Part shown: positions 1 to 64,000 of the stretch, one piece after another | Layout: the number at the start of each line of letters is the position of its first letter | Numbering within the stretch: position 1 is the first letter of the stretch | Assembly: GCF_014698845.1 (NCBI RefSeq) | Contig: NZ_JACJTV010000002.1 | Location: 248,001 to 312,000, forward strand | Reading direction: 5' to 3' | Length of the DNA: 64,000 nt | DNA from: Coleofasciculus sp. FACHB-1120 | Lineage (GTDB): Bacteria > Cyanobacteriota > Cyanobacteriia > Cyanobacteriales > FACHB-T130 | Program-made: the position numbers and the translations under genes | Notes under the pieces: model-generated | What the model was told of the DNA's origin: nothing | Databases searched by the model: none | Seen by the model: only the letters and a program-made list of their open reading frames with translations

Positions 1-2
1 AA

Positions 3-413
3 TTTGACTTAACCAAATCGGAGGAAAAAGAAACAATTGAACAACATTCTCAGCAACCAGGGCAGCTTTACTTGGTGGCTGAGATTGACAACACAGTTGT
101 CGGATTTGTTGAATTTGAGAATGGCAACCGAAGACGCACCTCTCATAGCGGGATACTCTCCATTTTTGTTTACCGAGAATGGAGAGGAAAAGGCATCGGC
201 TCGTTTTTGCTGCAAGAACTGCTTGATTGGGCAGCGAATGAGCCGCTGATAGAAAAGGTAACTCTTGCAGTGTTCGCTACAAATCGCAGTGCGATCGCTC
301 TTTACAAAAAATTTGGCTTTGAAGAAGAAGGAAGATGTCCTAAAGATATGAAATTAGCCTTAGGTAAATATATCGATACTGTATTGATGTACAAATTTGT
401 AAAAAAAATGTAG
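3..413 (+). CDS. GNAT family N-acetyltransferase (5' partial)
   Basis: The reading frame is open to the left edge of the window, so the N-terminus is missing. The visible 136 residues contain the GNAT core: a beta-strand segment ending at SIFVYREWRGKGIGSFLL, which holds the acetyl-CoA pyrophosphate-binding loop R-G-K-G-I-G, then a C-terminal ATNRSAIALYKKFGF segment typical of RimI/ribosomal-type acetyltransferases. The substrate cannot be told from sequence. An internal TTG at 72 could be mistaken for the start, but upstream codons are clearly coding. The stop codon TAG at 411-413 lies inside the left arm of an inverted repeat (409-438), so the repeat has set the C-terminus. Confidence 0.88.
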   Translation, partial: FDLTKSEEKETIEQHSQQPGQLYLVAEIDNTVVGFVEFENGNRRRTSHSGILSIFVYREWRGKGIGSFLLQELLDWAANEPLIEKVTLAVFATNRSAIALYKKFGFEEEGRCPKDMKLALGKYIDTVLMYKFVKKM

Positions 414-438
414 AGACGCAATATATCGCGTCTCTACA
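409..438. repeat. Foldback repeat, GTAGAGACGC family (copy 1)
   Basis: An inverted repeat with arms TGTAGAGACGC (409-419) and GCGTCTCTACA (428-438) around an A/T-rich loop. Related copies lie at 9077-9104, 39608-39637 and, diverged, 60531-60566. Its left arm supplies the TAG stop of the preceding acetyltransferase. It may also act as a terminator between the convergent acetyltransferase and sugar kinase genes, although the T tract is poor. Confidence 0.85.
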
Positions 439-455
439 TAATAAAGGAAAGATGC

Positions 456-1727
456 TCACTTGATATCGAGTCCGCGCATAGCTAATAATGCCGAACCATA
501 CGCAGCGGCTGTGTGCATTGGCGGAACAATTGGCACTTGTAGATAACGACCACGAATTTTTGTCCAAGCGGGATTTTTCGCCCCACCTCCAGCCGTATAA
601 ACACGAGTTAGAGGAGTGCTACCGAGTTGTTGTAAAAGTTGGTATCCCCGTGCTTCAATACGGGCGATACTTTCGAGCAAACCGTGTAGAAATTCTACTG
701 GATTATCGGGACGGGGTTCCAGCCGTGGCGGTAGATGGGGGTCGTTAATCGGGAAGCGATCGCCTTCTTTTAATAAGGGATAATAATCAAGCTGGCTCTC
801 TTTTTCTGCATCTATCTGATTGCTGAGACTTTCTAATTCAGCATCGGTGAAGAATTTTCGTAGCACTGCACCGCCAGTATTAGAAGCACCACCCACTAAC
901 CACAAATCCCCCAGGCGATGACTGTAAATTCCGTATTTTGCATCATCTACGCGAGTGCGACTTAACAGCTTCAGCACTAGCGTTGAACCGAGGGAGGTAC
1001 TCGCTTCACCGGGAGACTTGGCACCGCTAGCAAGAAATGCCGCAATACTATCCGTGGTGCCAGCATATACTAAGCAATGTTTGGGTAATCCAAAGTTAGT
1101 AGAAATTTCAGGTTTTAATTCAGCAACAGGTGTCCCTGGATCAATAACTTCAGGAAGATTAACAGGTAAATCAAGATTTAATAACCACTCTGGATAACAC
1201 AGATTTTCAACATCGTAGCCTAATTTCAAAGCATTGTGATAGTCACTTATGCCCAGCTTCCCATGTAATAAAAAGGCCAGCCAATCTGCCTGATGAAGGA
1301 AGTAATAATTTTGAATTGTAGGAGTAGAGCCTTGTACCTGCCCTAAATTTTGAAGGAACCACAAAAGTTTGGCGAGGCTGGAGGTAGCGCTTAATACCGT
1401 GTGATTTGGGGGAGCAATTTTCCTTAGCCTTTCCATTACTTCCACCCCTCGCGCATCATTGTAGAGGATAGGCTCAGCAACAGGTTTACCGGGGTGATCG
1501 CACAGCAGCACCGTGGAAGAAGTTCCATCGATAGCGATCGCTTTAATTTCCCCACGTACTTCCAAAGGGATTTGTTCAATCAAGGAAAACAAAGCTTTCT
1601 CCCAGCTTGCAGCCAATGCTGCTTCCTCAAAGGGATATTCCGCCTCAGCTTGGATTGTCCCATCCGTGTGAATTGCGACGGCTCGTGCGCCAGAAGTGCC
1701 AAAATCAATTCCGAGGTAGAGGTTCAT
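456..1727 (-). CDS. FGGY-family sugar kinase, probable D-ribulose kinase
   Basis: A 423-residue protein of the FGGY carbohydrate kinase family. It starts with the phosphate-binding motif GIDFGTSGAR (Asp8, Thr11) and has the second-domain ATP motif AGTTDSIAAF with the probable catalytic Asp226. A C-terminal VYTAGGGAKNPAWTKIR block binds adenosine. Overall layout and the short N-terminus match the cyanobacterial and plant XK-1/SePSK group, which was characterised as D-ribulose kinase rather than xylulokinase. It would feed D-ribulose into the Calvin/pentose phosphate pool as ribulose 5-phosphate. It is a single gene, convergent with the upstream acetyltransferase. Substrate assignment is by family resemblance only. 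Confidence 0.82.
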   Translation of the reverse strand: MNLYLGIDFGTSGARAVAIHTDGTIQAEAEYPFEEAALAASWEKALFSLIEQIPLEVRGEIKAIAIDGTSSTVLLCDHPGKPVAEPILYNDARGVEVMERLRKIAPPNHTVLSATSSLAKLLWFLQNLGQVQGSTPTIQNYYFLHQADWLAFLLHGKLGISDYHNALKLGYDVENLCYPEWLLNLDLPVNLPEVIDPGTPVAELKPEISTNFGLPKHCLVYAGTTDSIAAFLASGAKSPGEASTSLGSTLVLKLLSRTRVDDAKYGIYSHRLGDLWLVGGASNTGGAVLRKFFTDAELESLSNQIDAEKESQLDYYPLLKEGDRFPINDPHLPPRLEPRPDNPVEFLHGLLESIARIEARGYQLLQQLGSTPLTRVYTAGGGAKNPAWTKIRGRYLQVPIVPPMHTAAAYGSALLAMRGLDIK

Positions 1728-1877
1728 AATGAGATTATTGACTCAGGTTTTAAAGAGACTCAAGTTATTTTATTCGCTGTCTCTATTCAATTAAATTATT
1801 AAAATAAGTCTTTAGAGATAGGAATTTCAACTAAGAAGATTGCAAGTTAGTATTACATGAATCAGGTGAGTAAATTT

Positions 1878-2081
1878 ATGCCTTATAAACAAATTGATGA
1901 ATTACCAGATTCGGTAAGAAATCACCTACCCAAGCACGCCCAAGAAATTTTTCTCGCTGCCTTTAACAATGCTAACGAAGAGTACAAAGAGGAAGAAACT
2001 GCCTTTAAAGTTGCTTGGAGTGCAGTAAAGCGGGACTACGAAAAGGGAGATGATGGGAACTGGCATAAAAAGCCGGAATAG
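1878..2081 (+). CDS. ChaB-like protein
   Basis: A small acidic protein of 67 residues matching the ChaB family through MPYKQIDELPDSVRNHLPKH and the following helical segment ending in AWSAVKRDYEKGDDG. ChaB was named as a putative regulator of cation transport in E. coli, and the biochemical role in cyanobacteria is unknown. An in-frame ATG exists at 1857, but a good ribosome binding site AGGTGAG (1864-1870) sits seven bases before the ATG at 1878, and family members begin with MPYK. The start at 1878 is therefore preferred. It is monocistronic, with no recognisable operon partner. Confidence 0.8.
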   Translation: MPYKQIDELPDSVRNHLPKHAQEIFLAAFNNANEEYKEEETAFKVAWSAVKRDYEKGDDGNWHKKPE

Positions 2082-2217
2082 ATATGACAAAAATAAACTC
2101 AGGTTTGCTGGGGTGGAGCGTATGGGGAGCTTTTTCCAGGTAAATCAGTGGAATGCGCGATCGCTATCACCCTTGCGATCGCTGTGTAGAAAATAACATC
2201 AACTGATTTATCGATGC

Positions 2218-2376
2218 GATCGCCTCCGGACGCAAGCTGAAGCCGCTCAGCAGCAAGCCAAAGCTGCTGCTACCCTAATAGCGAGCTGGATTAGCACAGA
2301 AGCAGCACGACTAGCGGCGAAACTGCGCGAGTTAAAGATTGACTTGGACACCTGGGTTGACGAGCTGGGTTCATGA
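2218..2376 (+). pseudogene. Remnant of a Uma2-family (DUF820) endonuclease C-terminus
   Basis: An open frame of about 52 codons has no start of its own and an in-frame TAA at 2194-2196. It translates to an Ala/Gln-rich coiled segment followed by RLAAKLRELKIDLDTWVD and a stop at 2374-2376. That tail closely resembles the C-terminal extension of cyanobacterial Uma2 proteins (repeated AEAAQQQ heptads followed by LAAKLRxLGIDPD). The PD-(D/E)XK nuclease body is absent from the upstream DNA, so this looks like a decayed 3' fragment. The rest of the 2082-2558 gap is HIP1-rich and shows no gene. Confidence 0.5.
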
Positions 2377-2558
2377 TGTGGAAAGCGATCGCTTCGCGGC
2401 TTCTCTTGTGAGTAGCAACAGCGAACAGCACTGCATGCAAACGCAATCGCAGTGGAAAGAGATGCGATCGCGCTTATTAACATCTGCAAACAACTCTGGA
2501 GTCCCGATCCTCTAATGGGTAGACAATAGTGCTTCATACCCAAAGTACAGAGGTCACA

Positions 2559-4208
2559 ATGTCTGAACCCACAAGAAGTCCCCAACCAATCATTTTGATT
2601 CGAGGTTTTGGCGGACTCGACGTTTCCGACGAGAAAAAAGACACTTACCAGCGATTCAACGTTGGCACTGTTTACCCTCAAAAACAAGGTGAAAACTATA
2701 TCTACGAGGGGCTAATTTTGCGGTTTATGAAGTCGAACTGGAAGTACCAAGACACCACCAACGTCGTCGGGTACTACGGTAAAACTTATCCCTACGAACC
2801 GCTGCTGCCTGAGAAACTGAAGCGCTCCACGGATAAGGATATCGTGGGAAAATTTATGCGCTTGAAGGAGCTGGGCTATTTTTCTGGCAATAAAATCATT
2901 ATCGACCCCGGTATGGCGCTACATCTGCTGGAAACGGTAGAACAACCCTGGCAAACTCTCTGGGTATTTCGTTACTACGACTTGGACGAGCGAAAATTCA
3001 ACGTGTATGGTGAAGCTCTAGTTCGCTTAATCGACTTTATTCGGGAACTCACAGTCCAAAAGGAAGGCTTTAAGCCCAAGGTGAATATCATTGCCCATTC
3101 AATGGGTGGACTCATCGCACGCGAGGCAGTTCAACGCACTTATCCAACCTTTAAGAAACAGAAGGCAGAGGATTACATTAACAAAATTGTCACCCTCGGT
3201 ACGCCGCACCAAGGCATCAGTTTTCAAATTCTCAAAAATTGGATCAATATTAGTGCGGAAGATGAGTTAAAGCATTTTAATCCTGATTTTCAAAAAGACC
3301 CTAGAAATGATGCGGCTTTCGTTAATTTTCACAACTATTTTCCCGGAGAACGACTGCTAACAGTGGTTGGAACGAACTACCGTAGTTACGACACCGCGAT
3401 CGCATCCAGGTTAAATCGCGCCTTCTCTCTAGAGGGCGAGTATGGGGCAAACTACAATCGCAGCGATGGTTTAGTTAAACAAACTTCGGCGCAAATCCCT
3501 GGCACACCGCGCACTTTCGTCCACAAGTGCCACGGGGGCGACGACTCGCTGATTACTTCACGAGAAGCGTTTGAAGTGGCAACCCGCTTCTTTTTCGGGA
3601 ATGTGCGATCGCGTCTGCGCTTGGTGAAGGGAAAAGTCACTCGTGGTAAGGATTTCTTCGGCAAGAGCGAATTTTTTCTGGGCGTTTCTATCAAGCCGCG
3701 TGGCGTAGACTTCGAGCTTTTCCATCAAAGTAAAGATGCCGAAAATTGCTATGGCCCCTTTAGTCAAGTTGACCCGCTTGACAAAAATGTTAACTTCTCG
3801 GAAGCCAATCAGAATCTAGGCTTTCCTTGGGCAGATAATAACAAACTCATCTGGCAAGGGTACCTCGACACGAAAAAGAGCCTCACTGCCAAAGACATGG
3901 TGCTGCGCGTAGAATTTTACATTGGTGAACGCGATCTTTATGGGTTTGGTTTCTCGGACAACAAGATTTTCAACAAGCAATACTACGTTCGTGCCTTGCT
4001 ACCAAACGATCTACAGCCCAACCTGAAACTCTACCTCCATGCCGATGAGCAGTTTATGCGAGAAGGCTTCCAGCCTTCGCCGCAGGAGGAGATGCAGAAG
4101 GTGAACGGCGGCTGGCAGTTTGATGTCAGAGAAACCGGGTTTGAGGGAACCTTCCGCATCGAACTGGATAAAATTCCCGAAAATGGTCAGCCAATCCCGT
4201 TTGTATAG
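2559..4208 (+). CDS. Alpha/beta-hydrolase lipase with beta-rich C-terminal domain
   Basis: A 549-residue protein. The first 330 residues form an alpha/beta hydrolase: an oxyanion-side segment PIILIRGFGG, the nucleophile elbow IIAHSMGGLIAR with Ser181, then TLGTPHQG, all typical of the PGAP1/class 2 lipase and lecithin-cholesterol acyltransferase-like group. The C-terminal third lacks hydrolase motifs and looks beta-rich, perhaps a substrate or surface-binding module. There is no signal peptide, so it is cytoplasmic or exported by another route. A GTG at 2529 is in frame, but AGAGGT just upstream of the ATG at 2559 supports the shorter form. The lipid substrate is unknown. Confidence 0.75.
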   Translation: MSEPTRSPQPIILIRGFGGLDVSDEKKDTYQRFNVGTVYPQKQGENYIYEGLILRFMKSNWKYQDTTNVVGYYGKTYPYEPLLPEKLKRSTDKDIVGKFMRLKELGYFSGNKIIIDPGMALHLLETVEQPWQTLWVFRYYDLDERKFNVYGEALVRLIDFIRELTVQKEGFKPKVNIIAHSMGGLIAREAVQRTYPTFKKQKAEDYINKIVTLGTPHQGISFQILKNWINISAEDELKHFNPDFQKDPRNDAAFVNFHNYFPGERLLTVVGTNYRSYDTAIASRLNRAFSLEGEYGANYNRSDGLVKQTSAQIPGTPRTFVHKCHGGDDSLITSREAFEVATRFFFGNVRSRLRLVKGKVTRGKDFFGKSEFFLGVSIKPRGVDFELFHQSKDAENCYGPFSQVDPLDKNVNFSEANQNLGFPWADNNKLIWQGYLDTKKSLTAKDMVLRVEFYIGERDLYGFGFSDNKIFNKQYYVRALLPNDLQPNLKLYLHADEQFMREGFQPSPQEEMQKVNGGWQFDVRETGFEGTFRIELDKIPENGQPIPFV

Positions 4209-4235
4209 GCAATTCTTGTTACCTTTCCTCAACCT

Positions 4236-4258
4236 CTCTCCAGCATGGGAGAGCTTTT
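4236..4258 (+). terminator. Probable terminator after the lipase gene
   Basis: A hairpin CTCTCC/GGAGAG (4236-4241 and 4248-4253) is followed by CTTTTAATT, 28 bases past the lipase stop. The stem is only six pairs, so strength is moderate. Confidence 0.5.
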
Positions 4259-4267
4259 AATTGTCCT

Positions 4268-4286
4268 CCTTCCCTCGTAGGGAAGG
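4268..4286. repeat. Short palindromic repeat CCTTCCC/GGGAAGG
   Basis: Arms CCTTCCC (4268-4274) and GGGAAGG (4280-4286) surround TCGTA. This is a common type of cyanobacterial spacer palindrome, and the surrounding 150 bases contain no gene. Confidence 0.55.
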
Positions 4287-4432
4287 GGATTAGGGAGTTA
4301 GGTGTGTCTTAAGTAGCGATCGCAGAGTGGGGGCTGAGGACAGTTTGCTTTTCTTTACGAAACTCACAACACTTTTGGTCGGATCTACCTCCAGAATGGT
4401 TTTGAGTAACAACGCCGATTACAGCAACCATC

Positions 4433-6406
4433 ATGTCTCAGCCCACGATAGAATCCATCCTTCAAGAAAAACGCTTATTTCAACCACCGGCTGAATTTTC
4501 ACAAAAGGCACATATTAAAAGCCTGGAGGAATACCAGCAACTTTATGACCGCGCTAAAGCTGACCCCCAGAAGTTTTGGGCGGAACTTGCAGAACAAGAG
4601 TTGCACTGGTTCCAGAAGTGGGATACGGTGCTGGATTGGCAACCGCCATTTGCTAAGTGGTTTGTCGGTGGTAAAACAAATATTTCCTACAACTGCCTGG
4701 ATAGGCATTTAACTACCTGGCGCAAGAACAAAGCCGCTTTAATTTGGGAAGGGGAACCGGGAGACTCGCGCACCCTAACTTATGCCCAGTTGCATCGGGA
4801 AGTTTGTCAATTTGCGAATGCGTTGAAGCAGTTAGGGGTGGAAAAAGGCGATCGCGTCGGGATTTATATGCCGATGATTCCGGAAGCCGCGATCGCGATG
4901 TTAGCTTGTGCCAGAATTGGTGCAGCCCACAGCGTCGTTTTTGGCGGTTTCAGTGCCGAAGCTTTGCGCGATCGCTTAATCGATGGACAAGCCAAAGTAG
5001 TTGTCACCGCTGATGGCGGTTGGCGCAAAGATGCGATCGTTCCCCTCAAGGAGCAAGTTGATAAAGCTTTAGCTGATGGCGCTGTCCCTAGCGTGCAAAA
5101 TGTCCTAGTTGTCAAACGCACTGGACAAGAAATTTATATGCAGACCGGGGGACGCGACCATTGGTGGCATGAGATGCAGCCAACTGTCTCCGCCGATTGT
5201 CCAGCCGAACCGATGGATAGCGAAGATTTGCTGTTCATCCTCTACACCAGCGGCAGCACGGGCAAACCGAAAGGCGTTGTGCATACCACTGCTGGTTACA
5301 ATCTCTACACCCACATGACCACCAAGTGGATCTTCGACCTTCAAGATACCGATGTCTATTGGTGTACCGCTGACGTAGGCTGGATTACCGGACACAGCTA
5401 CATTGTTTATGGCCCCTTGTCCAACGGTGCCACTACTGTAATGTACGAAGGTGCGCCTCGTGCCTCGAATCCCGGTTGTTTTTGGGATGTGATTGAAAAG
5501 CACGGTGTCAACGTTTTTTATACCGCACCAACTGCAATTCGCGCTTTCATCAAGATGGGCGAAGAGTTACCCAACGCCAGAAATCTCTCTTCCCTGCGAT
5601 TGCTGGGAACGGTAGGCGAACCAATTAACCCGGAAGCGTGGATGTGGTATCACCGCGTTATTGGTGGCGAAAAGTGTCCGATTGTCGATACCTGGTGGCA
5701 AACTGAGACGGCTGGCATTATGATTACGCCGCTACCAGGGGCAATTCCCACCAAACCCGGTTCTGCTACTCTTCCCTTCCCTGGAATCCTCGCTGATATT
5801 GTGGATTTGGAAGGCAACACAGTCCCCAACAGCGAAGGCGGCTATCTAGTAATTAAACATCCTTGGCCTGGGATGATGCGAACCGTCTACGGCGACCCAG
5901 ATCGCTTCCGCCGCACCTACTGGGAACACATCCCCCCGAAGGATGGGCAGTATGTCTACTTTGCTGGAGATGGTGCCAGACGCGATGAGGATGGTTACTT
6001 CTGGGTGATGGGGCGGGTGGACGATGTACTAAATGTGTCAGGACACCGCTTAGGTACGATGGAAGTGGAATCCGCTTTAGTTTCTCACCCTGCCGTTGCT
6101 GAAGCTGCGGTAGTGGGTAAGCCGGATGAACTTAAAGGGGAAGAAGTAGTAGCCTTTGTTACTTTAGAAGGTACGTATAGTGCCAGCGAGGAACTGAGTA
6201 AAGAACTCAAAAAACACGTTGTAGCGGAGATTGGCGCGATCGCGCGTCCCGGTGAAATTCGCTTCACCGACTCCTTACCCAAAACTCGTTCGGGTAAGAT
6301 TATGCGGCGACTGTTGCGGAATCTCGCTTCTGGTCAAGAAGTCTCCGGCGACACCTCTACCCTAGAGGATCGTGGCGTGTTGGATAAACTCCGAGAAGAA
6401 GCGTAA
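4433..6406 (+). CDS. acs: Acetyl-CoA synthetase (AMP-forming)
   Basis: A 657-residue acyl-adenylate-forming enzyme that converts acetate, ATP and CoA to acetyl-CoA, AMP and PPi. The phosphate loop [11 protein letters not shown] lies near residues 270-280, the acetate-pocket motif TWWQTETAG near 420, and the C-terminal catalytic Lys622 sits in [10 protein letters not shown], the lysine regulated by reversible acetylation in this family. Length and N-terminal ACAS domain are normal for full-length Acs. It is monocistronic. A diverged second copy of its last 170 bases lies 1.1 kb downstream (7496-7669), showing that a second acs-like gene once existed here. Confidence 0.96.
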
Positions 6407-6413
6407 TTTTTTT

Positions 6414-6530
6414 AAAGCAAAGGTACGTCAAGGTAAACGCAGAGTTTTGCAGAGAATTTCCTTGGCAAACCTTTGGGGTAAGGGCGGGTTTTAAACCGCC
6501 CTTACTGCGTACCTTTGCGTTAAAAAAAGT
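6414..6530. repeat. Spacer repeats: GTAAGGGCGG hairpin and TTTGCGTT-type repeat
   Basis: Behind acs, a 10-bp stem GTAAGGGCGG/CCGCCCTTAC (6478-6487 and 6496-6505) with loop GTTTTAAA can act as a terminator. It is flanked by GCAAAGGTACG and GCGTACCTTTGCGTT, members of a dispersed repeat also seen near 21300, 23490 and 34930. Confidence 0.7.
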
Positions 6531-6597
6531 GTTGGTAGACATTGCCTAGTTGACAATTAAACTATCTTTAAGGTGGACTATTTTGGCATAGATTTTT

Positions 6598-7461
6598 ATG
6601 AAGCTAAAAAGCCACTTGAAGCCAGCATTTATTCAACCGCTTACCTGCATTAGTCTAGGCATCCTTGCGGGAATCGGCATATCCCCTGTAGTTCTGGCTG
6701 AACCGATATTCCCAGGCGATCCGATAATAGATCAATCAGTTTTCTCTAACCCTCACCCTCCTGTCTTCAAGGACGGGACTCTAGAAATTGATCACCGTCC
6801 TCCAAGACCCTGCCGAACTGGTGACGACATCAAGCTAGTTATAAAGATAGGAGGAGGGGGAGAGCGAGAGCGCCGATACAGACCGCGCACGGATCTAGAA
6901 CAGCAAGATTGTGAAAGATTGCGGCAGGAACAAAAGGCGAGAGAAGAGGCGAGACAAAGACAGCGAGAGGAACAAGCACGAAAACGGGCAGAAGAAGTGC
7001 GGCAGCTAATGCAGCAATGGAGTAACCTCTACAGTGCCAACAAATTGTCTGAGGCAGAGGTAGTCTTTAGCAAACTCATAGAAATGCACCCAAATGACGC
7101 TAGTCAGTATTACCAGTCAGGGAAAGAACTGTATGGTCAAGGCAAAGCCGAAGCAGCGATAATTATATATCAGCAAGCGATTCGCCTCAATCCTCGTCAT
7201 GCTGTAGCTCATAACGCTATTGGAGTTATCAGAGCAAGCCAAGGTCGATGGGAAGAAGCCATTGCAGAGTATCAGCAAGCGCTTTCGATTAATCCTGACT
7301 ATGCTGATGCGCTGAAAAATCTGGGACAAGCGCTGTGGCAACAAGGTAAGCGGGAAGATGCGATCGCTTCCCTAGAAAAAGCCAAAAAACTATATACACA
7401 ACAGCGTCAGCCTTACGAAGTTAACCAAGTCGATTCGCTTTTGCGGCGGATGAGTGGATAG
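6598..7461 (+). CDS. Exported TPR-repeat protein
   Basis: A 287-residue protein with an N-terminal signal peptide (charged start, hydrophobic segment, likely cleavage after VVLA around residue 34). A Pro-rich stretch follows, then a highly charged helical region rich in E/R/Q (about residues 85-140) that should form a coiled coil. The C-terminal half contains three tetratricopeptide repeats, for example EAIAEYQQALSINPDYADALKNLG. Such proteins scaffold protein-protein contacts in the periplasm or thylakoid lumen. The partner is unknown. It is positioned between intact acs and the acs remnant, so it may have arrived during the rearrangement that destroyed the second acs copy. Confidence 0.75.
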   Translation: MKLKSHLKPAFIQPLTCISLGILAGIGISPVVLAEPIFPGDPIIDQSVFSNPHPPVFKDGTLEIDHRPPRPCRTGDDIKLVIKIGGGGERERRYRPRTDLEQQDCERLRQEQKAREEARQRQREEQARKRAEEVRQLMQQWSNLYSANKLSEAEVVFSKLIEMHPNDASQYYQSGKELYGQGKAEAAIIIYQQAIRLNPRHAVAHNAIGVIRASQGRWEEAIAEYQQALSINPDYADALKNLGQALWQQGKREDAIASLEKAKKLYTQQRQPYEVNQVDSLLRRMSG

Positions 7462-7495
7462 TAGAGTAGCGCAACGCTGAATTAGAATTTAAGGA

Positions 7496-7669
7496 GCGCG
7501 ATCGCGCGTCAGGCGAGAAATTCGCTTTACCGACTCTTTACCCAAAACTCGCTCCGGTAAGATTATGCGGCGATTATTGCGAAATCTCGCTTCCGGTCAA
7601 GAAGTCTCCGGTGACACCTCTACGCTAGAGGATCGTGGCGTGTTGGATAAACTCCGAAAAGAAGAGTAA
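7496..7669 (+). pseudogene. 3' remnant of a second acs gene
   Basis: 174 bases are colinear with acs positions 6234-6406, from GCGCGATCGCGCGTC to the stop codon. They translate to [20 protein letters not shown] through to a terminal LRKEE and TAA at 7667-7669. A one-base insertion after GCGCGTC shifts the frame at the 5' end, and no start or adenylation domain is present. Differences from the intact copy are mostly at third codon positions. This suggests the parent was a functional paralogue that diverged under selection before being truncated, not a fresh duplication. Confidence 0.85.
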
Positions 7670-7679
7670 TCCATAGGAA

Positions 7680-7746
7680 GCGATCGCTTACAGCTAACTT
7701 TCGATTTGCGCGATCGCCTCCACCACCGAAAATCCAGTGCGATCGC
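7680..7746. repeat. Three HIP1 octamers spaced about 30 bp
   Basis: GCGATCGC occurs at 7680, 7710 and 7739, giving spacings of 30 and 29 bp in otherwise dissimilar sequence. The same phasing is seen in three other spacers (31114-31247, 32844-32917 and 52636-52703). Confidence 0.7.
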
Positions 7747-8052
7747 GCTGGAAAATGTGAAATTCTCTCTAGCCAAAAAAGTATTCTGCAACACTTCCAA
7801 TTTAGAACGGTGACGTTCTCAAAAAACTGTACCAAGAAGTATAATTATTGATTTTTAACCCAAATTTAACTCGTATTCAGAGGTTTATTTTGAATGCAGT
7901 TACGTTATTTTTTTTAACTTTTTAACTTTTTGAAATGCTTGCACTCATCAAGTAAATTTCAAACCTATTAAATAGTTTTACAGAACTAAGGAATGTTTTG
8001 AGAATCAAGGATGCGTTATACCTAATTCTGACCCTAATTGAGGCGGACATTT
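7747..8052. other. Non-coding spacer before the nucleoside hydrolase
   Basis: This A/T-rich spacer has no credible open frame. Homopolymer-like stretches around 7905-7935 and 7960-7980 look like promoter-region DNA. I see no clear operator or hairpin. Confidence 0.5.
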
Positions 8053-8976
8053 ATGCCCAAACAACTGGTACTCATGGATCATGATGGCGGTGTTGATGAT
8101 TATCTCGCCACGATGCTGCTGATGACAATGGATGGCATTCAGCCACTCGGCATCGTTGTGACGCCAGCAGATTGTTATGTTCAGCCAGCCGTGAGTGCCA
8201 CGTGCAAGATTTTAGATTTGATGGGACGTTCAGAAGTGCCAGTGGCAGAAAGTACGGTGCGAGGAATTAATCCATTTCCGCGACTATTTCGCCGCGATTC
8301 GTTTGTGGTCGATCATCTCCCAATTCTTAATGAACGGGAAACAATTCAGACACCACTGGTGCCAGAAACGGGTCAAGAATTTATGGTGCGATCGCTCCAA
8401 GCTGCACCCGCACCCGTCACACTGATGGTAACTGGCCCTTTGACAACAGTCGCCACTGCACTGGATATGGCACCGGAGATTGAAGGGAAAATCGAGAAAA
8501 TTGTTTGGATGGGAGGTGCATTGAATGTTCCTGGTAACGTTAGTCGCGATATCGAACCAGGACAAGATGGTTCGGCTGAATGGAATGTTTATTGGGACCC
8601 TATTTCAGCAAATCAAGTTTGGCAAACCTCAATCCCCATCGTACTTTGCCCGTTAGACCTCACTAACAATGTGCCCGTAACTTCAGAAGTAGTGCGCCAA
8701 TTAGGTAAACAGCGGCGTTATCCTATTTCCGATTTAGCAGGGCAATGTTATGCGCTGGTGATTCCTCAAGATTATTATTTTTGGGATATTTTAGCTACAG
8801 CTTATCTTGCCCATCCGGAGTTTTATGAAGTGCAAGAAGAGGAGACAAGAATTGTCACGGCTGGCATCAGTCAAGGACGAACCACAGTGGAACCTGGTGG
8901 AAGGAAAATCGGGGTGATGCAGAAGGTAGATAAGCAGCAATTCTACGATTACATTTTGCAGCAATGGGCGCGTTAA
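8053..8976 (+). CDS. Inosine/uridine-preferring nucleoside hydrolase family protein
   Basis: A 307-residue protein of the IUNH family, which hydrolyses the N-glycosidic bond of ribonucleosides to free base and ribose using a calcium ion. The N-terminal metal-binding motif is present as MDHDGGVDDYLA (family form DxDxGxDD). VTGPLTTVATAL and KIVWMGGALNVPGN are the following conserved blocks, and a C-terminal Asp/Asn metal-ligand region includes WNVYWDP. An in-frame TTG lies at 8038, but the ATG at 8053 has GAGG upstream and gives the normal family N-terminus. Ribose released could be used by the ribokinase at 35717-36652. Base specificity cannot be read from sequence. Confidence 0.85.
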   Translation: MPKQLVLMDHDGGVDDYLATMLLMTMDGIQPLGIVVTPADCYVQPAVSATCKILDLMGRSEVPVAESTVRGINPFPRLFRRDSFVVDHLPILNERETIQTPLVPETGQEFMVRSLQAAPAPVTLMVTGPLTTVATALDMAPEIEGKIEKIVWMGGALNVPGNVSRDIEPGQDGSAEWNVYWDPISANQVWQTSIPIVLCPLDLTNNVPVTSEVVRQLGKQRRYPISDLAGQCYALVIPQDYYFWDILATAYLAHPEFYEVQEEETRIVTAGISQGRTTVEPGGRKIGVMQKVDKQQFYDYILQQWAR

Positions 8977-9076
8977 AGAAAATTTTATTAAATAAAGATG
9001 TAGGTAAAAAAAGGTAGGCTCTTGACAGTTCAGCGTTTGGAATTCTTTGATTTTTCCTCTCCAGCCATATAAAACA

Positions 9077-9104
9077 GTAGAGACGCGATTAATCGCGTCT
9101 CTAC
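9077..9104. repeat. Foldback repeat, GTAGAGACGC family (copy 2, perfect)
   Basis: A perfect 28-base palindrome with 14-base halves, GTAGAGACGCGATT at 9077-9090 and its exact complement at 9091-9104. It lies between the convergent nucleoside hydrolase and membrane protein genes. It is the cleanest family member in the window. Confidence 0.9.
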
Positions 9105-9139
9105 TCATAAATAGACGATTTGGTAACAATCAGCTTAAC

Positions 9140-9484
9140 TTAAAAATTAATTCTTCCCTCATTGAGCAACTTGTAGCCGCCAGCCAAAGCAGCAAAGCCG
9201 ACAAAGAAGTTCCAGAGGCTAGTTTGTCTTAAAATAACGCCACCGCTCATAAAAACTAGCACAATTCCTAAACCCAACAAAAATGCTCCAAAGGTGCCCG
9301 TTTCTCTTCTAAAAAACATCAAACAAATCACACCGCCCATAATGGCTAAAACGGAACCCATTGCTGGTAAGTTCCGCCAATAGTAAGGGAAGTAGTGACT
9401 AGCAAAAATAATATTTTTACCTAAAAAGTAAACTCCAGCCAGAAGTAGGATGAATCCTATTAATTTGATGAAGAGTCTAGTCAT
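9140..9484 (-). CDS. Small integral membrane protein, unknown function
   Basis: A 114-residue protein dominated by four hydrophobic segments (about residues 6-25, 40-58, 66-84 and 88-106) with short polar loops. The segment FLGKNIIFASHYFPYYWR between the first two is aromatic-rich. I do not recognise the family, but the hydrophobic pattern and codon use look real. It is convergent with the nucleoside hydrolase and separated from it by the foldback repeat at 9077. Confidence 0.6.
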   Translation of the reverse strand: MTRLFIKLIGFILLLAGVYFLGKNIIFASHYFPYYWRNLPAMGSVLAIMGGVICLMFFRRETGTFGAFLLGLGIVLVFMSGGVILRQTSLWNFFVGFAALAGGYKLLNEGRINF

Positions 9485-9803
9485 AATTTTGGCTATGGTT
9501 TCTCACTAAAGTTATTGTATGGAGCCGATTCAATGCCGCAATCCTTAGTTTTGCCGAACTCTTATCTCAGGTTGCAACTTCTGGTAGAGGAAATTACTTA
9601 AGCCTAACACTACGTAATAGCTAGCCAGAATAAAAAAATCGTGCAGAACCGTTCCCTGGACAAGGAAATCAAGGAATTTATGAGAATCGTTGATTTAAGT
9701 TAACATTCGTAAATATTTGTTCTCCGATTGTCAGAAATCAGTAAGAATACTGAATACTCAATCTTAATTAAAGAATTTGTATAACTTTTGTGAAATGTTG
9801 GTA
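9485..9803. other. Long spacer, possible untranslated transcript
   Basis: 428 bases separate the divergent membrane protein and the exported protein at 9914. No gene-like frame is visible. The region ends with a strong terminator-like hairpin (9804-9838) on the plus strand, so a short RNA or a leader could be made from it. Confidence 0.4.
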
Positions 9804-9838
9804 AAATACAAAACTATTTTGAAGTTTTGTATTTTTAG
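9804..9838 (+). terminator. Terminator-like hairpin upstream of the gene at 9914
   Basis: Perfect 12-bp arms AAATACAAAACT (9804-9815) and AGTTTTGTATTT (9823-9834) are followed by TTTT. No plus-strand gene precedes it, so it would either end a small RNA or act as an attenuator for the downstream gene. Confidence 0.6.
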
Positions 9839-9913
9839 CAACAGATCCGGATGACCCTACCGTGTGTTTGCTTGATTTTTCCCGATTGAGAATCCTTGGC
9901 TAAATTGCCTTGG

Positions 9914-10999
9914 ATGGCTAAATTTCCCTTTTTTTTAACAATTTTGGATTTTGTGATGACTCCCTCATTGGCATCTGCTCAGGCTAAAGTTCAGTCTCCT
10001 CACGTTGCAATCCGCAACTCATCGAAATCGAATGTTCATTCTCTGGCAGCACTGTGGGCACGAAAATACTATCGTGCGGTTACAGTAGACTATGATGCCG
10101 AGCATCTGAGACAAAATGAATTTTTAAAAGAAGTAACGTCCAAGGAAGGTCGAGCTTGCACAGCGAACAAGCTAATGCAAAACCTGACTTTGGCGAGTGC
10201 CAAAGCCTGGACTAAGACAGAAACGCTGTTATCAGAGGAGATTCGGCGTCACGGTATCAATCCCGACTTAATCAATCCCTTAGAAATTGCTGCTGATACT
10301 CGCTACTTATTTCAAAAAGTTTTGAATGGTTATGCTGACCGAGCTACAGCACAACGAGTGTCAGTGATGGCAGGTACTGACTTTGGGCAGGTACGCGACA
10401 AATACACCAACGCCGATCCCCGTGCCATCGGCTTTGTAAGTATGCAGTTTCATTACACAGGTCAGATGTTACTGGAGTGGCTTTCGCCGCCAGAGAAAGC
10501 GCTGTGGATGCCGTACTTAAAAATGATGGACGATCATATGTATATGCCGCTACGAGCTGCCTACTCAGCAGCGGCTGACTATGACTATGATTCTCCAGTT
10601 CTAGCCGCAGTTCAGCATCTTCTACCGATTAGTAGCAAAATTGCTGAAACGGTTTGTAATCAGGTTTGCCGCCTACATTCCAACCATCGCACCTACAGTG
10701 GATCTCTGAGCGAAGCAGTCGTCAGAACCGCCAGCATTCGCGATGCTGAGATGTTTCAGGTTTATCTGTGTTTATGCGTTTTGGAACATGATATCCGCTC
10801 CGTACAGCGAGAACTGTTTCCTTTATGCGTGATGTTATATCCTCGCTTAAATGTGAGCTGGAGATTGGTACAAGATATGCTTCAGGCGATGGGTTGGGCA
10901 ATGCATACCCATCTGAGCGCTGATGATATGGCAATCTTGTTACCTTATCTACGGACGATGACGGAAATGTTTTCTCTGGAAGTGTTTCAAGGCGGCTGA
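9914..10999 (+). CDS. Exported protein of unknown function
   Basis: A 361-residue protein I cannot assign to a family. The N-terminus has a short hydrophobic segment ending in SLASAQA, consistent with a signal peptide cleaved near residue 24. The remainder is largely helical, with several Met-rich stretches (LWMPYLKMMDDHMYMPLRAA and the AMGWAMHTH region) and two Cys pairs near the middle, CNQVC and CLCVLEHD. A TTG at 9896 is in frame, but the ATG at 9914 yields the cleaner signal sequence. It stands alone, with a terminator-like hairpin 75 bases upstream and two further hairpins downstream. Confidence 0.6.
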   Translation: MAKFPFFLTILDFVMTPSLASAQAKVQSPHVAIRNSSKSNVHSLAALWARKYYRAVTVDYDAEHLRQNEFLKEVTSKEGRACTANKLMQNLTLASAKAWTKTETLLSEEIRRHGINPDLINPLEIAADTRYLFQKVLNGYADRATAQRVSVMAGTDFGQVRDKYTNADPRAIGFVSMQFHYTGQMLLEWLSPPEKALWMPYLKMMDDHMYMPLRAAYSAAADYDYDSPVLAAVQHLLPISSKIAETVCNQVCRLHSNHRTYSGSLSEAVVRTASIRDAEMFQVYLCLCVLEHDIRSVQRELFPLCVMLYPRLNVSWRLVQDMLQAMGWAMHTHLSADDMAILLPYLRTMTEMFSLEVFQGG

Positions 11000-11017
11000 G
11001 GTGATAAGGAATTAGTG

Positions 11018-11044
11018 AGTAGTCATTCTTAACGAATGACTACT
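11018..11044 (+). terminator. Hairpin after the exported-protein gene
   Basis: 11-bp arms AGTAGTCATTC (11018-11028) and GAATGACTACT (11034-11044) surround TTAAC, 19 bases past the stop. No T tract follows, so termination is uncertain. Confidence 0.45.
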
Positions 11045-11248
11045 TATAACCCCCTAAGCTTCCCGAAAAGCTTATGCATTACCGATAAGTTCCACAATCC
11101 TTTAGCTGCAAACCTAGCAGATTTCAACAGGTGTGGGTCATGCATAGACAGAAAAGCGGTGAGGGAGAATATCGAGATCCTTTCGCCTAAAGGTCGCCAC
11201 AAATAAATTTTTGGATGTGCCTACTGGCAGAGATGGAATAACCCTAAG

Positions 11249-11274
11249 GAGTTCACAATTTGGATTGTGAACTC
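11249..11274. terminator. Bidirectional terminator candidate
   Basis: Perfect 11-bp arms GAGTTCACAAT and ATTGTGAACTC (11249-11259 and 11264-11274) with a four-base loop lie between convergent genes ending at 10999 and 11300. The stem could serve both. Confidence 0.55.
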
Positions 11275-11299
11275 TAAAATCTAGAACGCAGTTCCTTTA

Positions 11300-12007
11300 T
11301 CAATTCACTCCAATTGAGCGAATGGAGGCAGTGTCCTTAAATTGCTTGGTCTCAAAAAAGCCGCCCGATGCTGATTTTGAAGGATAAACTCCCATCAAGC
11401 TTGCATCATTTGCATTTCCAAGACGGAAGGAGATCCGCTTTGTTGGTTGATTGGCAAACTGGACGTATTCTCTGCCTTCATTGTCGAGGTTGTAAGACAA
11501 GGTGGCATCTCCGTAGGCTGCCTCTGCTTGTTTGAGAGAGGTTCCGGGACCGACTCCTTTTTCAGTTTTATAAGCGGAATTTTCGGTAACTAAAGCATCG
11601 ATTTTGCCCGAATCAGTGAGGGGATTCCCGGCTGGGTAGAGGATGTAGTATTGCACCTTTCCACCTTGACTGACAGCGATCGCATCAAAATCCACGATGT
11701 AAGGCGACTGCACCTTAAATTCAGCTTTTGAACCCAGTTCTTTTTTGAGTTCGCCTAAAGTCATTCCCAGCTTAGCAGGGCCAATCCCTGTGGCAGAAAT
11801 TTTCTGGCTTTCAGAAATTGTTTCAGAAATTGGGCTAGGACTTGGAGATTCGCTAGCCGGGCTGGGACTAGGTGGCGCTTGCACTGTCTGGGGTGCCGCG
11901 CTGCTGGCGGGTGCGGATGCTTCTGGGGTTGGTGGCGTCGCCGTGCTACAACCCACAAGTGTCATGAGCAAAAGTAAGGAACTAGAGAGAAAAAATCGAG
12001 ATTTCAC
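11300..12007 (-). CDS. Lipoprotein with Pro/Ser-rich linker
   Basis: A 235-residue predicted lipoprotein. The signal peptide ends in the lipobox LVGC (Cys20). A 45-residue low-complexity spacer rich in Pro, Ser and Ala follows, then a globular domain beginning around GIGPAKLGMTLGELKKELGS. That segment resembles the small fold seen in several cyanobacterial outer-layer lipoproteins, in which two copies of a GxxxGMT-like motif occur. The second here is GVGPGTSLKQAEAAYGD. Function is unknown. It is monocistronic, convergent with the exported protein at 9914. Confidence 0.7.
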   Translation of the reverse strand: MKSRFFLSSSLLLLMTLVGCSTATPPTPEASAPASSAAPQTVQAPPSPSPASESPSPSPISETISESQKISATGIGPAKLGMTLGELKKELGSKAEFKVQSPYIVDFDAIAVSQGGKVQYYILYPAGNPLTDSGKIDALVTENSAYKTEKGVGPGTSLKQAEAAYGDATLSYNLDNEGREYVQFANQPTKRISFRLGNANDASLMGVYPSKSASGGFFETKQFKDTASIRSIGVN

Positions 12008-12135
12008 GGGCTAAACCTAATGCAATATTTATCGAGTCTGTTATTGGGATGAGGTAATGGGTAATTGTCATTATCCTTAGTCCTTAGTCCTGATTTTGTT
12101 GCTACTAACTAAGAACTAAGAGCTAATAACTAATT

Positions 12136-13023
12136 TTAGGGTTCATCCACTTCTTTCGCCTCAGTTAGAGCCTCAGCCGGAATTTCTAGGGCTAACTGAT
12201 AGAGGTGGCGGCGGGAAAAAGAGGTGGCTTTTGCTAACTGGCGACTAGCTTGCGATCGCGAGATTCCCGCTTGCAGGAGATGTTGTAACTCGGCTTTTAG
12301 CGCCTCTTCCGACAGCATTGGCATCGTTAACTCGGCACCGGCAACGACGAGGGTAAATTCTCCTTGGGGTTCGCGGGTGGCATAGCGATCGCTTCCTTCC
12401 CCAATAGTGCCCCGCCAAAACTCTTCGTGCAACTTGGTTAATTCCCGCGCTAGTACAATTTGGCGGCTGAGTCCCAATACAACTCCTAAGTCTTGCAGTG
12501 TTTGTCGCAACCGATGAGGAGCTTCGTAAAATACGATCGTGCGGCTTTCGCTTTGTAAGGCTTCCAAACGTTCTTGCCGTTCTTGACCTTTTGGGGGTAA
12601 AAAGCCTTCAAACACAAATTTGTCTGGGGGAAGTCCGGCGGCACTTAAGGCAGTTGTGACAGCAGTACAACCGGGGATGGGAACGACGGAAATTGCTGCT
12701 TCGATACAAGCTTTCACCAGTTCGTAGCCCGGATCGGAGATTCCCGGCATTCCGGCATCGGTAACAAGCGCGATTGCTTTCCCGATTTTGAGTTGTTCCA
12801 ACAACTCTGGAATCCGCTGCTGCTGGTTGTGTTCGTGGTAACTCCACTGGGGTGTTTTAATTTGAAAATGCTGCAACAGCTTCCCCGTGTGGCGCGTATC
12901 CTCGGCTGCGATCGCGTCCACCGTTTGCAAAATTCGCACCGCCCGAAAGGTCATATCTTCTAGATTACCTATCGGTGTCCCGACGATGTAAAGTGTCCCC
13001 AGTTTTGGCTCAGTTTGCATCAA
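12136..13023 (-). CDS. rsmI: 16S rRNA (cytidine(1402)-2'-O)-methyltransferase
   Basis: A 295-residue SAM-dependent tetrapyrrole-methylase-fold enzyme that 2'-O-methylates C1402 in the decoding centre of 16S rRNA. The N-terminal GTLYIVGTPIGNLEDMTFRA block, AEDTRHTGKLLQHF, VTDAGMPGISDPG (SAM-loop region) and FYEAPHRL are all diagnostic of RsmI. Length is normal. The C-terminal helix KATSFSRRHLYQLALEI is the usual family tail. It is transcribed alone, and a 70-bp A/T-rich spacer separates it from the upstream GGDEF-EAL gene. Confidence 0.95.
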   Translation of the reverse strand: MMQTEPKLGTLYIVGTPIGNLEDMTFRAVRILQTVDAIAAEDTRHTGKLLQHFQIKTPQWSYHEHNQQQRIPELLEQLKIGKAIALVTDAGMPGISDPGYELVKACIEAAISVVPIPGCTAVTTALSAAGLPPDKFVFEGFLPPKGQERQERLEALQSESRTIVFYEAPHRLRQTLQDLGVVLGLSRQIVLARELTKLHEEFWRGTIGEGSDRYATREPQGEFTLVVAGAELTMPMLSEEALKAELQHLLQAGISRSQASRQLAKATSFSRRHLYQLALEIPAEALTEAKEVDEP

Positions 13024-13025
13024 AT

Positions 13026-13099
13026 CAATTAAAAATTAATAAGTAAAAATTAAACAAGAAAAATTTTCTCTTTAATTTTTAATTCTACATTTTTAATTG
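13026..13099. repeat. A/T-rich inverted repeat CAATTAAAAAT
   Basis: Arms CAATTAAAAAT (13026-13036) and ATTTTTAATTG (13089-13099) flank further A/T repeats. It is the same style as the 16-bp inverted repeat at 18141-18205. It overlaps the last codons of the GGDEF-EAL gene. Confidence 0.55.
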
Positions 13100-15504
13100 A
13101 ATTCTAGGGGCTGGGGTTGGGCAATGACATAACCTTGGGCATAATCTATCCCTAGGCATTTTACCTTCTCTAAAATCGAGTCATTCGCAACAAACTCAGC
13201 AATTGTTTGAAGACCCATCACGTGCCCAACGTGGTTAATCGCTTCCACCATCGCCAAATCAACCGGGTCATCGGCTATATCTCTGACAAAACTTCCATCA
13301 ATTTTCAAGTAATCGAGCGGCAGATATTTGAGATAAGCAAATGAGGACATCCCGCTGCCAAAATCATCTAAAGCAAAACGACAACCCAAAGCTTTGAGTT
13401 CCTTAATTAACCCAGATGCTTTACTCAGATTGGCAATCGCGATAGTTTCTGTAATTTCAAAGCAGATCATCTTGGGTGGAATTTTATAGATAGAAAACTG
13501 CTCTTTCAGAAATTCAATAAACTGATCGTCATTAACGGTAGCACCTGATAGATTAATAGTATACAGGGTAAAAGATGAAGGAGGTAGGATATAGGGTGTT
13601 AGCGAAGGCGAAGGGGAAACATTGCTAGCACCAGCAACAAAGGAGTTGCTCACGCTTCCCGTTGGTGAAGATGAAAAATTCTCAACTTGGGGTTCTGAAT
13701 TCTGAACTCCAGAGTGGTGAAGCAGCTCCATGAAGGTGCGGATCACCCAGCGGTCTATCGCAGGCATCAGGTTGTATCGCTCGGCGGCGGGGAGAAACGT
13801 CATCGGCGGGATTAACTCGCCTTTATCATCCACGAAGCGCAGCAGAACCTCATAGTGTTCCTCGGTTTTTGATTCAGCATTCAAAGGGGCGATGGGTTGG
13901 TAGTACAAGCAGAATCGACTCTTATCGCCTGGGAACGAATTTTCTGGAGCAGCGGAAAGGTTCAGAGGTGCGCTTTGAGCGATCGCTTGATTCAATCGAG
14001 TCAACCATTGCACTTCCCTTTGCTGTTGCGCTAACTTTTCATCGTCAGCTTGATAGACATACACGCGATTTCGTCCCCGATTTTTAGCTTCATAGCAAGC
14101 CGCATCGGCAGCACTAACGACGCCCGCCAAAGTAGAAGTATTCGCGTCAAATGTCACTACACCAATACTGACACCGACTGTGAAAGTTTTGTCCTCCCAC
14201 GCAAATCGAAACTCCTGAATGCTTTCTTGTAGAGACTGAGCGACTCGCACTGCTTCCTCTGTCGGACATTGATACAACAGCACGGCGAATTCATCACCAC
14301 CCAATCGTGCCAGAACATCAGTTCTACGCACTCTGCTTTGCAACAAACTGCTGATTTGACGCAACAATTCATCGCCAGCAACATGACCGCAAGTATCGTT
14401 GACAATTTTGAACCGATCGAGATCCAGATAGCAAAGCGTGTGTTCCTGGTTTTGCATTCTGGTATTCGACACGGCTTCTTGCAAACGTTGTTCAAATTCG
14501 TAACGGTTGGGGATTCCCGTCAGAGGATCGTGGTTAGCTTGCCAAGAGAGTTTTTCATTAACTTTAGTGAGTTCGGCGGTTCGTTCTCCCACCAATTTTT
14601 CTAGATGTTCTTGATACTGTTTGAGTGTTGTCTCAGCTTTCTTGCGTGCGGTGATGTCCTCTACTATGCGAATACCGAATTGCGGTTTGCCCTCGCCATC
14701 CCGTACCTGGGACACCGTGATATTGCACCACAGCATCTGCCCATTTTTTCCCAGGTAACGCTGCTCCATTTGGTAGCAATCACGACCCCAAATCAGATGT
14801 CCATCCTTTCCTAGATAACGCTTCGCCATCTCAGAATAGTCATGTTTGCCGATAATTAAATTGATATAACGATCCCAACCCATATCGTCTGGAAGCGTAT
14901 CTTTTTGAAAATACCCTTCGGGCAATTTATTTTCGTTGTAGCCCAACATCCGTTGGAGTGCCGGATTCGTTGTCACAACATGACCTTCCATGTCTGTAAT
15001 GGCAATTCCTATGCCTGCTCCCTCAAATATTGAGCGAAAGCGAGCTTCGCTATGCCGCAATGCTGCCTCTGCTTGCTGGCGTTCGGTGATTTCCTGGCTG
15101 AGTTTTTGGTTCGCCTCTTCCAGTTGTACCGGACTGAGAATCGCGAGTGCTTTGGGCATCAAACTCACCAGTTTGATGGCTGTGTAGCAGGACACAAAAG
15201 CTGTAATCGCTTTGAGGGCACCTGAAAGCCAGTAGGCGGGGTGCCAAAGCGTCCAGATTTCCATGAGGTGGTTAGTACCACAGGAAACGATGAAAACCCC
15301 AAACATCACCAAGACCCCGCGAAATTGCACATCCCGCCGTTGATGGACAAAGTAAAACAAAGTGAAGGAAATTGAGTAATAGGCGATCGCAATCAACGCA
15401 TCTGCCACAATATGCAGCGAGACTAACCCTGGTTGCCAGAGATAGCAGTGCCCGTGGGGAATAAACCAATTTGGAGAGATTAAATTTTTTAAAAATTGCA
15501 GCAT
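13093..15504 (-). CDS. Ethylene-receptor-like domain / PAS / GGDEF / EAL protein
   Basis: An 803-residue membrane signalling protein. Residues 20-120 hold three transmembrane helices closely resembling the ethylene-binding domain of plant ETR1 and cyanobacterial Etr1. They include Asp35 in VADALIAIAYYSI and the copper-ligand pair Cys75 and His79 in SCGTNHLMEIW. A PAS region with repeated PAC-like RYLGKDG/RYLGKNG segments (150-285) follows, then GGDEF (motif intact at 402-406, RxxD inhibitory site at 393-396), then EAL (motif reads EVLLR at 552). EAL catalytic residues Asn651-652 region, Glu683, Asp713-714, Lys734, Glu770 and Gln790 are present. A 45-residue Ser/Pro-rich insert (about 601-646) interrupts the EAL domain. 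It should make and/or degrade cyclic di-GMP in response to ethylene or a copper-bound ligand. Confidence 0.88.
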   Translation of the reverse strand: MLQFLKNLISPNWFIPHGHCYLWQPGLVSLHIVADALIAIAYYSISFTLFYFVHQRRDVQFRGVLVMFGVFIVSCGTNHLMEIWTLWHPAYWLSGALKAITAFVSCYTAIKLVSLMPKALAILSPVQLEEANQKLSQEITERQQAEAALRHSEARFRSIFEGAGIGIAITDMEGHVVTTNPALQRMLGYNENKLPEGYFQKDTLPDDMGWDRYINLIIGKHDYSEMAKRYLGKDGHLIWGRDCYQMEQRYLGKNGQMLWCNITVSQVRDGEGKPQFGIRIVEDITARKKAETTLKQYQEHLEKLVGERTAELTKVNEKLSWQANHDPLTGIPNRYEFEQRLQEAVSNTRMQNQEHTLCYLDLDRFKIVNDTCGHVAGDELLRQISSLLQSRVRRTDVLARLGGDEFAVLLYQCPTEEAVRVAQSLQESIQEFRFAWEDKTFTVGVSIGVVTFDANTSTLAGVVSAADAACYEAKNRGRNRVYVYQADDEKLAQQQREVQWLTRLNQAIAQSAPLNLSAAPENSFPGDKSRFCLYYQPIAPLNAESKTEEHYEVLLRFVDDKGELIPPMTFLPAAERYNLMPAIDRWVIRTFMELLHHSGVQNSEPQVENFSSSPTGSVSNSFVAGASNVSPSPSLTPYILPPSSFTLYTINLSGATVNDDQFIEFLKEQFSIYKIPPKMICFEITETIAIANLSKASGLIKELKALGCRFALDDFGSGMSSFAYLKYLPLDYLKIDGSFVRDIADDPVDLAMVEAINHVGHVMGLQTIAEFVANDSILEKVKCLGIDYAQGYVIAQPQPLEFN

Positions 15505-15745
15505 TAGTCGTGAATCCTTAAGGATTAGCGGTAGGTTTGATTAATCTGCAAGGATGTTCAACAAAGGTTCCCGCTACTTTTAGGATGCCCAAAAAATTTG
15601 CTGCATTTCACAATTAATTGGCTTTCTAGATAAACTTTTGAGTTAATTTTTATGTGTTTATCGTTGTCGGTAATAATTTTAGCAACTAGCATTTAACCCA
15701 CTTATCCGTAGAGAATTGGGTCAGTCGGAACAGGAAAAATAATCA

Positions 15746-16618
15746 ATGACTTTTCAGGGACTTTTTGTAGGATTAGTTACCTTAGACCTGGTGTATTTAA
15801 CGACAGGTCTACCCGAACAAAATCAGAAAATTGTTGCATCTGACTATACGGTGGCGGCAGGAGGCCCTGCGACCAATGCAGCCGTGACTTTTAGTTATTT
15901 GGGCAATCGAGCAAGCCTTTTCGGTATAGTTGGTATTCATCCAATTAATGGCCTAATCCGGACTGATTTGGACAGTCACTCAGTGACGCTCATAGACCTG
16001 TCACCTAGCCAATCTGAACCTCCGCCGATATCTTCTATTATCACGACTCAGGCAACAGGCGATCGCGCTGTGATCTCGATCAATGCGACTAAAAACCAAG
16101 TTAGCAGCGAAAGTGTTCCCCTTGATATTTTACAGGAGATTGATATTGTACTCATTGATGGGCATCAAATGGCAGTTGGAGAGAAAATTGCCCGATTAGC
16201 TAAAGAAAATCAGATCCCGGTTGTCATAGACGGCGGTAGTTGGAAGCCTGGATTTGAAAGAATATTGCCCTTTGTAGATTACGCCATTTGTTCGGCAAAT
16301 TTTTATCCCCCAAGTTGCGATCGCGCACAGCAGGAAGTTCTTTCTTATCTATCCGCACTAGGGATTCCTCACATCGCTATCACTGGCGGAGAGAAACCTA
16401 TCCAATATCTTTCGCAGGGTACAAGCGGATCGATAGAAGTTCCCCAAATAAATCCCGTTGATACGATGGGTGCTGGGGACATTTTCCACGGTGCCTTTTG
16501 TAACTATATCCTACGGAAAAGTTTTGCCGATGCGATCGCATCGGCGGCGAAAATTGCCTCTCATTCCTGTCAATTTTTTGGCACTCGTCGATGGATGCAG
16601 CAAACAGCACCAAAGTAA
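15746..16618 (+). CDS. PfkB-family carbohydrate kinase
   Basis: A 290-residue ribokinase-fold kinase. The sugar-binding GGPATNAAVTFSYLG segment (residues 38-52) and the C-terminal signature DTMGAGDIFHGAF, with catalytic Asp245, are intact. The substrate is not evident. The protein lacks the ribokinase-specific TPNE motif, reading CSANFYPPSC there, which argues against ribose as substrate. It is monocistronic and divergent from the large GGDEF-EAL gene, with a 240-bp spacer that could hold both promoters. Confidence 0.82.
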   Translation: MTFQGLFVGLVTLDLVYLTTGLPEQNQKIVASDYTVAAGGPATNAAVTFSYLGNRASLFGIVGIHPINGLIRTDLDSHSVTLIDLSPSQSEPPPISSIITTQATGDRAVISINATKNQVSSESVPLDILQEIDIVLIDGHQMAVGEKIARLAKENQIPVVIDGGSWKPGFERILPFVDYAICSANFYPPSCDRAQQEVLSYLSALGIPHIAITGGEKPIQYLSQGTSGSIEVPQINPVDTMGAGDIFHGAFCNYILRKSFADAIASAAKIASHSCQFFGTRRWMQQTAPK

Positions 16619-16640
16619 TCAGAATTAACTAATCTTAAAC

Positions 16641-16668
16641 TTGGGAGAGGGAACCGGCAGCATATAAT
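16641..16668 (+). promoter_or_regulatory. Putative sigma-70-type promoter
   Basis: TATAAT at 16663-16668 is preceded by TTGGGA at 16641-16646 with a 16-bp spacer. A start site near 16675 would lie just upstream of the gene at 16702. Confidence 0.4.
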
Positions 16669-16701
16669 AAATCAACTGGCTTAAGACAGAAACTTTCAGA
16701 A

Positions 16702-17172
16702 ATGGAAAGCACTTCTCAACAAAGCGGTTTGACCCGCAGACAACATCTTTGGATTGCTGGTAGCCTCTGGACGCTAGTCGGATTAGGGCTTTTTAGCATG
16801 GGGTTGGTATTCTGGTTTAAATTCCCTTATTTGGGATTGTTAGACGGACAGCATTTGGGGTGGGGCGCAGCAGCTTTTAGTCTTGGCCTAATGAAGGGAA
16901 AATTGATTCTTGACCGCACTGCAAATCGCGTCATTAATCGGGTAGAAACGCTACAGGAACCAAACCCGTTTAAGAGTATTTTCCAAATGTTTGGAGTGAA
17001 AACCATTACTTTAATTGTGGCAATGATGACCATTGGTATCGGATTGCGACGTGCGGGTGTTAGCTTTGAAGTGAGGGGTTTAATCTACATAGCGGTTGGC
17101 GCTGCCCTGCTGTGGAGTTGTCGCCGCTACTGGATAGCCTCCACCCAAGTGCCGACAGCCGAGGAAGCGTAA
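16702..17172 (+). CDS. Membrane protein of unknown function, cotranscribed with the CysQ-like gene
   Basis: A 156-residue protein with about four hydrophobic segments (residues 15-37, 48-64, 98-118 and 125-143) and a basic loop MKGKLILDRTANRVINRVE in the middle. I do not recognise a named family. Its stop codon (17170-17172) is followed after one base by the GTG start of the CysQ-like gene, so translation is probably coupled and the two proteins may be functionally linked. Confidence 0.65.
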   Translation: MESTSQQSGLTRRQHLWIAGSLWTLVGLGLFSMGLVFWFKFPYLGLLDGQHLGWGAAAFSLGLMKGKLILDRTANRVINRVETLQEPNPFKSIFQMFGVKTITLIVAMMTIGIGLRRAGVSFEVRGLIYIAVGAALLWSCRRYWIASTQVPTAEEA

Positions 17173-17173
17173 A

Positions 17174-18067
17174 GTGACAGCATTAAAATTGTTAGGCGAA
17201 AACCGATATGAGGGGCTAGAAGAAATTGTCGCGATCGCTCGAAGTGTAGGTTGGGGTGCCGCCGATATCCTCCAGTCATACTATCGTGGCGATCGTAGCA
17301 CCGATGATTTGGAAGTTGAAAACAAAAAAGATGGCCCTGTCACGGCAGCAGATGTCGCCGTCAACGAATACATCCTCTATAACTTGCAGGCGTCTCTCAA
17401 CAACCCAGATTTCGGATATTTAAGCGAAGAAACTTATAAATCTCAGACACCAGCAGTAGAGCAACCTTGGGTTTGGATCGTTGACCCCCTGGATGGAACG
17501 CGAGACTTTATCGATCGGACGGGTGAATTTGCAATTCATATTGCCTTAACGCACCAAGGGCGTCCGATTCTGGCAGTGGTCGCGTTGCCAGAGGCAGGAA
17601 AATTGTATTACGCAACCAAAGGCGGCGGCACCTATATGGAAACTCGTGAAGGTCAACCCAAGCCAGTTCGCGTATCGAAACGCAACAACCTTGAGGAACT
17701 CACCTTAGTCGTTAGTCGCACTCACCGAGATGAGCGCTTCAATCAGCTAGTGCAACACCTGCCGTTTAAAAATAAACACTATGTCGGCAGTGTCGGCTGC
17801 AAAATTGCCACCATTATCGACCACCAAGCAGACGTTTATATCTCTCTGTCTGGTAAATCTGCTCCCAAAGATTGGGATATGGCGGCTCCAGAGCTAATTT
17901 TGACGGAAGCAGGCGGACAATTCACCCACGCTGATGGCACTCCCCCCAAGTACAACCAGGGGGATGTGAATCAATGGGGTTGTCTAATTGGGAGTAATGG
18001 TCACTGTCACGACACGCTTTGCGCCCAAGCCTCAGAAATTCTGGCTCAATTGGACGCGGCCGCTTAG
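17174..18067 (+). CDS. cysQ: 3'(2'),5'-bisphosphate nucleotidase, CysQ/inositol monophosphatase family
   Basis: A 297-residue lithium-sensitive phosphatase-fold enzyme. The metal-binding motifs are LSEE (Ser84, Glu85, Glu86), DPLDGTRDF (Asp104, Asp107) and WDMAAPELIL (Asp235), all intact. Family members hydrolyse 3'-phosphoadenosine 5'-phosphate from sulfate assimilation, and some cyanobacterial homologues also act on inositol phosphates or fructose 1,6-bisphosphate, so the physiological substrate is not certain. It starts with GTG one base after the preceding membrane protein gene. Confidence 0.85.
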   Translation: MTALKLLGENRYEGLEEIVAIARSVGWGAADILQSYYRGDRSTDDLEVENKKDGPVTAADVAVNEYILYNLQASLNNPDFGYLSEETYKSQTPAVEQPWVWIVDPLDGTRDFIDRTGEFAIHIALTHQGRPILAVVALPEAGKLYYATKGGGTYMETREGQPKPVRVSKRNNLEELTLVVSRTHRDERFNQLVQHLPFKNKHYVGSVGCKIATIIDHQADVYISLSGKSAPKDWDMAAPELILTEAGGQFTHADGTPPKYNQGDVNQWGCLIGSNGHCHDTLCAQASEILAQLDAAA

Positions 18068-18140
18068 GTCGCACTGTGCGATCCGGTTTTAGACGCGATC
18101 GCGTTTCCCACCAGTAAAACCATGAATTTTTCCTAGCACC

Positions 18141-18205
18141 ATCATCAATTAAAAATTAGAAATTAAAAATGCCAAGTTTTTAATTTTGCATTTTTAATTG
18201 ATGAT
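18141..18205. terminator. 16-bp A/T-rich inverted repeat between convergent genes
   Basis: Perfect arms ATCATCAATTAAAAAT (18141-18156) and ATTTTTAATTGATGAT (18190-18205) lie between the convergent cysQ-like and Nif11-like genes. It may terminate transcription both ways. Confidence 0.6.
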
Positions 18206-18233
18206 TGAGTAGTCTTACCAAGAATAAATCGGA

Positions 18234-18467
18234 TTACCTAGGAGTCAGATGTCTCCGGGGGCCAATACCGGGATTGATGACAGATGCCAACTCCTCATCG
18301 GATAACTTCTCGATTTCATTATTCAGTTCTTCAACCGTGAAGTCATAGCCACGTTCACTAGCAATCTGGATGAATGTTTCGGGGTTAGTGGTTGCTTTGA
18401 GTCTTGCTTGTAATGCTTGATCTTCTTTAACTGCTTTGAACAAACTGGCAGCGCTTTCCTGTGCCAT
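18234..18467 (-). CDS. Nif11-like leader peptide family protein
   Basis: A 77-residue Nif11-domain protein. The helical leader-like segment (SAASLFKAVKEDQALQARLK through FTVEELNNEIEKLSDEELA, residues 5-62) matches the Nif11 family, which supplies leader peptides for ribosomally made natural products but also includes members with no known modification. The short C-terminal piece ASVINPGIGPRRHLTPR has no Cys, Ser or Thr cluster and no GG cleavage site. A conventional lanthipeptide core is therefore unlikely. No modification enzyme is nearby. A perfect CRP-type palindrome sits 163 bases upstream. Confidence 0.8.
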   Translation of the reverse strand: MAQESAASLFKAVKEDQALQARLKATTNPETFIQIASERGYDFTVEELNNEIEKLSDEELASVINPGIGPRRHLTPR

Positions 18468-18512
18468 GACAATACATCTCCATTAAATATGTGTGATTTA
18501 AATGCATGATTC

Positions 18513-18544
18513 CGATGCACTAAAGATATTCAGATAGTGCATCG
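18513..18544. promoter_or_regulatory. 10-bp inverted repeat in the Nif11 gene 5' region
   Basis: Arms CGATGCACTA (18513-18522) and TAGTGCATCG (18535-18544) lie 46-77 bases before the Nif11 start codon. They could be a repressor site or a leader hairpin. Confidence 0.45.
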
Positions 18545-18629
18545 AGTCGGCATCACATCTGAAGGGAAGCGAGTCTGCCCCCGGATGTCATGTCGGCTGA
18601 ACCTAGTTACCTTTTAGGATAAAGATTTC

Positions 18630-18645
18630 TGTGATACAAGTCACA
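18630..18645 (-). promoter_or_regulatory. Perfect CRP-type site TGTGA-N6-TCACA
   Basis: TGTGATACAAGTCACA matches the cAMP receptor protein consensus on both half sites. It lies upstream of the minus-strand Nif11 gene and downstream of the terminator of the preceding gene, so the Nif11 gene is the likely target. SyCRP1-type regulators in cyanobacteria recognise this palindrome. Binding here is inferred. Confidence 0.65.
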
Positions 18646-18650
18646 AAATA

Positions 18651-18694
18651 TTGACAAAAATTAAAGCTGCCGGTATCTGCAAATACCGGCAGCT
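18651..18694 (-). terminator. Rho-independent terminator of the gene at 18748-19635
   Basis: Arms AGCTGCCGGTAT (18665-18676) and ATACCGGCAGCT (18683-18694) form a 12-bp G/C-rich stem. Read on the minus strand it is followed by TTAATTTTTGTC. Confidence 0.85.
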
Positions 18695-18747
18695 AAATAC
18701 ACTTGTGCTAATACATACCAGTGCTAATACATACCAGCACGAAGATT

Positions 18748-19635
18748 TTAAATTTCGGCGGAGGCGCGTTCAATCAAGCGACGAGCCAAGGTTTGAGTGC
18801 CTGTGTGTTCGTAATAGTTTGTTGTCACATCTAGGAAAGCACCCAGATAGTCCAACTTGTCACCAGAAACTTCCACAAAATTTTGCAGGTTACTGACAAC
18901 TTTTTGCGGGGTTAAATTGTGAGAGGTGACAAAACCACTCATCCAGCCTTTAACAGAATCAAAGCTTTGACCGATAAAGTTGAGCTTACCTTCCGGACTA
19001 CCGCCAGGAATCAAATCGTGGACACGCTGGTATGTCTGATTTCCTTCTAGCTCTGCGGGACTCGCTTGATTCAATCCGGAGGTAGCTTTGAGGAGGAAGT
19101 CAGAGCCAAGGGGAACTAAACCATCAAAGCTAATTAAAGCCACCATCCGCATCAAAGATTCGCCACTATAATCACCTAAAGAGGCGACAAAATCTCCAAT
19201 GCTGTCTCCTGGGATGCCGTTGATTTGGCAAAAGGCAACCAACTCAACCACCAATTTTATACACAAATCAATCGTTTGAGCTTTGTCCGCTTTAGGAGTG
19301 ATGTTGTTTAAAAAACCGAAAAGCGGAATTTTTTCGCCTACTTTGTTCGCCAAGGCGGCTGTACCGAGAGCTTTATCTGCACTATCAACAGTTTGATAGA
19401 GCCACATGGCTCGCTGATATCCCTGCGATTTGTCGTTGTACAGATAGACGGCGCGTTCGCCAATTTGCTGAATTAACGCTTCATCAGTTTCGCCAGTGAC
19501 AGCACGAATTGTGTTGTCAAAGCCAACAATATTTTGCCATTGCCCCGGAACGACAAAATCAAGCGATCGCAAAGCCATCGTGGTGATGTTATTGGTTGGT
19601 AGCTCATCAACCAGTTCAAAAATCGATTTGCTCAC
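18748..19635 (-). CDS. Conserved-looking protein of unknown function
   Basis: A 295-residue soluble protein with no signal peptide, no long hydrophobic segment and no catalytic motif I can name. It is predicted largely helical. A central Gly/Ser-containing segment KATSGLNQASPAELEGNQ could link two helical domains (about 1-190 and 215-295). It resembles neither the orange carotenoid protein nor other known light-harvesting proteins. It has its own strong terminator and a 17-bp imperfect inverted repeat in the spacer upstream, so it is transcribed as a single gene. Start ATG is preceded by AGGAG. Confidence 0.65.
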   Translation of the reverse strand: MSKSIFELVDELPTNNITTMALRSLDFVVPGQWQNIVGFDNTIRAVTGETDEALIQQIGERAVYLYNDKSQGYQRAMWLYQTVDSADKALGTAALANKVGEKIPLFGFLNNITPKADKAQTIDLCIKLVVELVAFCQINGIPGDSIGDFVASLGDYSGESLMRMVALISFDGLVPLGSDFLLKATSGLNQASPAELEGNQTYQRVHDLIPGGSPEGKLNFIGQSFDSVKGWMSGFVTSHNLTPQKVVSNLQNFVEVSGDKLDYLGAFLDVTTNYYEHTGTQTLARRLIERASAEI

Positions 19636-19685
19636 AGTCGTAGTCTCCTTGTTTTTTCAGTCGTCATTCATCAGTAGCCAGCAGT

Positions 19686-19732
19686 AATCAGTCATAAGTC
19701 ATAAATTGCAAACGAATGACTCATGACTGATT
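19686..19732. repeat. 17-bp imperfect inverted repeat
   Basis: AATCAGTCATAAGTCAT (19686-19702) pairs with ATGACTCATGACTGATT (19716-19732) with one mismatch. It lies between two minus-strand genes, just downstream of the lipoprotein operon boundary, and may be the promoter-distal terminator or an operator for the gene at 18748-19635. Confidence 0.6.
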
Positions 19733-19744
19733 CCTCAGGACTAC

Positions 19745-20257
19745 TTACTTTAGTCGAGACAGACCATTGAGATTAAATTTTTGCAGCCAAGCTTCGCGAT
19801 CGCTCTGAGTAAAGGAAGCATCGCGGGATTGAATTTTGACTTGGTAGCGATCGCCTACTAAAACAGCAGTGCCATTATTCCCCTGATTCACCGCTGGATA
19901 GCCAGCGATTGTTTTAGTGCTACTCTTAAATTTCGCTGCGGCTGTGGGAGTGCTGGTGGTATCAGAAATAGACAGCACGGCAACATCCTTGCCACCTTTT
20001 TTCAACTTATACTCAGCAAAGCCTTTTTTCTCTTGAGCTGGTACAGTTTGGAAGCCACTGCTACCTTTTGGAAAAAATTTGTTAAAGCTGCTACCCTGTT
20101 CAGCCTGTTTAGCAACTGCTGGAGGAGCATTCCTCTGAGTGCTTTCCTTTTGCGCTTGGTCATAACGAGAGGGAGCTTGGGTTGCACAAGAAGTTACTAG
20201 CAGCAACATCGAGAGCAACAACGCCGCGAAAATTCTCCGCCCATTCTGAAAAATCAT
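19745..20257 (-). CDS. Lipoprotein of unknown function
   Basis: A 170-residue predicted lipoprotein: MIFQNGRRIFAALLLSMLLLV is a signal peptide ending in the lipobox VTSC. A longer in-frame extension to 20359 exists. The ATG at 20257 is chosen because a perfect Shine-Dalgarno AGGAGG sits five bases upstream and it gives a clean signal peptide. The mature part is basic and Ser/Thr-rich with a compact C-terminal domain (YKLKKGGKDVAVLSISDT to LNGLSRLK), in which lysines and an ETF-like beta pattern suggest a small alpha/beta fold. Its role in the envelope is unknown. Confidence 0.72.
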   Translation of the reverse strand: MIFQNGRRIFAALLLSMLLLVTSCATQAPSRYDQAQKESTQRNAPPAVAKQAEQGSSFNKFFPKGSSGFQTVPAQEKKGFAEYKLKKGGKDVAVLSISDTTSTPTAAAKFKSSTKTIAGYPAVNQGNNGTAVLVGDRYQVKIQSRDASFTQSDREAWLQKFNLNGLSRLK

Positions 20258-20541
20258 TACCGCCTCCTGATAGCTTGAGGTTTCATTTTTATCACCATCT
20301 TTACATTTTTGGCATCTAGCTATGGAGAAACTTAAGCGATTCTCAAGAGGTTTACTCACTTAAGCTGTGACAAGTCTCAACCCCAATTCTTCTTTTCCCT
20401 ACATTCTACTTGCGCGGGATTTGACATCAGAATTCCCCAAACCCTTTTTTCAGGGAGAGAAGTGAAGTGTAGCGCCAATCAAGGGGAGGGATTGGGTACC
20501 TCAGAATCCATTGTGGAGAAAGGGGGAGGAGGTTCTGCCGC

Positions 20542-21189
20542 TCAAGAGCGGTGAGCAATGACAGCATAGAAAGGATCTCCCCCACTGGCACCCATCCACT
20601 GTAGGAGCTTCGGCGCGGAGGATTGGTGAGTAATGACTTCTGGGGAGCTAAATCCGGGGACTGAGGTGAAGTAGCTTTTCACTAGCTCAACCCGACTAGC
20701 TTCGGAACTATCTCGCCATGCAGCGATCGCTTTTTGATAGAACATCCGGTTGGAAAAGCTGATAATTGCTATTCCGCCGGGTTTGAGGATGCGGTAAATT
20801 TCCGCAAATACAGCATCCGGGTATTGCAGATACTGCACCGAGACACAGTTGAGAACGGCGTCAAAATCTTCATTCGGTAGGGGTAGCTTCGGATTTTTGT
20901 TGATATCTTGAACAAAATAACGATCGAAGCGGGGATTTTTAGCCAGTTCCTCCTCGTTCAGTCCGTGTCCTTCGATATGAGCAAATTTCATCTCTTCTGG
21001 TAGATGGGAAACCCAGCTACTCATCATGTCCAAGATGCGGGTATTCGGCTTCAAGCGATCGCGGTATAGATCCGTCAGTTGTTGAATAAACCCTTCGTCT
21101 ACGTGGGTCACAAACCGCGGATAGGAGTAAAACTCCGTATCATCGGTATCGTCTAACTTAGTGCGTTGATTCGGTCGCAGCATCATCAT
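20542..21189 (-). CDS. Class I SAM-dependent methyltransferase-like protein
   Basis: A 215-residue protein with a methyltransferase type 11 arrangement: RILDMMSSWVSHLP at motif I, FDAVLNCVSVQYLQYPD at motif IV and EIYRILKPGGIAIISFSNRMF at motifs V-VI. Motif I lacks the usual Gly-x-Gly-x-Gly loop, reading D-M-M-S-S-W. The rest of the fold is normal, and this variant may be a subfamily trait that still binds SAM. The substrate is unknown. Three consecutive Met codons open the frame, and the first is used here. Confidence 0.72.
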   Translation of the reverse strand: MMMLRPNQRTKLDDTDDTEFYSYPRFVTHVDEGFIQQLTDLYRDRLKPNTRILDMMSSWVSHLPEEMKFAHIEGHGLNEEELAKNPRFDRYFVQDINKNPKLPLPNEDFDAVLNCVSVQYLQYPDAVFAEIYRILKPGGIAIISFSNRMFYQKAIAAWRDSSEASRVELVKSYFTSVPGFSSPEVITHQSSAPKLLQWMGASGGDPFYAVIAHRS

Positions 21190-21299
21190 CTAAAACTGAA
21201 GCTATCTTTACATCACCAGTTTAGAAAAATTACGAACTGTAAAGATATGCCCCTAGGCTAAAGCCACACCCGTGAGAGTGACGGCTGTTCACTTTAACT

Positions 21300-21345
21300 T
21301 GGCGTACCTCTGCGCCCCCCTTTGCGTTCTTTGCGTTAAAAAAAA
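21300..21345. repeat. Dispersed TTTGCGTT-type spacer repeat
   Basis: Contains GGCGTACCTCTGCG and CTTTGCGTTCTTTGCGTT followed by an A run. Related sequence occurs behind acs (6503-6530) and behind the prolyl oligopeptidase (34921-34985). Confidence 0.55.
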
Positions 21346-21403
21346 CCTCCTTCAAATCCTGGCGGGGTTTCCCTTGCCAGCAACCAAAAAACAAAGCTAA
21401 ATT

Positions 21404-21422
21404 AATATTACGTACGCTAACT
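21404..21422 (+). promoter_or_regulatory. Operator-like motif before marR
   Basis: AATATTACGTACGCTAACT lies ten bases before the marR start. It shares AATATTACGTA with the two motifs between marR and the MFS gene (21967 and 22012), so autorepression by the MarR protein is likely. Confidence 0.5.
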
Positions 21423-21431
21423 AATTAACCA

Positions 21432-21899
21432 ATGTCTTCTACATCTGCTGAGAGCAAGCCTTTTGAGCAATGGCACGAAGTAATGGCACCCTATAGTTTG
21501 GGCTACCGGATCAAACTGCTCTCCCAGGTGTTTAACCGCAAGTTTCAGGAACGGCTGGAGCCTTTGGGACTGACTCCCTTTCACTGGGTTGTATTGTGCT
21601 GTTTGTGGGAAGAAGACGGCTTAGCCACTTGCAGTATTGGGGAAAAACTACAGCAAGTGGGAGGTACGATCACCGGGGTGCTAGATCGGATGGAAGAGCG
21701 GGGGCTGATTCGTCGGGAACGCGACCTTCGCGATCGCCGGATTTGGCGCATTTGGTTGACGGAAGCAGGCAAGCAACTACAAGAAGTCCTACCGCCAATC
21801 GCGCTAGAAATTCGGGAACAGGCGATGAAAGGGATTCCGATGGCTGAACGCGAACATTTTTCTCAATTGGTAGATCAAGCGATCGCGAATCTCTCTTAA
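21432..21899 (+). CDS. MarR-family transcriptional regulator
   Basis: A 155-residue winged-helix repressor. A dimerising N-terminal helix precedes the recognition region TCSIGEKLQQVGGTITGVLDRMEERGLIRRERDLRDRRIW, which is the typical MarR helix-turn-helix and beta wing with the conserved D-R-R of the wing. It is followed 297 bases later by a drug-efflux-type MFS transporter on the same strand. Both genes are preceded by copies of an AATATTACGTATACG-like motif, so this protein probably represses itself and the transporter until a small ligand, often phenolic, is bound. Confidence 0.88.
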   Translation: MSSTSAESKPFEQWHEVMAPYSLGYRIKLLSQVFNRKFQERLEPLGLTPFHWVVLCCLWEEDGLATCSIGEKLQQVGGTITGVLDRMEERGLIRRERDLRDRRIWRIWLTEAGKQLQEVLPPIALEIREQAMKGIPMAEREHFSQLVDQAIANLS

Positions 21900-21966
21900 G
21901 GCTTGTAGAAGATAGCGACAATCTTCATCCGACTGGGTGAAGCATCGCATTAGGGATTCATCTAAA

Positions 21967-22030
21967 AATATTACGTATACGAAATAAATGCTGTTTACCA
22001 ATGATTTCATAAATATTACATATACGGAAT
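21967..22030 (+). promoter_or_regulatory. Pair of operator-like direct repeats before the MFS gene
   Basis: AATATTACGTATACGAAAT (21967-21985) and AATATTACATATACGGAAT (22012-22030) differ at two positions and start 45 bp apart. The core CGTATACG is self-complementary. They resemble the motif before marR. Confidence 0.55.
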
Positions 22031-22196
22031 GACCGCTTATTAAATACTTTGCCGAGCAGGTAAAAAGTGATAACAACAAACTGAACCAAGGACAGATGCC
22101 TCTCTAGAGGAGCGTGTTGGTCTAGTAGCAACAGCCCAACAGACAGTAGATAGGCAATCAGAACTACCTACAAGCAACCCCTGAATCCCAAGATTT

Positions 22197-23471
22197 ATGA
22201 AAAAAAACGCCATCAAGTTCATGCCAGTTTTACCGGCATTGAGATCGAGAAACTATCAGTTATTTTTCGCCGGTCAGGGGCTTTCGCTCGTTGGAACTTG
22301 GATGACGCAAATCGCCACGATTTGGCTAGTTTATAGTCTCACGAATTCAGCCTTATTACTGGGTATAGTTGGATTTGCAGGACAATTTCCCAGTTTTATA
22401 CTGACTCCATTTGGTGGGGTTGTAGTCGATCGAGTCTCTCGTCATCGGCTCTTAGTCATTACTCAAAGCCTCGCCATGCTCCAGTCCTTAGCGCTAGCTT
22501 TTGTAGCGCTAACCGGAATCGCCCAAGTCTGGCATCTAATTGTTTTGAGTATATTTCAAGGAATCATTAACGCCTTTGATGCCCCCACTCGTCAAGCTTT
22601 CGTACCAGAAATTATCGAACGAAAAGATGATTTAGCGAATGCGATCGCGCTGAATTCTTCCATGTTTAATGGGGCGCGATTGATTGGTCCTGCCATTGGA
22701 GGGTTGCTTGTTGCCTCAGTTGGAGCAGGTTACTGTTTTTTAATTGATGGTCTCAGCTATATTGCCGTCATTACTGCTTTATTAGCAATGAAGGTAAAGC
22801 CCAGTAAAATAGCAGTCTCTCACGCTCATCCTTGGCAAAGATTGAAAGAAGGATTTGTGTATACCTTTGGCTTTCCACCAATTCGTTCTATCATCTTGCT
22901 GCTAGCGTTAGTTAGTTTTATGGGAATGCAATATACCGTTCTCACACCAATATTTGCCACGCAAATTCTTCATGGCAACGCTGAAACCCTGGGCTTTCTG
23001 ATGGCGGCGGCGGGAGTAGGAGCGTTAATTGGTGCAGTTCATTTAAGTACGCGGAAAAATGTTTTAGGCTTGGGCAGATTGATTGCTTATTCTCCGGCTC
23101 TCATGGGGATGGGATTGATTGGTTTTTCTTTGTCTCGCGTGCTGGGACTTTCTTTACTAATGATGTTAGTGGTTGGCTTGAGTTTTACTTTGCAATTCAC
23201 ATCTAGTAATACAGTTCTCCAAACTATTGTCGAGGATGATAAGCGTGGCAGGGTGATGAGCATCTACACAATGGCATTTTTTGGTGTTGTTCCCTTAGGA
23301 AATCTATTTGCGGGTTCTTTAGCAAGTCAAATCGGTGCGCCCAATACGTTAATGATTGGGGGAATCTTTTGTATTCTCGGTTCTTTCCTATTTACAAAAC
23401 AGCTACCTGGTATAAGACGCTTGGTTCGCCCCATTTATACAAAAATTGGCATTCTTCCCCAGCGTTCTTAA
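22197..23471 (+). CDS. MFS transporter, EntS/MFS_3-like efflux permease
   Basis: A 424-residue permease with 12 predicted membrane helices. FFAGQGLSLVGTWMTQIATIW at residues 24-44 is the typical first helix of MFS_3 exporters such as enterobactin exporter EntS, and GGVVVDRVSRHRLLV is the conserved cytoplasmic loop 2-3. FDAPTRQAFVPEII is also a hallmark of this group. It is likely a proton-driven exporter of a hydrophobic compound or siderophore-like molecule. The adjacent marR gene and shared operator motifs suggest inducible efflux. Only 297 bases separate the genes, with no gene in between. Confidence 0.87.
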   Translation: MKKNAIKFMPVLPALRSRNYQLFFAGQGLSLVGTWMTQIATIWLVYSLTNSALLLGIVGFAGQFPSFILTPFGGVVVDRVSRHRLLVITQSLAMLQSLALAFVALTGIAQVWHLIVLSIFQGIINAFDAPTRQAFVPEIIERKDDLANAIALNSSMFNGARLIGPAIGGLLVASVGAGYCFLIDGLSYIAVITALLAMKVKPSKIAVSHAHPWQRLKEGFVYTFGFPPIRSIILLLALVSFMGMQYTVLTPIFATQILHGNAETLGFLMAAAGVGALIGAVHLSTRKNVLGLGRLIAYSPALMGMGLIGFSLSRVLGLSLLMMLVVGLSFTLQFTSSNTVLQTIVEDDKRGRVMSIYTMAFFGVVPLGNLFAGSLASQIGAPNTLMIGGIFCILGSFLFTKQLPGIRRLVRPIYTKIGILPQRS

Positions 23472-23486
23472 ATAAGAGTGTTATTG

Positions 23487-23560
23487 AACCGCAAAGGCGC
23501 GTTGGCGTAGCCTGCGCGTCAGCGCTTAGTACACGAAGGAAAGACGCTAAGAACGCCAAG
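23487..23560. repeat. Dispersed GCAAAGG-type spacer repeat, opposite orientation
   Basis: Contains ACCGCAAAGGCGCGTTGG, then CGTAGCCTGCGCGTCAGCG and AGACGCTAAGAACGCCAAGC. The G/C-rich middle is partly self-complementary. The remaining spacer to 23761 carries A/T-rich degenerate repeats (GACTGGTGAATGAGTATTAA-like, several times). Confidence 0.5.
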
Positions 23561-23761
23561 CAAGAGAAACCAGAGGATTTTATGAATCACTTAAGATTGC
23601 TATAGTGAGTGAATATTAAAGACTGGTGAATGAGTATTAAAAGCGGGTAAATGAGGATTCAAGACTGGAGATTGAAAATTAAAGACTGATGAATCACAAT
23701 TGGGTGAAAACAGTAATCCCCTCTTTTTTTGCCCGCTTCTCTTCTTCTCTCCCGCTCCTCC

Positions 23762-26209
23762 TTATTTAGCCCAAGTGAAGCGGAACGTCGCTCCAGTGCC
23801 CGCTGCGGACTCCAGCCACACCCTTCCACCGCGACTTTCAACAATTTTCTTCACCACCGATAGACCGATACCCGTTCCTTCAACTTTGTCCCTCGCTTCC
23901 AGCCTTTGGAAGATGCCCCAAATCTTCTGATGGTACTTGGGTTCGATTCCTTGCCCATTATCAGCGACTGAGAACTCGTAGTATTTTCCTAGTTCCCGAA
24001 CACCAACCTGAATACACATATCCGAGCGATTTGCGTACTTGATGGCGTTGCCGATCAAGTTCATAAACACCTGCTGTAATGGCACCCGTTCGGTTTGCAA
24101 CGTCGGCATATTTGGTACAACAATCGCAACTTCGGGCGGCGGATCGAGCAGTTCGATGACTTCCGACAGCAAAGAGGAGACATTCACCGTCTCGATCTGT
24201 TGTTGCACCCTACCCGCCCGCGAATATTGCAGAATGCCGTTAATTAAAGCTTCCATGCGATGAACTCGTCCCCGCAATAAATTTAGATGTTCGCGGGAGT
24301 CTTCAGTCAGTTTATCTGCGAGGTCTTCCTCAATCCATTCTGAAAGCGTAGCGATCGCTCTTAAGGGTGCTTTCAAGTCATGAGATGCAATATAAGCAAA
24401 CTGGTCTAAATCCCGGTTACTGCGTTCTAGCGCCTGGGTCATTTGAACCAGTTCTTCCGCCTTTTTCTCAATTTCCTGACGCGATCGCACTTGTTCTGTC
24501 ACTTCCACGGCGTGGGTCATAATGCCGTTGACTTTACCATTGGCATCTACTAAGGGTTGGTAGACGAAATTCCAAAAACTCTCTTCTAGAATGCCATCGC
24601 TGTTGCGGTCGAACATCGCCCGCATCTCATTGCCGACAAAAGGTTCGCCACTGGTATAAACCTGGTCTAACAACTCGAAAAAGCCTTGCCCTTGCAAGTC
24701 CCAGAACGCCTCGCGCACGGGTTTACCGACGATATCCCGCTTTTCCACAATCTGCATATACAGTGGGTTCACCGTTTCCGTGACATGGTTCGAGCCACGG
24801 GTGATGGCAATTGCCGCCGGTGCTTGCATGAAGACTCGCTGTAGTTCAGCACGGGCTGCTTGGGCTTCGGCTAAAGCGCGATCGCGAATCTCCCGCTCTT
24901 GCTTGCGTTCGCTGATGTCGCGAGAAACCCCTACAATCTCCACAACGTTGCCATTGGTATCGAAAATTGGGGATTTAATCGTGTGGAAGAAGCGAGTTTC
25001 GCCGTCAGCGCGGACATTCGGCTCTTCCAGAACCTCGATTGGCTGACCTGTTGTGAAGACTTGCAGGTCGTCTTGCAGGTACTGCTGAGTGTAATCGAGT
25101 TGATTGTAGGGGACATCCGTGATGCCGTGAAGCTGCTCAAGAGTCATTCCATAATATTCGCAGGCAGCTTTGTTGGCATACACCACAACTGAGCCAGGAG
25201 CCTTACAAAACACCATATCCTGCACGGAATCGAGAATCTGGGCATAGCGGTGTTCGCTCTGTTTCAGGGCTTCCTCGGCACTTTTGCGATCGCTAATATC
25301 GGTGTGAACACCAATCCATTCCCGAATGCTGCCGTCCGCTTCAAATACGGGGACGGCGCGCACGCTCATATATTTATAAATACCGTCGGAACGCCGCAGA
25401 CGATGCTCGATTTGGTAAAGGGTGCCATTGGCAACCGCATTCAACCACTCTTGCACGGTATGCGCTTGGTCATCTGGGTGAACGGCATTGAGCCACCCCC
25501 AGCCTTTTAGCTGTTCGTAGGATTGCCCGGTAAACGCACTCCAACCCGGCTGTGGAGTGACAAATTCTCCCTCAGCTTTGGTGTCCCAGATAATTTGAGC
25601 TGTGGCTTCCACAAGCGAACGGTAGCGTTCTTCACTCTTGCGGAGTGCTTCTTGCACCGTTTCCACCTCGATTCGTGCTGCCTGTTCGCGCAATAGAAGC
25701 TGAGTTTTTTCCTCAGCTTCCTTCTCCTTGGTGATATCGACCATCACGCCGCGTAGCAACTTGGGGCAACCTTGTTCATCGCAGACCACACGCACCACAT
25801 CTTTGAGCCAGACGACGCGACCATCCGATGCGATCGCTCGATACTGAAATTCGTGGTCTTTTGCTTGATTGGTTGCACTCACGCAAAAATTAACGCACCA
25901 GTCGCGGTCTTCCGGATGCAGCAAGCAATCCTGCCAAAACGTCGGCTCATTTAACCACTGACTGATAGGATAGCCGAGAATATCTTGAGCGCGATCGCTA
26001 ACAAACGTGAATTTCCACGTCACAGCATCCATTTCCCAGACAATCGCATCCAGTCCCTGCACTAGCTCGACAAAGCGCCGATGTGCCTCTGCTGCACTTC
26101 GTGCCGCTACTTCCTGCTCAGCCGCTTCGCTAATGCTAACAGCTAGCGCTGTTGTTGATGCCTCAGCGTCTCGCTGTGCCGCTTCTAACTCCGTCTCACT
26201 CATCCTCAA
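23762..26209 (-). CDS. Multi-PAS hybrid-type sensor histidine kinase
   Basis: An 815-residue cytoplasmic histidine kinase with no membrane segment. It begins with a short coiled coil, then has four PAS/PAC units (about residues 42-180, 195-315, 318-440 and 455-575). A second coiled coil precedes the HisKA dimerisation domain with phospho-acceptor His610 in YIASHDLKAPLRAI. The HATPase domain has the N box NLIGNAIKYAN, the G1 box DNGQGIEP and the G2 box GTGIGLSVVKKI. The YIASHDLKAPL type of H box is the one found in phytochrome-like kinases. No receiver domain or partner response regulator is adjacent. It may be cotranscribed with the upstream phhB gene (70 bp apart). Confidence 0.9.
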   Translation of the reverse strand: MRMSETELEAAQRDAEASTTALAVSISEAAEQEVAARSAAEAHRRFVELVQGLDAIVWEMDAVTWKFTFVSDRAQDILGYPISQWLNEPTFWQDCLLHPEDRDWCVNFCVSATNQAKDHEFQYRAIASDGRVVWLKDVVRVVCDEQGCPKLLRGVMVDITKEKEAEEKTQLLLREQAARIEVETVQEALRKSEERYRSLVEATAQIIWDTKAEGEFVTPQPGWSAFTGQSYEQLKGWGWLNAVHPDDQAHTVQEWLNAVANGTLYQIEHRLRRSDGIYKYMSVRAVPVFEADGSIREWIGVHTDISDRKSAEEALKQSEHRYAQILDSVQDMVFCKAPGSVVVYANKAACEYYGMTLEQLHGITDVPYNQLDYTQQYLQDDLQVFTTGQPIEVLEEPNVRADGETRFFHTIKSPIFDTNGNVVEIVGVSRDISERKQEREIRDRALAEAQAARAELQRVFMQAPAAIAITRGSNHVTETVNPLYMQIVEKRDIVGKPVREAFWDLQGQGFFELLDQVYTSGEPFVGNEMRAMFDRNSDGILEESFWNFVYQPLVDANGKVNGIMTHAVEVTEQVRSRQEIEKKAEELVQMTQALERSNRDLDQFAYIASHDLKAPLRAIATLSEWIEEDLADKLTEDSREHLNLLRGRVHRMEALINGILQYSRAGRVQQQIETVNVSSLLSEVIELLDPPPEVAIVVPNMPTLQTERVPLQQVFMNLIGNAIKYANRSDMCIQVGVRELGKYYEFSVADNGQGIEPKYHQKIWGIFQRLEARDKVEGTGIGLSVVKKIVESRGGRVWLESAAGTGATFRFTWAK

Positions 26210-26279
26210 GTCTTCTTCTCAGTATGACCATCGATCTAGATGCCCGACTGTTTGCCCAGGCTCCAAACGTTCCAGGAGC

Positions 26280-26633
26280 TTACTTTTGAGTAAATTCCGG
26301 GGCAATCCGATCTGTCTTTGCCGCCATTATAAAATCGTTCCGGTGCAAACCAGAAATCGCGTGAGTCCACCACCTCACCGTCACCTTACCCCACTCCGTC
26401 AGCAAAGCCGGGTGATGCCCTTCCGCTTCCGCTGCTTCGCCGACTTTATTAGTGAAAGCTAGCGCCGTCTGAAAATCTGCAAACTTGTAGGTGCGCTTAA
26501 GCCGCGATTCTCCCTCCTCTTCCACAATGTTCCAATCTGGAATCTCTGGTTTCAGTTCTGCGATATCCGCCTCAGTAACGCGTGGCGCATCCTTATGACA
26601 GGCAATACACTTTTCTTGTGTCAGATTTGCCAT
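26280..26633 (-). CDS. Pterin-4a-carbinolamine dehydratase family protein
   Basis: A 117-residue protein with the core of the PCD/DCoH fold. [23 protein letters not shown] contains the conserved histidine pair that dehydrates 4a-hydroxytetrahydropterin, and [19 protein letters not shown] is the preceding strand. An N-terminal extension with CIACHKDAP carries a Cys-x-x-Cys pair absent from the classical enzyme. No aromatic amino acid hydroxylase is nearby, so the function may be pterin recycling for another enzyme or a moonlighting role. It lies just upstream of the PAS kinase on the same strand. Confidence 0.88.
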
Positions 26634-26730
26634 ATTTCCCTATTTTCGGCACTTAAGTTGTCCGATTTTACCCAAGTGTTGTTTTTCCCACGTCTGCCAT
26701 AATGCGGATTTTGGCTAGAAGGATGGGTGG

Positions 26731-26774
26731 GAGTGTAACCCGTGTGTTTAATAAGTGGAACACGGGTTACACTC
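26731..26774. repeat. 15-bp perfect inverted repeat
   Basis: GAGTGTAACCCGTGT (26731-26745) and ACACGGGTTACACTC (26760-26774) surround a 14-base loop in the spacer between the lipoprotein trypsin gene and phhB. No T tract follows on either strand, so it may be a mobile-type palindrome and not a terminator. Confidence 0.65.
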
Positions 26775-26869
26775 TTCCTAAAACTCATGACCAAAAGTTA
26801 AATTTATCAGGCTCGTTTTGCCAAGCTAATACCTATCTTCGGATTTCTGTAGCTTTATTACGTTAAAAG

Positions 26870-27661
26870 TTAATCTTCTACTTCTAACTTCATACTTTGG
26901 CGTAGACTTGAACTCAAAAATTTGTTAATAGAAATACCCCAATTATTGCCTAAATTCTCACTCAGAGGTAGACAAGAGCCAAAGTCATAGCTATTTTCTT
27001 TGTCTAGTCCTGGCTTACCATGAATAGCTATAACTCGGCTCTTGTCGTCAAACACGGGAGCGCCACTCATACCTCTAATAGTTGGATTCGTATATTTAAC
27101 GTTATAACCTTCTTGATAATCGTCTTCTTTATAATTTTCTATATCATTGTTCTCTTGGTTTTGCACTTTTTTATTAAGATTCTTAATATATGTAACTGCC
27201 TCCTCTTTTGACTTAACTATATTTAATATTTTTCCCGTGTTAAATTCGTAACCCTTTTGTGAACAATCTTTCCATCCAGAAATATGAACAGGTTTATTTT
27301 CAAATAAACTTTTTGTCAATTTAGCAACCGGATACTTTTTACCCGGACTATCAAACTCTATAATTGCTAAATCTAGCTTTGGGTCTTTTCGTATATTTTT
27401 AATTGGATGATTTACCTGATCATGGGTTATAGCCTGGTATGGATCATCTATTTTTCCGGGTTGGATACCCACAACATGCTTAGCAGTCAGGACAGAATAG
27501 ATATCATTATCTTTGTGAATGATTACCCCAGAGCCAGTCCCATTTCTTCCACGAATAAGAACAGTTGTCTTTTGATCTGTATCCTGCTCTAGCCCACAAC
27601 TTACTAAAACTAAATTTAAAATAAAAACAGAAAATATTTTTTTTTCTATTTTGCTTAGCAT
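26870..27661 (-). CDS. Trypsin-like serine protease, lipoprotein
   Basis: A 263-residue S1/S1C-type protease anchored by a lipobox (VLVSC, Cys22) after a short signal peptide. The triad is visible: His62 in SVLTAKHVVG, Asp97 in KLDLAIIEF and Ser199 in IRGMSGAPVF. A 35-residue charged insert around residues 158-190 is unusual. It has no PDZ domain, so it is not a DegP/HtrA. It is last in a minus-strand cluster with a second trypsin, a COP23 protein and a Ser/Thr kinase. Its start codon and ribosome site lie in a 53-bp tandem duplication. Low G+C compared with neighbours suggests it and the cluster were acquired. Confidence 0.85.
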   Translation of the reverse strand: MLSKIEKKIFSVFILNLVLVSCGLEQDTDQKTTVLIRGRNGTGSGVIIHKDNDIYSVLTAKHVVGIQPGKIDDPYQAITHDQVNHPIKNIRKDPKLDLAIIEFDSPGKKYPVAKLTKSLFENKPVHISGWKDCSQKGYEFNTGKILNIVKSKEEAVTYIKNLNKKVQNQENNDIENYKEDDYQEGYNVKYTNPTIRGMSGAPVFDDKSRVIAIHGKPGLDKENSYDFGSCLPLSENLGNNWGISINKFLSSSLRQSMKLEVED

Positions 27662-27758
27662 ATTTTAATTATTCCTAGCTTAACACCTAATAATTATCAA
27701 ACTTTGCTTAGCATATTTTAATTATTCCTAGCTTAACACCTAATAATTATCAAACTTT
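27650..27758. repeat. Exact 53-bp tandem duplication between two protease genes
   Basis: Positions 27650-27702 and 27703-27755 are identical, with the next unit begun by TTT (27756-27758). The unit carries the start codon and AGGA site of the downstream trypsin gene and the last codons and stop of the upstream one. Identity suggests a very recent duplication. Confidence 0.92.
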
Positions 27759-29089
27759 ATCATAACTAAATCCTCTTGGGATTCCTTCTTCTTATATAAA
27801 ATCCAATGCTTAGGATTTTGGCGATCTACTAATTTTAATTTAAAACTCTTGTTAAAAGATGTTGCTTTAGGTTTTAGTCTATTATTTCCCCAAAAAATTT
27901 CACTACTATCAATTAATATTTTTATTCCTCCAATGTCCCGTTCTATGAATCTATTATATTTATTATCTTGCGGTTTGTTACTAATTAATATAGTTTTATT
28001 ATTCTCATTTACTATAAATTCAACTTTTTGATTACTCTGATCTATAAAAATTTGACCCAAATATTGGTAGGTTTTCTCGTTTCTTATCCTACTTTTATAC
28101 TTACTCCATAGAAGATACCCTAATAAGATTGTTAAGATTAGAATGCCCGTCATACCACTTATTATTAAAGTTAAATTATTATTTTGTTCTTGATGACGTA
28201 GCGTATATGTAGTCTCTATAGTTGGGGATTTTATTTTAGCGAATAGCTGCTTCGGGGCTAGGGTTAGATAAGTTTCTATTGGAATTCCTAAAGCTAAGTA
28301 TCTCATTAGATTCTGAACTTCTGGAGGGGAGCCAGAACCATCCGCAAAGGTGTATTGGCGGTTTCCTGGTGGATATTTTCCTCTGCCATTGATACCCACT
28401 AGCCGTCCAGCAACGTCCATAACAGCACCGCCACTCATTCCTTCCTTGGTTTCATTAGTGTAGCCGAGCTGATAACCGTTAACTAAAGGCTTGTTGATTA
28501 AATATACTGCACCAGATGTAAATGTGAACTCTGCTGGACACGCCATACTAGGCGATGTTAATTCACAAGGGAACCCAACGACAAAGACCTTATCTTCAGT
28601 TTTTAAGTCTGATGATTTACCTATTACAGCTTTTTCATAATGATAACCACTGGAGAACCATAATAATCCAAGATCGTTGTCCCCAAACTTTTGTTTTGCT
28701 TCTGGATGTGGCAATGCTTTGTGAAGCCAACCGTCAGGAGTTTGGACATAATACTCATTGGCGGATGACTTTACATGGGCATTGCTCAGCACTAAGTATA
28801 GGTATGATGGTTGGTCGGATGTTGGATCTTGTCGGTCGAGCAAAATTCCTGAACCACTAATTTCCACCCCATTCTGAGGATCTCCTGAAAAGACTCTAAC
28901 TGTAATCATTCGGGTTCTATCCCGTATTTCATCTTCTGTTAGTTGGGTTAGTGTACCTAGCTGAATGGGCTGAGCAGTTGGTGGAGATTTTCCGACAGGA
29001 CCAGCCAAAGTAAGAGCCTGCATGGACGGTTCCAAGAAGAAAAACCCCACGCAGGCTATGTTCATAAATAGGGTAAAAGTCCGGTTCAT
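27740..29089 (-). CDS. Trypsin-like protease with transmembrane segment
   Basis: A 449-residue protein. After a signal-like hydrophobic N-terminus, a trypsin domain (residues 50-270) shows His105 in VLSNAHVKS, Asp139 in FGDNDLGLLWF and Ser219 in KEGMSGGAV. A second hydrophobic segment (about 306-328) should span the membrane, placing the protease outside. The C-terminal 115 residues, rich in Lys, Asn and Ile, would be in the cytoplasm and match no domain I know. An ATG at 29158 is in frame but overlaps the COP23 gene. The ATG at 29089 follows it by 11 bases and is preferred. It probably works with the adjacent COP23 and second protease. Confidence 0.82.
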   Translation of the reverse strand: MNRTFTLFMNIACVGFFFLEPSMQALTLAGPVGKSPPTAQPIQLGTLTQLTEDEIRDRTRMITVRVFSGDPQNGVEISGSGILLDRQDPTSDQPSYLYLVLSNAHVKSSANEYYVQTPDGWLHKALPHPEAKQKFGDNDLGLLWFSSGYHYEKAVIGKSSDLKTEDKVFVVGFPCELTSPSMACPAEFTFTSGAVYLINKPLVNGYQLGYTNETKEGMSGGAVMDVAGRLVGINGRGKYPPGNRQYTFADGSGSPPEVQNLMRYLALGIPIETYLTLAPKQLFAKIKSPTIETTYTLRHQEQNNNLTLIISGMTGILILTILLGYLLWSKYKSRIRNEKTYQYLGQIFIDQSNQKVEFIVNENNKTILISNKPQDNKYNRFIERDIGGIKILIDSSEIFWGNNRLKPKATSFNKSFKLKLVDRQNPKHWILYKKKESQEDLVMIKFDNY

Positions 29090-29100
29090 AAAAGTATGGG

Positions 29101-29643
29101 CTATGGAGTGCTGCAAACCTGTCTGGCGTATGCACCGCGACCCTGGGTTTGAACCCAAGCTTTGATATCAATGTATGTAGCGCAGGAACTTTCCTTTAAA
29201 GGTCGACCTGAGAAGTTCCGGTCGGTCATTGCGAATATATCTTCTAGAACAATCTTGGGATCTTGGGAAGGCTTAAGCGTGTAAATTAGGTTGTTGCAGC
29301 CCTTGCCGACGCTATTTGTCGTGCAGATTACCGGCAGATCATTCATCTTCCCATGAGTGATAACTTGATCGTTTTGGCTGAACAAGGTATTCAGTCTTGC
29401 ACTCACTTGCTCACATCTTACTAACGGAGAAAAGCCCTTTTTGCTGAAGTAAGGATCGACCCAGCGGATAAACTGCTTCTGCAATTGAGAGGTTATGATT
29501 ACTGTGGTTGGTGCGTTTTGTATCATTTGACACTCAAATCTCACGCTTGGTGTGTCAGCGATAGCAGGAATACTGAACGTAGCTGTAGATACTGCTGTCA
29601 CAGCAGATGCAAAAAAAATATATACACTCTGTTTAAGTTTCAT
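29101..29643 (-). CDS. COP23-domain exported protein
   Basis: A 180-residue exported protein with a signal peptide cleaved near AIA/DT (residue 29). The mature part matches the COP23 domain: FECQMIQNAPTTVI, IRWVDPYFSKKGFSPLVRCE, VSARLNTLFSQN, VICTTNS and CNNLIYTLKP. Four conserved cysteines probably form two disulfides. COP23 was named for a circadian-oscillating 23 kDa membrane-associated protein of unicellular cyanobacteria, and its biochemical role is unknown. It sits immediately before a membrane trypsin. A second COP23 protein lies beside the trypsin-TPR gene at 53 kb. Confidence 0.85.
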   Translation of the reverse strand: MKLKQSVYIFFASAVTAVSTATFSIPAIADTPSVRFECQMIQNAPTTVIITSQLQKQFIRWVDPYFSKKGFSPLVRCEQVSARLNTLFSQNDQVITHGKMNDLPVICTTNSVGKGCNNLIYTLKPSQDPKIVLEDIFAMTDRNFSGRPLKESSCATYIDIKAWVQTQGRGAYARQVCSTP

Positions 29644-29778
29644 TTGTAAGGCTCCTTCTTTTGCGACTGGACTTTAGCGAACTTAATGTTTCTAGCCATC
29701 AATCATAATACAAAAGTATTTCATCCAGCCACATTTTATACCAAATGTTTATTTCCAGACTAAGCACTGATTTTCTCG

Positions 29779-31011
29779 TCAGGGAGGCGTAGGATTTTCA
29801 CTCGGAGACACTGAGTTAGATGTTGCTGGAGATGACTTAGGGCGCAAGAAGATACTTCTTGGCTCTGAATTGCTTGTCGTCGGGCTAGATGTTGGGGATG
29901 GTCGATTATTAATTGGTGAAGGGGAGGAAGTTGGCTGAGGCGACTCAGGACGTAAGAAGATACTTCTTGGCTCTGAATTGCTTGTCGTCGGACTAGGTGT
30001 TGGAGACGACTGATTATTATCTGGTGACGGGGAGGAAGTTGGCTGAGGAGGTAAGGGAGGAGCCGGAGATTTGAAAATTATAAATCCCACGCCCAGAGCT
30101 GCGATCGCTACTATAGAACCTAATATTACAAATGCCAGCCATAGCGGAATCAAGGGTTTTGGATTGGGATTAGGTAGGCGCTGAGTTTTTTGCAATTTTT
30201 GCAATTCATTGAGAATTTCTTCTAGAGACTGGTATCGTTGCTGATGGTTATCCTGCACCATCTTGTCCAAAATTTTTGCAAGTCCATTGCTCACCTGTGC
30301 CTTATCTCGCCATATAACTTCAGCCTTACAGGGATGTGTTGGTAATTTATTAGGATACACTCCTGTCACTGCTTGAATTGCAGTCATCCCCAGTGCGTAA
30401 ATGTCACTGTTAAATTCTGGTTTACCTTGAAGTTGCTCTCTAGGAGCATAACCAAGTGTACCAATGATTGTCGGTTTAGTAGGGTTCGCTGAACGTGCAA
30501 GAGCTGTTTTTACTGCTACTGCACCAAAATCAATGAGGACTAATTTACCGTCCCCGTCTCTCCTGATTAGATTCTCAGGTTTAATATCACGGTGAATCAC
30601 CTTTCTACCGTGAACGAATTTCAGAATTTTCAATACATCTTCTAAAAAACAGACAACTTTATTTTCATCAAGCTTTTTTCCAACTGGTAGTTCCTCAATA
30701 AGGGGATGACCTTCGATATACTCTTGTACAAGGTAAAACTCTTGATTCTCATCAAAGTAATCGAAGAACAGGGCAATCTGGTCATGTCTAGGTGGCTCAT
30801 TTAATTTCAATAGGGTTTGCGCCTCACGCTCAAATAATTTTTTAGCTATTACGAAATTTACTGGATCATCAGGATTAAGGTGTTTAAGAGCACACTTACT
30901 GCCAAATCGCCTTGTGTCTTTAACTAGGTAAGTCGTACCAAACCCCCCTTTTCCTAGCTCTTTAATAATTTCATAACGTTTATTTATGATTGTTCCTGGG
31001 ATTATAGCCAT
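29779..31011 (-). CDS. Membrane Ser/Thr protein kinase
   Basis: A 410-residue Hanks-type kinase. The glycine loop GKGGFGTTY, Lys43, catalytic Asp142 in HRDIKPEN, DFG at 161-163 and GYAPREQ as the APE equivalent are all intact, so it should be active. A transmembrane helix (about 288-313) follows, then an outside tail of about 95 residues rich in Pro, Ser and Thr. The tail contains a near-exact duplicated unit including SPTTSNSEPRSIFLRP. The kinase is first in the cluster leading to COP23 and two trypsins, with a 135-bp gap to COP23. Its target is unknown, and the tail may tether the kinase to the wall or to the COP23 protein. Confidence 0.9.
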   Translation of the reverse strand: MAIIPGTIINKRYEIIKELGKGGFGTTYLVKDTRRFGSKCALKHLNPDDPVNFVIAKKLFEREAQTLLKLNEPPRHDQIALFFDYFDENQEFYLVQEYIEGHPLIEELPVGKKLDENKVVCFLEDVLKILKFVHGRKVIHRDIKPENLIRRDGDGKLVLIDFGAVAVKTALARSANPTKPTIIGTLGYAPREQLQGKPEFNSDIYALGMTAIQAVTGVYPNKLPTHPCKAEVIWRDKAQVSNGLAKILDKMVQDNHQQRYQSLEEILNELQKLQKTQRLPNPNPKPLIPLWLAFVILGSIVAIAALGVGFIIFKSPAPPLPPQPTSSPSPDNNQSSPTPSPTTSNSEPRSIFLRPESPQPTSSPSPINNRPSPTSSPTTSNSEPRSIFLRPKSSPATSNSVSPSENPTPP

Positions 31012-31113
31012 AAAACGCTACTATAGAGAGTGCTTTCATAATGATTTATATATTAGCCGATTATTTTAATAGAGTGAGTTGCAACGCGAATTTACAAAGA
31101 TTTCAATACAAAG

Positions 31114-31247
31114 CGCGATCACATTCTCTCAATACCAAAAACGCGATCGCACTCTTCCCATCTCATACGAAAACGCGATCGCATCCTTCCCAACCCACAG
31201 CAGCGCGATCGCATTCTCCGCAACAGAAGAAACGTGATCGCATTCTT
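31114..31247. repeat. Five-unit HIP1 array (array 1)
   Basis: CGCGATC-type motifs begin at 31114, 31142, 31174, 31204 and 31234, spaced 28, 32, 30 and 30 bp. The last 75 bases are homologous to the array at 32844-32917. The region translates in one frame as repeated RSH-type segments, but this is a by-product of the repeat. The rest of the 31012-31276 gap holds no gene. Confidence 0.75.
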
Positions 31248-31276
31248 CTAATTTTTTCTCTAATTCCTTGATACCT

Positions 31277-31636
31277 TTAGATCGCAAACCCCAAAACCAC
31301 ATTTAAGCTAAAGCGAATCTGTTCCCAGTATTCTTCCTCTAGCACACCCACCAAACCCAAAACGCGACGATGATCGACAGCACGAATTTGCCCGACATCA
31401 ATAAAACGGTCTTGGTCTAATCCATTGGAGGGTGTTGCTTTGACATTTACAACGTAGGGGGCTTCTTTCTTTCCCGGTCGAAACGGCATCACAATTGTCA
31501 GAAGCCCATATTGGTTCATAATGTCATTTTGCACAATCAAGCAAGCGCGGGTTTTTTGCGCCTCAGCCCCTACTGTCGGAGCGAGCGTCACCCAACGGAT
31601 TTGTCCCCGCCGATAAGTTAAGTTACTCGCTGGCAT
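31277..31636 (-). CDS. MazF/PemK-family toxin (endoribonuclease)
   Basis: A 119-residue PemK/MazF-fold protein. The N-terminal RRGQIRWVTLAP strand, ACLIVQNDIMN, and GQIRAVDHRRVLGLVG are family blocks. Known members cleave mRNA at short sequences. It overlaps the upstream antitoxin gene by 14 bases, the normal antitoxin-first arrangement with translational coupling. The pair sits 0.4 kb from a second toxin-antitoxin pair on the same strand. Confidence 0.88.
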   Translation of the reverse strand: MPASNLTYRRGQIRWVTLAPTVGAEAQKTRACLIVQNDIMNQYGLLTIVMPFRPGKKEAPYVVNVKATPSNGLDQDRFIDVGQIRAVDHRRVLGLVGVLEEEYWEQIRFSLNVVLGFAI

Positions 31637-31853
31637 TCATGCCATCCCCAGCGACACTATCCCAAGCTGCAATTTCAGCTTGGTACTCTGGATCTTTAGC
31701 ATCCTGTTGGAGGGCGGTAATCATTTGTGCCTCCAAAATACGGCGGCGGTGTTCTGCTAGCAGATCATTAATATAGGCGCTGCGGTTGCCTTTTGCCTGC
31801 AAATCTACAAATCGCAGGATGTCATCTTCTAAAGAGATTGTGACTTTCTGCAT
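31623..31853 (-). CDS. Antitoxin partner of the MazF-like toxin, ribbon-helix-helix type
   Basis: A 76-residue protein with an N-terminal ribbon-helix-helix region (MQKVTISLEDDILRFVDLQ, then SAYINDLLAEHRRR) and an acidic C-terminus that would bind the toxin. An in-frame extension up to 31892 exists, but family members start at MQKVTISL. It also likely represses its own operon. Its stop overlaps the toxin start. Confidence 0.85.
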   Translation of the reverse strand: MQKVTISLEDDILRFVDLQAKGNRSAYINDLLAEHRRRILEAQMITALQQDAKDPEYQAEIAAWDSVAGDGMNASE

Positions 31854-31982
31854 CAGTATGAGTTTTGGGTATGGTAATTTCATCATACTCAAAATTCTCC
31901 CAGTTCATTTCAGGCATCGTGTGTAAAGCGAACAGAGCAAACCCAGTAAATCGCATCCTTCACCAAGACAAAGTGCGATCGC

Positions 31983-32336
31983 TTATGTTCGCCACTGGTT
32001 CAGCCAGCGTACTTGCCCGATCCACTCAGATGCGTGTGTCTCTGACAGCAGGCGATCTAGAGCAGCAATTAAATCCGAGAGTGTCCAACTGCTTTGAGCC
32101 GCCAGGATAATGCCGCCATGTTGGGGGTATTCGGCTAAAATCAAAAAATCGCGGATGTTAAAGGTAAAGATACACCGTCCTTGTGCAGTAGCCCCTAATA
32201 ACTGAGCCTCATCGCTGGCATCTAAAGGCATCCAATCAGTTGGTGTTCGGGTGACATCGTGACCGCGAGAAATTAAGGCTTGATGTAGGGCTTTAATAGA
32301 TGTATCGGCATCAAGGTGCAACAGCGGTTTAGACAT
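31983..32336 (-). CDS. DUF5615 PIN-like toxin
   Basis: A 117-residue PIN-like (Mut7-C-related) protein. Acidic residues likely to bind metal are in HLDADTSIKAL, LDASDEAQLLGAT and FTFNIRDFLILA. It has the DUF5615 pattern, and such proteins pair with DUF433 antitoxins as VapC-like RNases. It overlaps the upstream DUF433 gene by 8 bases. A start at 32348 is possible. The ATG at 32336 (MSKPLLHLDAD) is preferred. Confidence 0.8.
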   Translation of the reverse strand: MSKPLLHLDADTSIKALHQALISRGHDVTRTPTDWMPLDASDEAQLLGATAQGRCIFTFNIRDFLILAEYPQHGGIILAAQSSWTLSDLIAALDRLLSETHASEWIGQVRWLNQWRT

Positions 32337-32727
32337 TTGCCGCTTCAAGAGTTTCTTCAGATGCGATCGCCATCTCTATTTCCGCCGCGTGCGCTCCAAA
32401 GTAAGCTAGAGCCTGCTTCACCTGAGCCTCACTCAACCCATACTCAGCAGCAATCTCCTTCGGGAATAAACCCCAAAGTTTCGCAGCAACTACCACTGTC
32501 TGCACGCGCAAGCCAGTCCCGCGCAGAAAAGGCATTGGCTGACCGCTAGCGCCGCGACGGTATGTAATTTCAGGAAATGCCGGATCGTCGAGTTGCTGGC
32601 TTAGCGCCCCTACCTTCTCTGCCACAGCCCACAAAATGAATTGATTTAGCGAAACACCTTGGGAAGCTGCATATTTTTCGGCATCTTGCTTTAACTGAGT
32701 CGGTAAGTTCAAGGAGTAACGTGCCAT
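32329..32727 (-). CDS. DUF433 antitoxin with ribbon-helix-helix N-terminus
   Basis: A 132-residue protein. Residues 1-45 are a CopG/HicB-like ribbon-helix-helix (ARYSLNLPTQLKQDAEKYAASQGVSLNQFI), followed by a DUF433 domain with FLRGTGLRVQTVVVAAKLWG and an ExxAAEYGLSEAQVKQALAYF helix-turn-helix-like motif. This is the usual antitoxin of DUF5615 toxins. It should bind both the toxin and its own promoter. The A/T-rich stretch at 32755-32785 upstream contains candidate palindromes. Confidence 0.82.
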   Translation of the reverse strand: MARYSLNLPTQLKQDAEKYAASQGVSLNQFILWAVAEKVGALSQQLDDPAFPEITYRRGASGQPMPFLRGTGLRVQTVVVAAKLWGLFPKEIAAEYGLSEAQVKQALAYFGAHAAEIEMAIASEETLEAANV

Positions 32728-32843
32728 TGATTCTTCCTCAGCGTGCCAATATTATACACATCATATATTACGTCGTATGATATGTCATTTAATCCACAAG
32801 CGTCGTCAAGACAACTGTTTGGCTATCCTAATTTGTATCGGCA

Positions 32844-32917
32844 CGCGATCGCATCCTCGCCCTGCCACAGCCAAAGCGATCGCATTCTCCCCAGCAAAAG
32901 AAACGCCATCGCTCTTT
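32844..32917. repeat. HIP1 array 2, homologous to array 1
   Basis: HIP1-type motifs at 32844, 32875 and 32904, spaced 31 and 29 bp. GCGATCGCATTCTCC and the following AAGAAACG match array 1 (31205-31247) with few differences, in the same orientation. The two arrays bracket the double toxin-antitoxin locus. Confidence 0.75.
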
Positions 32918-33000
32918 ATCGGGTCGGTTAACCATACTGGGGGATTCGCGAGTTCTATGAGCAAAGTAAGAATAAGGAGATCGAGTAGTAAGAGGTAAAA

Positions 33001-34902
33001 ATGCAATCAACTATTGAGCGATCGGCAACCCAACTACCGCCGCTGATTCCCCGCGAGATTCTTTTCGGCAACCCAGAACGCACCAGTCCGCGACTTTCAC
33101 CGGATGGTAAGTATCTGGCGTACATCGCCCCCGACGAAAAGAATGTCTTGCAGGTGTGGTTGCGGACAGTCGGACAGGAAGACGACCGCCAACTCACCGC
33201 AGATAAGAAGCGCGGTATCCGGATTTTCTTCTGGACTTATAACGCCGACCAGCTGATGTATATGCAAGACTCAGATGGCGACGAAAACTTTCACCTCTAT
33301 TCGGTCAATATTCACTCCAATATTGTCCGCGACTTAACGCCATTCCAAGGGGTGAAAGCACAGCCAGTGGATCTTGACCCCAAGTTTCCCGATCAAGTCC
33401 TGGTGGGGATGAACTTGAAGGACTTGCAAAAGTTTGACGTTTACCGCATTAACCTGGCAAACGGTGCGGTTGACTTATACGCTGAAAACCCAGGCAATGT
33501 AGTTAGCTGGACAGTAGACGCCCAATTCCAGGTACGTGCCGCCACCGCTGCAACTCCTGATGGGGGTTCTGACCTGTTATTCCGGGAAACAACCCAAGGC
33601 GATTGGGAAACGCTGCGTCACTGGGGTCCAGATGATGAAGGCGGTGCCGTCAGCTTCTCGGAAGATGGCAAAACCCTTTATATCAGCGGCAGTCACGATG
33701 CCAACGCCAGTCGCCTGATTGCTTTCGATGTCACTACTCGCGAAGAAACAGTCATTGCCGAAGATCCGCAATACGATCTAGGCGGTATCGTCATTCACCC
33801 GATTACACGAGTGATCCAGGCGGTTTCTTTCTACAAAGAGAAACAAGAATGGCAGGTACTTGACCAAAGTATCGCCGCAGATTTTGAAGCGATCGCCCAA
33901 ATTCGTCCCGGAGAGTTCGGCATTTCCTCCCGTGACCTTGCCGACAAAAATTGGCTAGTCGCTTTCCTCACCGATGATGGCCCAGTCTACTACTACGCCT
34001 ATAATCGAGATTCCAAAACCAGCACCCTCCTGTTCAGCAACAAACCCACACTCGAAGGGTTGTCGCTGGCATCCATGCAACCGATTTCTTACCAAGCCCA
34101 AGACGGCTTGACGATTCACGGCTACCTAACAACACCTGTAGGAATAACCGCCCAAAATTTACCAACCGTGTTGCTGGTTCATGGCGGCCCTTGGGCGCGA
34201 GATACTTGGGGTTACGACCCGCAAGCGCAGTGGTTAGCGAACCGGGGTTACGCGGTGCTGCAAGTAAATTTCCGGGGTTCCACCGGCTACGGTAAAGCCT
34301 TTGTCAACGCTGGCAACCGGGAATGGGCGGCGAAGATGCACGACGATCTCATTGATGCCGTCAACTGGCTGGTGCAACAAGGCATCTCCGACCCGCAAAA
34401 GATTGCTATCATGGGCGGTTCCTACGGCGGTTACGCAACCCTAGTGGGATTAACTTTTACGCCGGATGTCTTTGCTTGTGGTGTAGATATCGTGGGTCCC
34501 AGTAACCTGATTACGCTGATGCAAAGTATCCCGCCCTACTGGGAACCGCTGAAGGCGAATTTCTACTATCGGGTTGGCAACTTGGAGACGGAAGAAGAAT
34601 TTCTCAAGTCGCGATCGCCCTTATTTTTCGTTGACCGGATTACTAAACCACTGCTAATCGCCCAAGGTGCTAACGATCCACGGGTGAAACAGGCGGAAAG
34701 CGAACAAATCGTCGAGGCGATGCAAAAGGCAAATAAGCCTGTAGAGTACGCCCTTTACACCGACGAAGGACACGGTTTCGCCCGTCCCGAAAACCGATTG
34801 CACTTTTACGCGATCGCAGAAGAGTTTCTCTCTAAATACTTAGGTGGACGCTGCGAACCGCTAGGAGACATCCCCGGACATTCCGGCGTACTCACCTCAT
34901 AG
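33001..34902 (+). CDS. Prolyl oligopeptidase family serine peptidase (S9)
   Basis: A 633-residue cytoplasmic peptidase. Residues 1-360 form a beta-propeller-type N-terminal domain with repeated WD-like segments (SPRLSPDGKYLAYIAPDE, AVSFSEDGKTLYIS). The C-terminal alpha/beta hydrolase domain has Ser474 in GGSYGGYATL, Asp559 in NDPRVKQAES and His591 in EGHGFARPENR. It should cleave short peptides, with acylaminoacyl- or prolyl-specificity undecided. It is monocistronic and 160 bases downstream of array 2. Confidence 0.92.
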   Translation: MQSTIERSATQLPPLIPREILFGNPERTSPRLSPDGKYLAYIAPDEKNVLQVWLRTVGQEDDRQLTADKKRGIRIFFWTYNADQLMYMQDSDGDENFHLYSVNIHSNIVRDLTPFQGVKAQPVDLDPKFPDQVLVGMNLKDLQKFDVYRINLANGAVDLYAENPGNVVSWTVDAQFQVRAATAATPDGGSDLLFRETTQGDWETLRHWGPDDEGGAVSFSEDGKTLYISGSHDANASRLIAFDVTTREETVIAEDPQYDLGGIVIHPITRVIQAVSFYKEKQEWQVLDQSIAADFEAIAQIRPGEFGISSRDLADKNWLVAFLTDDGPVYYYAYNRDSKTSTLLFSNKPTLEGLSLASMQPISYQAQDGLTIHGYLTTPVGITAQNLPTVLLVHGGPWARDTWGYDPQAQWLANRGYAVLQVNFRGSTGYGKAFVNAGNREWAAKMHDDLIDAVNWLVQQGISDPQKIAIMGGSYGGYATLVGLTFTPDVFACGVDIVGPSNLITLMQSIPPYWEPLKANFYYRVGNLETEEEFLKSRSPLFFVDRITKPLLIAQGANDPRVKQAESEQIVEAMQKANKPVEYALYTDEGHGFARPENRLHFYAIAEEFLSKYLGGRCEPLGDIPGHSGVLTS

Positions 34903-34920
34903 AACCCATCCTTATCAATT

Positions 34921-34985
34921 GAGGTACGCAAAGTCTAAACTTAGCGTACCTCTGCGCTTACCTTTGCGTACCTTTGCGTTTAAAA
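34921..34985. repeat. Dispersed TTTGCGTT-type spacer repeat
   Basis: GAGGTACGCAAAG is followed by CTTAGCGTACCTCTGCGC and two copies of TACCTTTGCGT. The ends are mutually complementary, so the stretch can fold back. It is related to the repeats near 6503, 21300 and 23490. Confidence 0.6.
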
Positions 34986-35049
34986 CCGAGCCTTTTGCAC
35001 AGAAAAGCAGTATTCTAAAAAAAACTGAATTCTCGACAACTAAACTGTT

Positions 35050-35481
35050 ATGGACGACTTTATGACAGATGCGATCGCCCAAGCTAAACAAGGACTCAGG
35101 GAGGGGGGAATTCCCATTGGTTCAGTTCTAGTTAAAGATGGGCAAATTGTCGGTAGAGGACATAATAAGCGCGTCCAAGACAACGACCCTGTTACCCACG
35201 CAGAAATCGATTGCTTACGCAATGCTGGCAGAATAGGCAGTTACAAAGATACAACGCTTTACTCTACCTTGATGCCTTGTTACCTCTGTGCGGGTGCTGT
35301 TGTCCAATTTGGGATTAAAAAAGTCATCGCCGGTGAATCTGCAACTTTCTCCGGTGCCAAGGAATTCATGGAATCTCACGGCGTTGAAGTGATTGATTTA
35401 AACCTGGATGATTGTAAGCAGTTGATGAGCGATTTCATCCAGAAAAATTCCCAGTTATGGAATGAGGATATTGGCAAGTAA
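35050..35481 (+). CDS. Cytosine deaminase, fungal Fcy1-like
   Basis: A 143-residue zinc deaminase. THAEIDCL (His50, Glu52) and MPCYLCAGAV (Cys77, Cys80) are the zinc and proton-shuttle residues. KDTTLYSTLMPC, FGIKKVIAGES and the C-terminal FIQKNSQLWNEDIGK strongly resemble yeast cytosine deaminase Fcy1 and differ from the large bacterial CodA. It should convert cytosine to uracil and ammonia in pyrimidine salvage, together with base-releasing enzymes such as the nucleoside hydrolase in this window. It is monocistronic. Confidence 0.88.
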   Translation: MDDFMTDAIAQAKQGLREGGIPIGSVLVKDGQIVGRGHNKRVQDNDPVTHAEIDCLRNAGRIGSYKDTTLYSTLMPCYLCAGAVVQFGIKKVIAGESATFSGAKEFMESHGVEVIDLNLDDCKQLMSDFIQKNSQLWNEDIGK

Positions 35482-35716
35482 TTTTCCAAAAAATAGTTTT
35501 TAACTTCAACTCAACAGGGAAAACTTTTTGTTTTATCCTCTAGAACTTATTAATTTTTTTTGATAGAATGAACTCGATAAGGAAGAACTGAGCTTTAATA
35601 TTTAGTTGAGACAGATTCCCATTATTTAAGTATACCTTGAAAAGGCGGAATTATCGTTACCAAATAGGCCATTAATCATAAAAATCTACTGAATATTCTT
35701 CCCTTTTTCCACTCAA

Positions 35717-36652
35717 CTATAGAATCCCTCGTTCTCTGAGAAATGTGTCGAACGTCTCTCTATCCGGCAGAGAAGGCTGGGCACCGGCAATAGTTGCCGA
35801 AATCGCACCAGCGGCAGCACCCCAAACAACTGCCTCCCGCAGAGAACGCCCAAAAGCCAAAGCTGCTGCCAATCCCCCATTAAACGCATCCCCAGCCGCA
35901 ACGGTGTCAACTGCCTGAACGGGAAAAGCGGGGACGAAGAACGTTTCCGCCTCTGTGGCACAGAAGACACCGCGATCGCCTAGTTTCACAATTGCAGTAT
36001 CCGCGCCCTGTTGACGTAATGCGGCGGCTGCCTTGGCAGCGGTTTCTTGCCCATCCACAGCAAAGCCTACCAACTGCGCCGCCTCAATTTCGTTGGGGGT
36101 AATGATATCTACGAACGGATAGAGGAGAGAGGCAAAATCCCCCAGCTCTATAGCCGGTGCGGGATCGAGAATGACCTGAACCCCGGCTTGTTGCGCTGCC
36201 TTAGCAGCTGCAACTACGGCTGGCATCGGAATCTCGAATTGAAGTAGCAATGCAGCCGCACCGTCCAACAAATCACTCAGGCGTCCCACATCCTCCTCGT
36301 TCACTCGCCCATTGGCACCGGGAACGATGATAATGTGATTTTCGCCAGCGTCGCCCAGCGCGATCGCGGCAACGCCAGAATGAGCCGCTTCATCCACCAA
36401 GACAGCCCCAGTCTCGACACCAGACGCTTGAAGATTGGCGAGGAGTTCGCGTCCAAAATTGTCGGCACCCAGACGCCCCACCAGCTGAGTCGGAATCCCC
36501 AGGCGCGCCACTGCTACCGCTTGATTCGCCCCTTTCCCGCCCGCCGCCGTAAAAAAGTTATGACCCCGCAGCGTTTCACCCGCAACTGGCAATCGAGGTG
36601 ATCGCGCCACGAGATCCATGTTGATGCTGCCGAAGACAATAACTTTGGTCAT
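35717..36652 (-). CDS. rbsK: Ribokinase
   Basis: A 311-residue PfkB-family kinase that phosphorylates D-ribose to ribose 5-phosphate. Diagnostic features are GSINMDLVARSPRLPVAGET at the N-terminus, AGGKGANQAVAVARLG (38-53), ITPNEIEAAQL (ribokinase-type TPNE at 185-188) and DTVAAGDAFNGG with catalytic Asp255. It is transcribed on its own, with no rbsABC transporter nearby, which fits salvage of internal ribose over uptake. Confidence 0.93.
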   Translation of the reverse strand: MTKVIVFGSINMDLVARSPRLPVAGETLRGHNFFTAAGGKGANQAVAVARLGIPTQLVGRLGADNFGRELLANLQASGVETGAVLVDEAAHSGVAAIALGDAGENHIIIVPGANGRVNEEDVGRLSDLLDGAAALLLQFEIPMPAVVAAAKAAQQAGVQVILDPAPAIELGDFASLLYPFVDIITPNEIEAAQLVGFAVDGQETAAKAAAALRQQGADTAIVKLGDRGVFCATEAETFFVPAFPVQAVDTVAAGDAFNGGLAAALAFGRSLREAVVWGAAAGAISATIAGAQPSLPDRETFDTFLRERGIL

Positions 36653-36675
36653 TGGTCACTCTGAAAAGGTTTGAA

Positions 36676-36723
36676 TTTTGAGTTTTGAATTAAAAGGATT
36701 CCTAACTCAGAACTCAACATTCA
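36676..36723. repeat. Dispersed TTTTGAGTTTTGAATTAAA repeat (copy 1)
   Basis: The 19-base sequence at 36676-36694 is identical to 46016-46034. Both copies are followed by a partly complementary ACTCA-rich segment, so each can fold back. Confidence 0.6.
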
Positions 36724-36740
36724 CCATGCTTCGGACTCGC

Positions 36741-37862
36741 TTACTGCACCGTAACCGCTGGTTCTAAACCCAAAGTCGCCATTAACCGCTCAATATCGAA
36801 GTTTTCAGCCATCATCTGGCGAACGCACTCGACCTTAATCGGTTCGTGTAGCCGCACTTGACCAAAGGCACGGTCAATAATTCCTACAGTCGTCAGCGTA
36901 TCCAAGTCAACCGACAAAATCGGGATCTCTAAATCTTCAGCGCGGCTGAGGATAAAGTGTTGTGGCGGCAATTGCCCAGTCAAGATCAGGCACTGGGTGG
37001 AAGTTTCCAAGGCGGCTAGCTGGATATCCGTGCGATCGCCTCCCGTCACCACTGCCATATTCGTTCCCTTGCGGAAATACTTCAGCGCAGAGTTGACATT
37101 CATTGCGCCAATTGTCAAGCTTTGTACCATTAAATCCAACCGATCTGGACGGCACAGAACTTCTGCCTTCAATTGGCTGACCAATTCCCGAACGCTGACA
37201 CTCCGCAGCAACTCGCTTCTCGGCAGCATTCCCAACACAGGAATCCCTTGTCGCTCTAGAAACGGTCGCACCAGCGTCTCGGCGGCTTCCAGATTCGCGG
37301 GAGGAATATCGTTGATCAAAACACCCATTAAGCGATCGCCCAGCCGCTTTTTGGCTGACAACAGCGCGTCCACCAACAGAACCGAGTGAAAACGCGCCAC
37401 CAGTAAAACTGCCGCATCAACCGCCTCAGCAACTTGTCCCAGTGACAAGTCAAACAAGCTGCCTTCTTCCAAGGTTCCTGGCCCTTCTAACAACACCATC
37501 GGGGCACTAGGCACCCGCCGATACTGCTCCAGAGACTGACGGTAATCCGTCTGGTCTTCCCCAGATAAGCGTCGTTGAATCGTCTCTTCATCTAGAGACA
37601 GCAGAGTCGGTCGAATTCGGTTTTCTGGTAATTTCAATACCTGAGCCAGTAGCCGGACATCCTCTTCCATCGCATCTGTTTGCGATTCACTTAAACACGT
37701 GCCCAACGGTTTCCCGTAGGCGATATCTAGCCCTTTTTCTTTCAGCTGATGGGCAATCCCCAGGATCGTCGCTGACTTGCCGCTGTAAGCTTCTGTTGAC
37801 CCGATAAGCAAATATTTAGCCGCTTTTGGCACACCCTCACTCCTCATTTCTACAGTGTTCAA
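36741..37862 (-). CDS. BioD-like/DRTGG-domain protein, phosphotransacetylase-family annotation
   Basis: A 373-residue protein. The N-terminal half is a P-loop domain of the dethiobiotin-synthetase-like type ([20 protein letters not shown], with Walker-A-type AYSGKS, and VLLEGPGTL). The C-terminal part is a DRTGG domain ([33 protein letters not shown]). This is the regulatory N-terminal architecture of large phosphotransacetylases but without the catalytic PTA domain, so acetyl-phosphate chemistry is doubtful. It overlaps the stop of the upstream EbsA-like gene by four bases, implying translational coupling. Confidence 0.82.
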
Positions 37863-38233
37863 CCATCTGCTCGTAGCAGCTTACGATAGAACGCTTGGGA
37901 AAAGTCGATTGTGCGAGTGCGCTTGAAATTCAGAATTACATCAATTAAAAAATCGACTAACTCTGAATTTGCCATCATCACTTCGTAACTCAGTTCCGCA
38001 TTTCCATCAAACTGCAACCGACACCGGGTCAAATCCAATGGGAGCCTAGACACATACCAAGTGGCAACAAAAGGAATGCTCTCGCCGCCTTCTATTTTGC
38101 GATTCCCTTCTAAAGACCCTTTTTGATAAAGGCTTATTGCCAAAGGCAACATATTGCGCTTAGTACCCTGGTAGTAGGGCATATAGACGCTGACGTCCCC
38201 TTGGTTTGCAGGCTGAAGTTGGTCAATTGACAT
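37859..38233 (-). CDS. ebsA: EbsA-like type IV pilus biogenesis protein
   Basis: A 124-residue cyanobacterial protein. The segment [30 protein letters not shown] followed by [27 protein letters not shown] matches my recollection of the EbsA family (essential for biofilm self-suppression A), needed for type IV pilus assembly in Synechococcus elongatus. There is no signal peptide. It is translationally coupled to the BioD/DRTGG gene (ATGA overlap at 37859-37862). Confidence is limited because the assignment rests on remembered family sequence. Confidence 0.62.
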
Positions 38234-38607
38234 TCTTAAATCTTCCTCAATTTCCGTCTAACTGGCAGTAGGGCTTTGTCCCTCATTTTCTGCGTGACAG
38301 CCGATTGGGAACACAATAGCTTAGAGTTCTAGCCTTGGACGGTGGAGCTAATGGTGATTCTACCTTAATATACGGGTTCCCGCGTCCTCCCCAGGATAAA
38401 TTCATTCTTTAAAGGAATTCAGGAGCGTGTGGAACACTCAAAGAGCAGGAAAGAGTAATAAAGAACTTTTAGTTCTTATTTCTTCTTTTTCCCTTCGTAG
38501 GGATTTTTTTCCCTCTTTTCCCCGATTCCTAAGTAAAACTTCCTATCTGTTGCCGATTAGTTTACGCTGACTGAATAAAGTGATGGAATTATTCACGCGA
38601 GAAATCT
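38234..38607. other. 374-bp spacer between divergent genes
   Basis: The spacer between ebsA (minus) and the radical SAM gene (plus) holds no credible frame. A 7-bp hairpin AAGAACT/AGTTCTT (38461-38477) and a short CCCTTCGTAGGG stem followed by a T7 run (38491-38510) are the only structures seen. It should contain both promoters. Confidence 0.5.
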
Positions 38608-39582
38608 ATGCCTCCTTTAGTTGCCAATTACTACTTAACTTATCGCTGCAACGCCCGGTGTCACTTTTGTAACATCTGGGCATTAGAGCCACCTCAAGAA
38701 GCTGATTTTGCCACGATTCAACACAACTTAAAGGACTTGCGCCGCTTGGGTCTTAAGTATATAGACTTTACAGGTGGCGAACCCCTCCTACGTGCGGATG
38801 TTGGTCAGATTTACGCTGAAGCAAAACAGCAGGGATTCTGGACTAGCATGACGACGAATACAATTCTTTACCCCAAAAAAGCTAAGGAAATTCAAGGATT
38901 AGTTGACTTCTTGAATTTCTCTCTAGATGGTGCGGATGCTGAAACCCACGACCATTCGCGGGGGGTGAAAATTTTTGACACCCTGGTTGAGTCGGTGGCG
39001 ATCGCCCAAGAACTCGGCGAACAACCCGTTCTTAATCACACCGTCACCGCTCAAAATTATCAAAACATTGACGAAATCGCAGAACTCGGTCTACGTCTAG
39101 GTGTTAGGGTCTGGCTCAACCCAGCTTTCACCGCCCACGACCACTACAATTCCAACAAGAATCCCACTCCAGATATGGTGGCAGCAATTCAAGCCGCCGC
39201 CAAGAAATATAAAAATGTCGGATACAATAAGGCTGCACTGGCGTTCATTGAAGCTGGGGGGAATGATACGAAGAATCCCCGCTGTAAAGCGGTCGATGCA
39301 GTAATTGCGATTTCTCCCGACGACAAGCTACTCCTACCTTGCTATCACTTTGCCCAAACCGGCGTTCCCATAAACGGAAAGCTTTACGACCTCTATCGCC
39401 AGTCAGAGGAAGTGGAATCCTACCGCAAATCTCAGGGCAAGCTGTCCGTGTGCGAAGGATGTACGGTATGGTGTTACTTGATCCCCAGCTTCTTTATGGG
39501 TGTAGATAAGTATTGGTGGTTGAATCAAGTAAGCTATGCCGGAGAATTCCTGGCCCGAAAAAGATTCTTACAACGAGCTTGA
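38608..39582 (+). CDS. Radical SAM protein with SPASM-like C-terminus
   Basis: A 324-residue radical SAM enzyme. The 4Fe-4S cluster motif CNARCHFC (Cys14, Cys18, Cys21) and DFTGGEPLLRAD are intact. C-terminal cysteines (PRCK, LPCYHF and CEGCTVWC) look like an auxiliary cluster region of the SPASM/twitch type. The substrate is unknown. Its last 47 bases overlap the start of a GT2 glycosyltransferase gene, so the two are likely translated together. A role in making or modifying a glycan or a lipid-linked product is an inference from this pairing. Confidence 0.86.
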   Translation: MPPLVANYYLTYRCNARCHFCNIWALEPPQEADFATIQHNLKDLRRLGLKYIDFTGGEPLLRADVGQIYAEAKQQGFWTSMTTNTILYPKKAKEIQGLVDFLNFSLDGADAETHDHSRGVKIFDTLVESVAIAQELGEQPVLNHTVTAQNYQNIDEIAELGLRLGVRVWLNPAFTAHDHYNSNKNPTPDMVAAIQAAAKKYKNVGYNKAALAFIEAGGNDTKNPRCKAVDAVIAISPDDKLLLPCYHFAQTGVPINGKLYDLYRQSEEVESYRKSQGKLSVCEGCTVWCYLIPSFFMGVDKYWWLNQVSYAGEFLARKRFLQRA

Positions 39583-40972
39583 ACCGTTCGATTCTCTATT
39601 GTCTGAATGTAGAGACGCAATCAATGAAGTCTCTACAGAAGAATTTGAGAGCGACTTTTTTCAGGGACTGGCAGGACGCAGACGTAAAGCGGCGTTCGCC
39701 TTAACGGTGATTTGGGGCAGCATCATTGCCTTACATATGTTTGTTTGGGGTTCGTGGTTAGTCCTAGTCCTAACCGGACTTTTGGTGATTCAGGCGTTCC
39801 GCGTCGTATTCGCGCGACCCCGACCAGTCCCAGCGCCGTTGTCGGAAGCAACAAAAGACCAATGGCCTTCTGTTTCCCTACTGGTGGCAGCTAAAAATGA
39901 GGAAGCTGTTATTGGCAACCTGTTGAAAATGCTGTGTAATCAAGACTACCCAGTAGATCGGTACGAAGTTTGGGTGATTGACGACCACAGCACCGATCGA
40001 ACGCCCCTCGTATTAGAGCATTTGGCGAAGGAATATCGCCAGCTAAAAGTCCTGCGCCGAGGTGCGAATGGGGTTGGCGGCAAATCGGGGGCGCTGAATC
40101 AAGTATTGTCCTTGACGCGAGGAGAAATTGTCGGGGTGTTTGATGCCGACGCCCAAGTGCCCCCAGATATGCTGCGGCGGGTTTGCCCAAGTTTTGAGCG
40201 GCAACAAGTGGGTGCCGTGCAGATGCGAAAAGCGATCGCAAACCCATCGCTGAATTTCTGGACTCGCGGTCAGATAGCAGAAATGGCACTAGACTCCTAT
40301 TTCCAGGAGCAGCGCATTGCCATTGGCGGCATCGGGGAACTCCGAGGGAACGGTCAATTTGTCCGCAGAGCTGCCTTGGAGCATTGTGGTGGGTGGAATG
40401 AAGAAACCATCACGGACGATTTAGATTTAACGATACGCTTACATCTGGATCGGTGGGATATCGAATTTCTGATCTTTCCCCCCGTATATGAGGAAGGCGT
40501 CACCAGTGCCAGGGCACTGTGGCACCAGCGCAATCGATGGGCGGAAGGGGGATATCAGCGCTATCTGGACTACTGGCGTCTGCTGGTCTCAAACCGAATG
40601 GGCACCCTCAAAAGCATTGATGCGTTCTCGTTTTTGCTCACCCAGTATCTTCTCCCCGCCGCTGCCGTGCCCGATTGCCTGATGGCGATCGCACGGAATC
40701 GTTTGCCTATTCTCAGTCCCGTTACCGGAATGACATTCACCCTCTTTTTCATGGGGATGTTTGTCGGTCTGCGTCGCACCCGGAAAGAAGAGAAAATGAC
40801 AGCATCCGTCTTTTTCGTCACTCTACTGCAAACCTTACGGGGCGTCTTTTATATGCTCCACTGGATGGTGATCATCGCCGGGACTACTGCCCGGATGTCC
40901 GTGCGACCGAAGCGGCTGAAATGGGTTAAAACAGTGCATCAAGGCAGCAGCGAGGAAAGTTTTGAGTTTTGA
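39536..40972 (+). CDS. Processive GT2-family glycosyltransferase
   Basis: A 478-residue membrane glycosyltransferase. The cytoplasmic catalytic domain has VWVIDDHSTDRTP, VGVFDADAQVPPD (DxD) and the TDD/QRNRW pair typical of processive cellulose-synthase-like enzymes (TITDDLDLT, then WHQRNRWAEGG). Hydrophobic helices lie at residues 55-85 and at several positions after 360. The ATG at 39536 is inside the radical SAM gene. TTG at 39599 is an alternative start. Codons 25-34 are formed by a foldback repeat (39608-39637) that encodes CRDAINEVST. It probably makes a surface polysaccharide or glycolipid. Confidence 0.88.
   Translation: MPENSWPEKDSYNELEPFDSLLSECRDAINEVSTEEFESDFFQGLAGRRRKAAFALTVIWGSIIALHMFVWGSWLVLVLTGLLVIQAFRVVFARPRPVPAPLSEATKDQWPSVSLLVAAKNEEAVIGNLLKMLCNQDYPVDRYEVWVIDDHSTDRTPLVLEHLAKEYRQLKVLRRGANGVGGKSGALNQVLSLTRGEIVGVFDADAQVPPDMLRRVCPSFERQQVGAVQMRKAIANPSLNFWTRGQIAEMALDSYFQEQRIAIGGIGELRGNGQFVRRAALEHCGGWNEETITDDLDLTIRLHLDRWDIEFLIFPPVYEEGVTSARALWHQRNRWAEGGYQRYLDYWRLLVSNRMGTLKSIDAFSFLLTQYLLPAAAVPDCLMAIARNRLPILSPVTGMTFTLFFMGMFVGLRRTRKEEKMTASVFFVTLLQTLRGVFYMLHWMVIIAGTTARMSVRPKRLKWVKTVHQGSSEESFEF
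39608..39637. repeat. Foldback repeat, GTAGAGACGC family, inside a coding sequence (copy 3)
   Basis: TGTAGAGAC (39608-39616) and GTCTCTACA (39629-39637) flank GCAATCAATGAA. It lies in frame near the start of the glycosyltransferase gene and encodes CRDAINEVST. Confidence 0.85.
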
Positions 40973-40978
40973 AATGAG

Positions 40979-41045
40979 GGACACGGCATTGCCGTGTCCT
41001 ACTACAAATGTCCTACTACAAAAAGGACACGGCACTGCCGTATCC
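40979..41045. terminator. Two GGACACGGCA palindromes between convergent genes
   Basis: GGACACGGCA/TGCCGTGTCC at 40979-40999 and GGACACGGCA/TGCCGTATCC at 41025-41045, with TACTACAAA-type sequence twice between them. They fill the space between the glycosyltransferase (plus) and dnaX (minus) and may stop both. Confidence 0.65.
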
Positions 41046-41050
41046 TGACT

Positions 41051-43192
41051 CTAAAACCCTACATCATCATCCTCTTCCCACTCATTGGATAGCTCATCGG
41101 CAGGATTAATCATCTCTGCGAGTGACGAGGATGTTGGCATCGCAGGAAGCGACGGTAAATCTAAAGTCTCTAAATTTTCCTCTCCCTCGTCAGCCAGCTT
41201 GACAATTTCCCCTTTGAAAAAATCAGCGAGGCGTTTGGCAGCGATCGCAACTTCATCGTCCCACTCTCCAGATGACGGTGCAGATGGTTGGGCGGTAGCG
41301 GCTGAAGTCCGTGAAGCTGTAGAACTACCGTTTCTAAACTCATGCTTCGCTTGCGGTGGCAGATTAGAGGACGAACTGGTTGAAGGCGGTGCTGAGTAGT
41401 TGCTAGCGCCATTCTCTTTCTGGGTTTCTCCAGAAGGTTGTACGGGCGCTGATTGAGGAGCCGGTGTCCCAGATGCGATCGTTCCTACGGAATTTTGGCT
41501 GGGCGATGTTCCCAAAGAATCTGACCTTTGGGAGGTAGGCGGCTTTGAGACAGGATTAGACTTCAACTCAGTCTCCCCGGCAACTTGAAAGCTAACTTTT
41601 ACCTTAGATTGAAAAGTTTTCAAAAAAGCTGCTTCCACATCTGGCAATTTTGTCTGAGCTAACTTTAATAAACCCGTTGTACTGACACTCAGGATTGCTT
41701 CCCGACCATTGAAGTTTAGTAACCGGCATCGTTGACGCAAAAATTCTCGCGTTCCCAATAGCTGGACGTGGTTAATCACCTGTTGCCAAACTTGAGCTAG
41801 TTCGACTCCTTGCTCCGCACCCTCCACCGGGTGAGAAACGGGCGCAGGGGGTTCGGTCGATTCTTGCGGTTCTGGTGGCGGTGCCGACACTGGGGACGTC
41901 TCTGGGGGCGTCTCTGGTGGAGATTCCTGCTGAATCGGTGAAACACTGGGGGGAGGGGTTTTAACGGCTGGCGTAGCCGGTTGGGCAGGTGCTGAATGTG
42001 GAGTGTTGGGTATGGACGATCCCCGCTCGACTTTTGCCTCTTGCCGCTCGACACGCGGGCGAGCCAGATTAACATTACCCACTGCCTGGGTCTGCTGACC
42101 GCTATTGGCTGCTGGCAACAATCCCAACAGCGTCACTTCTAACCACAGGCGAGGCTGAGTCGTATTTCTAATTTGAACTTCGCTGTCCTTAAGGTGCTTT
42201 TGCCCCTGCAAAATTGTCGGAATGTCCAGTTCCGCAAATTCGCATAGCTGAGTCCAGGTGGGCGCAGTCACAGCAACTAAATCCGGGCGTTTGGGGGCAG
42301 TTTTGGCGATCAGTAAATCGCGGTAGAAACCGGCAAGATTTTGGAGGACAATCAGCGGTTCTCTGCCCCTGTCCATGAGATGACGAGCTTTTTCCAGAAC
42401 CGCTTCCGGATCGGAATCAGCGATCGCCTTCAACAACTCCATTAAATCTCGTTCTGGCACCGCTCCTACCAAATCCCAGACCGCCTCTACCGTCACTTGA
42501 CCGGATAATAGGCTGAGTTGGTCGAGCAGACTTTCCGCATCCCGCAAGCCTCCTTGAGCGACTTGAGACACCAAGGTAATCGCCTCGGAGGTGATGTTGA
42601 TGTTTTCCAACTGGGCAATCTTTCCCAGATGCCCGACCATCGCCTCTAAGGGAATGCGGCGAAAATCAAAGCGTTGGCAGCGAGAGATAATCGTCGGTAA
42701 CACCCGCTGCGGGTCAGTGGTCGCTAGTACAAAGACAACGTGGTTGGGTGGCTCCTCTAGCGTCTTCAGCAAGGCATTGAACGCAGCTGAACTGAGGCTA
42801 TGAACTTCGTCAATTACATACACTTTGTAGCGGCACTGAACGGGGGCATATTGGGCGCGTTCGATGATTTCCCGGATATTGTCTACGCCAGTATTACTCG
42901 CAGCATCGATTTCAATCACATCTAGCGCTGAACCTTTAGCGATTCCTTGGCAAACAGGACAAACACCACAAGGATGCTCTGTCGGCTGAGGATTCTGAAG
43001 ACAGTTCAGCGATTTTGCCAGAATTCGGGCGCTGGAGGTTTTGCCCGTTCCTCTGGAACCCGTGAATAAATAAGCAGGGGCAATCCGTTCGGTGCGGATG
43101 GCGTTGCGGAGTGTGTGGGCGATCGCTTCTTGTCCCACCAAATCCGCGAACGTCTGAGGGCGATACTTGTGGTGTAGAGGTTGGTAGGTCAC
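41051..43192 (-). CDS. dnaX: DNA polymerase III subunit gamma/tau
   Basis: A 713-residue clamp-loader ATPase. Walker A is GSRGTGKTSS (residues 45-54), zinc ligands are Cys64, Cys75, Cys78 and Cys81, Walker B is YVIDEVHSLS, and the SRC motif is IISRCQRFDF. Domain III is followed by a Pro/Ser/Thr-rich linker (about 390-640) and a conserved acidic C-terminal tail ending NEWEEDDDVGF. No intein interrupts the gene, unlike in some cyanobacterial dnaX/dnaE genes. It loads the beta clamp on DNA for replication. It is convergent with the glycosyltransferase and monocistronic. Confidence 0.95.
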   Translation of the reverse strand: MTYQPLHHKYRPQTFADLVGQEAIAHTLRNAIRTERIAPAYLFTGSRGTGKTSSARILAKSLNCLQNPQPTEHPCGVCPVCQGIAKGSALDVIEIDAASNTGVDNIREIIERAQYAPVQCRYKVYVIDEVHSLSSAAFNALLKTLEEPPNHVVFVLATTDPQRVLPTIISRCQRFDFRRIPLEAMVGHLGKIAQLENINITSEAITLVSQVAQGGLRDAESLLDQLSLLSGQVTVEAVWDLVGAVPERDLMELLKAIADSDPEAVLEKARHLMDRGREPLIVLQNLAGFYRDLLIAKTAPKRPDLVAVTAPTWTQLCEFAELDIPTILQGQKHLKDSEVQIRNTTQPRLWLEVTLLGLLPAANSGQQTQAVGNVNLARPRVERQEAKVERGSSIPNTPHSAPAQPATPAVKTPPPSVSPIQQESPPETPPETSPVSAPPPEPQESTEPPAPVSHPVEGAEQGVELAQVWQQVINHVQLLGTREFLRQRCRLLNFNGREAILSVSTTGLLKLAQTKLPDVEAAFLKTFQSKVKVSFQVAGETELKSNPVSKPPTSQRSDSLGTSPSQNSVGTIASGTPAPQSAPVQPSGETQKENGASNYSAPPSTSSSSNLPPQAKHEFRNGSSTASRTSAATAQPSAPSSGEWDDEVAIAAKRLADFFKGEIVKLADEGEENLETLDLPSLPAMPTSSSLAEMINPADELSNEWEEDDDVGF

Positions 43193-43418
43193 GGCAGGGA
43201 TTTGTCAGGAGCTTAAGCGACAGAGGTGTCGATAAAAGTGTAACGTGTTGCTCTAGTCGAACCGGATGCGATCGATTTCGGGTGGTCTATGGGAAATTGG
43301 GGCGGTTTTCTGGAAAGCAAACGTTACGGTTAACCGATCAAAAGCTCATAATAGCCAGTAAAGTGTTCAAGCCCGTCAGATAAAATCTGAGTAAAGTGCG
43401 ACGGGGGGACTCTGGCAA

Positions 43419-45020
43419 ATGCTCAAGCAACTATGGCGATCGCTGGTGAGGTGGTTTCAGCGTTTATTTGGAACGGGCGGCAGGCGAAACCCAACACCCG
43501 CATCGGTTCGGGCGGAACCCCCTAAACCCCTGACGGATACAGATTATGAATTTTTGTACAGCCAACTGCTCGAAGGTGTCGCGCATGGTTGGCAGCAAGA
43601 CCGGGTTTTGCGGTTTTTTGATTCCCTGGGCGATCGCGGTCAATCATCCCTCTGGGTGGGGTGGTTGAGGCGCTTTGGCGAAAGATTACTGGCTTCACCT
43701 GCACCCAATAATGAGTTAGCGGCGCGAATGGTGCAGCTCGGTCAGGTGGGCTGTGGAGAAATTGGGGAAGTTTCTTATGATATTGGGATGCAACTGCTGA
43801 CCAGAAACGCTCCGGCACGAGCAGTAAACCCCCCCTCCGTCTCCTCTGTCTTTGAATACGAGGAGTACGACGCGCCGGAGGAGGAAGTCCCTGCGGTTAG
43901 CGAGGAAGGTGAGGAAGGCGGAGAACTCAAAACAGTCACCCTGGATGAGTTGTTGGTGATGTTGCAACAGGATAACGGTTTACTTCAGCAAATTTCCGAG
44001 CAACTGCAAATTGAGACGACCGATCCCCAAGTCATTGTGCAGGCATTGCTGAATCAATTCAATGCGGCAAATCCACCCAGCGCAGAGGAAGCAGAAACTC
44101 CATCATCAAGTGCAGATGAAGCCGAAGCTTGGTTTAATCAAGGGAATCAGCAAGCGAATTCTGGGGAATTGTCCGATGCGATCGCGAGCTACGATCGGTG
44201 CTTGGATATTAGCCCGGATAACTATATCGCCTGGAACAACCGAGGCGTGATGCAGAAAAATTTAGGACAGTTGCCAGAAGCGATCGCCAGCTTTGGCAAG
44301 GCGATAGAAATCAAACCCGACTTTTACGAAGCTTGGAACAACCAAGGCAATACTTTCCAGGACTTAGACCGTTTAGAAGAAGCGATCGCCAGCTTTGACA
44401 AGGCAGTAGAAATCAAAAGAAACGATCCAGAAGCCTTCTACAATCGGGGATTAGCGCTGGAAAACTTAAACCGCTACGAAGAAGCGCTAGATAGTTTTGA
44501 CCGGGTGCTACAACTCCAACCCAACTATCCAGAAGTCTGGATGGTACGCGGCGAGACTTTACACCGCTTAGCTCGATATGAGGAAGCGATCGCCAGCTAT
44601 GACCAAGCTTTGCAACTCAAGCTGGATGATTGGGACTCCTGGATCGGTCGCGGTAAATCGGCGCTTCATTCAGCAAAATTCGACCCGCTATTGAGTTCCG
44701 TCAGTCAGATCGCTCAAAACAATCCAGCCTTGAACCAACGCGGCGATGAAGGGCAATTGGCAAGCTATGAGGAAGGGTTGAAGTACGTTTCTCAAGAGAC
44801 CGACCCAGAAGGTTGGGGCAGATTGCATCAAGCAATCGGCAATGCTTATTATGAGCGATCGCAAGTCAATCCAGAACCCGATCCGTTGCGCCGACAAGCC
44901 CTCATTGAGTACCAACAGGTGCTATCAAGCCTCTCCCAAGAGGATTTTCCAGAATTGCATCACGAGATTTTGCAAGACCTTCTGCAACTCCAACAATCTT
45001 TAGGACAACCCTCTGAATAA
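43419..45020 (+). CDS. TPR-repeat protein
   Basis: A 533-residue protein. A basic N-terminal helix (LKQLWRSLVRWFQRLFG) may touch membrane, and a 220-residue region follows with a predicted helical segment and an acidic linker EEEVPAVSEEGEEGGE. Five to six tetratricopeptide repeats come next (about residues 230-430, for example AWNNRGVMQKNLGQLPEAIA). The C-terminus has another helical domain with KYVSQETDPEGWGRLHQAIG, seen in other cyanobacterial TPR proteins. The cargo is unknown. It is followed by a clear terminator and then rnhA. Confidence 0.8.
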   Translation: MLKQLWRSLVRWFQRLFGTGGRRNPTPASVRAEPPKPLTDTDYEFLYSQLLEGVAHGWQQDRVLRFFDSLGDRGQSSLWVGWLRRFGERLLASPAPNNELAARMVQLGQVGCGEIGEVSYDIGMQLLTRNAPARAVNPPSVSSVFEYEEYDAPEEEVPAVSEEGEEGGELKTVTLDELLVMLQQDNGLLQQISEQLQIETTDPQVIVQALLNQFNAANPPSAEEAETPSSSADEAEAWFNQGNQQANSGELSDAIASYDRCLDISPDNYIAWNNRGVMQKNLGQLPEAIASFGKAIEIKPDFYEAWNNQGNTFQDLDRLEEAIASFDKAVEIKRNDPEAFYNRGLALENLNRYEEALDSFDRVLQLQPNYPEVWMVRGETLHRLARYEEAIASYDQALQLKLDDWDSWIGRGKSALHSAKFDPLLSSVSQIAQNNPALNQRGDEGQLASYEEGLKYVSQETDPEGWGRLHQAIGNAYYERSQVNPEPDPLRRQALIEYQQVLSSLSQEDFPELHHEILQDLLQLQQSLGQPSE

Positions 45021-45026
45021 TCTGAC

Positions 45027-45063
45027 CGGGCAGCTTTCTCTCGCTTGGGGTTGCCCGTTTTTT
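45027..45063 (+). terminator. Rho-independent terminator after the TPR gene
   Basis: CGGGCA (45027-45032) pairs with TGCCCG (45052-45057) and is followed by TTTTTT. The loop is long (19 bases). Confidence 0.7.
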
Positions 45064-45097
45064 GTACAATAACCATTCACCTCGCAAAACCACTTTC

Positions 45098-45976
45098 ATG
45101 CCCTTGACTCGCACAATCCAAAGTATCTATACCGATGGTGCCTGCGTCGGCAACCCAGGTCCTGGAGGCTGGGGTGTTGTTGTCTATTTCACCGATGGTT
45201 CGGTCTATGAAATGGGCGACGCCGATCCCGCAACCACTAATAATCGGATGGAAATGCAAGCCGCAATCGGCGCATTGAAACTCGTAAATGGCATCGGACA
45301 AGAAGAACCCATCACCCTCTACACCGATAGCGAATACCTAAAAAACGGCGTTACTAAATGGGTGAAAGGTTGGAAAAAGAAGGGTTGGAAGACGGCAGAA
45401 GGGAAACCCGTCCTCAACCAAGACCTCTGGGAAATGCTCGATGAACTCAATCTTCCCCGGATCGAGTGGCGGTATGTCCGGGGTCACGCAGGAAATGAGG
45501 GGAATGAGCGCTGCGATGCGATCGCTCGCGCTTTTGCGACGGGGAAGACTCCTTCCTTGCAACAACCCATAGCAGAAGAGTCAATTGTTTCACCCGCCAC
45601 TAATTCCATTCATAACAAAACGATACAATCGAGTGACGTATCTTCTGACCCTTCTAACCTCGACCTTGTCATGGTAGATTCTACTATTCCATCTGCTCTT
45701 GATTCTCAAGACAATCTGCCCCGTGAGGTGAGAGTCGCTCAGCTGCGTAATCTGATAGAAACTCTCCACGTGGCTGACGAAATTGCTGCGAAAGGCTACC
45801 TAATTACTAGCTCTGAATTAGCTGACTTAATGGATGTCAATGCCAGCGCTGTCACCAGTCGCGGAGACCACTGGGGTTGGCGTAATTGGATTGTGTCGCG
45901 GGTTCGCCGCGAAGGCAATCAAATTCTCTGGCAGCTAGAACGGGTGGATGCCGTTAACAGTAATTTCGATTCTTAA
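45098..45976 (+). CDS. rnhA: Ribonuclease HI with C-terminal extension
   Basis: A 292-residue protein. Residues 1-148 are a bacterial RNase HI with Asp13 (YTDGACVGNPG), Glu52 (NNRMEM), Asp77 (LYTDSEYL), His130 and Asp140 (RCDAIARAFA). It degrades RNA in RNA-DNA hybrids. After a Ser/Thr-rich linker the last 85 residues (LRNLIETLHVADEIAAKGYLITSSELADLMDV through WRNWIVSRVRREG) form a helix-rich extension resembling a winged-helix or DNA-binding module not present in E. coli RnhA. The ATG at 45098 is chosen over an upstream TTG. Confidence 0.9.
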   Translation: MPLTRTIQSIYTDGACVGNPGPGGWGVVVYFTDGSVYEMGDADPATTNNRMEMQAAIGALKLVNGIGQEEPITLYTDSEYLKNGVTKWVKGWKKKGWKTAEGKPVLNQDLWEMLDELNLPRIEWRYVRGHAGNEGNERCDAIARAFATGKTPSLQQPIAEESIVSPATNSIHNKTIQSSDVSSDPSNLDLVMVDSTIPSALDSQDNLPREVRVAQLRNLIETLHVADEIAAKGYLITSSELADLMDVNASAVTSRGDHWGWRNWIVSRVRREGNQILWQLERVDAVNSNFDS

Positions 45977-46015
45977 ATGAGTTTTGGTTTTGGGTAATTG
46001 GAAAAAAGTTTTGAG

Positions 46016-46080
46016 TTTTGAGTTTTGAATTAAAGAACTCTCTGATAACTCAAAATCCAACACTCATCACTTTCATTACC
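46016..46080. repeat. Dispersed TTTTGAGTTTTGAATTAAA repeat (copy 2)
   Basis: 46016-46034 is identical to 36676-36694. It is followed by an ACTCAAAATCCAACACTCA-type partial complement. It lies between convergent rnhA and cruG. Confidence 0.6.
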
Positions 46081-46103
46081 CCTTTGCTTCATCAAACTCA
46101 AAA

Positions 46104-47351
46104 CTATCCATAACTCCGACCGCGCCACTGCTTAGGAATACGGATAGCAGATAGAAAAATTCGCAGTACGGCTAAAGGATCTGCCAGAGGGGAAAGATAA
46201 AAGTAAACAGGTAAAAGTAAAAAGTCAAAGTTTCTTTCCCGTTTACCTGTTTCCGATCCCCTAAAGCTGGGGGAGCGAACTCTGCTTTCATAAGATGGCG
46301 CGATCGCGAGTAACAACGCAAACCGAATCAATACCAGAAATAAATTTAACCCGACAGCAGCCACCACCGGAAGTGTAGAAGTTCCCATCACTAGCCAGCT
46401 GAGTAAAACTAAGGATGCGGGTAGAGGTAAACCTTGAACGGCGAATAGCAGCCACAAGTCCCCCCATATCTGACCTCTAGAAGCAGCATCTTTTAGGTCA
46501 AGCGATCGCCCCCACTCTTTCCAAGTTTCGGCTGCTCCCTCATACATCCGCACCTTCAAAACCTTTGCTCCATCCAGAAAGCCCACCTTGAACCCACGGG
46601 AGGCAATATTGCGGGCAAGGGTCACATCGTCACAAAAAGAACTCCGGGCGCTGGTATAACCCCCTACAGCCTCCAAAACAGAGCGACGGCACAGGAAACA
46701 CTGACCGTTCGCCATCACCCGCTCCGGCGCTTGCGTATTTGTACCCGCTGGATCGAATCTATAAAGCAGGGTCATTAAGAGGGCTGGTTGCAGCCACCAC
46801 TCCCCTGGATACTTCAAAATAAACTGCGGTGACAGGGAAATTAGGTCATAACCCTCTTCTTTTGCTGTCCTGAGCAAACCAGCAACTAAACCAGGAATTG
46901 CCTGAGTATCAGCGTCCATTCCTAAAATCCACTCGCTCTTTTCGCAGCTGTGCAAAAATCCGGTATGTAAAGCCCAAGGACGCCCCACCCAGCTTGGCGG
47001 TAAGGGGTCATCCGTCATTAAGCGGAACCGGGGATCTTGCTGCTGCGCTGCTTTCACTAACTCTGGAGTTCCATCTTGGGAACGACTATCAACAACGATA
47101 ATCTCCCGGACTTCGTAACTTTGGCGGGTTAGTCCAGCTAGTGCTGGGCCAATTCGCTCCGCTTCATTTAAAGTTGGAACCACGACACTGACAGCACCCA
47201 AGAGTTCGGGTGTGGCAGTGTGGGGTTGAACGGGCGATCGCCGAGACGGCCCTTTCAAGAGCCGCGAGAGCAGGATCGCTGTTGCTGGTGCCTGAACGAG
47301 CAGCAGCAACAGCGAGAGTGCGCTCTGTATGGTTAACCAATCGACGTTCAC
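46104..47351 (-). CDS. cruG: Carotenoid 2'-O-glycosyltransferase CruG
   Basis: A 415-residue GT2-type membrane glycosyltransferase. N-terminal hydrophobic helix, VSVVVPTLNEAERIGPALAG, EIIVVDSRSQDGT, GMDADTQAIPG and CDDVTLARNIASRG are visible, with several C-terminal membrane helices. CruG adds the sugar to the 2'-hydroxyl of myxol carotenoids. The frame extends to 47507, but the GTG at 47351 overlaps the cruF stop in GTGA, which fixes the likely start. Adjacency to cruF supports the assignment. Confidence 0.88.
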   Translation of the reverse strand: MNVDWLTIQSALSLLLLLVQAPATAILLSRLLKGPSRRSPVQPHTATPELLGAVSVVVPTLNEAERIGPALAGLTRQSYEVREIIVVDSRSQDGTPELVKAAQQQDPRFRLMTDDPLPPSWVGRPWALHTGFLHSCEKSEWILGMDADTQAIPGLVAGLLRTAKEEGYDLISLSPQFILKYPGEWWLQPALLMTLLYRFDPAGTNTQAPERVMANGQCFLCRRSVLEAVGGYTSARSSFCDDVTLARNIASRGFKVGFLDGAKVLKVRMYEGAAETWKEWGRSLDLKDAASRGQIWGDLWLLFAVQGLPLPASLVLLSWLVMGTSTLPVVAAVGLNLFLVLIRFALLLAIAPSYESRVRSPSFRGSETGKRERNFDFLLLPVYFYLSPLADPLAVLRIFLSAIRIPKQWRGRSYG

Positions 47352-48268
47352 TTCACCGCCACTTTGACTTGAGTCACTGGGATTTCTGACTTCAAACTGG
47401 CAGGGGTTTCCGGGATAGATTCGCGGATCTCTGGCGGTTGTGCCATTCGCCAGAGTGTCAAAGCCGGAACAACACCCACAAGAACGCCCAACGAGACAGG
47501 TATCCAATACCCAGCCGCCAAGCTCAATCCGGCTGCATATCCAAAGTTACTTAGATAAACGGTAAGTGGGAAACCTAGCCCAGAACGCTCCAATAAAATC
47601 GGCGTTTTTCTCCACAATATTGCTCCCACACCGATAAATAGCGAGCTAGTGCCAAACCAACCCGCATAATTGCCGTAGGGTGTGCCAAAGAAGGCTCCTG
47701 GGTGTTCCCAATACCAAAAAGGCACCATCGTCTGACTCATCGCTGGCTCCAGCGCAAAGTCCCAAGAGGTGAACATCATAGCAGCTACAGCGATCGCGCC
47801 CACATAGCGAACCAAGCCTGGATTTTGCCGAGTTTTTAGACCCGCACAGGCAATTAAATAAGAAACCAATCCCATATAAAACCAGGACAAGGGAATGGTA
47901 AAAGGTACCAGTCCACCAATCTTATACCCCAAGCCATTTAGGTAGCTGTAGTCACCAAATGGAAAGCCTGTACTGGTTCCCAGCAATTCACTTCCCAAAG
48001 ACAGACACACCGCAGGCACCATGAAAGTAAGCCAGTGCCACAGGCCCAGCTTTCTATAGGCATAAATGGAAACGGCGACCGTTCCTAAGACGATATTCAC
48101 CACTCCACCCCAAGCCATACTCCACTGGAATGCAGTCTGCCCAGTCTCCCCTAAATTCATAATTATTTCAGGATGGGGTACGACTAGCACTAGCCCTGCC
48201 AGTCCAAAAACCATCGTTACAATATGACCAATCAGGCAGAAACGCTCGACAGTGACAAGTTGCTTCAT
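47348..48268 (-). CDS. cruF: Gamma-carotene 1'-hydroxylase CruF
   Basis: A 306-residue membrane protein of the carotenoid biosynthesis (DUF422) family with about seven to eight helices. LLGTSTGFPFGDYSYLNGLG, PFTIPLSWFYMGLVSY and FTSWDFALEPAM are conserved. It hydrates the psi end of gamma-carotene in myxol (myxoxanthophyll) biosynthesis. The ATG at 48268 (MKQLVTVERF) is favoured over 48373. It is translationally coupled to cruG by a four-base overlap. Confidence 0.92.
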   Translation of the reverse strand: MKQLVTVERFCLIGHIVTMVFGLAGLVLVVPHPEIIMNLGETGQTAFQWSMAWGGVVNIVLGTVAVSIYAYRKLGLWHWLTFMVPAVCLSLGSELLGTSTGFPFGDYSYLNGLGYKIGGLVPFTIPLSWFYMGLVSYLIACAGLKTRQNPGLVRYVGAIAVAAMMFTSWDFALEPAMSQTMVPFWYWEHPGAFFGTPYGNYAGWFGTSSLFIGVGAILWRKTPILLERSGLGFPLTVYLSNFGYAAGLSLAAGYWIPVSLGVLVGVVPALTLWRMAQPPEIRESIPETPASLKSEIPVTQVKVAVK

Positions 48269-48696
48269 TGCAGAATTCTTACTTCTGTATGTTCTTAATA
48301 GTAGTTTACAAATGTTTGTCAAATAACCCCATGCTTGCGCGGCTGTCGTCGTTCGTCGTCGCTGAGAAGCCAAAATTTAGTTGGAAGTCTCAGAATCTCG
48401 TGCCGGAAGTTCAATTCAGTCGTTAGCCCAACGACCTCGATCAACCTCTAAAAATTCCGAACTTCAAGGCGGCTGCTGGATTCCAGACTTCGAGGGCAGG
48501 ACTCAAAAGGAAAAACGACAATCAAATAATTTCTTCGCCAGTCGGCATTTGGTTCGTCCTTGTCGGCGGTCAGTAGGGGAAAGCAGTTAAGATATTGGCA
48601 GCAACACCCAAAAGGCTTTTTCACCAAAAACCTGTTGGTTGCTTTTTTAAGCTGGGTTTGCTCTCAAAGAGCAGCTCGCCCGACCCTATCGGCTTC
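48269..48696. other. Spacer between divergent cruF and the GNAT gene
   Basis: 428 bases with no convincing gene. A short GTCGTCGTTCGTCGTCGC direct repeat (48345-48362) is the only obvious pattern. Promoters for both divergent genes should lie here. Confidence 0.5.
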
Positions 48697-50001
48697 ATGG
48701 CGCATGTACTCAACATGACTTCATTTCTGCCTAAAGAAACCAAATTTGCGATCCGTCCCGTTCAATACCGCGACCTAGATGCGCTGGAACGGCTTGCCGC
48801 AGAAGATTTTGACGCAGGAGACCAAATTTACTCAACGGACAATCTGGGTAGAAAAGTTCATCAAATTCGACCCTGGTTTGGTCCGCTGAAGTTCTTAAGC
48901 TGGTTTCCCAATCCTTGTCAGCATACTTTTTGCGTTTATGTCGCAGAGCAGGATAACCAAGTTCGCGGCACGATCCAGGTTTCACCCTTCAACCGCACGC
49001 GCAGCACTTGGCGGGTTGAACAGGTAGTTTTGGAGACAGGGGTACCGGCAGAAGTTGGCTCGCAGCTTTTGCGTTATTGCTTTGAGTCAATCTTGGAAGC
49101 TCGTACTTGGTTGCTGGAAGTCAATGTTAACAACAAAGCAACACTGGCTCTTTACCGGCAGAACGGGTTTCAACCGTTAGCGCAGCTGACTTATTGGGCG
49201 ATCGATCCAGAGCTGCTTTCATCACTGCAAGAGCGCGAACCGGATTTACCTAATCTTCTCCCAGTCAGCAATGCTGATGCCCAGCTACTCTATCAACTCG
49301 ACACGGTATCAATGCCGCCGCTGCTACGCCAAGTTTACGACCGCCACATCCATGACTTCAAAACCAGCTTCGCTGGCGGGTTTCTCACCAGCTTAAAGCA
49401 ATGGATTGGCAAGACGGTTAGCGTGAGTGGCTATGTATTTGAACCGCAGCGCAAGGCAGCAATTGGCTATTTTCAAATTTTTCTGTCCCGCGATGGCTCC
49501 CAACCTCATGTCGCTGAGTTGACCGTACATCCAGCCTACACTTGGCTATACCCAGAGCTACTTTGCCAAATGGCTCGGATTGCGAAGGATTACCCTTCCC
49601 AGTCCTTACAACTGGCTTCAGCCGACTACCAGCCAGAACGAGAAGAATATTTGGAACAATTGGGGGCAGAACGAATTTCCCACTCGCTCCTGATGTCTCG
49701 TTCTGTGTGGCACAAGCTACGGGAGGCAAAGCCCATTTCCCTAGAAGGGTTACAGTTGGCTGAAATGCTTCAGGGTCTCCAACCCGCCCGCAAAGCAGTA
49801 CCGGGGCGGATGTCTTGGCTGAAGTCGAAGCATAAGAAGCCGCAGGTGGAACCGCAGAAGGATTTATCCTCCTCCGTGGCGCTGCCTCCAAAAGGGGGAA
49901 TCGTACTGAATTCCCAATCCCTTGATGCCACGAAAGCTAGCCGCACAGAGCGGGGAGAAGAGAATGGAGAGAATCTCGGCACTGGGTTTGGATGTCGGTA
50001 A
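48697..50001 (+). CDS. Long GNAT-family acetyltransferase-like protein
   Basis: A 434-residue protein. Residues 15-175 include a GNAT-type N-acetyltransferase core (KFAIRPVQYRDLDALERLA, RVEQVVLETGVPAEVGSQLL, LEVNVNNKATLALYRQNGF). A second, weaker GNAT-like half (residues 180-330, ending EYLEQLGAERISHSLLMSRSVW) suggests a tandem arrangement. The last 70 residues are disordered and basic. The substrate is unknown. Starts at 48697 or 48715 are equally plausible. It overlaps ruvX by 38 bases, so the two are likely cotranscribed. Confidence 0.75.
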   Translation: MAHVLNMTSFLPKETKFAIRPVQYRDLDALERLAAEDFDAGDQIYSTDNLGRKVHQIRPWFGPLKFLSWFPNPCQHTFCVYVAEQDNQVRGTIQVSPFNRTRSTWRVEQVVLETGVPAEVGSQLLRYCFESILEARTWLLEVNVNNKATLALYRQNGFQPLAQLTYWAIDPELLSSLQEREPDLPNLLPVSNADAQLLYQLDTVSMPPLLRQVYDRHIHDFKTSFAGGFLTSLKQWIGKTVSVSGYVFEPQRKAAIGYFQIFLSRDGSQPHVAELTVHPAYTWLYPELLCQMARIAKDYPSQSLQLASADYQPEREEYLEQLGAERISHSLLMSRSVWHKLREAKPISLEGLQLAEMLQGLQPARKAVPGRMSWLKSKHKKPQVEPQKDLSSSVALPPKGGIVLNSQSLDATKASRTERGEENGENLGTGFGCR

Positions 50002-50467
50002 AAAACGGGTTGGGGTAGCTGGTTGCGATGGCACTGGATTGATTGCCACCGGAATTGATACGATTGAGCGCACTTCCTTTGAGCGGGATATCGAGCAACT
50101 GCGACGCCTGGTTGAGGAGCGACAAGCGCAAGTTCTGGTCGTCGGCTTACCCTATGCGATGGATGGAACGCTAGGGTTCCAGGCGCAGCAGGTGCAGAAA
50201 TTTGCGACAAGAGTGGCAGCAGCTCTCGAGTTACCGTTGGAATATATGGATGAGCGGCTCACGTCTTATGAGGCAGAGGAACTGCTGAAAACAGAAAGGC
50301 GATCGCTCTCCCAAAATAAGCCTCTAATTGACCGGAAGGCGGCAGCTTTGATTTTGCAACGCTGGTTAGATGAACGTCGAGCCGCAAACAAAGTCGCCAA
50401 GCAACTTGTAGAAACAACCTATATCGCGTCTGGCGCACAGATAGAGACATCGGAAATTCCCAATTGA
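49964..50467 (+). CDS. ruvX: Holliday junction resolvase-like protein YqgF
   Basis: A 167-residue RNase H-fold protein (YqgF/RuvX family). GLDVGKKRVGVAGCD holds the first catalytic Asp, VGLPYAMDGTLG the second-strand region, and DERLTSYEAEELL the conserved acidic helix. Family members process pre-16S rRNA 5' ends and have been linked to transcription anti-termination, despite the resolvase name. The ATG at 49964 has GGGGAG seven bases upstream. The frame overlaps the GNAT gene end. Confidence 0.92.
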   Translation: MERISALGLDVGKKRVGVAGCDGTGLIATGIDTIERTSFERDIEQLRRLVEERQAQVLVVGLPYAMDGTLGFQAQQVQKFATRVAAALELPLEYMDERLTSYEAEELLKTERRSLSQNKPLIDRKAAALILQRWLDERRAANKVAKQLVETTYIASGAQIETSEIPN

Positions 50468-50553
50468 TTTGCAATTCCCGATTACCCATCACCGATTCCC
50501 AAATCAGATGATAATATGAGAGATTGCTGCATTCTAAAAAATAGACTTTCTCC

Positions 50554-50823
50554 ATGACTCTGCCGCAACAGCGTAAACACGAAATTATGACTGAGTATCA
50601 GGTTCACGAAACTGATACTGGCTCGACGGATCTCCAAATTGCGATGCTGACAGAACGCATCAATCGTCTCAGCACTCACCTCAAAGCCAACAAGAAGGAT
50701 CATGCTTCCCGGCGAGGTTTGTTGACAATGATTGGTACCAGAAAGCGTCTCCTGTCCTACCTGCAAAAGGAAGATAGACCTCGCTATCAAGCCTTGATTG
50801 GTCGCCTGGGTATTCGCGGTTAA
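50554..50823 (+). CDS. rpsO: 30S ribosomal protein S15
   Basis: An 89-residue S15 with the conserved QVHETDTGSTDLQIAMLTERI and HLKANKKDHASRRGLL segments. It binds the central domain of 16S rRNA early in 30S assembly. Length and sequence are typical. It is followed 15 bases later by the PAM68-like gene on the same strand, which suggests cotranscription. Confidence 0.97.
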   Translation: MTLPQQRKHEIMTEYQVHETDTGSTDLQIAMLTERINRLSTHLKANKKDHASRRGLLTMIGTRKRLLSYLQKEDRPRYQALIGRLGIRG

Positions 50824-50838
50824 ACCGCCGATAAACTT

Positions 50839-51303
50839 ATGTCTTCAGAAGAATCCCAACGGAATCGCTTACCGTTTGAACCCGCTAAGAAGAATCGCAA
50901 AAAACCAGCGAAAAACCAACCCACAACCCCAAGCACTGCCAAAAAGGAAGGTCAAGAGCCTTCCTCAAAAAAACTTGAATCATCGGCAGTCCCAGAGGTG
51001 GTGAGCAAGCGCATGGTTCGCCGGATGGCTCTTTTTTGCGGCATTCCTAGCGCTTTAGGCATTTTGACTTTTATTGTCAGCTATGTCGTGGTTAGCCAGC
51101 ACTGGTTTAAGTTGCCCAACGCCGCAGTTGTACTTGTGAGTATGGGCTTCTTTGGGTTGGGCGTTCTGGGATTAAGTTACGGGGTTCTCTCAGCCTCCTG
51201 GGACGAAGAGAGACTGGGTAGTAAAATCGGCTGGAACGAGTTCACCACGAACTGGGGACGGATGACAGCAGCGTGGCGTTCTGCTGGGCAAAAGGATTCA
51301 TAA
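50839..51303 (+). CDS. PAM68-like photosystem II assembly protein
   Basis: A 154-residue membrane protein of the PAM68/DUF3464 family: a Lys/Ser-rich N-terminal tail, two transmembrane helices (about 65-88 and 97-120) and a conserved C-terminal GLSYGVLSASWDEERLGSKIGWNEF. Homologues (Synechocystis Sll0933, Arabidopsis PAM68) help early photosystem II assembly and chlorophyll insertion. Close spacing after rpsO suggests one transcript. Confidence 0.92.
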   Translation: MSSEESQRNRLPFEPAKKNRKKPAKNQPTTPSTAKKEGQEPSSKKLESSAVPEVVSKRMVRRMALFCGIPSALGILTFIVSYVVVSQHWFKLPNAAVVLVSMGFFGLGVLGLSYGVLSASWDEERLGSKIGWNEFTTNWGRMTAAWRSAGQKDS

Positions 51304-51385
51304 ATCCCGCGCAAATACCAGCAGTTCAAAGGTGAGTTTTACTTATAAGTTGTTTAGAGAACGATTGCCATCGGTCTCGCTCTTT

Positions 51386-51405
51386 CCTGGGGTTTGAACC
51401 CCAGG
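51386..51405 (+). terminator. Perfect palindrome, terminator or aroF leader hairpin
   Basis: CCTGGGGTT and AACCCCAGG (51386-51394 and 51397-51405) form a 9-bp stem followed by a T-rich run (TTTTCATTTTTTG). It ends the rpsO-PAM68 transcript or attenuates aroF, 130 bases before its start. Confidence 0.55.
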
Positions 51406-51536
51406 CTATTTTCATTTTTTGCTGGAGAGATAAACTCGGCGGTCTATCTAGGCAAAGCTAGAGAAGTATTATCTCTGGTGACTTTTGAAAAGCGAGATAT
51501 TCGGCAGATAAGCAACCGAATTATGGATTTGGAAAA

Positions 51537-52595
51537 ATGATTGTAGTCATGAAAGCTGGCACTCCAGAGGTCGAGATTGAGCGCGTTAGCTCTGAACTCG
51601 GCACTTGGGGACTGACACCAGAAAAAATTGTCGGGAAGCACAAGGTGGTATTAGGTCTGGTTGGTGAGACAGCGGACTTAGATCCCCTCCAAATGCAAGA
51701 AATTAGCCCTTGGGTTGAACAAGTTCTGCGGGTTGAGCAGCCCTTTAAACGGGCAAGCCGCGATTATCGTCACGGTGAAGCGAGTGACGTTGTGGTATCA
51801 ACGCCTAACGGTAATGTCACTTTTGGCGAACACCATCCTTTAGTGGTGGTGGCTGGCCCTTGTTCGGTCGAAAACGAAGAGATGATTATTGAAACCGCAC
51901 GTCGAGTTAAGGCGGCGGGAGCGCAGTTCTTGCGCGGCGGTGCTTATAAACCTCGGACTTCGCCCTATGCTTTTCAAGGACACGGTGAGAGTGCCTTGAA
52001 TTTGCTAGCGGCGGCGCGGGAAGCGACAGGCTTGGGCATCATTACAGAACTGATGGATAGCCCTGAATTGGATGTGGTGGCAGAATTTGCTGACGTGATC
52101 CAAATTGGTGCCAGAAATATGCAAAATTTCTCTCTGTTGAAGAAAGTAGGGGCGCAAGAAAAGCCTGTGCTGCTGAAGCGGGGAATGGCGGCGACGATTG
52201 AAGATTGGTTGATGGCGGCGGAGTATATTATGGCTGCTGGCAACCCGAACGTGATTTTGTGCGAACGCGGTATCCGCACCTTTGACCGTCAATATGCGCG
52301 GAATACGCTGGATTTATCGGCAATTCCAGTGCTGAGAACGTTGACTCACCTACCGATTATGATTGACCCCAGTCACGGTACAGGTAAGTCTGAGTATGTG
52401 CCTGCGATGGCGATGGCATCTATCGCTGCTGGTGCTGACTCGTTAATGATTGAAGTCCACCCGAATCCGAAGAAAGCACTTTCTGACGGCCCTCAATCTT
52501 TGACTCCAGAGCGTTTCGACCGCCTGATGCTAGAAATGTCCGTTATTGGCAAAGCCGTAGGTCGTTGGCCTGAGCCTGCTGTTGCTTTGGCTTAG
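51537..52595 (+). CDS. aroF: 3-deoxy-7-phosphoheptulonate (DAHP) synthase
   Basis: A 352-residue class I-beta DAHP synthase, the first enzyme of the shikimate pathway. An N-terminal ferredoxin-like regulatory domain (residues 1-72) precedes the TIM barrel, with metal-ligand Cys109 in VAGPCSVEN, RGGAYKPRTSPY, LLKRGM and MIDPSHGTGKSEYV. This domain type commonly mediates feedback control by aromatic amino acids. It is followed by a good terminator. Confidence 0.95.
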   Translation: MIVVMKAGTPEVEIERVSSELGTWGLTPEKIVGKHKVVLGLVGETADLDPLQMQEISPWVEQVLRVEQPFKRASRDYRHGEASDVVVSTPNGNVTFGEHHPLVVVAGPCSVENEEMIIETARRVKAAGAQFLRGGAYKPRTSPYAFQGHGESALNLLAAAREATGLGIITELMDSPELDVVAEFADVIQIGARNMQNFSLLKKVGAQEKPVLLKRGMAATIEDWLMAAEYIMAAGNPNVILCERGIRTFDRQYARNTLDLSAIPVLRTLTHLPIMIDPSHGTGKSEYVPAMAMASIAAGADSLMIEVHPNPKKALSDGPQSLTPERFDRLMLEMSVIGKAVGRWPEPAVALA

Positions 52596-52601
52596 AGTTA
52601 C

Positions 52602-52629
52602 AAGGGTGGGCAAATGCTCACCCTTTTTT
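52602..52629 (+). terminator. Rho-independent terminator of aroF
   Basis: AAGGGTG (52602-52608) and CACCCTT (52619-52625) are followed by TTTT, seven bases past the aroF stop. Confidence 0.85.
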
Positions 52630-52635
52630 ATGGAT

Positions 52636-52703
52636 GCGATCGCTACTGTTGATTAGTTTTGGAATGCGATCGCTACTTTTGATTAGTGATGGAATGCGAT
52701 CGC
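52636..52703. repeat. Three HIP1 octamers at exactly 30-bp spacing (array 3)
   Basis: GCGATCGC starts at 52636, 52666 and 52696, and the unit TGGATGCGATCGCTACTGTT then GATTAGTTTT is repeated with small changes. The remaining spacer to 53006 contains no gene. Confidence 0.8.
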
Positions 52704-53006
52704 TCCTGAATCAGATTTGGCATTTTTACTAAAATGTGCAAGCTTATCAACCACTGGGCGATTTTAACCGCGTCTACACAAACTCTCGTCCGCCTTCGCA
52801 GACTCTTATAAGCCGACGAAAGCGGGTTTTACTTTTCTTGCAGCAAATTAAATTCGCAAAATGCGATCGCTTTCCTCTACCCTCAGATAGGTTTTTGATG
52901 CCACAATAAAGAACAATACGGCAAACCTGCTTTTGTCAGGCTTTGTTTGTGTAGCCCCAGCCTACAGGCTGCGGACTTCTTAAAAGCTAAGTTCTGTAGG
53001 TGCGAT

Positions 53007-54632
53007 ATGGTGTCTTGGCGTTGGTTGATTGCTTCTGGCTTCATCGCTTTGTTATCGTCCGGCTGTACTAAACAACCCACATCTGGAGAGATTGCCAAGC
53101 AAGTCGGAAACAGTGTGGTTTTGATTACCTATGCAGACACAGAAGGAAGTGGCAGCGGCTTTTTCGTGTCGGGAGAAAATAAAGTCTGCACCGTACTCAC
53201 GGCGCGTCATGTGGTGGCACCCAGTAGTAAATTGAAGCTGCAAACCAACGATAGAAAATTTTGGAACTCGGCGACTATTCAAAACTTCCCCAATCAAGAT
53301 TTAGCACTCATCACCTTCGATCCAGGTAGCGAAAATTGCCCCTATAAAGCCCTTGAATTGGGCGACTCAGACACAGTGAATGTGGGAGACGGCATCTACA
53401 TTACTGGTTTTCCTGGTGGTTCCTCTGCACCGCAGTTTGTACCAGGTACGGTGTCAGCACTTGGCAAGCTATCTGATGGCTATGGAATTTCCTACCCTGT
53501 TATAACCACTAGGGGAATGAGTGGGGGACCAGTGGTAAATACAGCGGGGAAGATAATTGCTATTCATGGACGCAGCGAGAGAGAACTTGTTGAAAAGGCA
53601 GAACGTACAGGTGAAAATTTACCGCCACAACAGCAGTCTGCACAAAGTGTAAATTCCGCTGATGGGGACGCACAAAATACTTTTAAATGGGGCATTCCTA
53701 GCAATACCTATAAAGTAAATCTTTCCAAGATACTTGCCGAGGCTGCGGCGACAACAAAGGCAGAAGAATTGTTAAACAGTGGCAATGATTTGTTAGTCTC
53801 CGAACGCTACAAAGAAGCTGTTATTGACTATGACAAAGCAATTGAGATTAAGCCTGACTACCATGAAGCTTGGAATAACCGAGGCTATGGGCTAAGGAAG
53901 TTGGAACAGTACCAAGAGGCGATCGCATCTTATGACAAAGCGATTCAAATCAAGCCTGACAAGCATGAAGCTTGGGCTGGTCGAGGCTATACGCTAGATG
54001 AATTGCAACAGTACCGAGAGGCGATCGCATCTTATGACAAAGCGATTCAATTCAAGCCTGACTTCCATGAAGCTTGGTATAACCGAGGCCTTGCGCTAAG
54101 GAAGTTGGAACAGTACCAAGAGGCGATCGCATCTTATGACAAAGCGATTCAAATCAAGCCTGACAAGCATGAAGCTTGGTATGGTCGAGGCTATACGCTA
54201 GATGAATTGCAACAGTACCGAGAGGCGATCGCATCTTATGACAAAGCGATTCAATTCAAGCCTGACTTCCATGAAGCTTGGGCTGGTCGAGGCTATGCGC
54301 TAGGGGAGTTGCAACAGTACCAAGAGGCGATCGCGTCTTATGACAAAGCGATTCAATTCAAGCCTGACTTCCATGAAGTTTGGGCTAGTCGAGGCTATGC
54401 GCTAGGGGAGTTGCAACAGTACGAAAAGGCGATCGCATCCTATGACAAAGCGATTCAATTCAAGCCTGACAAGCATGAAGCTTGGGCTGGTCGAGGCTAT
54501 GCGTTAGGGGAGTTGCAACAGTACGAAAAGGCGATCGCATCCTATGACAAAGCAATTCAATTCAAGCCTGACTACCAATTAGCAATAGATAATCGCAAGA
54601 AGTTACTAACTCAGTTAGGACGCTCAAAATAA
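53007..54632 (+). CDS. Trypsin-like protease fused to eight TPRs (lipoprotein)
   Basis: A 541-residue lipoprotein (lipobox LSSGC, Cys20). The trypsin domain has His68 in VLTARHVVA, Asp98 in NQDLALITF and Ser172 in TTRGMSGGPVV. Eight near-identical TPRs of 34 residues follow (about 248-535), each with a HIP1 octamer encoding the Ala-Ile-Ala of EAIASYDKAI. Adjacent repeats are nearly identical at DNA level, with a 204-bp two-repeat unit duplicated (53891-54298). The ATG at 53007 has AGGTG upstream and gives the lipobox, so the TTG at 52947 is rejected. It faces a COP23 gene. Confidence 0.88.
   Translation: MVSWRWLIASGFIALLSSGCTKQPTSGEIAKQVGNSVVLITYADTEGSGSGFFVSGENKVCTVLTARHVVAPSSKLKLQTNDRKFWNSATIQNFPNQDLALITFDPGSENCPYKALELGDSDTVNVGDGIYITGFPGGSSAPQFVPGTVSALGKLSDGYGISYPVITTRGMSGGPVVNTAGKIIAIHGRSERELVEKAERTGENLPPQQQSAQSVNSADGDAQNTFKWGIPSNTYKVNLSKILAEAAATTKAEELLNSGNDLLVSERYKEAVIDYDKAIEIKPDYHEAWNNRGYGLRKLEQYQEAIASYDKAIQIKPDKHEAWAGRGYTLDELQQYREAIASYDKAIQFKPDFHEAWYNRGLALRKLEQYQEAIASYDKAIQIKPDKHEAWYGRGYTLDELQQYREAIASYDKAIQFKPDFHEAWAGRGYALGELQQYQEAIASYDKAIQFKPDFHEVWASRGYALGELQQYEKAIASYDKAIQFKPDKHEAWAGRGYALGELQQYEKAIASYDKAIQFKPDYQLAIDNRKKLLTQLGRSK
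53891..54298 (+). repeat. 204-bp tandem duplication in the TPR region
   Basis: Two-TPR units starting at 53891 and 54095 are nearly identical over 204 bp. Together with single 102-bp steps they show repeat-array expansion by recombination or slippage. Confidence 0.85.
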
Positions 54633-54755
54633 CGGAGATTTATGAGGACAACATCGCCAAACTTATAACTTGCTATAGACAGCAGCTTCGGATTTTCTCA
54701 ATTAGCGCCTATGCACAATACTTATAAGTAGCTATGTTGTCCCAGTCACAGCAGA

Positions 54756-55352
54756 TTACTTTTTAGCAGTGTCTCCAGCATTCAGATCCTCATTTGCCAA
54801 AAAGTTCCCCAGATGAACAGACGGCGAAGCTGGAGACAAAAGAGGAGCAGATGGTTCACCCTTACTGTTTTGATCCACAGTATTTTTATTCTCTAAAGCC
54901 TCAATCATCTTCCTCAGAGACTCGTAGGGATCAACACCGACATCCAGCGTCACCAATAGGGGACAATTGTTGCCACTAATCTTAGTTTTGGCACAGATAA
55001 CAGATTGTTTAGGGGTGTCAAGGTCAGTGCGATAATCAAACGCAATCAGACCATCTTTGCGATAACCTTCCAAACGGCTTTCAATCTCGCCGCAACGTTT
55101 TAGAGTGTTCCAGTCACCGCCAAAGGTTTTTACCATTCTCAGCCAAGGTTGCGCCTCTTTGTCGTTATGGTAAACCACTGTCCAAATCTCACCTTCCTGA
55201 GAGTAAGGTCGGAGTTCGCAAGTAAAGCGGTCATTTTTTTCGCTAAATAATAGTGGCGGCTTCCTGCCATTAGCTACGTCGTTGATAAAACTTGCACCAG
55301 CAATCACAGCACCGATAATACCTACCACCAAACCTGCTTTTGCTAAAGACAT
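54756..55352 (-). CDS. Membrane-anchored COP23-domain protein
   Basis: A 198-residue protein with an N-terminal transmembrane helix (residues 5-24, no cleavage site, so anchored) and a COP23 domain in which RFTCELRP, WLRMVKTFGGDWNTLKRCGEI, DYRTDLDTPKQSVICAKTK and NNCPLLVTL hold the conserved Cys and Trp residues. A Pro/Ser-rich tail follows. It is convergent with the trypsin-TPR gene, 123 bases away. This mirrors the COP23-trypsin pair at 27-29 kb, but with a different subfamily of COP23. Confidence 0.82.
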   Translation of the reverse strand: MSLAKAGLVVGIIGAVIAGASFINDVANGRKPPLLFSEKNDRFTCELRPYSQEGEIWTVVYHNDKEAQPWLRMVKTFGGDWNTLKRCGEIESRLEGYRKDGLIAFDYRTDLDTPKQSVICAKTKISGNNCPLLVTLDVGVDPYESLRKMIEALENKNTVDQNSKGEPSAPLLSPASPSVHLGNFLANEDLNAGDTAKK

Positions 55353-55456
55353 ACAACTTGCCCTAAAACCCCGTAGTGAGATTAATTTTTCTAAGATAAC
55401 TCATCTACACAGCTATCCAAAGGGGGATATATGAAGAGATAACAAAACTTGGCAGA

Positions 55457-55660
55457 GTAGGGGCGAAGCATTCGGGCGAAAAAATAGGCTATCGACGATA
55501 ATTGATCTACCCGAAAGCTTCGCCCTGCCTCACAGATAACTTATATGTACCTGATTGACGCCAGCACCGACTTCACCCTGTCACAGGGAAGGGCGAAGCT
55601 TTCGGGTATAAAGATTTAGGGGAGGTTTCATAAGGTATCGCCCGAATGCTTCGCCCCTAC
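55457..55660. mobile_element. 204-bp foldback element with nested REP-like palindromes
   Basis: The outer 22-base ends GTAGGGGCGAAGCATTCGGG(CG) at 55457-55478 and its exact complement at 55639-55660 enclose an inner pair CCCGAAAGCTTCGCCC (55510-55525) and GGGCGAAGCTTTCGGG (55591-55606). Four REP-like units are thus arranged as nested inverted pairs. The right end carries the stop codon of the adjoining RAYT transposase gene. It is probably a non-autonomous element moved by that enzyme. Confidence 0.8.
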
Positions 55661-56226
55661 AAGATTGGTGATTTATTGATGAGATATTCCTCGTCTTCAT
55701 TGCAATTTAACGGATTTTCTAAGATGTAATGCCTGATGTTTTCGTATGCTTTCTCGTTGCGGATAATTTCTTCATAATAATCGCGCTGCCATAATGTGCC
55801 AGAACTTCTATTTAGGCGATTAACTCTGCGTGTTGCTGTTGATTTAAAGTTTTGAATAATTGCTCCCAGTGAACCTGATTTAGTTCCATTGGATAAGCTA
55901 TTTTTAGAAGTTGATTTACTTGCTAATAATTCTTGATTGTCAACATTATTTTCGTTTTCATTAATGATAATAATCCCATGCACATGATTAGGCATGAGAA
56001 CAAAAGCATCGAGTTCAATAAAGGGGAAATGATGAGGTAAATTATTCCAAACTGCCTCAACAGTTGCACCTATGAGATTGGGGTGCATTACTCCATCTAC
56101 AATTTCCCCTAACAAACATTGCCTTTGATAACAGCAGATAGTGACATAATATGCACCTGCTTGCCCATAATCATATCCCTTGAGGCGAATGGAGCGACGA
56201 TGGTGTTTGTCTGGGTTATAGGACAT
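55657..56226 (-). CDS. REP-associated tyrosine transposase (RAYT, IS200-like)
   Basis: A 189-residue Y1-type transposase. The HUH motif is in AFVLMPNHVHGIIIINE, and the catalytic Tyr is likely in the C-terminal YYEEIIRNEKAYENIRHYI segment. RAYTs move REP palindromes but carry no classical IS ends. The REP-like units beside it are its likely substrate. Its TAG stop codon is inside the outer arm of the foldback element, so gene and element form one unit. Confidence 0.88.
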   Translation of the reverse strand: MSYNPDKHHRRSIRLKGYDYGQAGAYYVTICCYQRQCLLGEIVDGVMHPNLIGATVEAVWNNLPHHFPFIELDAFVLMPNHVHGIIIINENENNVDNQELLASKSTSKNSLSNGTKSGSLGAIIQNFKSTATRRVNRLNRSSGTLWQRDYYEEIIRNEKAYENIRHYILENPLNCNEDEEYLINKSPIL

Positions 56227-56272
56227 TTTACTGCCTCAGCGCGATCGCTCCGCTGTGTCATTACTCCCATAA

Positions 56273-56303
56273 AAAAATTACCCAGCCCTGGTTAGAGCTG
56301 GGT
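56273..56303 (-). terminator. Rho-independent terminator of ycf35
   Basis: ACCCAGC (56280-56286) pairs with GCTGGGT (56297-56303). On the minus strand it is followed by AATTTTTTT. It lies 60 bases past the ycf35 stop. Confidence 0.85.
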
Positions 56304-56365
56304 GATAGGAAAAACGGGCTAACCTAAAGTTGATTAACCCGATAGCTTGGGAACGCGCACACAAA

Positions 56366-56719
56366 TTACTTTTGCACAACCAACTTAACGTTGGCATTTT
56401 GCAGACCGCGTTGCTTGACTTCAGCCAAGGTCTTGTTCACGGCATACTTCTGATTAATCGAGTTAATCAGTTCGGTTTGGTTGTGCTTCTTGGCGACGCC
56501 CCACAGGTCAGCAATCAGGTCGAAAGAGCCGTCGCTGTTGCGAGACCAACCGAGGTCATACTCGCCTTCCAGAACTGCAACGATGTCAGAACGAACCCGC
56601 TGACCGTTATAACCCCGAACATCTGCTTCGGTCTTGACGCTGATACCCAGGTCGCGAAGAGAAGCTTTCAGGATTTCGGCATCGGTGATTTTGGTACGCA
56701 GAGTGCTAAAGTGAGACAT
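56366..56719 (-). CDS. ycf35: Ycf35/DUF1257 protein
   Basis: A 117-residue member of DUF1257, conserved in cyanobacteria and red-algal plastids (Ycf35). MSHFSTLRTKITDAEILKASLRDL and DGSFDLIADLWGVAK are family segments. No biochemical role is established. It follows ycf46 on the same strand, separated by 144 bases that include a plus-oriented hairpin. Confidence 0.9.
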   Translation of the reverse strand: MSHFSTLRTKITDAEILKASLRDLGISVKTEADVRGYNGQRVRSDIVAVLEGEYDLGWSRNSDGSFDLIADLWGVAKKHNQTELINSINQKYAVNKTLAEVKQRGLQNANVKLVVQK

Positions 56720-56775
56720 TTGGATTTCCTCCAGTAGAGAGTTAAGAGAAACGACAACTTGTGGATGTGAGTCTG

Positions 56776-56808
56776 CCGCCTGGACACATTACTGGGCGGC
56801 TTTTTTTG
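56776..56808 (+). terminator. Plus-oriented terminator-like hairpin between minus-strand genes
   Basis: GCCGCC (56776-56781) and GGCGGC (56796-56801) are followed by TTTTTTT on the plus strand. No plus-strand gene precedes it, so it may end an antisense RNA to the ycf35 leader. Two CAAACTGCTAG copies follow at 56810-56832. Confidence 0.5.
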
Positions 56809-56863
56809 TCAAACTGCTAGCAAACTGCTAGCCTTTCCTCCTGTTGGGAGCAGGAGAAAGCTT

Positions 56864-58375
56864 TTAGAACTCCAGCCGCTGATACTCGGCGACGGAGGAC
56901 GCAGCAGGTCGCGCTCGCTGTCTGGCCCAGTCCCTCAGGGCCGTTACCTGCTCGTTCATGGTTCGGGAAAGCGGCAGAGTAGCTTTTATTGCCGCAATGA
57001 TATCGAGCTGGGTAAATTCTCGGTCTTGGGCAAAAGCTTCGTACATTGCCGCAACCAATCCCTGCTCAATTTCTGCCCCGGAAAATCCATCGGATACCTT
57101 AGCTAGCTGGTCGAGGTCAAAGCGAGAAATGTCTCGCTTCCGCTTGCTAAGGTGAATATTGAAAATCTCTTTGCGTTCTTCCGCAGTCGGCAAATCTACA
57201 AAGAAAATCTCATCAAAACGTCCTTTGCGGAGAAACTCACCCGGTAGACGTTCAACCCGGTTGGCGGTTGCCATTACGAACACCGGAGACGTTTTTTCTT
57301 GCAACCAGGTAAGGAAAGAACCAAAGATGCGGCTGGAAGTACCGCCATCTGAGTCAGCAGACCCAGAAGTACCGGCAAATGCTTTATCCAGTTCATCAAT
57401 AAATAGAATCGCTGGGGAAATTGATTCAGCCGTTTTTAGGGCATTCCGCAAGTTAGCTTCTGAGCGCCCCACCATTGAGCCGTCGTACACTCGCCCCATA
57501 TCTAAGCGCAGAAGTGGCAGACTCCAGAGGCGGGCAGTCGTTTTGGCAATTAGAGATTTGCCACATCCCGGTACCCCTAGGATTAACATCCCCTTGGGTT
57601 GGGGCAGACCATATTCCCTTGCTTTTTCTGTAAAAGCATTGGAACGTTGTCTCAGCCATCGCTTTAGCTCTTCTAAACCGCCAACCGAATCAATGGTTTC
57701 ATCTTCTTCGATAAATTCCAAGATGCCATTGCGGCGGATTAGCTGCTTTTTCTCAGAAAGAATAATATCAACTTCTGTTTCGGTGAGACGTCCGGTTTTG
57801 ACGAAAGCTTTCCGATAAACTTTTTCGGCTTCATCCCGCGTCAGACCCAAGGTTGCTTTTAGCAGTTTTTCCCGAACTTCAGTTGTGGTGCGGCGAGAAC
57901 GGGTTTGCTCTAACTGGCTAGATAGCACTTGGTTCAGTTCTGCCAAGTCTGGCAAAGGATAGTCTAGAACGACGACTTCCTTTTCCAGCTCAATGGGGAT
58001 TTGCTGAACGGGTGACATGAGAATGATAATTTTCTGTGTCCCTTTGAAGCTAGCGATCGCATCTCGCAGCCACCGCGTTGTTGCCGGTGAGTCAATAAAG
58101 GGGTGTAAGTCTTTGAAAATAAAGATTCCAGGCTCTCTTTGACGTACTACCCATTCAATCGCTGCCTCTGGGGAGACGGTGTTGTGTTGGGTAATATGGC
58201 GGGGTTGACCGTACTCGACGATGCCGTGGGTGACAGTCCAAATGTAGACGCGCCGAGCCAGGGATTTTGTCTGAGCAATATTGGCAATTGTTCGCTCCGC
58301 CCGCTCTTCTTCGGAAGTTACTAGGTAGATGAGGGGGTATTGAGCTTGAACCAGAATATCTAGCTCTTCTTTCAT
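56864..58375 (-). CDS. ycf46: AAA+ ATPase Ycf46
   Basis: A 503-residue AAA+ protein. The N-terminal domain (1-230) is specific to Ycf46. Walker A is GVPGCGKS (267-274) and Walker B ILFIDELDKAF (about 327-337), with the arginine-finger region FLRKGRFDEIFF. Homologues (Synechocystis Slr0374) are stress-responsive and have been linked to inorganic carbon use and photosynthesis control. The ATG at 58375 (MKEELDILVQAQYPLIYLVT) is preferred to an upstream in-frame start at 58444. Neighbouring genes on the same strand are the RHH/zinc protein and ycf35. Confidence 0.92.
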   Translation of the reverse strand: MKEELDILVQAQYPLIYLVTSEEERAERTIANIAQTKSLARRVYIWTVTHGIVEYGQPRHITQHNTVSPEAAIEWVVRQREPGIFIFKDLHPFIDSPATTRWLRDAIASFKGTQKIIILMSPVQQIPIELEKEVVVLDYPLPDLAELNQVLSSQLEQTRSRRTTTEVREKLLKATLGLTRDEAEKVYRKAFVKTGRLTETEVDIILSEKKQLIRRNGILEFIEEDETIDSVGGLEELKRWLRQRSNAFTEKAREYGLPQPKGMLILGVPGCGKSLIAKTTARLWSLPLLRLDMGRVYDGSMVGRSEANLRNALKTAESISPAILFIDELDKAFAGTSGSADSDGGTSSRIFGSFLTWLQEKTSPVFVMATANRVERLPGEFLRKGRFDEIFFVDLPTAEERKEIFNIHLSKRKRDISRFDLDQLAKVSDGFSGAEIEQGLVAAMYEAFAQDREFTQLDIIAAIKATLPLSRTMNEQVTALRDWARQRARPAASSVAEYQRLEF

Positions 58376-58480
58376 ATCTATCGACCCATTAGAGACGGCA
58401 CAACCACTAGCCAAACATTTATCAACCGCAACCAACGTGAGCAAGCGAGGAAATCAAGCAGTCTAAGAGGATTTGGAACT

Positions 58481-58864
58481 TTAACAGGGAACCAACGCCT
58501 CTTCTCCCTGAGAATCCGTGCCGAGTTCGCCTCTGGCACTTTCAAGGGTAGTCAGCTCTTCAGTGATTACGCCTGGTTGATTATCCAGGGAAACCATTTC
58601 TCCATCTCGCAGTACCACAGAGCTAGTACACTCCGGACAGGAATAAACTCGATGAGTTCTTCCCTGGGTTGCTTCTACCTCATCAACCACTTCTGGGTTT
58701 GTCAGGTAGAAGACGATCGCTCTTTCGACAATTGTTGACATGGGTTCCGTGTCAACAGCTGAGCGAATTTTGAGCTGGCGATGGAGACCTGGAGGAAGAT
58801 ACAACGTAACCTTTTGCTTGTCTTGCATATAACTTTTCAGTTGTTCTACCCGGGTATATTTCAC
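58481..58864 (-). CDS. Ribbon-helix-helix / zinc-ribbon protein upstream of ycf46
   Basis: A 127-residue protein. Residues 15-60 (QKVTLYLPPGLHRQLKIRSA and TIVERAIVFYLTN) are a CopG-like ribbon-helix-helix that usually binds DNA as a dimer. The middle segment YSCPECTSSVVLRDGEMVS has one Cys-x-x-Cys pair that looks like half of a zinc ribbon, so dimerisation could complete the site. It may regulate ycf46 and ycf35, which follow on the same strand. My recollection is that slr0373 sits before slr0374 in Synechocystis in the same order. Confidence 0.7.
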   Translation of the reverse strand: MKYTRVEQLKSYMQDKQKVTLYLPPGLHRQLKIRSAVDTEPMSTIVERAIVFYLTNPEVVDEVEATQGRTHRVYSCPECTSSVVLRDGEMVSLDNQPGVITEELTTLESARGELGTDSQGEEALVPC

Positions 58865-59005
58865 AGATTATCTGCCTTATTCCGGGCTGTCAAGACATCA
58901 TGCCAGCATGACGGCAATATTGTTACATTGCTTAATATTTTCCGGCAGAGTCGGGCGCACTAGCGTAAGGAATATAAGCAAGCAGAACGGAGATAGGTTT
59001 CGGCG

Positions 59006-59632
59006 GTGTCCATTGCTAAATACGTTGCCAGAGGCATCCGGCGTCCTAGATCGGTTGTTAGAAGTCATGTTAGAAATCAGAGGGTAGAAGCTTGTGGCAG
59101 CTGGCGTGTTGTTGTGTATGCGATCGCGCTCTGTGTAATGCTGTGGAGTTGTCGCGCCTCGGATACCCAGTCGCCAACTTGGAAAACTTATAAAAACCCG
59201 CGTTATAGCTTTGAGTTTCCTTATCCCAGTAACTGGATTGCTGCGCCAATGCCAGACAATCGGGATGGAAGAGCTTTTAGAGATCCTCAAGATCCAGAAG
59301 TGGAAATATTAGGGGTGGCGGGCGATCGCTTGCCAGAAATTGAACTTGCGCCATCAGGGCAAAAAGCCCCCCATCAATTCACGCAGCAGAACTTTACTAC
59401 CCAACAAGGAGTTACCGGAAAACTTTACGTAGAACTGCGTTCAGATATCAGTTTGATGCGCCTGACATTGATTCAGGGAAGGATACGCTACTATTGGCAG
59501 GGGCGATCGCCCTCTAAAGAATTTCCCAATTATTATCGCTTCTTCTATTACGTTGCCGGACAATACCGCATCCCCTTGCAAGTGAAAGAAAGAGAGGGAC
59601 AGAGCTTAAGAGAGGGAGATTCCAGCCAGTAA
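59006..59632 (+). CDS. PsbP-like lipoprotein of unknown function
   Basis: Up to 208 residues. A basic N-terminal part precedes a hydrophobic segment VVVYAIALCVMLWSC that looks like a lipoprotein signal with lipobox MLWSC. The mature part WKTYKNPRYSFEFPYPSNWIAAP resembles the start of PsbP-type folds (tYkdp.ysFsyP.gW). The start codon is uncertain: GTG at 59006 is used, but a GTG within the hydrophobic region would give a conventional signal peptide. It is divergent from the RHH gene. Confidence 0.6.
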   Translation: MSIAKYVARGIRRPRSVVRSHVRNQRVEACGSWRVVVYAIALCVMLWSCRASDTQSPTWKTYKNPRYSFEFPYPSNWIAAPMPDNRDGRAFRDPQDPEVEILGVAGDRLPEIELAPSGQKAPHQFTQQNFTTQQGVTGKLYVELRSDISLMRLTLIQGRIRYYWQGRSPSKEFPNYYRFFYYVAGQYRIPLQVKEREGQSLREGDSSQ

Positions 59633-59846
59633 TCAGATCGAAATCCTATAAAACTTCAAAACTCTCTAAAAATATAGGACTTTGGCAATTTTTAATTTTA
59701 ACTTTTACTTTTTAAATTCCGGAAGGGATTAGGATTGGTCTGAGGAAACCCGCCTTATCCGATTCCCCCGCCTTATCCGATTCCCTGCCGATCCGCGTGA
59801 TTTTGTCCTCAGAATTTATCCTAAGTATAAAGTGCCTTTTAATTCC

Positions 59847-60524
59847 ATGCCCTCCGAAACCGAGTCACCCCAGAATCTACCAATCGAGTCAAAGCCATTG
59901 CGGGTTTTGATTGTAGAAGACGATCCCATGATGCAGTTGGGTTTGGAGCAGTCATTAGCCGCTTATCCGCAGTTTACGATTGTCGGACAAGCCGAAGATG
60001 GCTATTTAGGCGTTGAAGCTGCTCTTAAACTGAAACCGGATCTGGTAGTTATGGATATTGGTCTGCCAAGACTAGATGGAATTGCTGCCACCCAGCAAAT
60101 CAAGGCAGCGCTTCCTGATATCCGGGTGGTGGTATTAACCTCCCATACGACAGAAACTGAAATTATTGCCGCCCTTTCTAGTGGTGCGGATGCTTACTGC
60201 ATCAAAGGTGCCAGTGTCGAACGCTTGCTCTCTGCGATCGCTGCCGCCCAAGAAGGGGCCACCTACCTCGATCCGCAAATTGCACGACGAGTCATTGACC
60301 ATCTTAAACCGCCTTCAATGAGCGGCAGTATTTCGACACTATCGCAGCGCGAGTTAGAGGTATTGAAATTAATGGTAGAAGGAAAAAGCAATCCGGAGAT
60401 TGCTACCGTCCTCTACCTCAGCCCCAACACTGTCAAAACCCATGTCCGTGGCATCATGAACAAGCTGTCTGTAGATGACCGGGTTCAGGCAGCTGTCGTG
60501 GCGCTTCGTTCGGGACTGGTATGA
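59847..60524 (+). CDS. NarL/FixJ-family response regulator
   Basis: A 225-residue two-component regulator. The receiver domain has Asp25-Asp26 (LIVEDDPMMQ), phospho-acceptor Asp70 (DLVVMDIGLPRLDG) and the Lys of YCIKGAS. The output domain is a LuxR-type helix-turn-helix, LSQRELEVLKLMVEGKSNPEI to NTVKTHVRGIMNKL. No cognate kinase is adjacent. A GTG at 59832 is in frame. The ATG at 59847 is preferred. Confidence 0.9.
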   Translation: MPSETESPQNLPIESKPLRVLIVEDDPMMQLGLEQSLAAYPQFTIVGQAEDGYLGVEAALKLKPDLVVMDIGLPRLDGIAATQQIKAALPDIRVVVLTSHTTETEIIAALSSGADAYCIKGASVERLLSAIAAAQEGATYLDPQIARRVIDHLKPPSMSGSISTLSQRELEVLKLMVEGKSNPEIATVLYLSPNTVKTHVRGIMNKLSVDDRVQAAVVALRSGLV

Positions 60525-60530
60525 ACTAAA

Positions 60531-60566
60531 TTCTGTAGAAACGCGATTCATCGTATTTCTACAGAA
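60531..60566. repeat. Foldback repeat, diverged GTAGAGACGC family (copy 4)
   Basis: TTCTGTAGAAA (60531-60541) pairs with TTTCTACAGAA (60556-60566), enclosing ACGCGATTCATCGTA-like sequence. It lies seven bases past the response regulator stop and carries the TAG stop of the small opposite-strand frame at 60559. Confidence 0.75.
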
Positions 60567-60771
60567 ATGTCCGACGCTCCAAGTGATAAACTTGTGCGAT
60601 TTGATGTCTATTTTCAGTAAACTGTGCTGACTGTTGGTGCGTCGAAACCTGTAGTCTTGGCTCGATTAAAGACTGTCTGCTGGTCAGAGGGGGAGATTTT
60701 GTAACCGCCTCTGGCTGAATCAAAATAAGCCCCGTGCGCCGAGCATATAAGTAGAATGACAACATGACCAT
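60559..60771 (-). CDS. Possible small protein of 70 residues
   Basis: A 70-residue frame with AAGGG just upstream of two close ATG codons (60771 and 60765). MLSFYLYARRTGLILIQPE begins with a short hydrophobic stretch, and the rest is polar with Gln and Ser. I do not recognise a family. The stop TAG comes from the foldback repeat at 60531-60566. It could equally be a spurious frame, so confidence is low. Confidence 0.3.
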   Translation of the reverse strand: MVMLSFYLYARRTGLILIQPEAVTKSPPLTSRQSLIEPRLQVSTHQQSAQFTENRHQIAQVYHLERRTFL

Positions 60772-61230
60772 GCACCCTTGAATTCAGTGTCAGGTCTCAG
60801 GTTAAGACAAATAGAAGCGATCGCACTTCATCCCCTTGTCTCACCCAACTGGGTGAACATCAATTCTGTCTTAAGCTAGATGAAAGATTGCCAAGGCTAA
60901 GTAAGCTTACGAGTCTTAAGTTGAATTTTGTCCAGTTACTTAGATGGTCAACAATACTTTAAAAAAATCCTATCCATAAAACTCAACTGTTTAAAAAGCC
61001 GTAATTATTGAAATAATATAATTTATTTTATCTACCTCATGCTCTTGATTCACTCGAATGGATGATGCCGAGAAAGGATAAACTTTAGAAATCAATAGAA
61101 GCCTTTTTAAAAGGGGATAAAAATCAATATCATCCAAAAGAATGAGCTAGTTGGGTGAAGTGGAAGCTGGGAGTTGAACATTACCTTAGTAAGTGTAAGA
61201 AACACCAAATCACTTCAAGGAACACTAACC
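60772..61230. other. Non-coding leader region of the peptidoglycan-binding protein
   Basis: 460 A/T-rich bases without a gene. A TCACCC/GGGTGA palindrome at 60841-60856 is the only sharp structure. The long leader before the ATG at 61231 may hold a regulatory region. Confidence 0.45.
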
Positions 61231-61707
61231 ATGCAAGCTCCAATTAATACTCAAGCAAATGCTAACGCTCAGACCAAAAAACCTGTACTTCAGCGCGGTT
61301 CCCAAGGAATAGCGGTTGAAGAACTGCAAAGACTTGTAACTCACTGGGGAAGTTATAACGGTGACATTGATGGGATCTTCGATATTGTAGTTGAAAATGC
61401 AGTGAAATCTTACCAGCACCGCGTCTTTTTGAAAGAAGATGGCATCGTAGGAAATCTGACTTGGCAGGCTCTTTACAAGGGTGCGCCCGTCAATATGCCA
61501 GTGCTGCAAAAAGGTAGCAAAGGTCAAATCGTAGTCACGCTTCAGCGTCTTTTACAGACAACTGGCGATTTTACTGCTGCAACTAGCCCAAACTTCGGCC
61601 CAGCAACAGATGCAGCGGTGCGCTCTTTCCAAAGGCGCTCTGGTTTAATTGCGGATGGAATTGTTGGCGATCGCACTTGGCACGCTTTGAGTAAGATTCC
61701 TCACTAA
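61231..61707 (+). CDS. Peptidoglycan-binding domain protein, two PGB domains
   Basis: A 158-residue protein with two PG_binding_1 domains: VLQRGSQGIAVEELQRL to DGIVGNLTWQALYKG, and VLQKGSKGQIVVTLQRLL to DGIVGDRTWHALSK. No signal peptide or catalytic domain is present. It may bind wall material in the periplasm after non-classical export, or stay cytoplasmic. The ATG at 61231 with AAGGA ten bases upstream is chosen over a TTG at 61174. A very strong terminator follows. Confidence 0.85.
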   Translation: MQAPINTQANANAQTKKPVLQRGSQGIAVEELQRLVTHWGSYNGDIDGIFDIVVENAVKSYQHRVFLKEDGIVGNLTWQALYKGAPVNMPVLQKGSKGQIVVTLQRLLQTTGDFTAATSPNFGPATDAAVRSFQRRSGLIADGIVGDRTWHALSKIPH

Positions 61708-61723
61708 AGAAGGAATGTCACTC

Positions 61724-61765
61724 TCTTGACGCCTCTCCGTGAACGGAGAGGCGTCAAGAAATTTT
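61724..61765 (+). terminator. Strong Rho-independent terminator
   Basis: Perfect 17-bp arms TCTTGACGCCTCTCCGT (61724-61740) and its complement (61743-61759), then AATTTTT. It ends the peptidoglycan-binding gene and may also shield the convergent kinase gene. Confidence 0.92.
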
Positions 61766-61818
61766 TCTATAAGGTTGATGAATTAACCGGATTCGATATA
61801 ACTTCAAAGACTAAAAGG

Positions 61819-64000
61819 CTAAGAAGCAACCCGATTTAGAGGTAATGTAAACCACAAGGTTGTCCCTAATCCAGGACTGCTATTCGCTCCAATTTCCCCG
61901 CCGTGGGCTGTGATAATTTGCTTGCAAAGATACAATTTTAAACCAGTGCCAGTCGAGCAACTGGATCTCGGATCTCGGATATAAAGATCGAATAAGCGAT
62001 CGCACTCTTGTTGGCTCATCCCAATACCGTTATCCTGAAGCGTGCAACGCAGCATTTGAGTCTCGACAGTAGCGTTTAGCCGTAGGCTCAGTCTAGGCGG
62101 ATTATGCTTCAAAAGATGATTGAATAAGTTTTCTAAAACTCGCTGTAACTGAGTCGGATCGACGATGACCAAGGGTAAATCAGCGGAAACAAGATTCGTC
62201 AGTGTCGCTTGATTTTGCGACAGCATTGGCTCTAAGTCTTGGAGAATCTTTGCAAACAATGTCTTTATTTGAACAGGCTCACGATAGAGGACAATGCCCT
62301 CTTCCTCGCTAGAATGAGTTTCTAATAAGGAATTAATCATTCCCAATTGCCGATCGTTCCCTTGAATCATGCGCTCGACAATTGAACGAGAAAGCGTAAT
62401 TTTTTCCCCTGGCTGATTGAGTAAATTTTTTAGCACCATCACAGTTCCGATTACCGAAGTCCGGAGTTCGTGGGAAACTGTATGTAAAACCACGTCCTTG
62501 AGTTGGTTCATTTCTTGGAGTTCTGTCACTGCCTGCTTTAGCTGGGCGGTGCGCTCCTCGACAGTGCTTTCTAGACGGGTATTCAGGGTGGATACTTGTT
62601 CGTAAAGTTGTGCTTGTTGAATGGCGATCGCGACTTGGGTTGCTAGCGAACAGAGTAATTCAATTTCAAACTGCTGCCAATGGCGCGACCCACTGCATTG
62701 ATTAGCGATCAACATTCCAAAAAACTCGTTTCCCACCAGAATAGGAACGCATAAACTGGCTTTAATTTGATATTCGGCGTAGTACGCAGTATGAAAGCGA
62801 GATTTAACGACTTTCTGCGTATCATCAATTACCTGAACCTGACCTTGTTTAAAGAAAGATTTAAGTTCTCTAAGGTAACGGTCACTTGTCACCCAGCCGA
62901 GAATTGATCGACAATCCGGTACCACTGATTCTGCTACAACCTTGCCTTGAGAATAGGCATCCAAGTGAGCGATGAAAACCCGGTCAGCTTGCAGAAATTG
63001 CCGAACCTCCCGAACGGTATTGTTGAGAATTTGATCGAGATCCAGCGATCGCCGGATTCTCAGCGCAATCTCTCCTAGTAAGCGAGCCGCGCTCAGAGCA
63101 TGGATGCTAGCGCGATCGCGTTCTCCCGCAGCCCGGATTTGAACTTCCGCCTCCTTTCGCCTGGTGATATCGAGAATATATCCTTCGTAGTGGCTGATAT
63201 TCCCTTGGTCATTGCGGACAACGCTGGTGAATTCGTGAACCCATCGCACCTGACCATCGGAGCGAATTAGGCGATAGTCCTGTTCCTGAAAATTTAAGCC
63301 AGCCGCATCATAGGCTTGAGTCTGAGCTTCAACTTGAGCTAGGTCATCGGGATGAATAACGCTACCATACGTCACCCTGCCACTAATGAAGTCATCCGGT
63401 TGATAGCCCCACTGACTGATGTTGGGCGAGACATATTCTACAGGTCGATTTTCTTGGGCAACCCAGCGGAAGACTGTAACTGGCCCTCTGATAAATAATC
63501 TGCGTTCTCGCTCTAGTGCTGCTTCGGCTCGCTTGCGTTCTGTCACTTCCATCAGCAAGCCATCCCAGAGAATATCACCGTTCGCCTGCTTTTCCGGACG
63601 GGAGGCGCATTGTACCCACTTAATTTTGCCAGTAGGCGTGATGATGCGACCTTCCCAAGCCCAAGGTTGCAGCGTGGTGGCAGAAATATCTACAGATTCT
63701 TCATACCCTTTGACATCATCGGGATGAATTAAATCCTTAAGCAGTTGAAAATTCGCCTGAATATTTTCTGGTTCTAACTCAAACAATTCTTGGTAGCCGG
63801 AACTGGCACAGACGATGGACTCACGACCATCCGGGCACCGCAGGTACTGGTAAATCATGCCCGGTATGTTGGCAACCATTCTTTGAAATCTCGACTCTTG
63901 CTGTCTGAGCTTGTCTGTTGTTTTCTGAATCGTTTCAATCTCGCCGTCAGCCAGAATTTTTTTGAGCTTTTCAAAGGCGGCTTCGTCCCGACAACACTCT
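61819..64000 (-). CDS. PAS-PAS-GAF sensor histidine kinase (5' partial)
   Basis: The frame is open to the right edge, so the N-terminus is missing. From the ATG at 63879, 686 residues are visible, with 40 more codons upstream (including RDEAAFEKLKKILADGEIET). Domains are two PAS/PAC units (to about 250), a GAF domain (about 265-425, ALSAARLLGEIALRIRRSLD to LLCSLATQVAIAIQQAQLYE), a coiled coil, HisKA with His470 in LHTVSHELRTSV, and HATPase with DNGIGMSQQEC and GTGLKLYLCKQI. The usual GLGLA is altered to GLKLYLC. The partner regulator is unknown. Confidence 0.9.
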   Translation of the reverse strand, partial: ECCRDEAAFEKLKKILADGEIETIQKTTDKLRQQESRFQRMVANIPGMIYQYLRCPDGRESIVCASSGYQELFELEPENIQANFQLLKDLIHPDDVKGYEESVDISATTLQPWAWEGRIITPTGKIKWVQCASRPEKQANGDILWDGLLMEVTERKRAEAALERERRLFIRGPVTVFRWVAQENRPVEYVSPNISQWGYQPDDFISGRVTYGSVIHPDDLAQVEAQTQAYDAAGLNFQEQDYRLIRSDGQVRWVHEFTSVVRNDQGNISHYEGYILDITRRKEAEVQIRAAGERDRASIHALSAARLLGEIALRIRRSLDLDQILNNTVREVRQFLQADRVFIAHLDAYSQGKVVAESVVPDCRSILGWVTSDRYLRELKSFFKQGQVQVIDDTQKVVKSRFHTAYYAEYQIKASLCVPILVGNEFFGMLIANQCSGSRHWQQFEIELLCSLATQVAIAIQQAQLYEQVSTLNTRLESTVEERTAQLKQAVTELQEMNQLKDVVLHTVSHELRTSVIGTVMVLKNLLNQPGEKITLSRSIVERMIQGNDRQLGMINSLLETHSSEEEGIVLYREPVQIKTLFAKILQDLEPMLSQNQATLTNLVSADLPLVIVDPTQLQRVLENLFNHLLKHNPPRLSLRLNATVETQMLRCTLQDNGIGMSQQECDRLFDLYIRDPRSSCSTGTGLKLYLCKQIITAHGGEIGANSSPGLGTTLWFTLPLNRVAS

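Follow-up and report, generated by a model that had tools for sequence, protein, structure and literature searches.

COP23 genes are linked to two classes of trypsin-like protease in cyanobacteria and, at a Coleofasciculus locus, to a Ser/Thr kinase

COP23 is reportedly a circadian oscillating protein of Synechococcus RF-1, said to have been described by Chen in 1996. The accessible parts of three papers treat COP23 under rhythm, expression and membrane location (PMC6315102; PMC11131595; PMC10153697), and in the literature searched no paper connecting COP23 with a trypsin was found. Exported S1 proteases with His-Asp-Ser triads are represented by the HtrA/DegP/Deg S1C family (TIGR02037; HhoA/HhoB/HtrA, NF041521). 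Staphopain-staphostatin and SpeB-Spi are operon-encoded pairs of a protease and its cognate inhibitor, and Pfam includes models for the Trypco families. Trypco1 and Trypco2 co-occur with trypsin-like peptidases in vWA-MoxR-VMAP conflict systems, according to the accessible part of a paper in which COP23 has 0 occurrences (PMC7159879). The PASTA kinases PknB/Stk1 (NF033483) are membrane Hanks kinases with a tail on the outside. The locus analysed here lies in a 64,000-nucleotide stretch of Coleofasciculus sp. FACHB-1120, the whole of which is called the window. Its features, together with those of a second COP23-trypsin pair, are as follows.

29779-31011, minus strand: Hanks-type Ser/Thr kinase, 410 aa (Pkinase profile, motifs, hydropathy)
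29101-29643, minus strand: COP23, 180 aa, predicted to be exported, six-Cys subtype (PF14218 profile, Cys positions)
27740-29089, minus strand: T1, class-I trypsin-like protease (Trypsin_2, class profiles, hydropathy)
26870-27661, minus strand: T2, class-II trypsin-like protease, predicted lipoprotein (Trypsin_2, class profiles, LVSC lipobox-like motif)
27650-27755: perfect 53-bp tandem duplication spanning the end of T1 and the start of T2
26732-31203: variable segment of 4.47 kb holding exactly the four genes (blastn against the sister locus)
26731-26774: inverted repeat of 15 bp, perfect, where the variable segment ends on the T2 side
31110-31256: five 28-nt repeats, three of the five with intact GCGATCGC, at the kinase-side edge of the variable segment
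52673-56070: 3.4-kb stretch comprising the second pair plus a RAYT-like gene, against about 48 bp at this place in the sister genome
52947-54632, plus strand: second trypsin of the window, a 561-aa class-II protein containing TPR repeats
54756-55352, minus strand: second COP23 (58.3 bits), in convergent orientation to the TPR-trypsin

We take GCGATCGC in the kinase-side repeats to be HIP1, and the additional gene of the 3.4-kb stretch presumably belongs to the RAYT-like family. The original prediction described four minus-strand genes, encoding a kinase, a COP23 protein and two trypsin-like proteases, separated by 135, 11 and 78 bases. Open reading frames and Pfam matches above curated cut-offs reproduced these genes and gaps, with the start of T1 taken as the ATG at 29089, where the mechanical ORF list has a TTG at 29158. 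Promoter-like and terminator-like sites in the region occur at the level of shuffled sequence (14 vs 13.4 and 3 vs 3.7, respectively), and no minus-strand terminator-like site was found between the four genes.

Both proteases exceed the curated Trypsin_2 cut-off, T1 with about 57.1-57.3 bits and T2 with 60.9. The complete triads claimed for them were recovered by counting from motif positions, as H105/D139/S219 in T1 and H62/D97/S199 in T2. Among solved structures, the class-I alignment scores best with HtrA/Deg-type enzymes, within the best 60 of 103 matches. Unlike HtrA/DegP, T1 and T2 carry no PDZ domain in a Pfam scan to E 0.1, they score 29.5 and 32.3 bits against an HtrA cut-off of 416.2, in line with the claim that they are not standard HtrA proteins, and they represent two classes that stand in a usual order behind COP23. 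T1 scores 157.2 bits with the class-I profile vs 112.2 with class II, and T2 141.5 bits with class II vs 84.7 with class I.

The topology of all four products was read from hydropathy and motifs. The kinase (Pkinase 119.7 bits, above the curated cut-off) has the Lys, HRD and DFG motifs of a Hanks-type enzyme (ALKHL, HRDIKPEN, DFGAV) and a single hydrophobic stretch at 284-318, followed by a Pro/Ser/Thr tail predicted to lie outside. It resembles PknB/Stk1 in this layout, but it reaches 136.8 of 450 bits, has no PASTA domain in Pfam and ends in a low-complexity tail. COP23 begins with a hydrophobic segment, and T2 has the LVSC motif. These features agree with the proposed placement of the kinase tail, COP23 and T2 outside the cytoplasmic membrane. 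For T1 the prediction had overlooked that, after the N-terminal signal, a second hydrophobic stretch (304-329) is followed by a basic stretch, so that the last ~115 residues are probably cytoplasmic.

The window COP23 matches PF14218 with 101.6 bits (cut-off 27), and COP23 was the one domain returned in a Pfam scan to E 0.1. Four columns of the family alignment are 99-100% Cys; all four are present in the window copy, whose cysteines are C38, C77, C107 and C116, plus C154 and C177. AlphaFold models were obtained for the window COP23 (mean pLDDT 78) and for the COP23 domain of another locus, L138 (mean pLDDT 83). Foldseek searches of the PDB with two COP23 models gave no match at E 0.001, an absence that shows nothing by itself; judged from such models, COP23 appears to have no close solved fold among those searched. 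The models gave no support for a known inhibitor fold: the best VIA Z scores were 5.5 (46 residues) and 4.7 (48 residues), no higher than what the tool treats as common. The sole PDB matches of the COP23 sequence profile were antibody light chains, with E 0.046 and worse, and were taken as chance.

The proximity of COP23 to trypsins, also part of the original prediction, holds well beyond expectation across genomes. In 1.492 Mb around COP23 genes, 109 trypsins were counted (one of them twice, as two fetched regions overlap) vs 2.8 expected from the genome-wide density of 596 Trypsin_2 matches in 318.1 Mb; control regions held 1 trypsin in 0.656 Mb. Missing enrichment, the outcome that the original prediction named as a refutation, was therefore not what the test showed. 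A trypsin lies within 1.5 kb of 70 of the 111 COP23 genes outside the window, and 58 of these 70 are downstream on the same strand. In the reverse direction, with trypsin alone as bait, COP23 stands just upstream at 73 of the 80 loci recovered, the median gap being 29 bp. Over 60 genomes, COP23 and trypsin copy numbers correlate with rho 0.80. Genomes have 0-12 copies of COP23. A first scan of genome contigs with COP23 alone as query had given no match. In a clustering of all neighbours, most module genes fall into one single-linkage cluster, and the next largest covers at most 11 loci. Two other regular neighbours were proposed and dropped: a CHAT protease beside long COP23 (within 1.2 kb at 2 of 21 loci, both in the window's own genus) and a RAYT-like gene (3 loci over the two sets and the window, 0 in the control). 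By eye, a further RAYT-like gene adjoins the L312 module. Expression data are available from Arthrospira, where three genes with consecutive tags, COP23 and two serine proteases, change in parallel (log2 -1.97, -2.08 and -2.10) in the table of the paper, the part of it used here (PMC13114239).

The linkage divides along the COP23 tree. In a FastTree tree with midpoint rooting, 22 genes form the clade of long COP23 proteins (support 0.975), in which 0 of 22 have a trypsin within 1.5 kb, vs 70 of 89 outside it; for the other 19 of the 89, some regions stop at contig ends. COP23 must therefore have a trypsin-free use as well. The second COP23 of the window groups beside this clade. The usual unit is COP23, then a class-I trypsin, then a class-II trypsin. 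Among 147 modules, class I is followed by class II in 79, the two are fused in 28, class I stands alone in 22, and the remaining arrangements, a different order or a lone class II, account for 16; two-domain trypsin proteins have class I before class II in 32 of 32. Fusions of trypsin-COP23 (one at L128, 8885-10183), AAA_35-trypsin-COP23 and COP23-CHAT were also seen. The fused trypsin of L110 has a degenerate triad, and this one fusion may thus not be a protease.

At the window locus the kinase, COP23 and both trypsins together make up a single block of difference to the sister genome. When positions 25501-36000 were compared with the sister locus (L311) by blastn, homology covered 25501-26731 (96.0%) and 31204-35580 (95.5%), and the only match between these flanks was a 70-bp repeat at the edge (77%). 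The segment has a GC content of 38.6% vs 48-49% in the flanks. The same-strand order kinase-COP23-trypsin-trypsin is found in the window and on two plasmids, Microcystis p1 and Nostoc sphaeroides p3. In p1 one small gene separates the kinase from COP23, and relatives exist for every gene of the p1 set; the window kinase, however, has a nearer relative than those on the plasmids.

It is somewhat probable, in our view, that COP23, a class-I and a class-II S1 protease form an envelope module in which COP23 is an extracytoplasmic partner subunit, and which is sometimes controlled by a kinase. COP23 would interact with the protease pair for targeting, substrate presentation or control of activity, and so take the role that PDZ domains have in HtrA proteins. 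T1 and T2 may act together, in a heteromeric complex or through activation of one by the other. A membrane Ser/Thr kinase has been added in some lineages, that of the window among them. With its catalytic domain in the cytoplasm, this kinase might phosphorylate the C-terminal region of T1 on the same side of the membrane, which would link a signal from inside the cell to proteolysis outside.

The original prediction had COP23 as a possible ligand or inhibitor, and a kinase that would sense or signal to the proteases. COP23 could indeed be a dedicated, immunity-like inhibitor, guarding the producer from its own exported proteases and, as the first product of the operon, present before the enzymes. 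Its small size, predicted export and four nearly invariant cysteines fit this idea, as do its position directly before the protease genes and the matching copy numbers. As in staphopain-staphostatin and SpeB-Spi, a small partner gene lies beside a secreted protease; unlike in those pairs, there are two proteases, another partner family, fusions and an optional kinase. COP23 occurs fused, at one end or the other, with trypsin and CHAT domains, which would be odd for a separate inhibitor and suits a subunit at least as well. The trypsin-less clade also speaks against an inhibitor, and the empty Foldseek result, an absence that shows nothing by itself, lends it no support. An inhibitor is unlikely. 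A mobile system for defence or competition, in which exported proteases with a regulator and a kinase would act against phage, predators or neighbours, draws on the genomic setting. At the same site the sister genome (G036) holds an unrelated cassette of a helicase-methyltransferase and an HNH gene, MazE/MazF-like genes adjoin the low-GC block, the second COP23-trypsin pair is likewise a presence/absence stretch, copy number is variable, and 10 plasmids carry COP23, of which 8 are classed as conjugative or mobilizable. However, p1, which bears the four-gene order, is typed non-mobilizable, and the products are predicted to lie outside the cytoplasm. PADLOC returned no COP23 model match, and its matches to the kinase, trypsins, helicase and HNH gene look generic; the PD-T4-6 defence kinase model gives up to 311 bits to a kinase that 36 families match. 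No COP23 relative was found in 50,697 phage records (one query) or in two scans of viral contigs (with a COP23 and with the fusion), and no PHROG for COP23 was found, so that a viral origin of COP23 was rejected as well. Defence is distinctly unlikely on this evidence. Trypco1/Trypco2 and COP23 are both small families that co-occur with trypsins; as far as the accessible part of the source goes, Trypco belongs to VMAP systems, whereas COP23 is predicted to be exported (PMC7159879).

A further reading, which we hold to be a real possibility though short of an even chance, keeps COP23-T1-T2 as the functional unit and regards the kinase as a passenger, cyanobacterial genomes being rich in kinases and accessory regions gathering them. 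Such kinases are frequent even in the control (6 in 0.656 Mb). Their enrichment is weak in COP23 regions (29 in 1.492 Mb, p 0.057) and clear in the regions fetched with trypsin as bait (35 in 0.93 Mb, p 2e-4), about 2-4 times the control density around modules. The kinases found in COP23 regions do not form a single clade, the tree requiring at least 10 label changes. Neither COP23 nor trypsin accompanies the nearest relative of the window kinase (57%, in G029) within the short locus available, the best relatives in 29 other genomes have COP23 within ~1.5 kb in 2 only, both of one genus, and pNsp_h, a six-Cys relative, has no kinase in the stretch seen. Against a passenger stand the shared same-strand order in the window and on the two plasmids, the existence of relatives for each gene of the p1 set and the inclusion of the kinase in the block that differs from the sister genome. 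A same-strand kinase lies within 700 bp upstream of 13 of the 193 COP23 genes outside the window. Most modules lack the kinase, which is an optional yet recurrent partner, gained several times. The predicted arrangement of kinase, COP23 and proteases therefore stands as one block here and in the same order on two plasmids, and fails as a general rule; a kinase fixed in every module was rejected on the relatives' loci, the tree and the densities. An IFxRP tail motif shared by kinase and trypsins was dropped (5 of 311 such ORFs vs 4 of 938 and 3 of 358 others).

The partner-subunit reading has a bolder form, rather doubtful as it stands, in which COP23 would found a new class of trans-acting protease subunit paired with two S1 proteases, the kinase of the six-Cys cassette would phosphorylate the cytoplasmic part of T1 and switch proteolysis outside, and the circuit would spread between genomes, partly on plasmids. 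For about 30 years, since the 1990s, COP23 has remained an orphan protein. Its genetic link to two proteases gives it a testable job as a protease partner and makes its function a biochemical question. If the proposal is true, cyanobacteria would possess an envelope proteolysis system in which a separate partner replaces PDZ domains, including a kinase-linked version that is carried as a single block.

The cassette (26870-31011) comprises four genes, each with a product passing its Pfam cut-off:

29779-31011, minus strand: Hanks-type kinase, 410 aa
29101-29643, minus strand: COP23 protein, 180 aa
27740-29089, minus strand: T1, trypsin-like protease, 449 aa
26870-27661, minus strand: T2, trypsin-like protease, 263 aa

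Read downstream, the genes are separated by gaps of 135, 11 and 78 bases, and the original prediction described their positions, gaps and families correctly. By hydropathy and motif, a second membrane segment in T1 precedes a basic stretch, so that the ∼115 C-terminal residues are probably cytoplasmic; this region had no phmmer relative among the loci of the first set (regions around COP23 matches) and the trypsin-bait set (loci found by class-I trypsin). T2 carries a lipobox-like motif. A perfect 53-bp tandem duplication (27650-27755) copies the T2 start, so that a short additional ATG frame lies between the T1 and T2 genes, and a 108-bp tandem repeat (82%; 29819-30034) within the kinase tail encodes repeated SIFLRP stretches.

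Kinase, COP23 and both proteases had been proposed to form one system, with trypsin enrichment near COP23 as its test. The 6.2-Mb genome itself has 3 matches to COP23 and 10 to Trypsin_2, and two of the three COP23 genes have a trypsin within 1.5 kb. COP23 was matched in 56 of 60 genomes from the order, this one among them (239 matches altogether). Around the matches listed, the best-scoring part of the 239, 100 regions were fetched, selected before their neighbours were seen and with some, not all, repeats from near-twin genomes left out. Using HMMs built for this analysis, 109 trypsins were found in these 1.492 Mb, one of them counted twice because regions L068 and L069 overlap by ∼5.7 kb, whereas the genome-wide density of Trypsin_2 (596 matches, 318.1 Mb) predicts 2.8. 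In 656 kb of control sequence, taken as 40 regions of the same genomes, there were 1 trypsin, 0 COP23 and 6 kinases. The proposed enrichment is borne out. Of the 111 COP23 genes outside the window, 70 had their nearest trypsin within 1.5 kb. It was encoded downstream in the same orientation for 58 of them and upstream in that orientation for 9, with 2 fused and 1 on the opposite strand. In the COP23 domain tree, one clade of 22, mostly long forms (support 0.975), showed this proximity in 0/22 cases versus 70/89 outside it. Across all 60 genomes, the copy number of COP23 correlates with that of Trypsin_2 (Spearman 0.80, or 0.76 when taken per Mb).

The reverse search started from a class-I trypsin alignment, run as bait against named genomes; the best 80 of 428 relatives, ranked on trypsin similarity alone, were kept, and all of them were cyanobacterial by title. 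COP23 was directly upstream on the same strand in 73 of these best 80 loci (median gap 29 bp), and not just upstream in seven (L173, L177, L186, L188, L192, L195 and L207). Because some contigs, judged by their length, occur in both sets (e.g., L146/L046, L169/L054, L172/L112 and L185/L055), the two sets are not independent.

Alignment A3 reveals two trypsin classes, I and II. Class profiles, built from 10 seeds each picked from A3 and included in the counts, separate 282 domains by a median of 105 bits; for 9 domains the margin was below 10 bits. Among 147 COP23 genes followed within 4 kb by a trypsin on the same strand, class I then class II was found in 79, the order of the window cassette (COP23, class I, class II); a single I+II protein followed in 28, and I+II then II in 1. 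The remainder had I alone (22), II alone (7), II then I (6), II then II (3) or an unclear order (1). In two-domain proteins the order was I then II in 32/32. The HDS letters are kept in 107 of 112 trypsin ORFs of the first set and the window (best domain per ORF). COP23 and next-trypsin distances correlate (140 pairs, Mantel r 0.62; maximum of 500 permutations 0.12), which is a sign of joint inheritance and nothing further.

COP23 also occurs on ten plasmid records, 8 of them typed conjugative or mobilizable. In the stretches fetched, the HMMs detected a trypsin in 9/10 and a kinase in 4/10, and neither in that of Nostoc carneum plasmid2. Microcystis NIES-2481 p1 (typed non-mobilizable) carries a kinase, one small hypothetical gene, COP23, trypsin and trypsin; Nostoc sphaeroides p3 (mobilizable) carries kinase, COP23 and trypsin frames running across the record start; Nostoc ATCC 53789 pNsp_h (mobilizable) carries COP23, trypsin and trypsin. 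For the window T1, T2 and COP23, scores against these three plasmids exceed all those in the first two sets. T1 and T2 are 50% and 49% identical to pNsp_h and 40% and 38% to Microcystis, and COP23 is 38-41% identical to its plasmid relatives. The plasmid relatives of the kinase (46-47%) are not outstanding, because its closest relative, a kinase of genome G029, is 57% identical. Two extra C-terminal Cys, which define a six-Cys subtype, are common to the window COP23 and those of the three plasmids; a pattern for this pair, run on the 195 COP23 of the window and the first two sets together, picked out the window alone. Besides our own genome, 24 of the 388 in the class had a match at E 1e-20, and among them the Cys pair was seen only in G240 contig 4, which equals N. 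sphaeroides p3 in length and gene coordinates, so the two are counted once. A trypsin was present inside the 1.5-kb flanks of 22 of the 25 non-own matches of this search.

As a system member, the kinase holds up in the window cassette but not in the module at large; a same-strand kinase lies within 700 bp upstream of 13 of 193 non-window COP23 genes. The trypsin-bait loci contain 35 kinases in 0.93 Mb versus 6 in the 0.656 Mb control (p 2e-4), and in the first set kinases numbered 29 in 1.492 Mb (p 0.057). Where a kinase lay downstream of the module in the trypsin-bait loci, it was convergent in 20/21 cases. The window kinase has its nearest relatives away from COP23: its best matches in 29 other genomes had COP23 within ∼1.5 kb in only 2, both of one genus. 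A tree of 59 kinases from COP23 regions (some several kb off) and 35 others needed 16 label changes, at least 10 on supported branches, versus 28 with shuffled labels, which points to several recruitments, some inherited.

The sister genome G036, the only other genome of the genus compared, matches the cassette flanks at 95-96%. Homology ends at 26731 and restarts at 31204, save for a 70-bp match to a repeat at the edge; the difference is thus taken up by the four genes. This segment has 38.6% GC versus 48-49% alongside, with a 15-bp perfect inverted repeat at one edge and GCGATCGC-bearing repeats at the other. At the same site, G036 has an SNF2-type helicase of 1111 aa that includes a methyltransferase domain, along with two small genes and an HNH gene, and the site may be a hotspot at which accessory or defence cassettes are exchanged. 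The helicase-methyltransferase protein and the HNH gene, which is PtuB-like, lie at 1900-6621 of the sister locus. A MazE/MazF-like pair and a DUF433/DUF5615 pair (31277-32727) adjoin the cassette and are conserved in the sister genome. The window holds a second COP23-trypsin pair:

54756-55352: second COP23, convergent with the TPR-trypsin
52947-54632: second trypsin, TPR-trypsin

This pair and a RAYT-like gene lie within a 3.4-kb stretch (52673-56070) absent from the sister.

COP23 is C-terminal to a trypsin domain in one 432-aa protein (L128), and in a 989-aa protein (L110) it is fused after AAA_35 and a trypsin with a degenerate triad. It is fused ahead of a CHAT domain in L042 and L044 (one family) and ahead of TPRs in L164. 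An HExxH protein related to DUF4344, a 'putative metallopeptidase', adjoins the COP23-trypsin module in four distinct loci, represented by L054, L055, L162, L169, L185 and L209; the relation was seen by Pfam for one locus and by phmmer for the others. These fusions and neighbours indicate that COP23 accompanies proteases of several kinds. In our genome (L034), a long trypsin-less COP23 (7669-8508) is followed by a 2120-aa protein (8748-15110) with a C-terminal CHAT-like domain; such a neighbour is also found in the sister (L035), and within 1.2 kb at 0/19 other long-form loci.

A Pro/Ser/Asn-rich tail with a terminal Trp is frequent in module genes (L054, L160, L169, L176, L211 and others), in 42/174 COP23 and 39/246 trypsins, compared with 26/938 other ORFs of at least 200 aa and 4/358 control ORFs. 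It tends to be common to members of one operon (Fisher p 6e-6), and the HExxH proteins end in Trp likewise at 3 of the four loci. The tail, absent from the window proteins, could possibly be a common sorting or docking tag.

In an Arthrospira RNA-seq table of 21 genes with three replicates, COP23, serine protease and serine protease with consecutive tags drop together by 1.97, 2.08 and 2.10 log2 units (PMC13114239). Their tag numbering suggests that the three genes are adjacent, and the available text of that paper does not discuss a COP23-protease link. Neither of two AlphaFold models of COP23 had a clear solved relative, which leaves the fold uninformative for now and is not in itself evidence of a new one. 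In a library of 5.39 million full texts, with most subscription papers and bioRxiv preprints lying outside, 'COP23 domain' occurs in that Arthrospira paper alone, and no paper was found with COP23 and trypsin, COP23 and a CHAT domain, or PF14218.

The COP23-protease-protease module, of which those full texts yielded no description, is real and strongly recurrent, and the kinase belongs to the window cassette. COP23 likely serves as the partner subunit in an envelope system built on two proteases and, optionally, a kinase, for which we infer both interaction and regulation.
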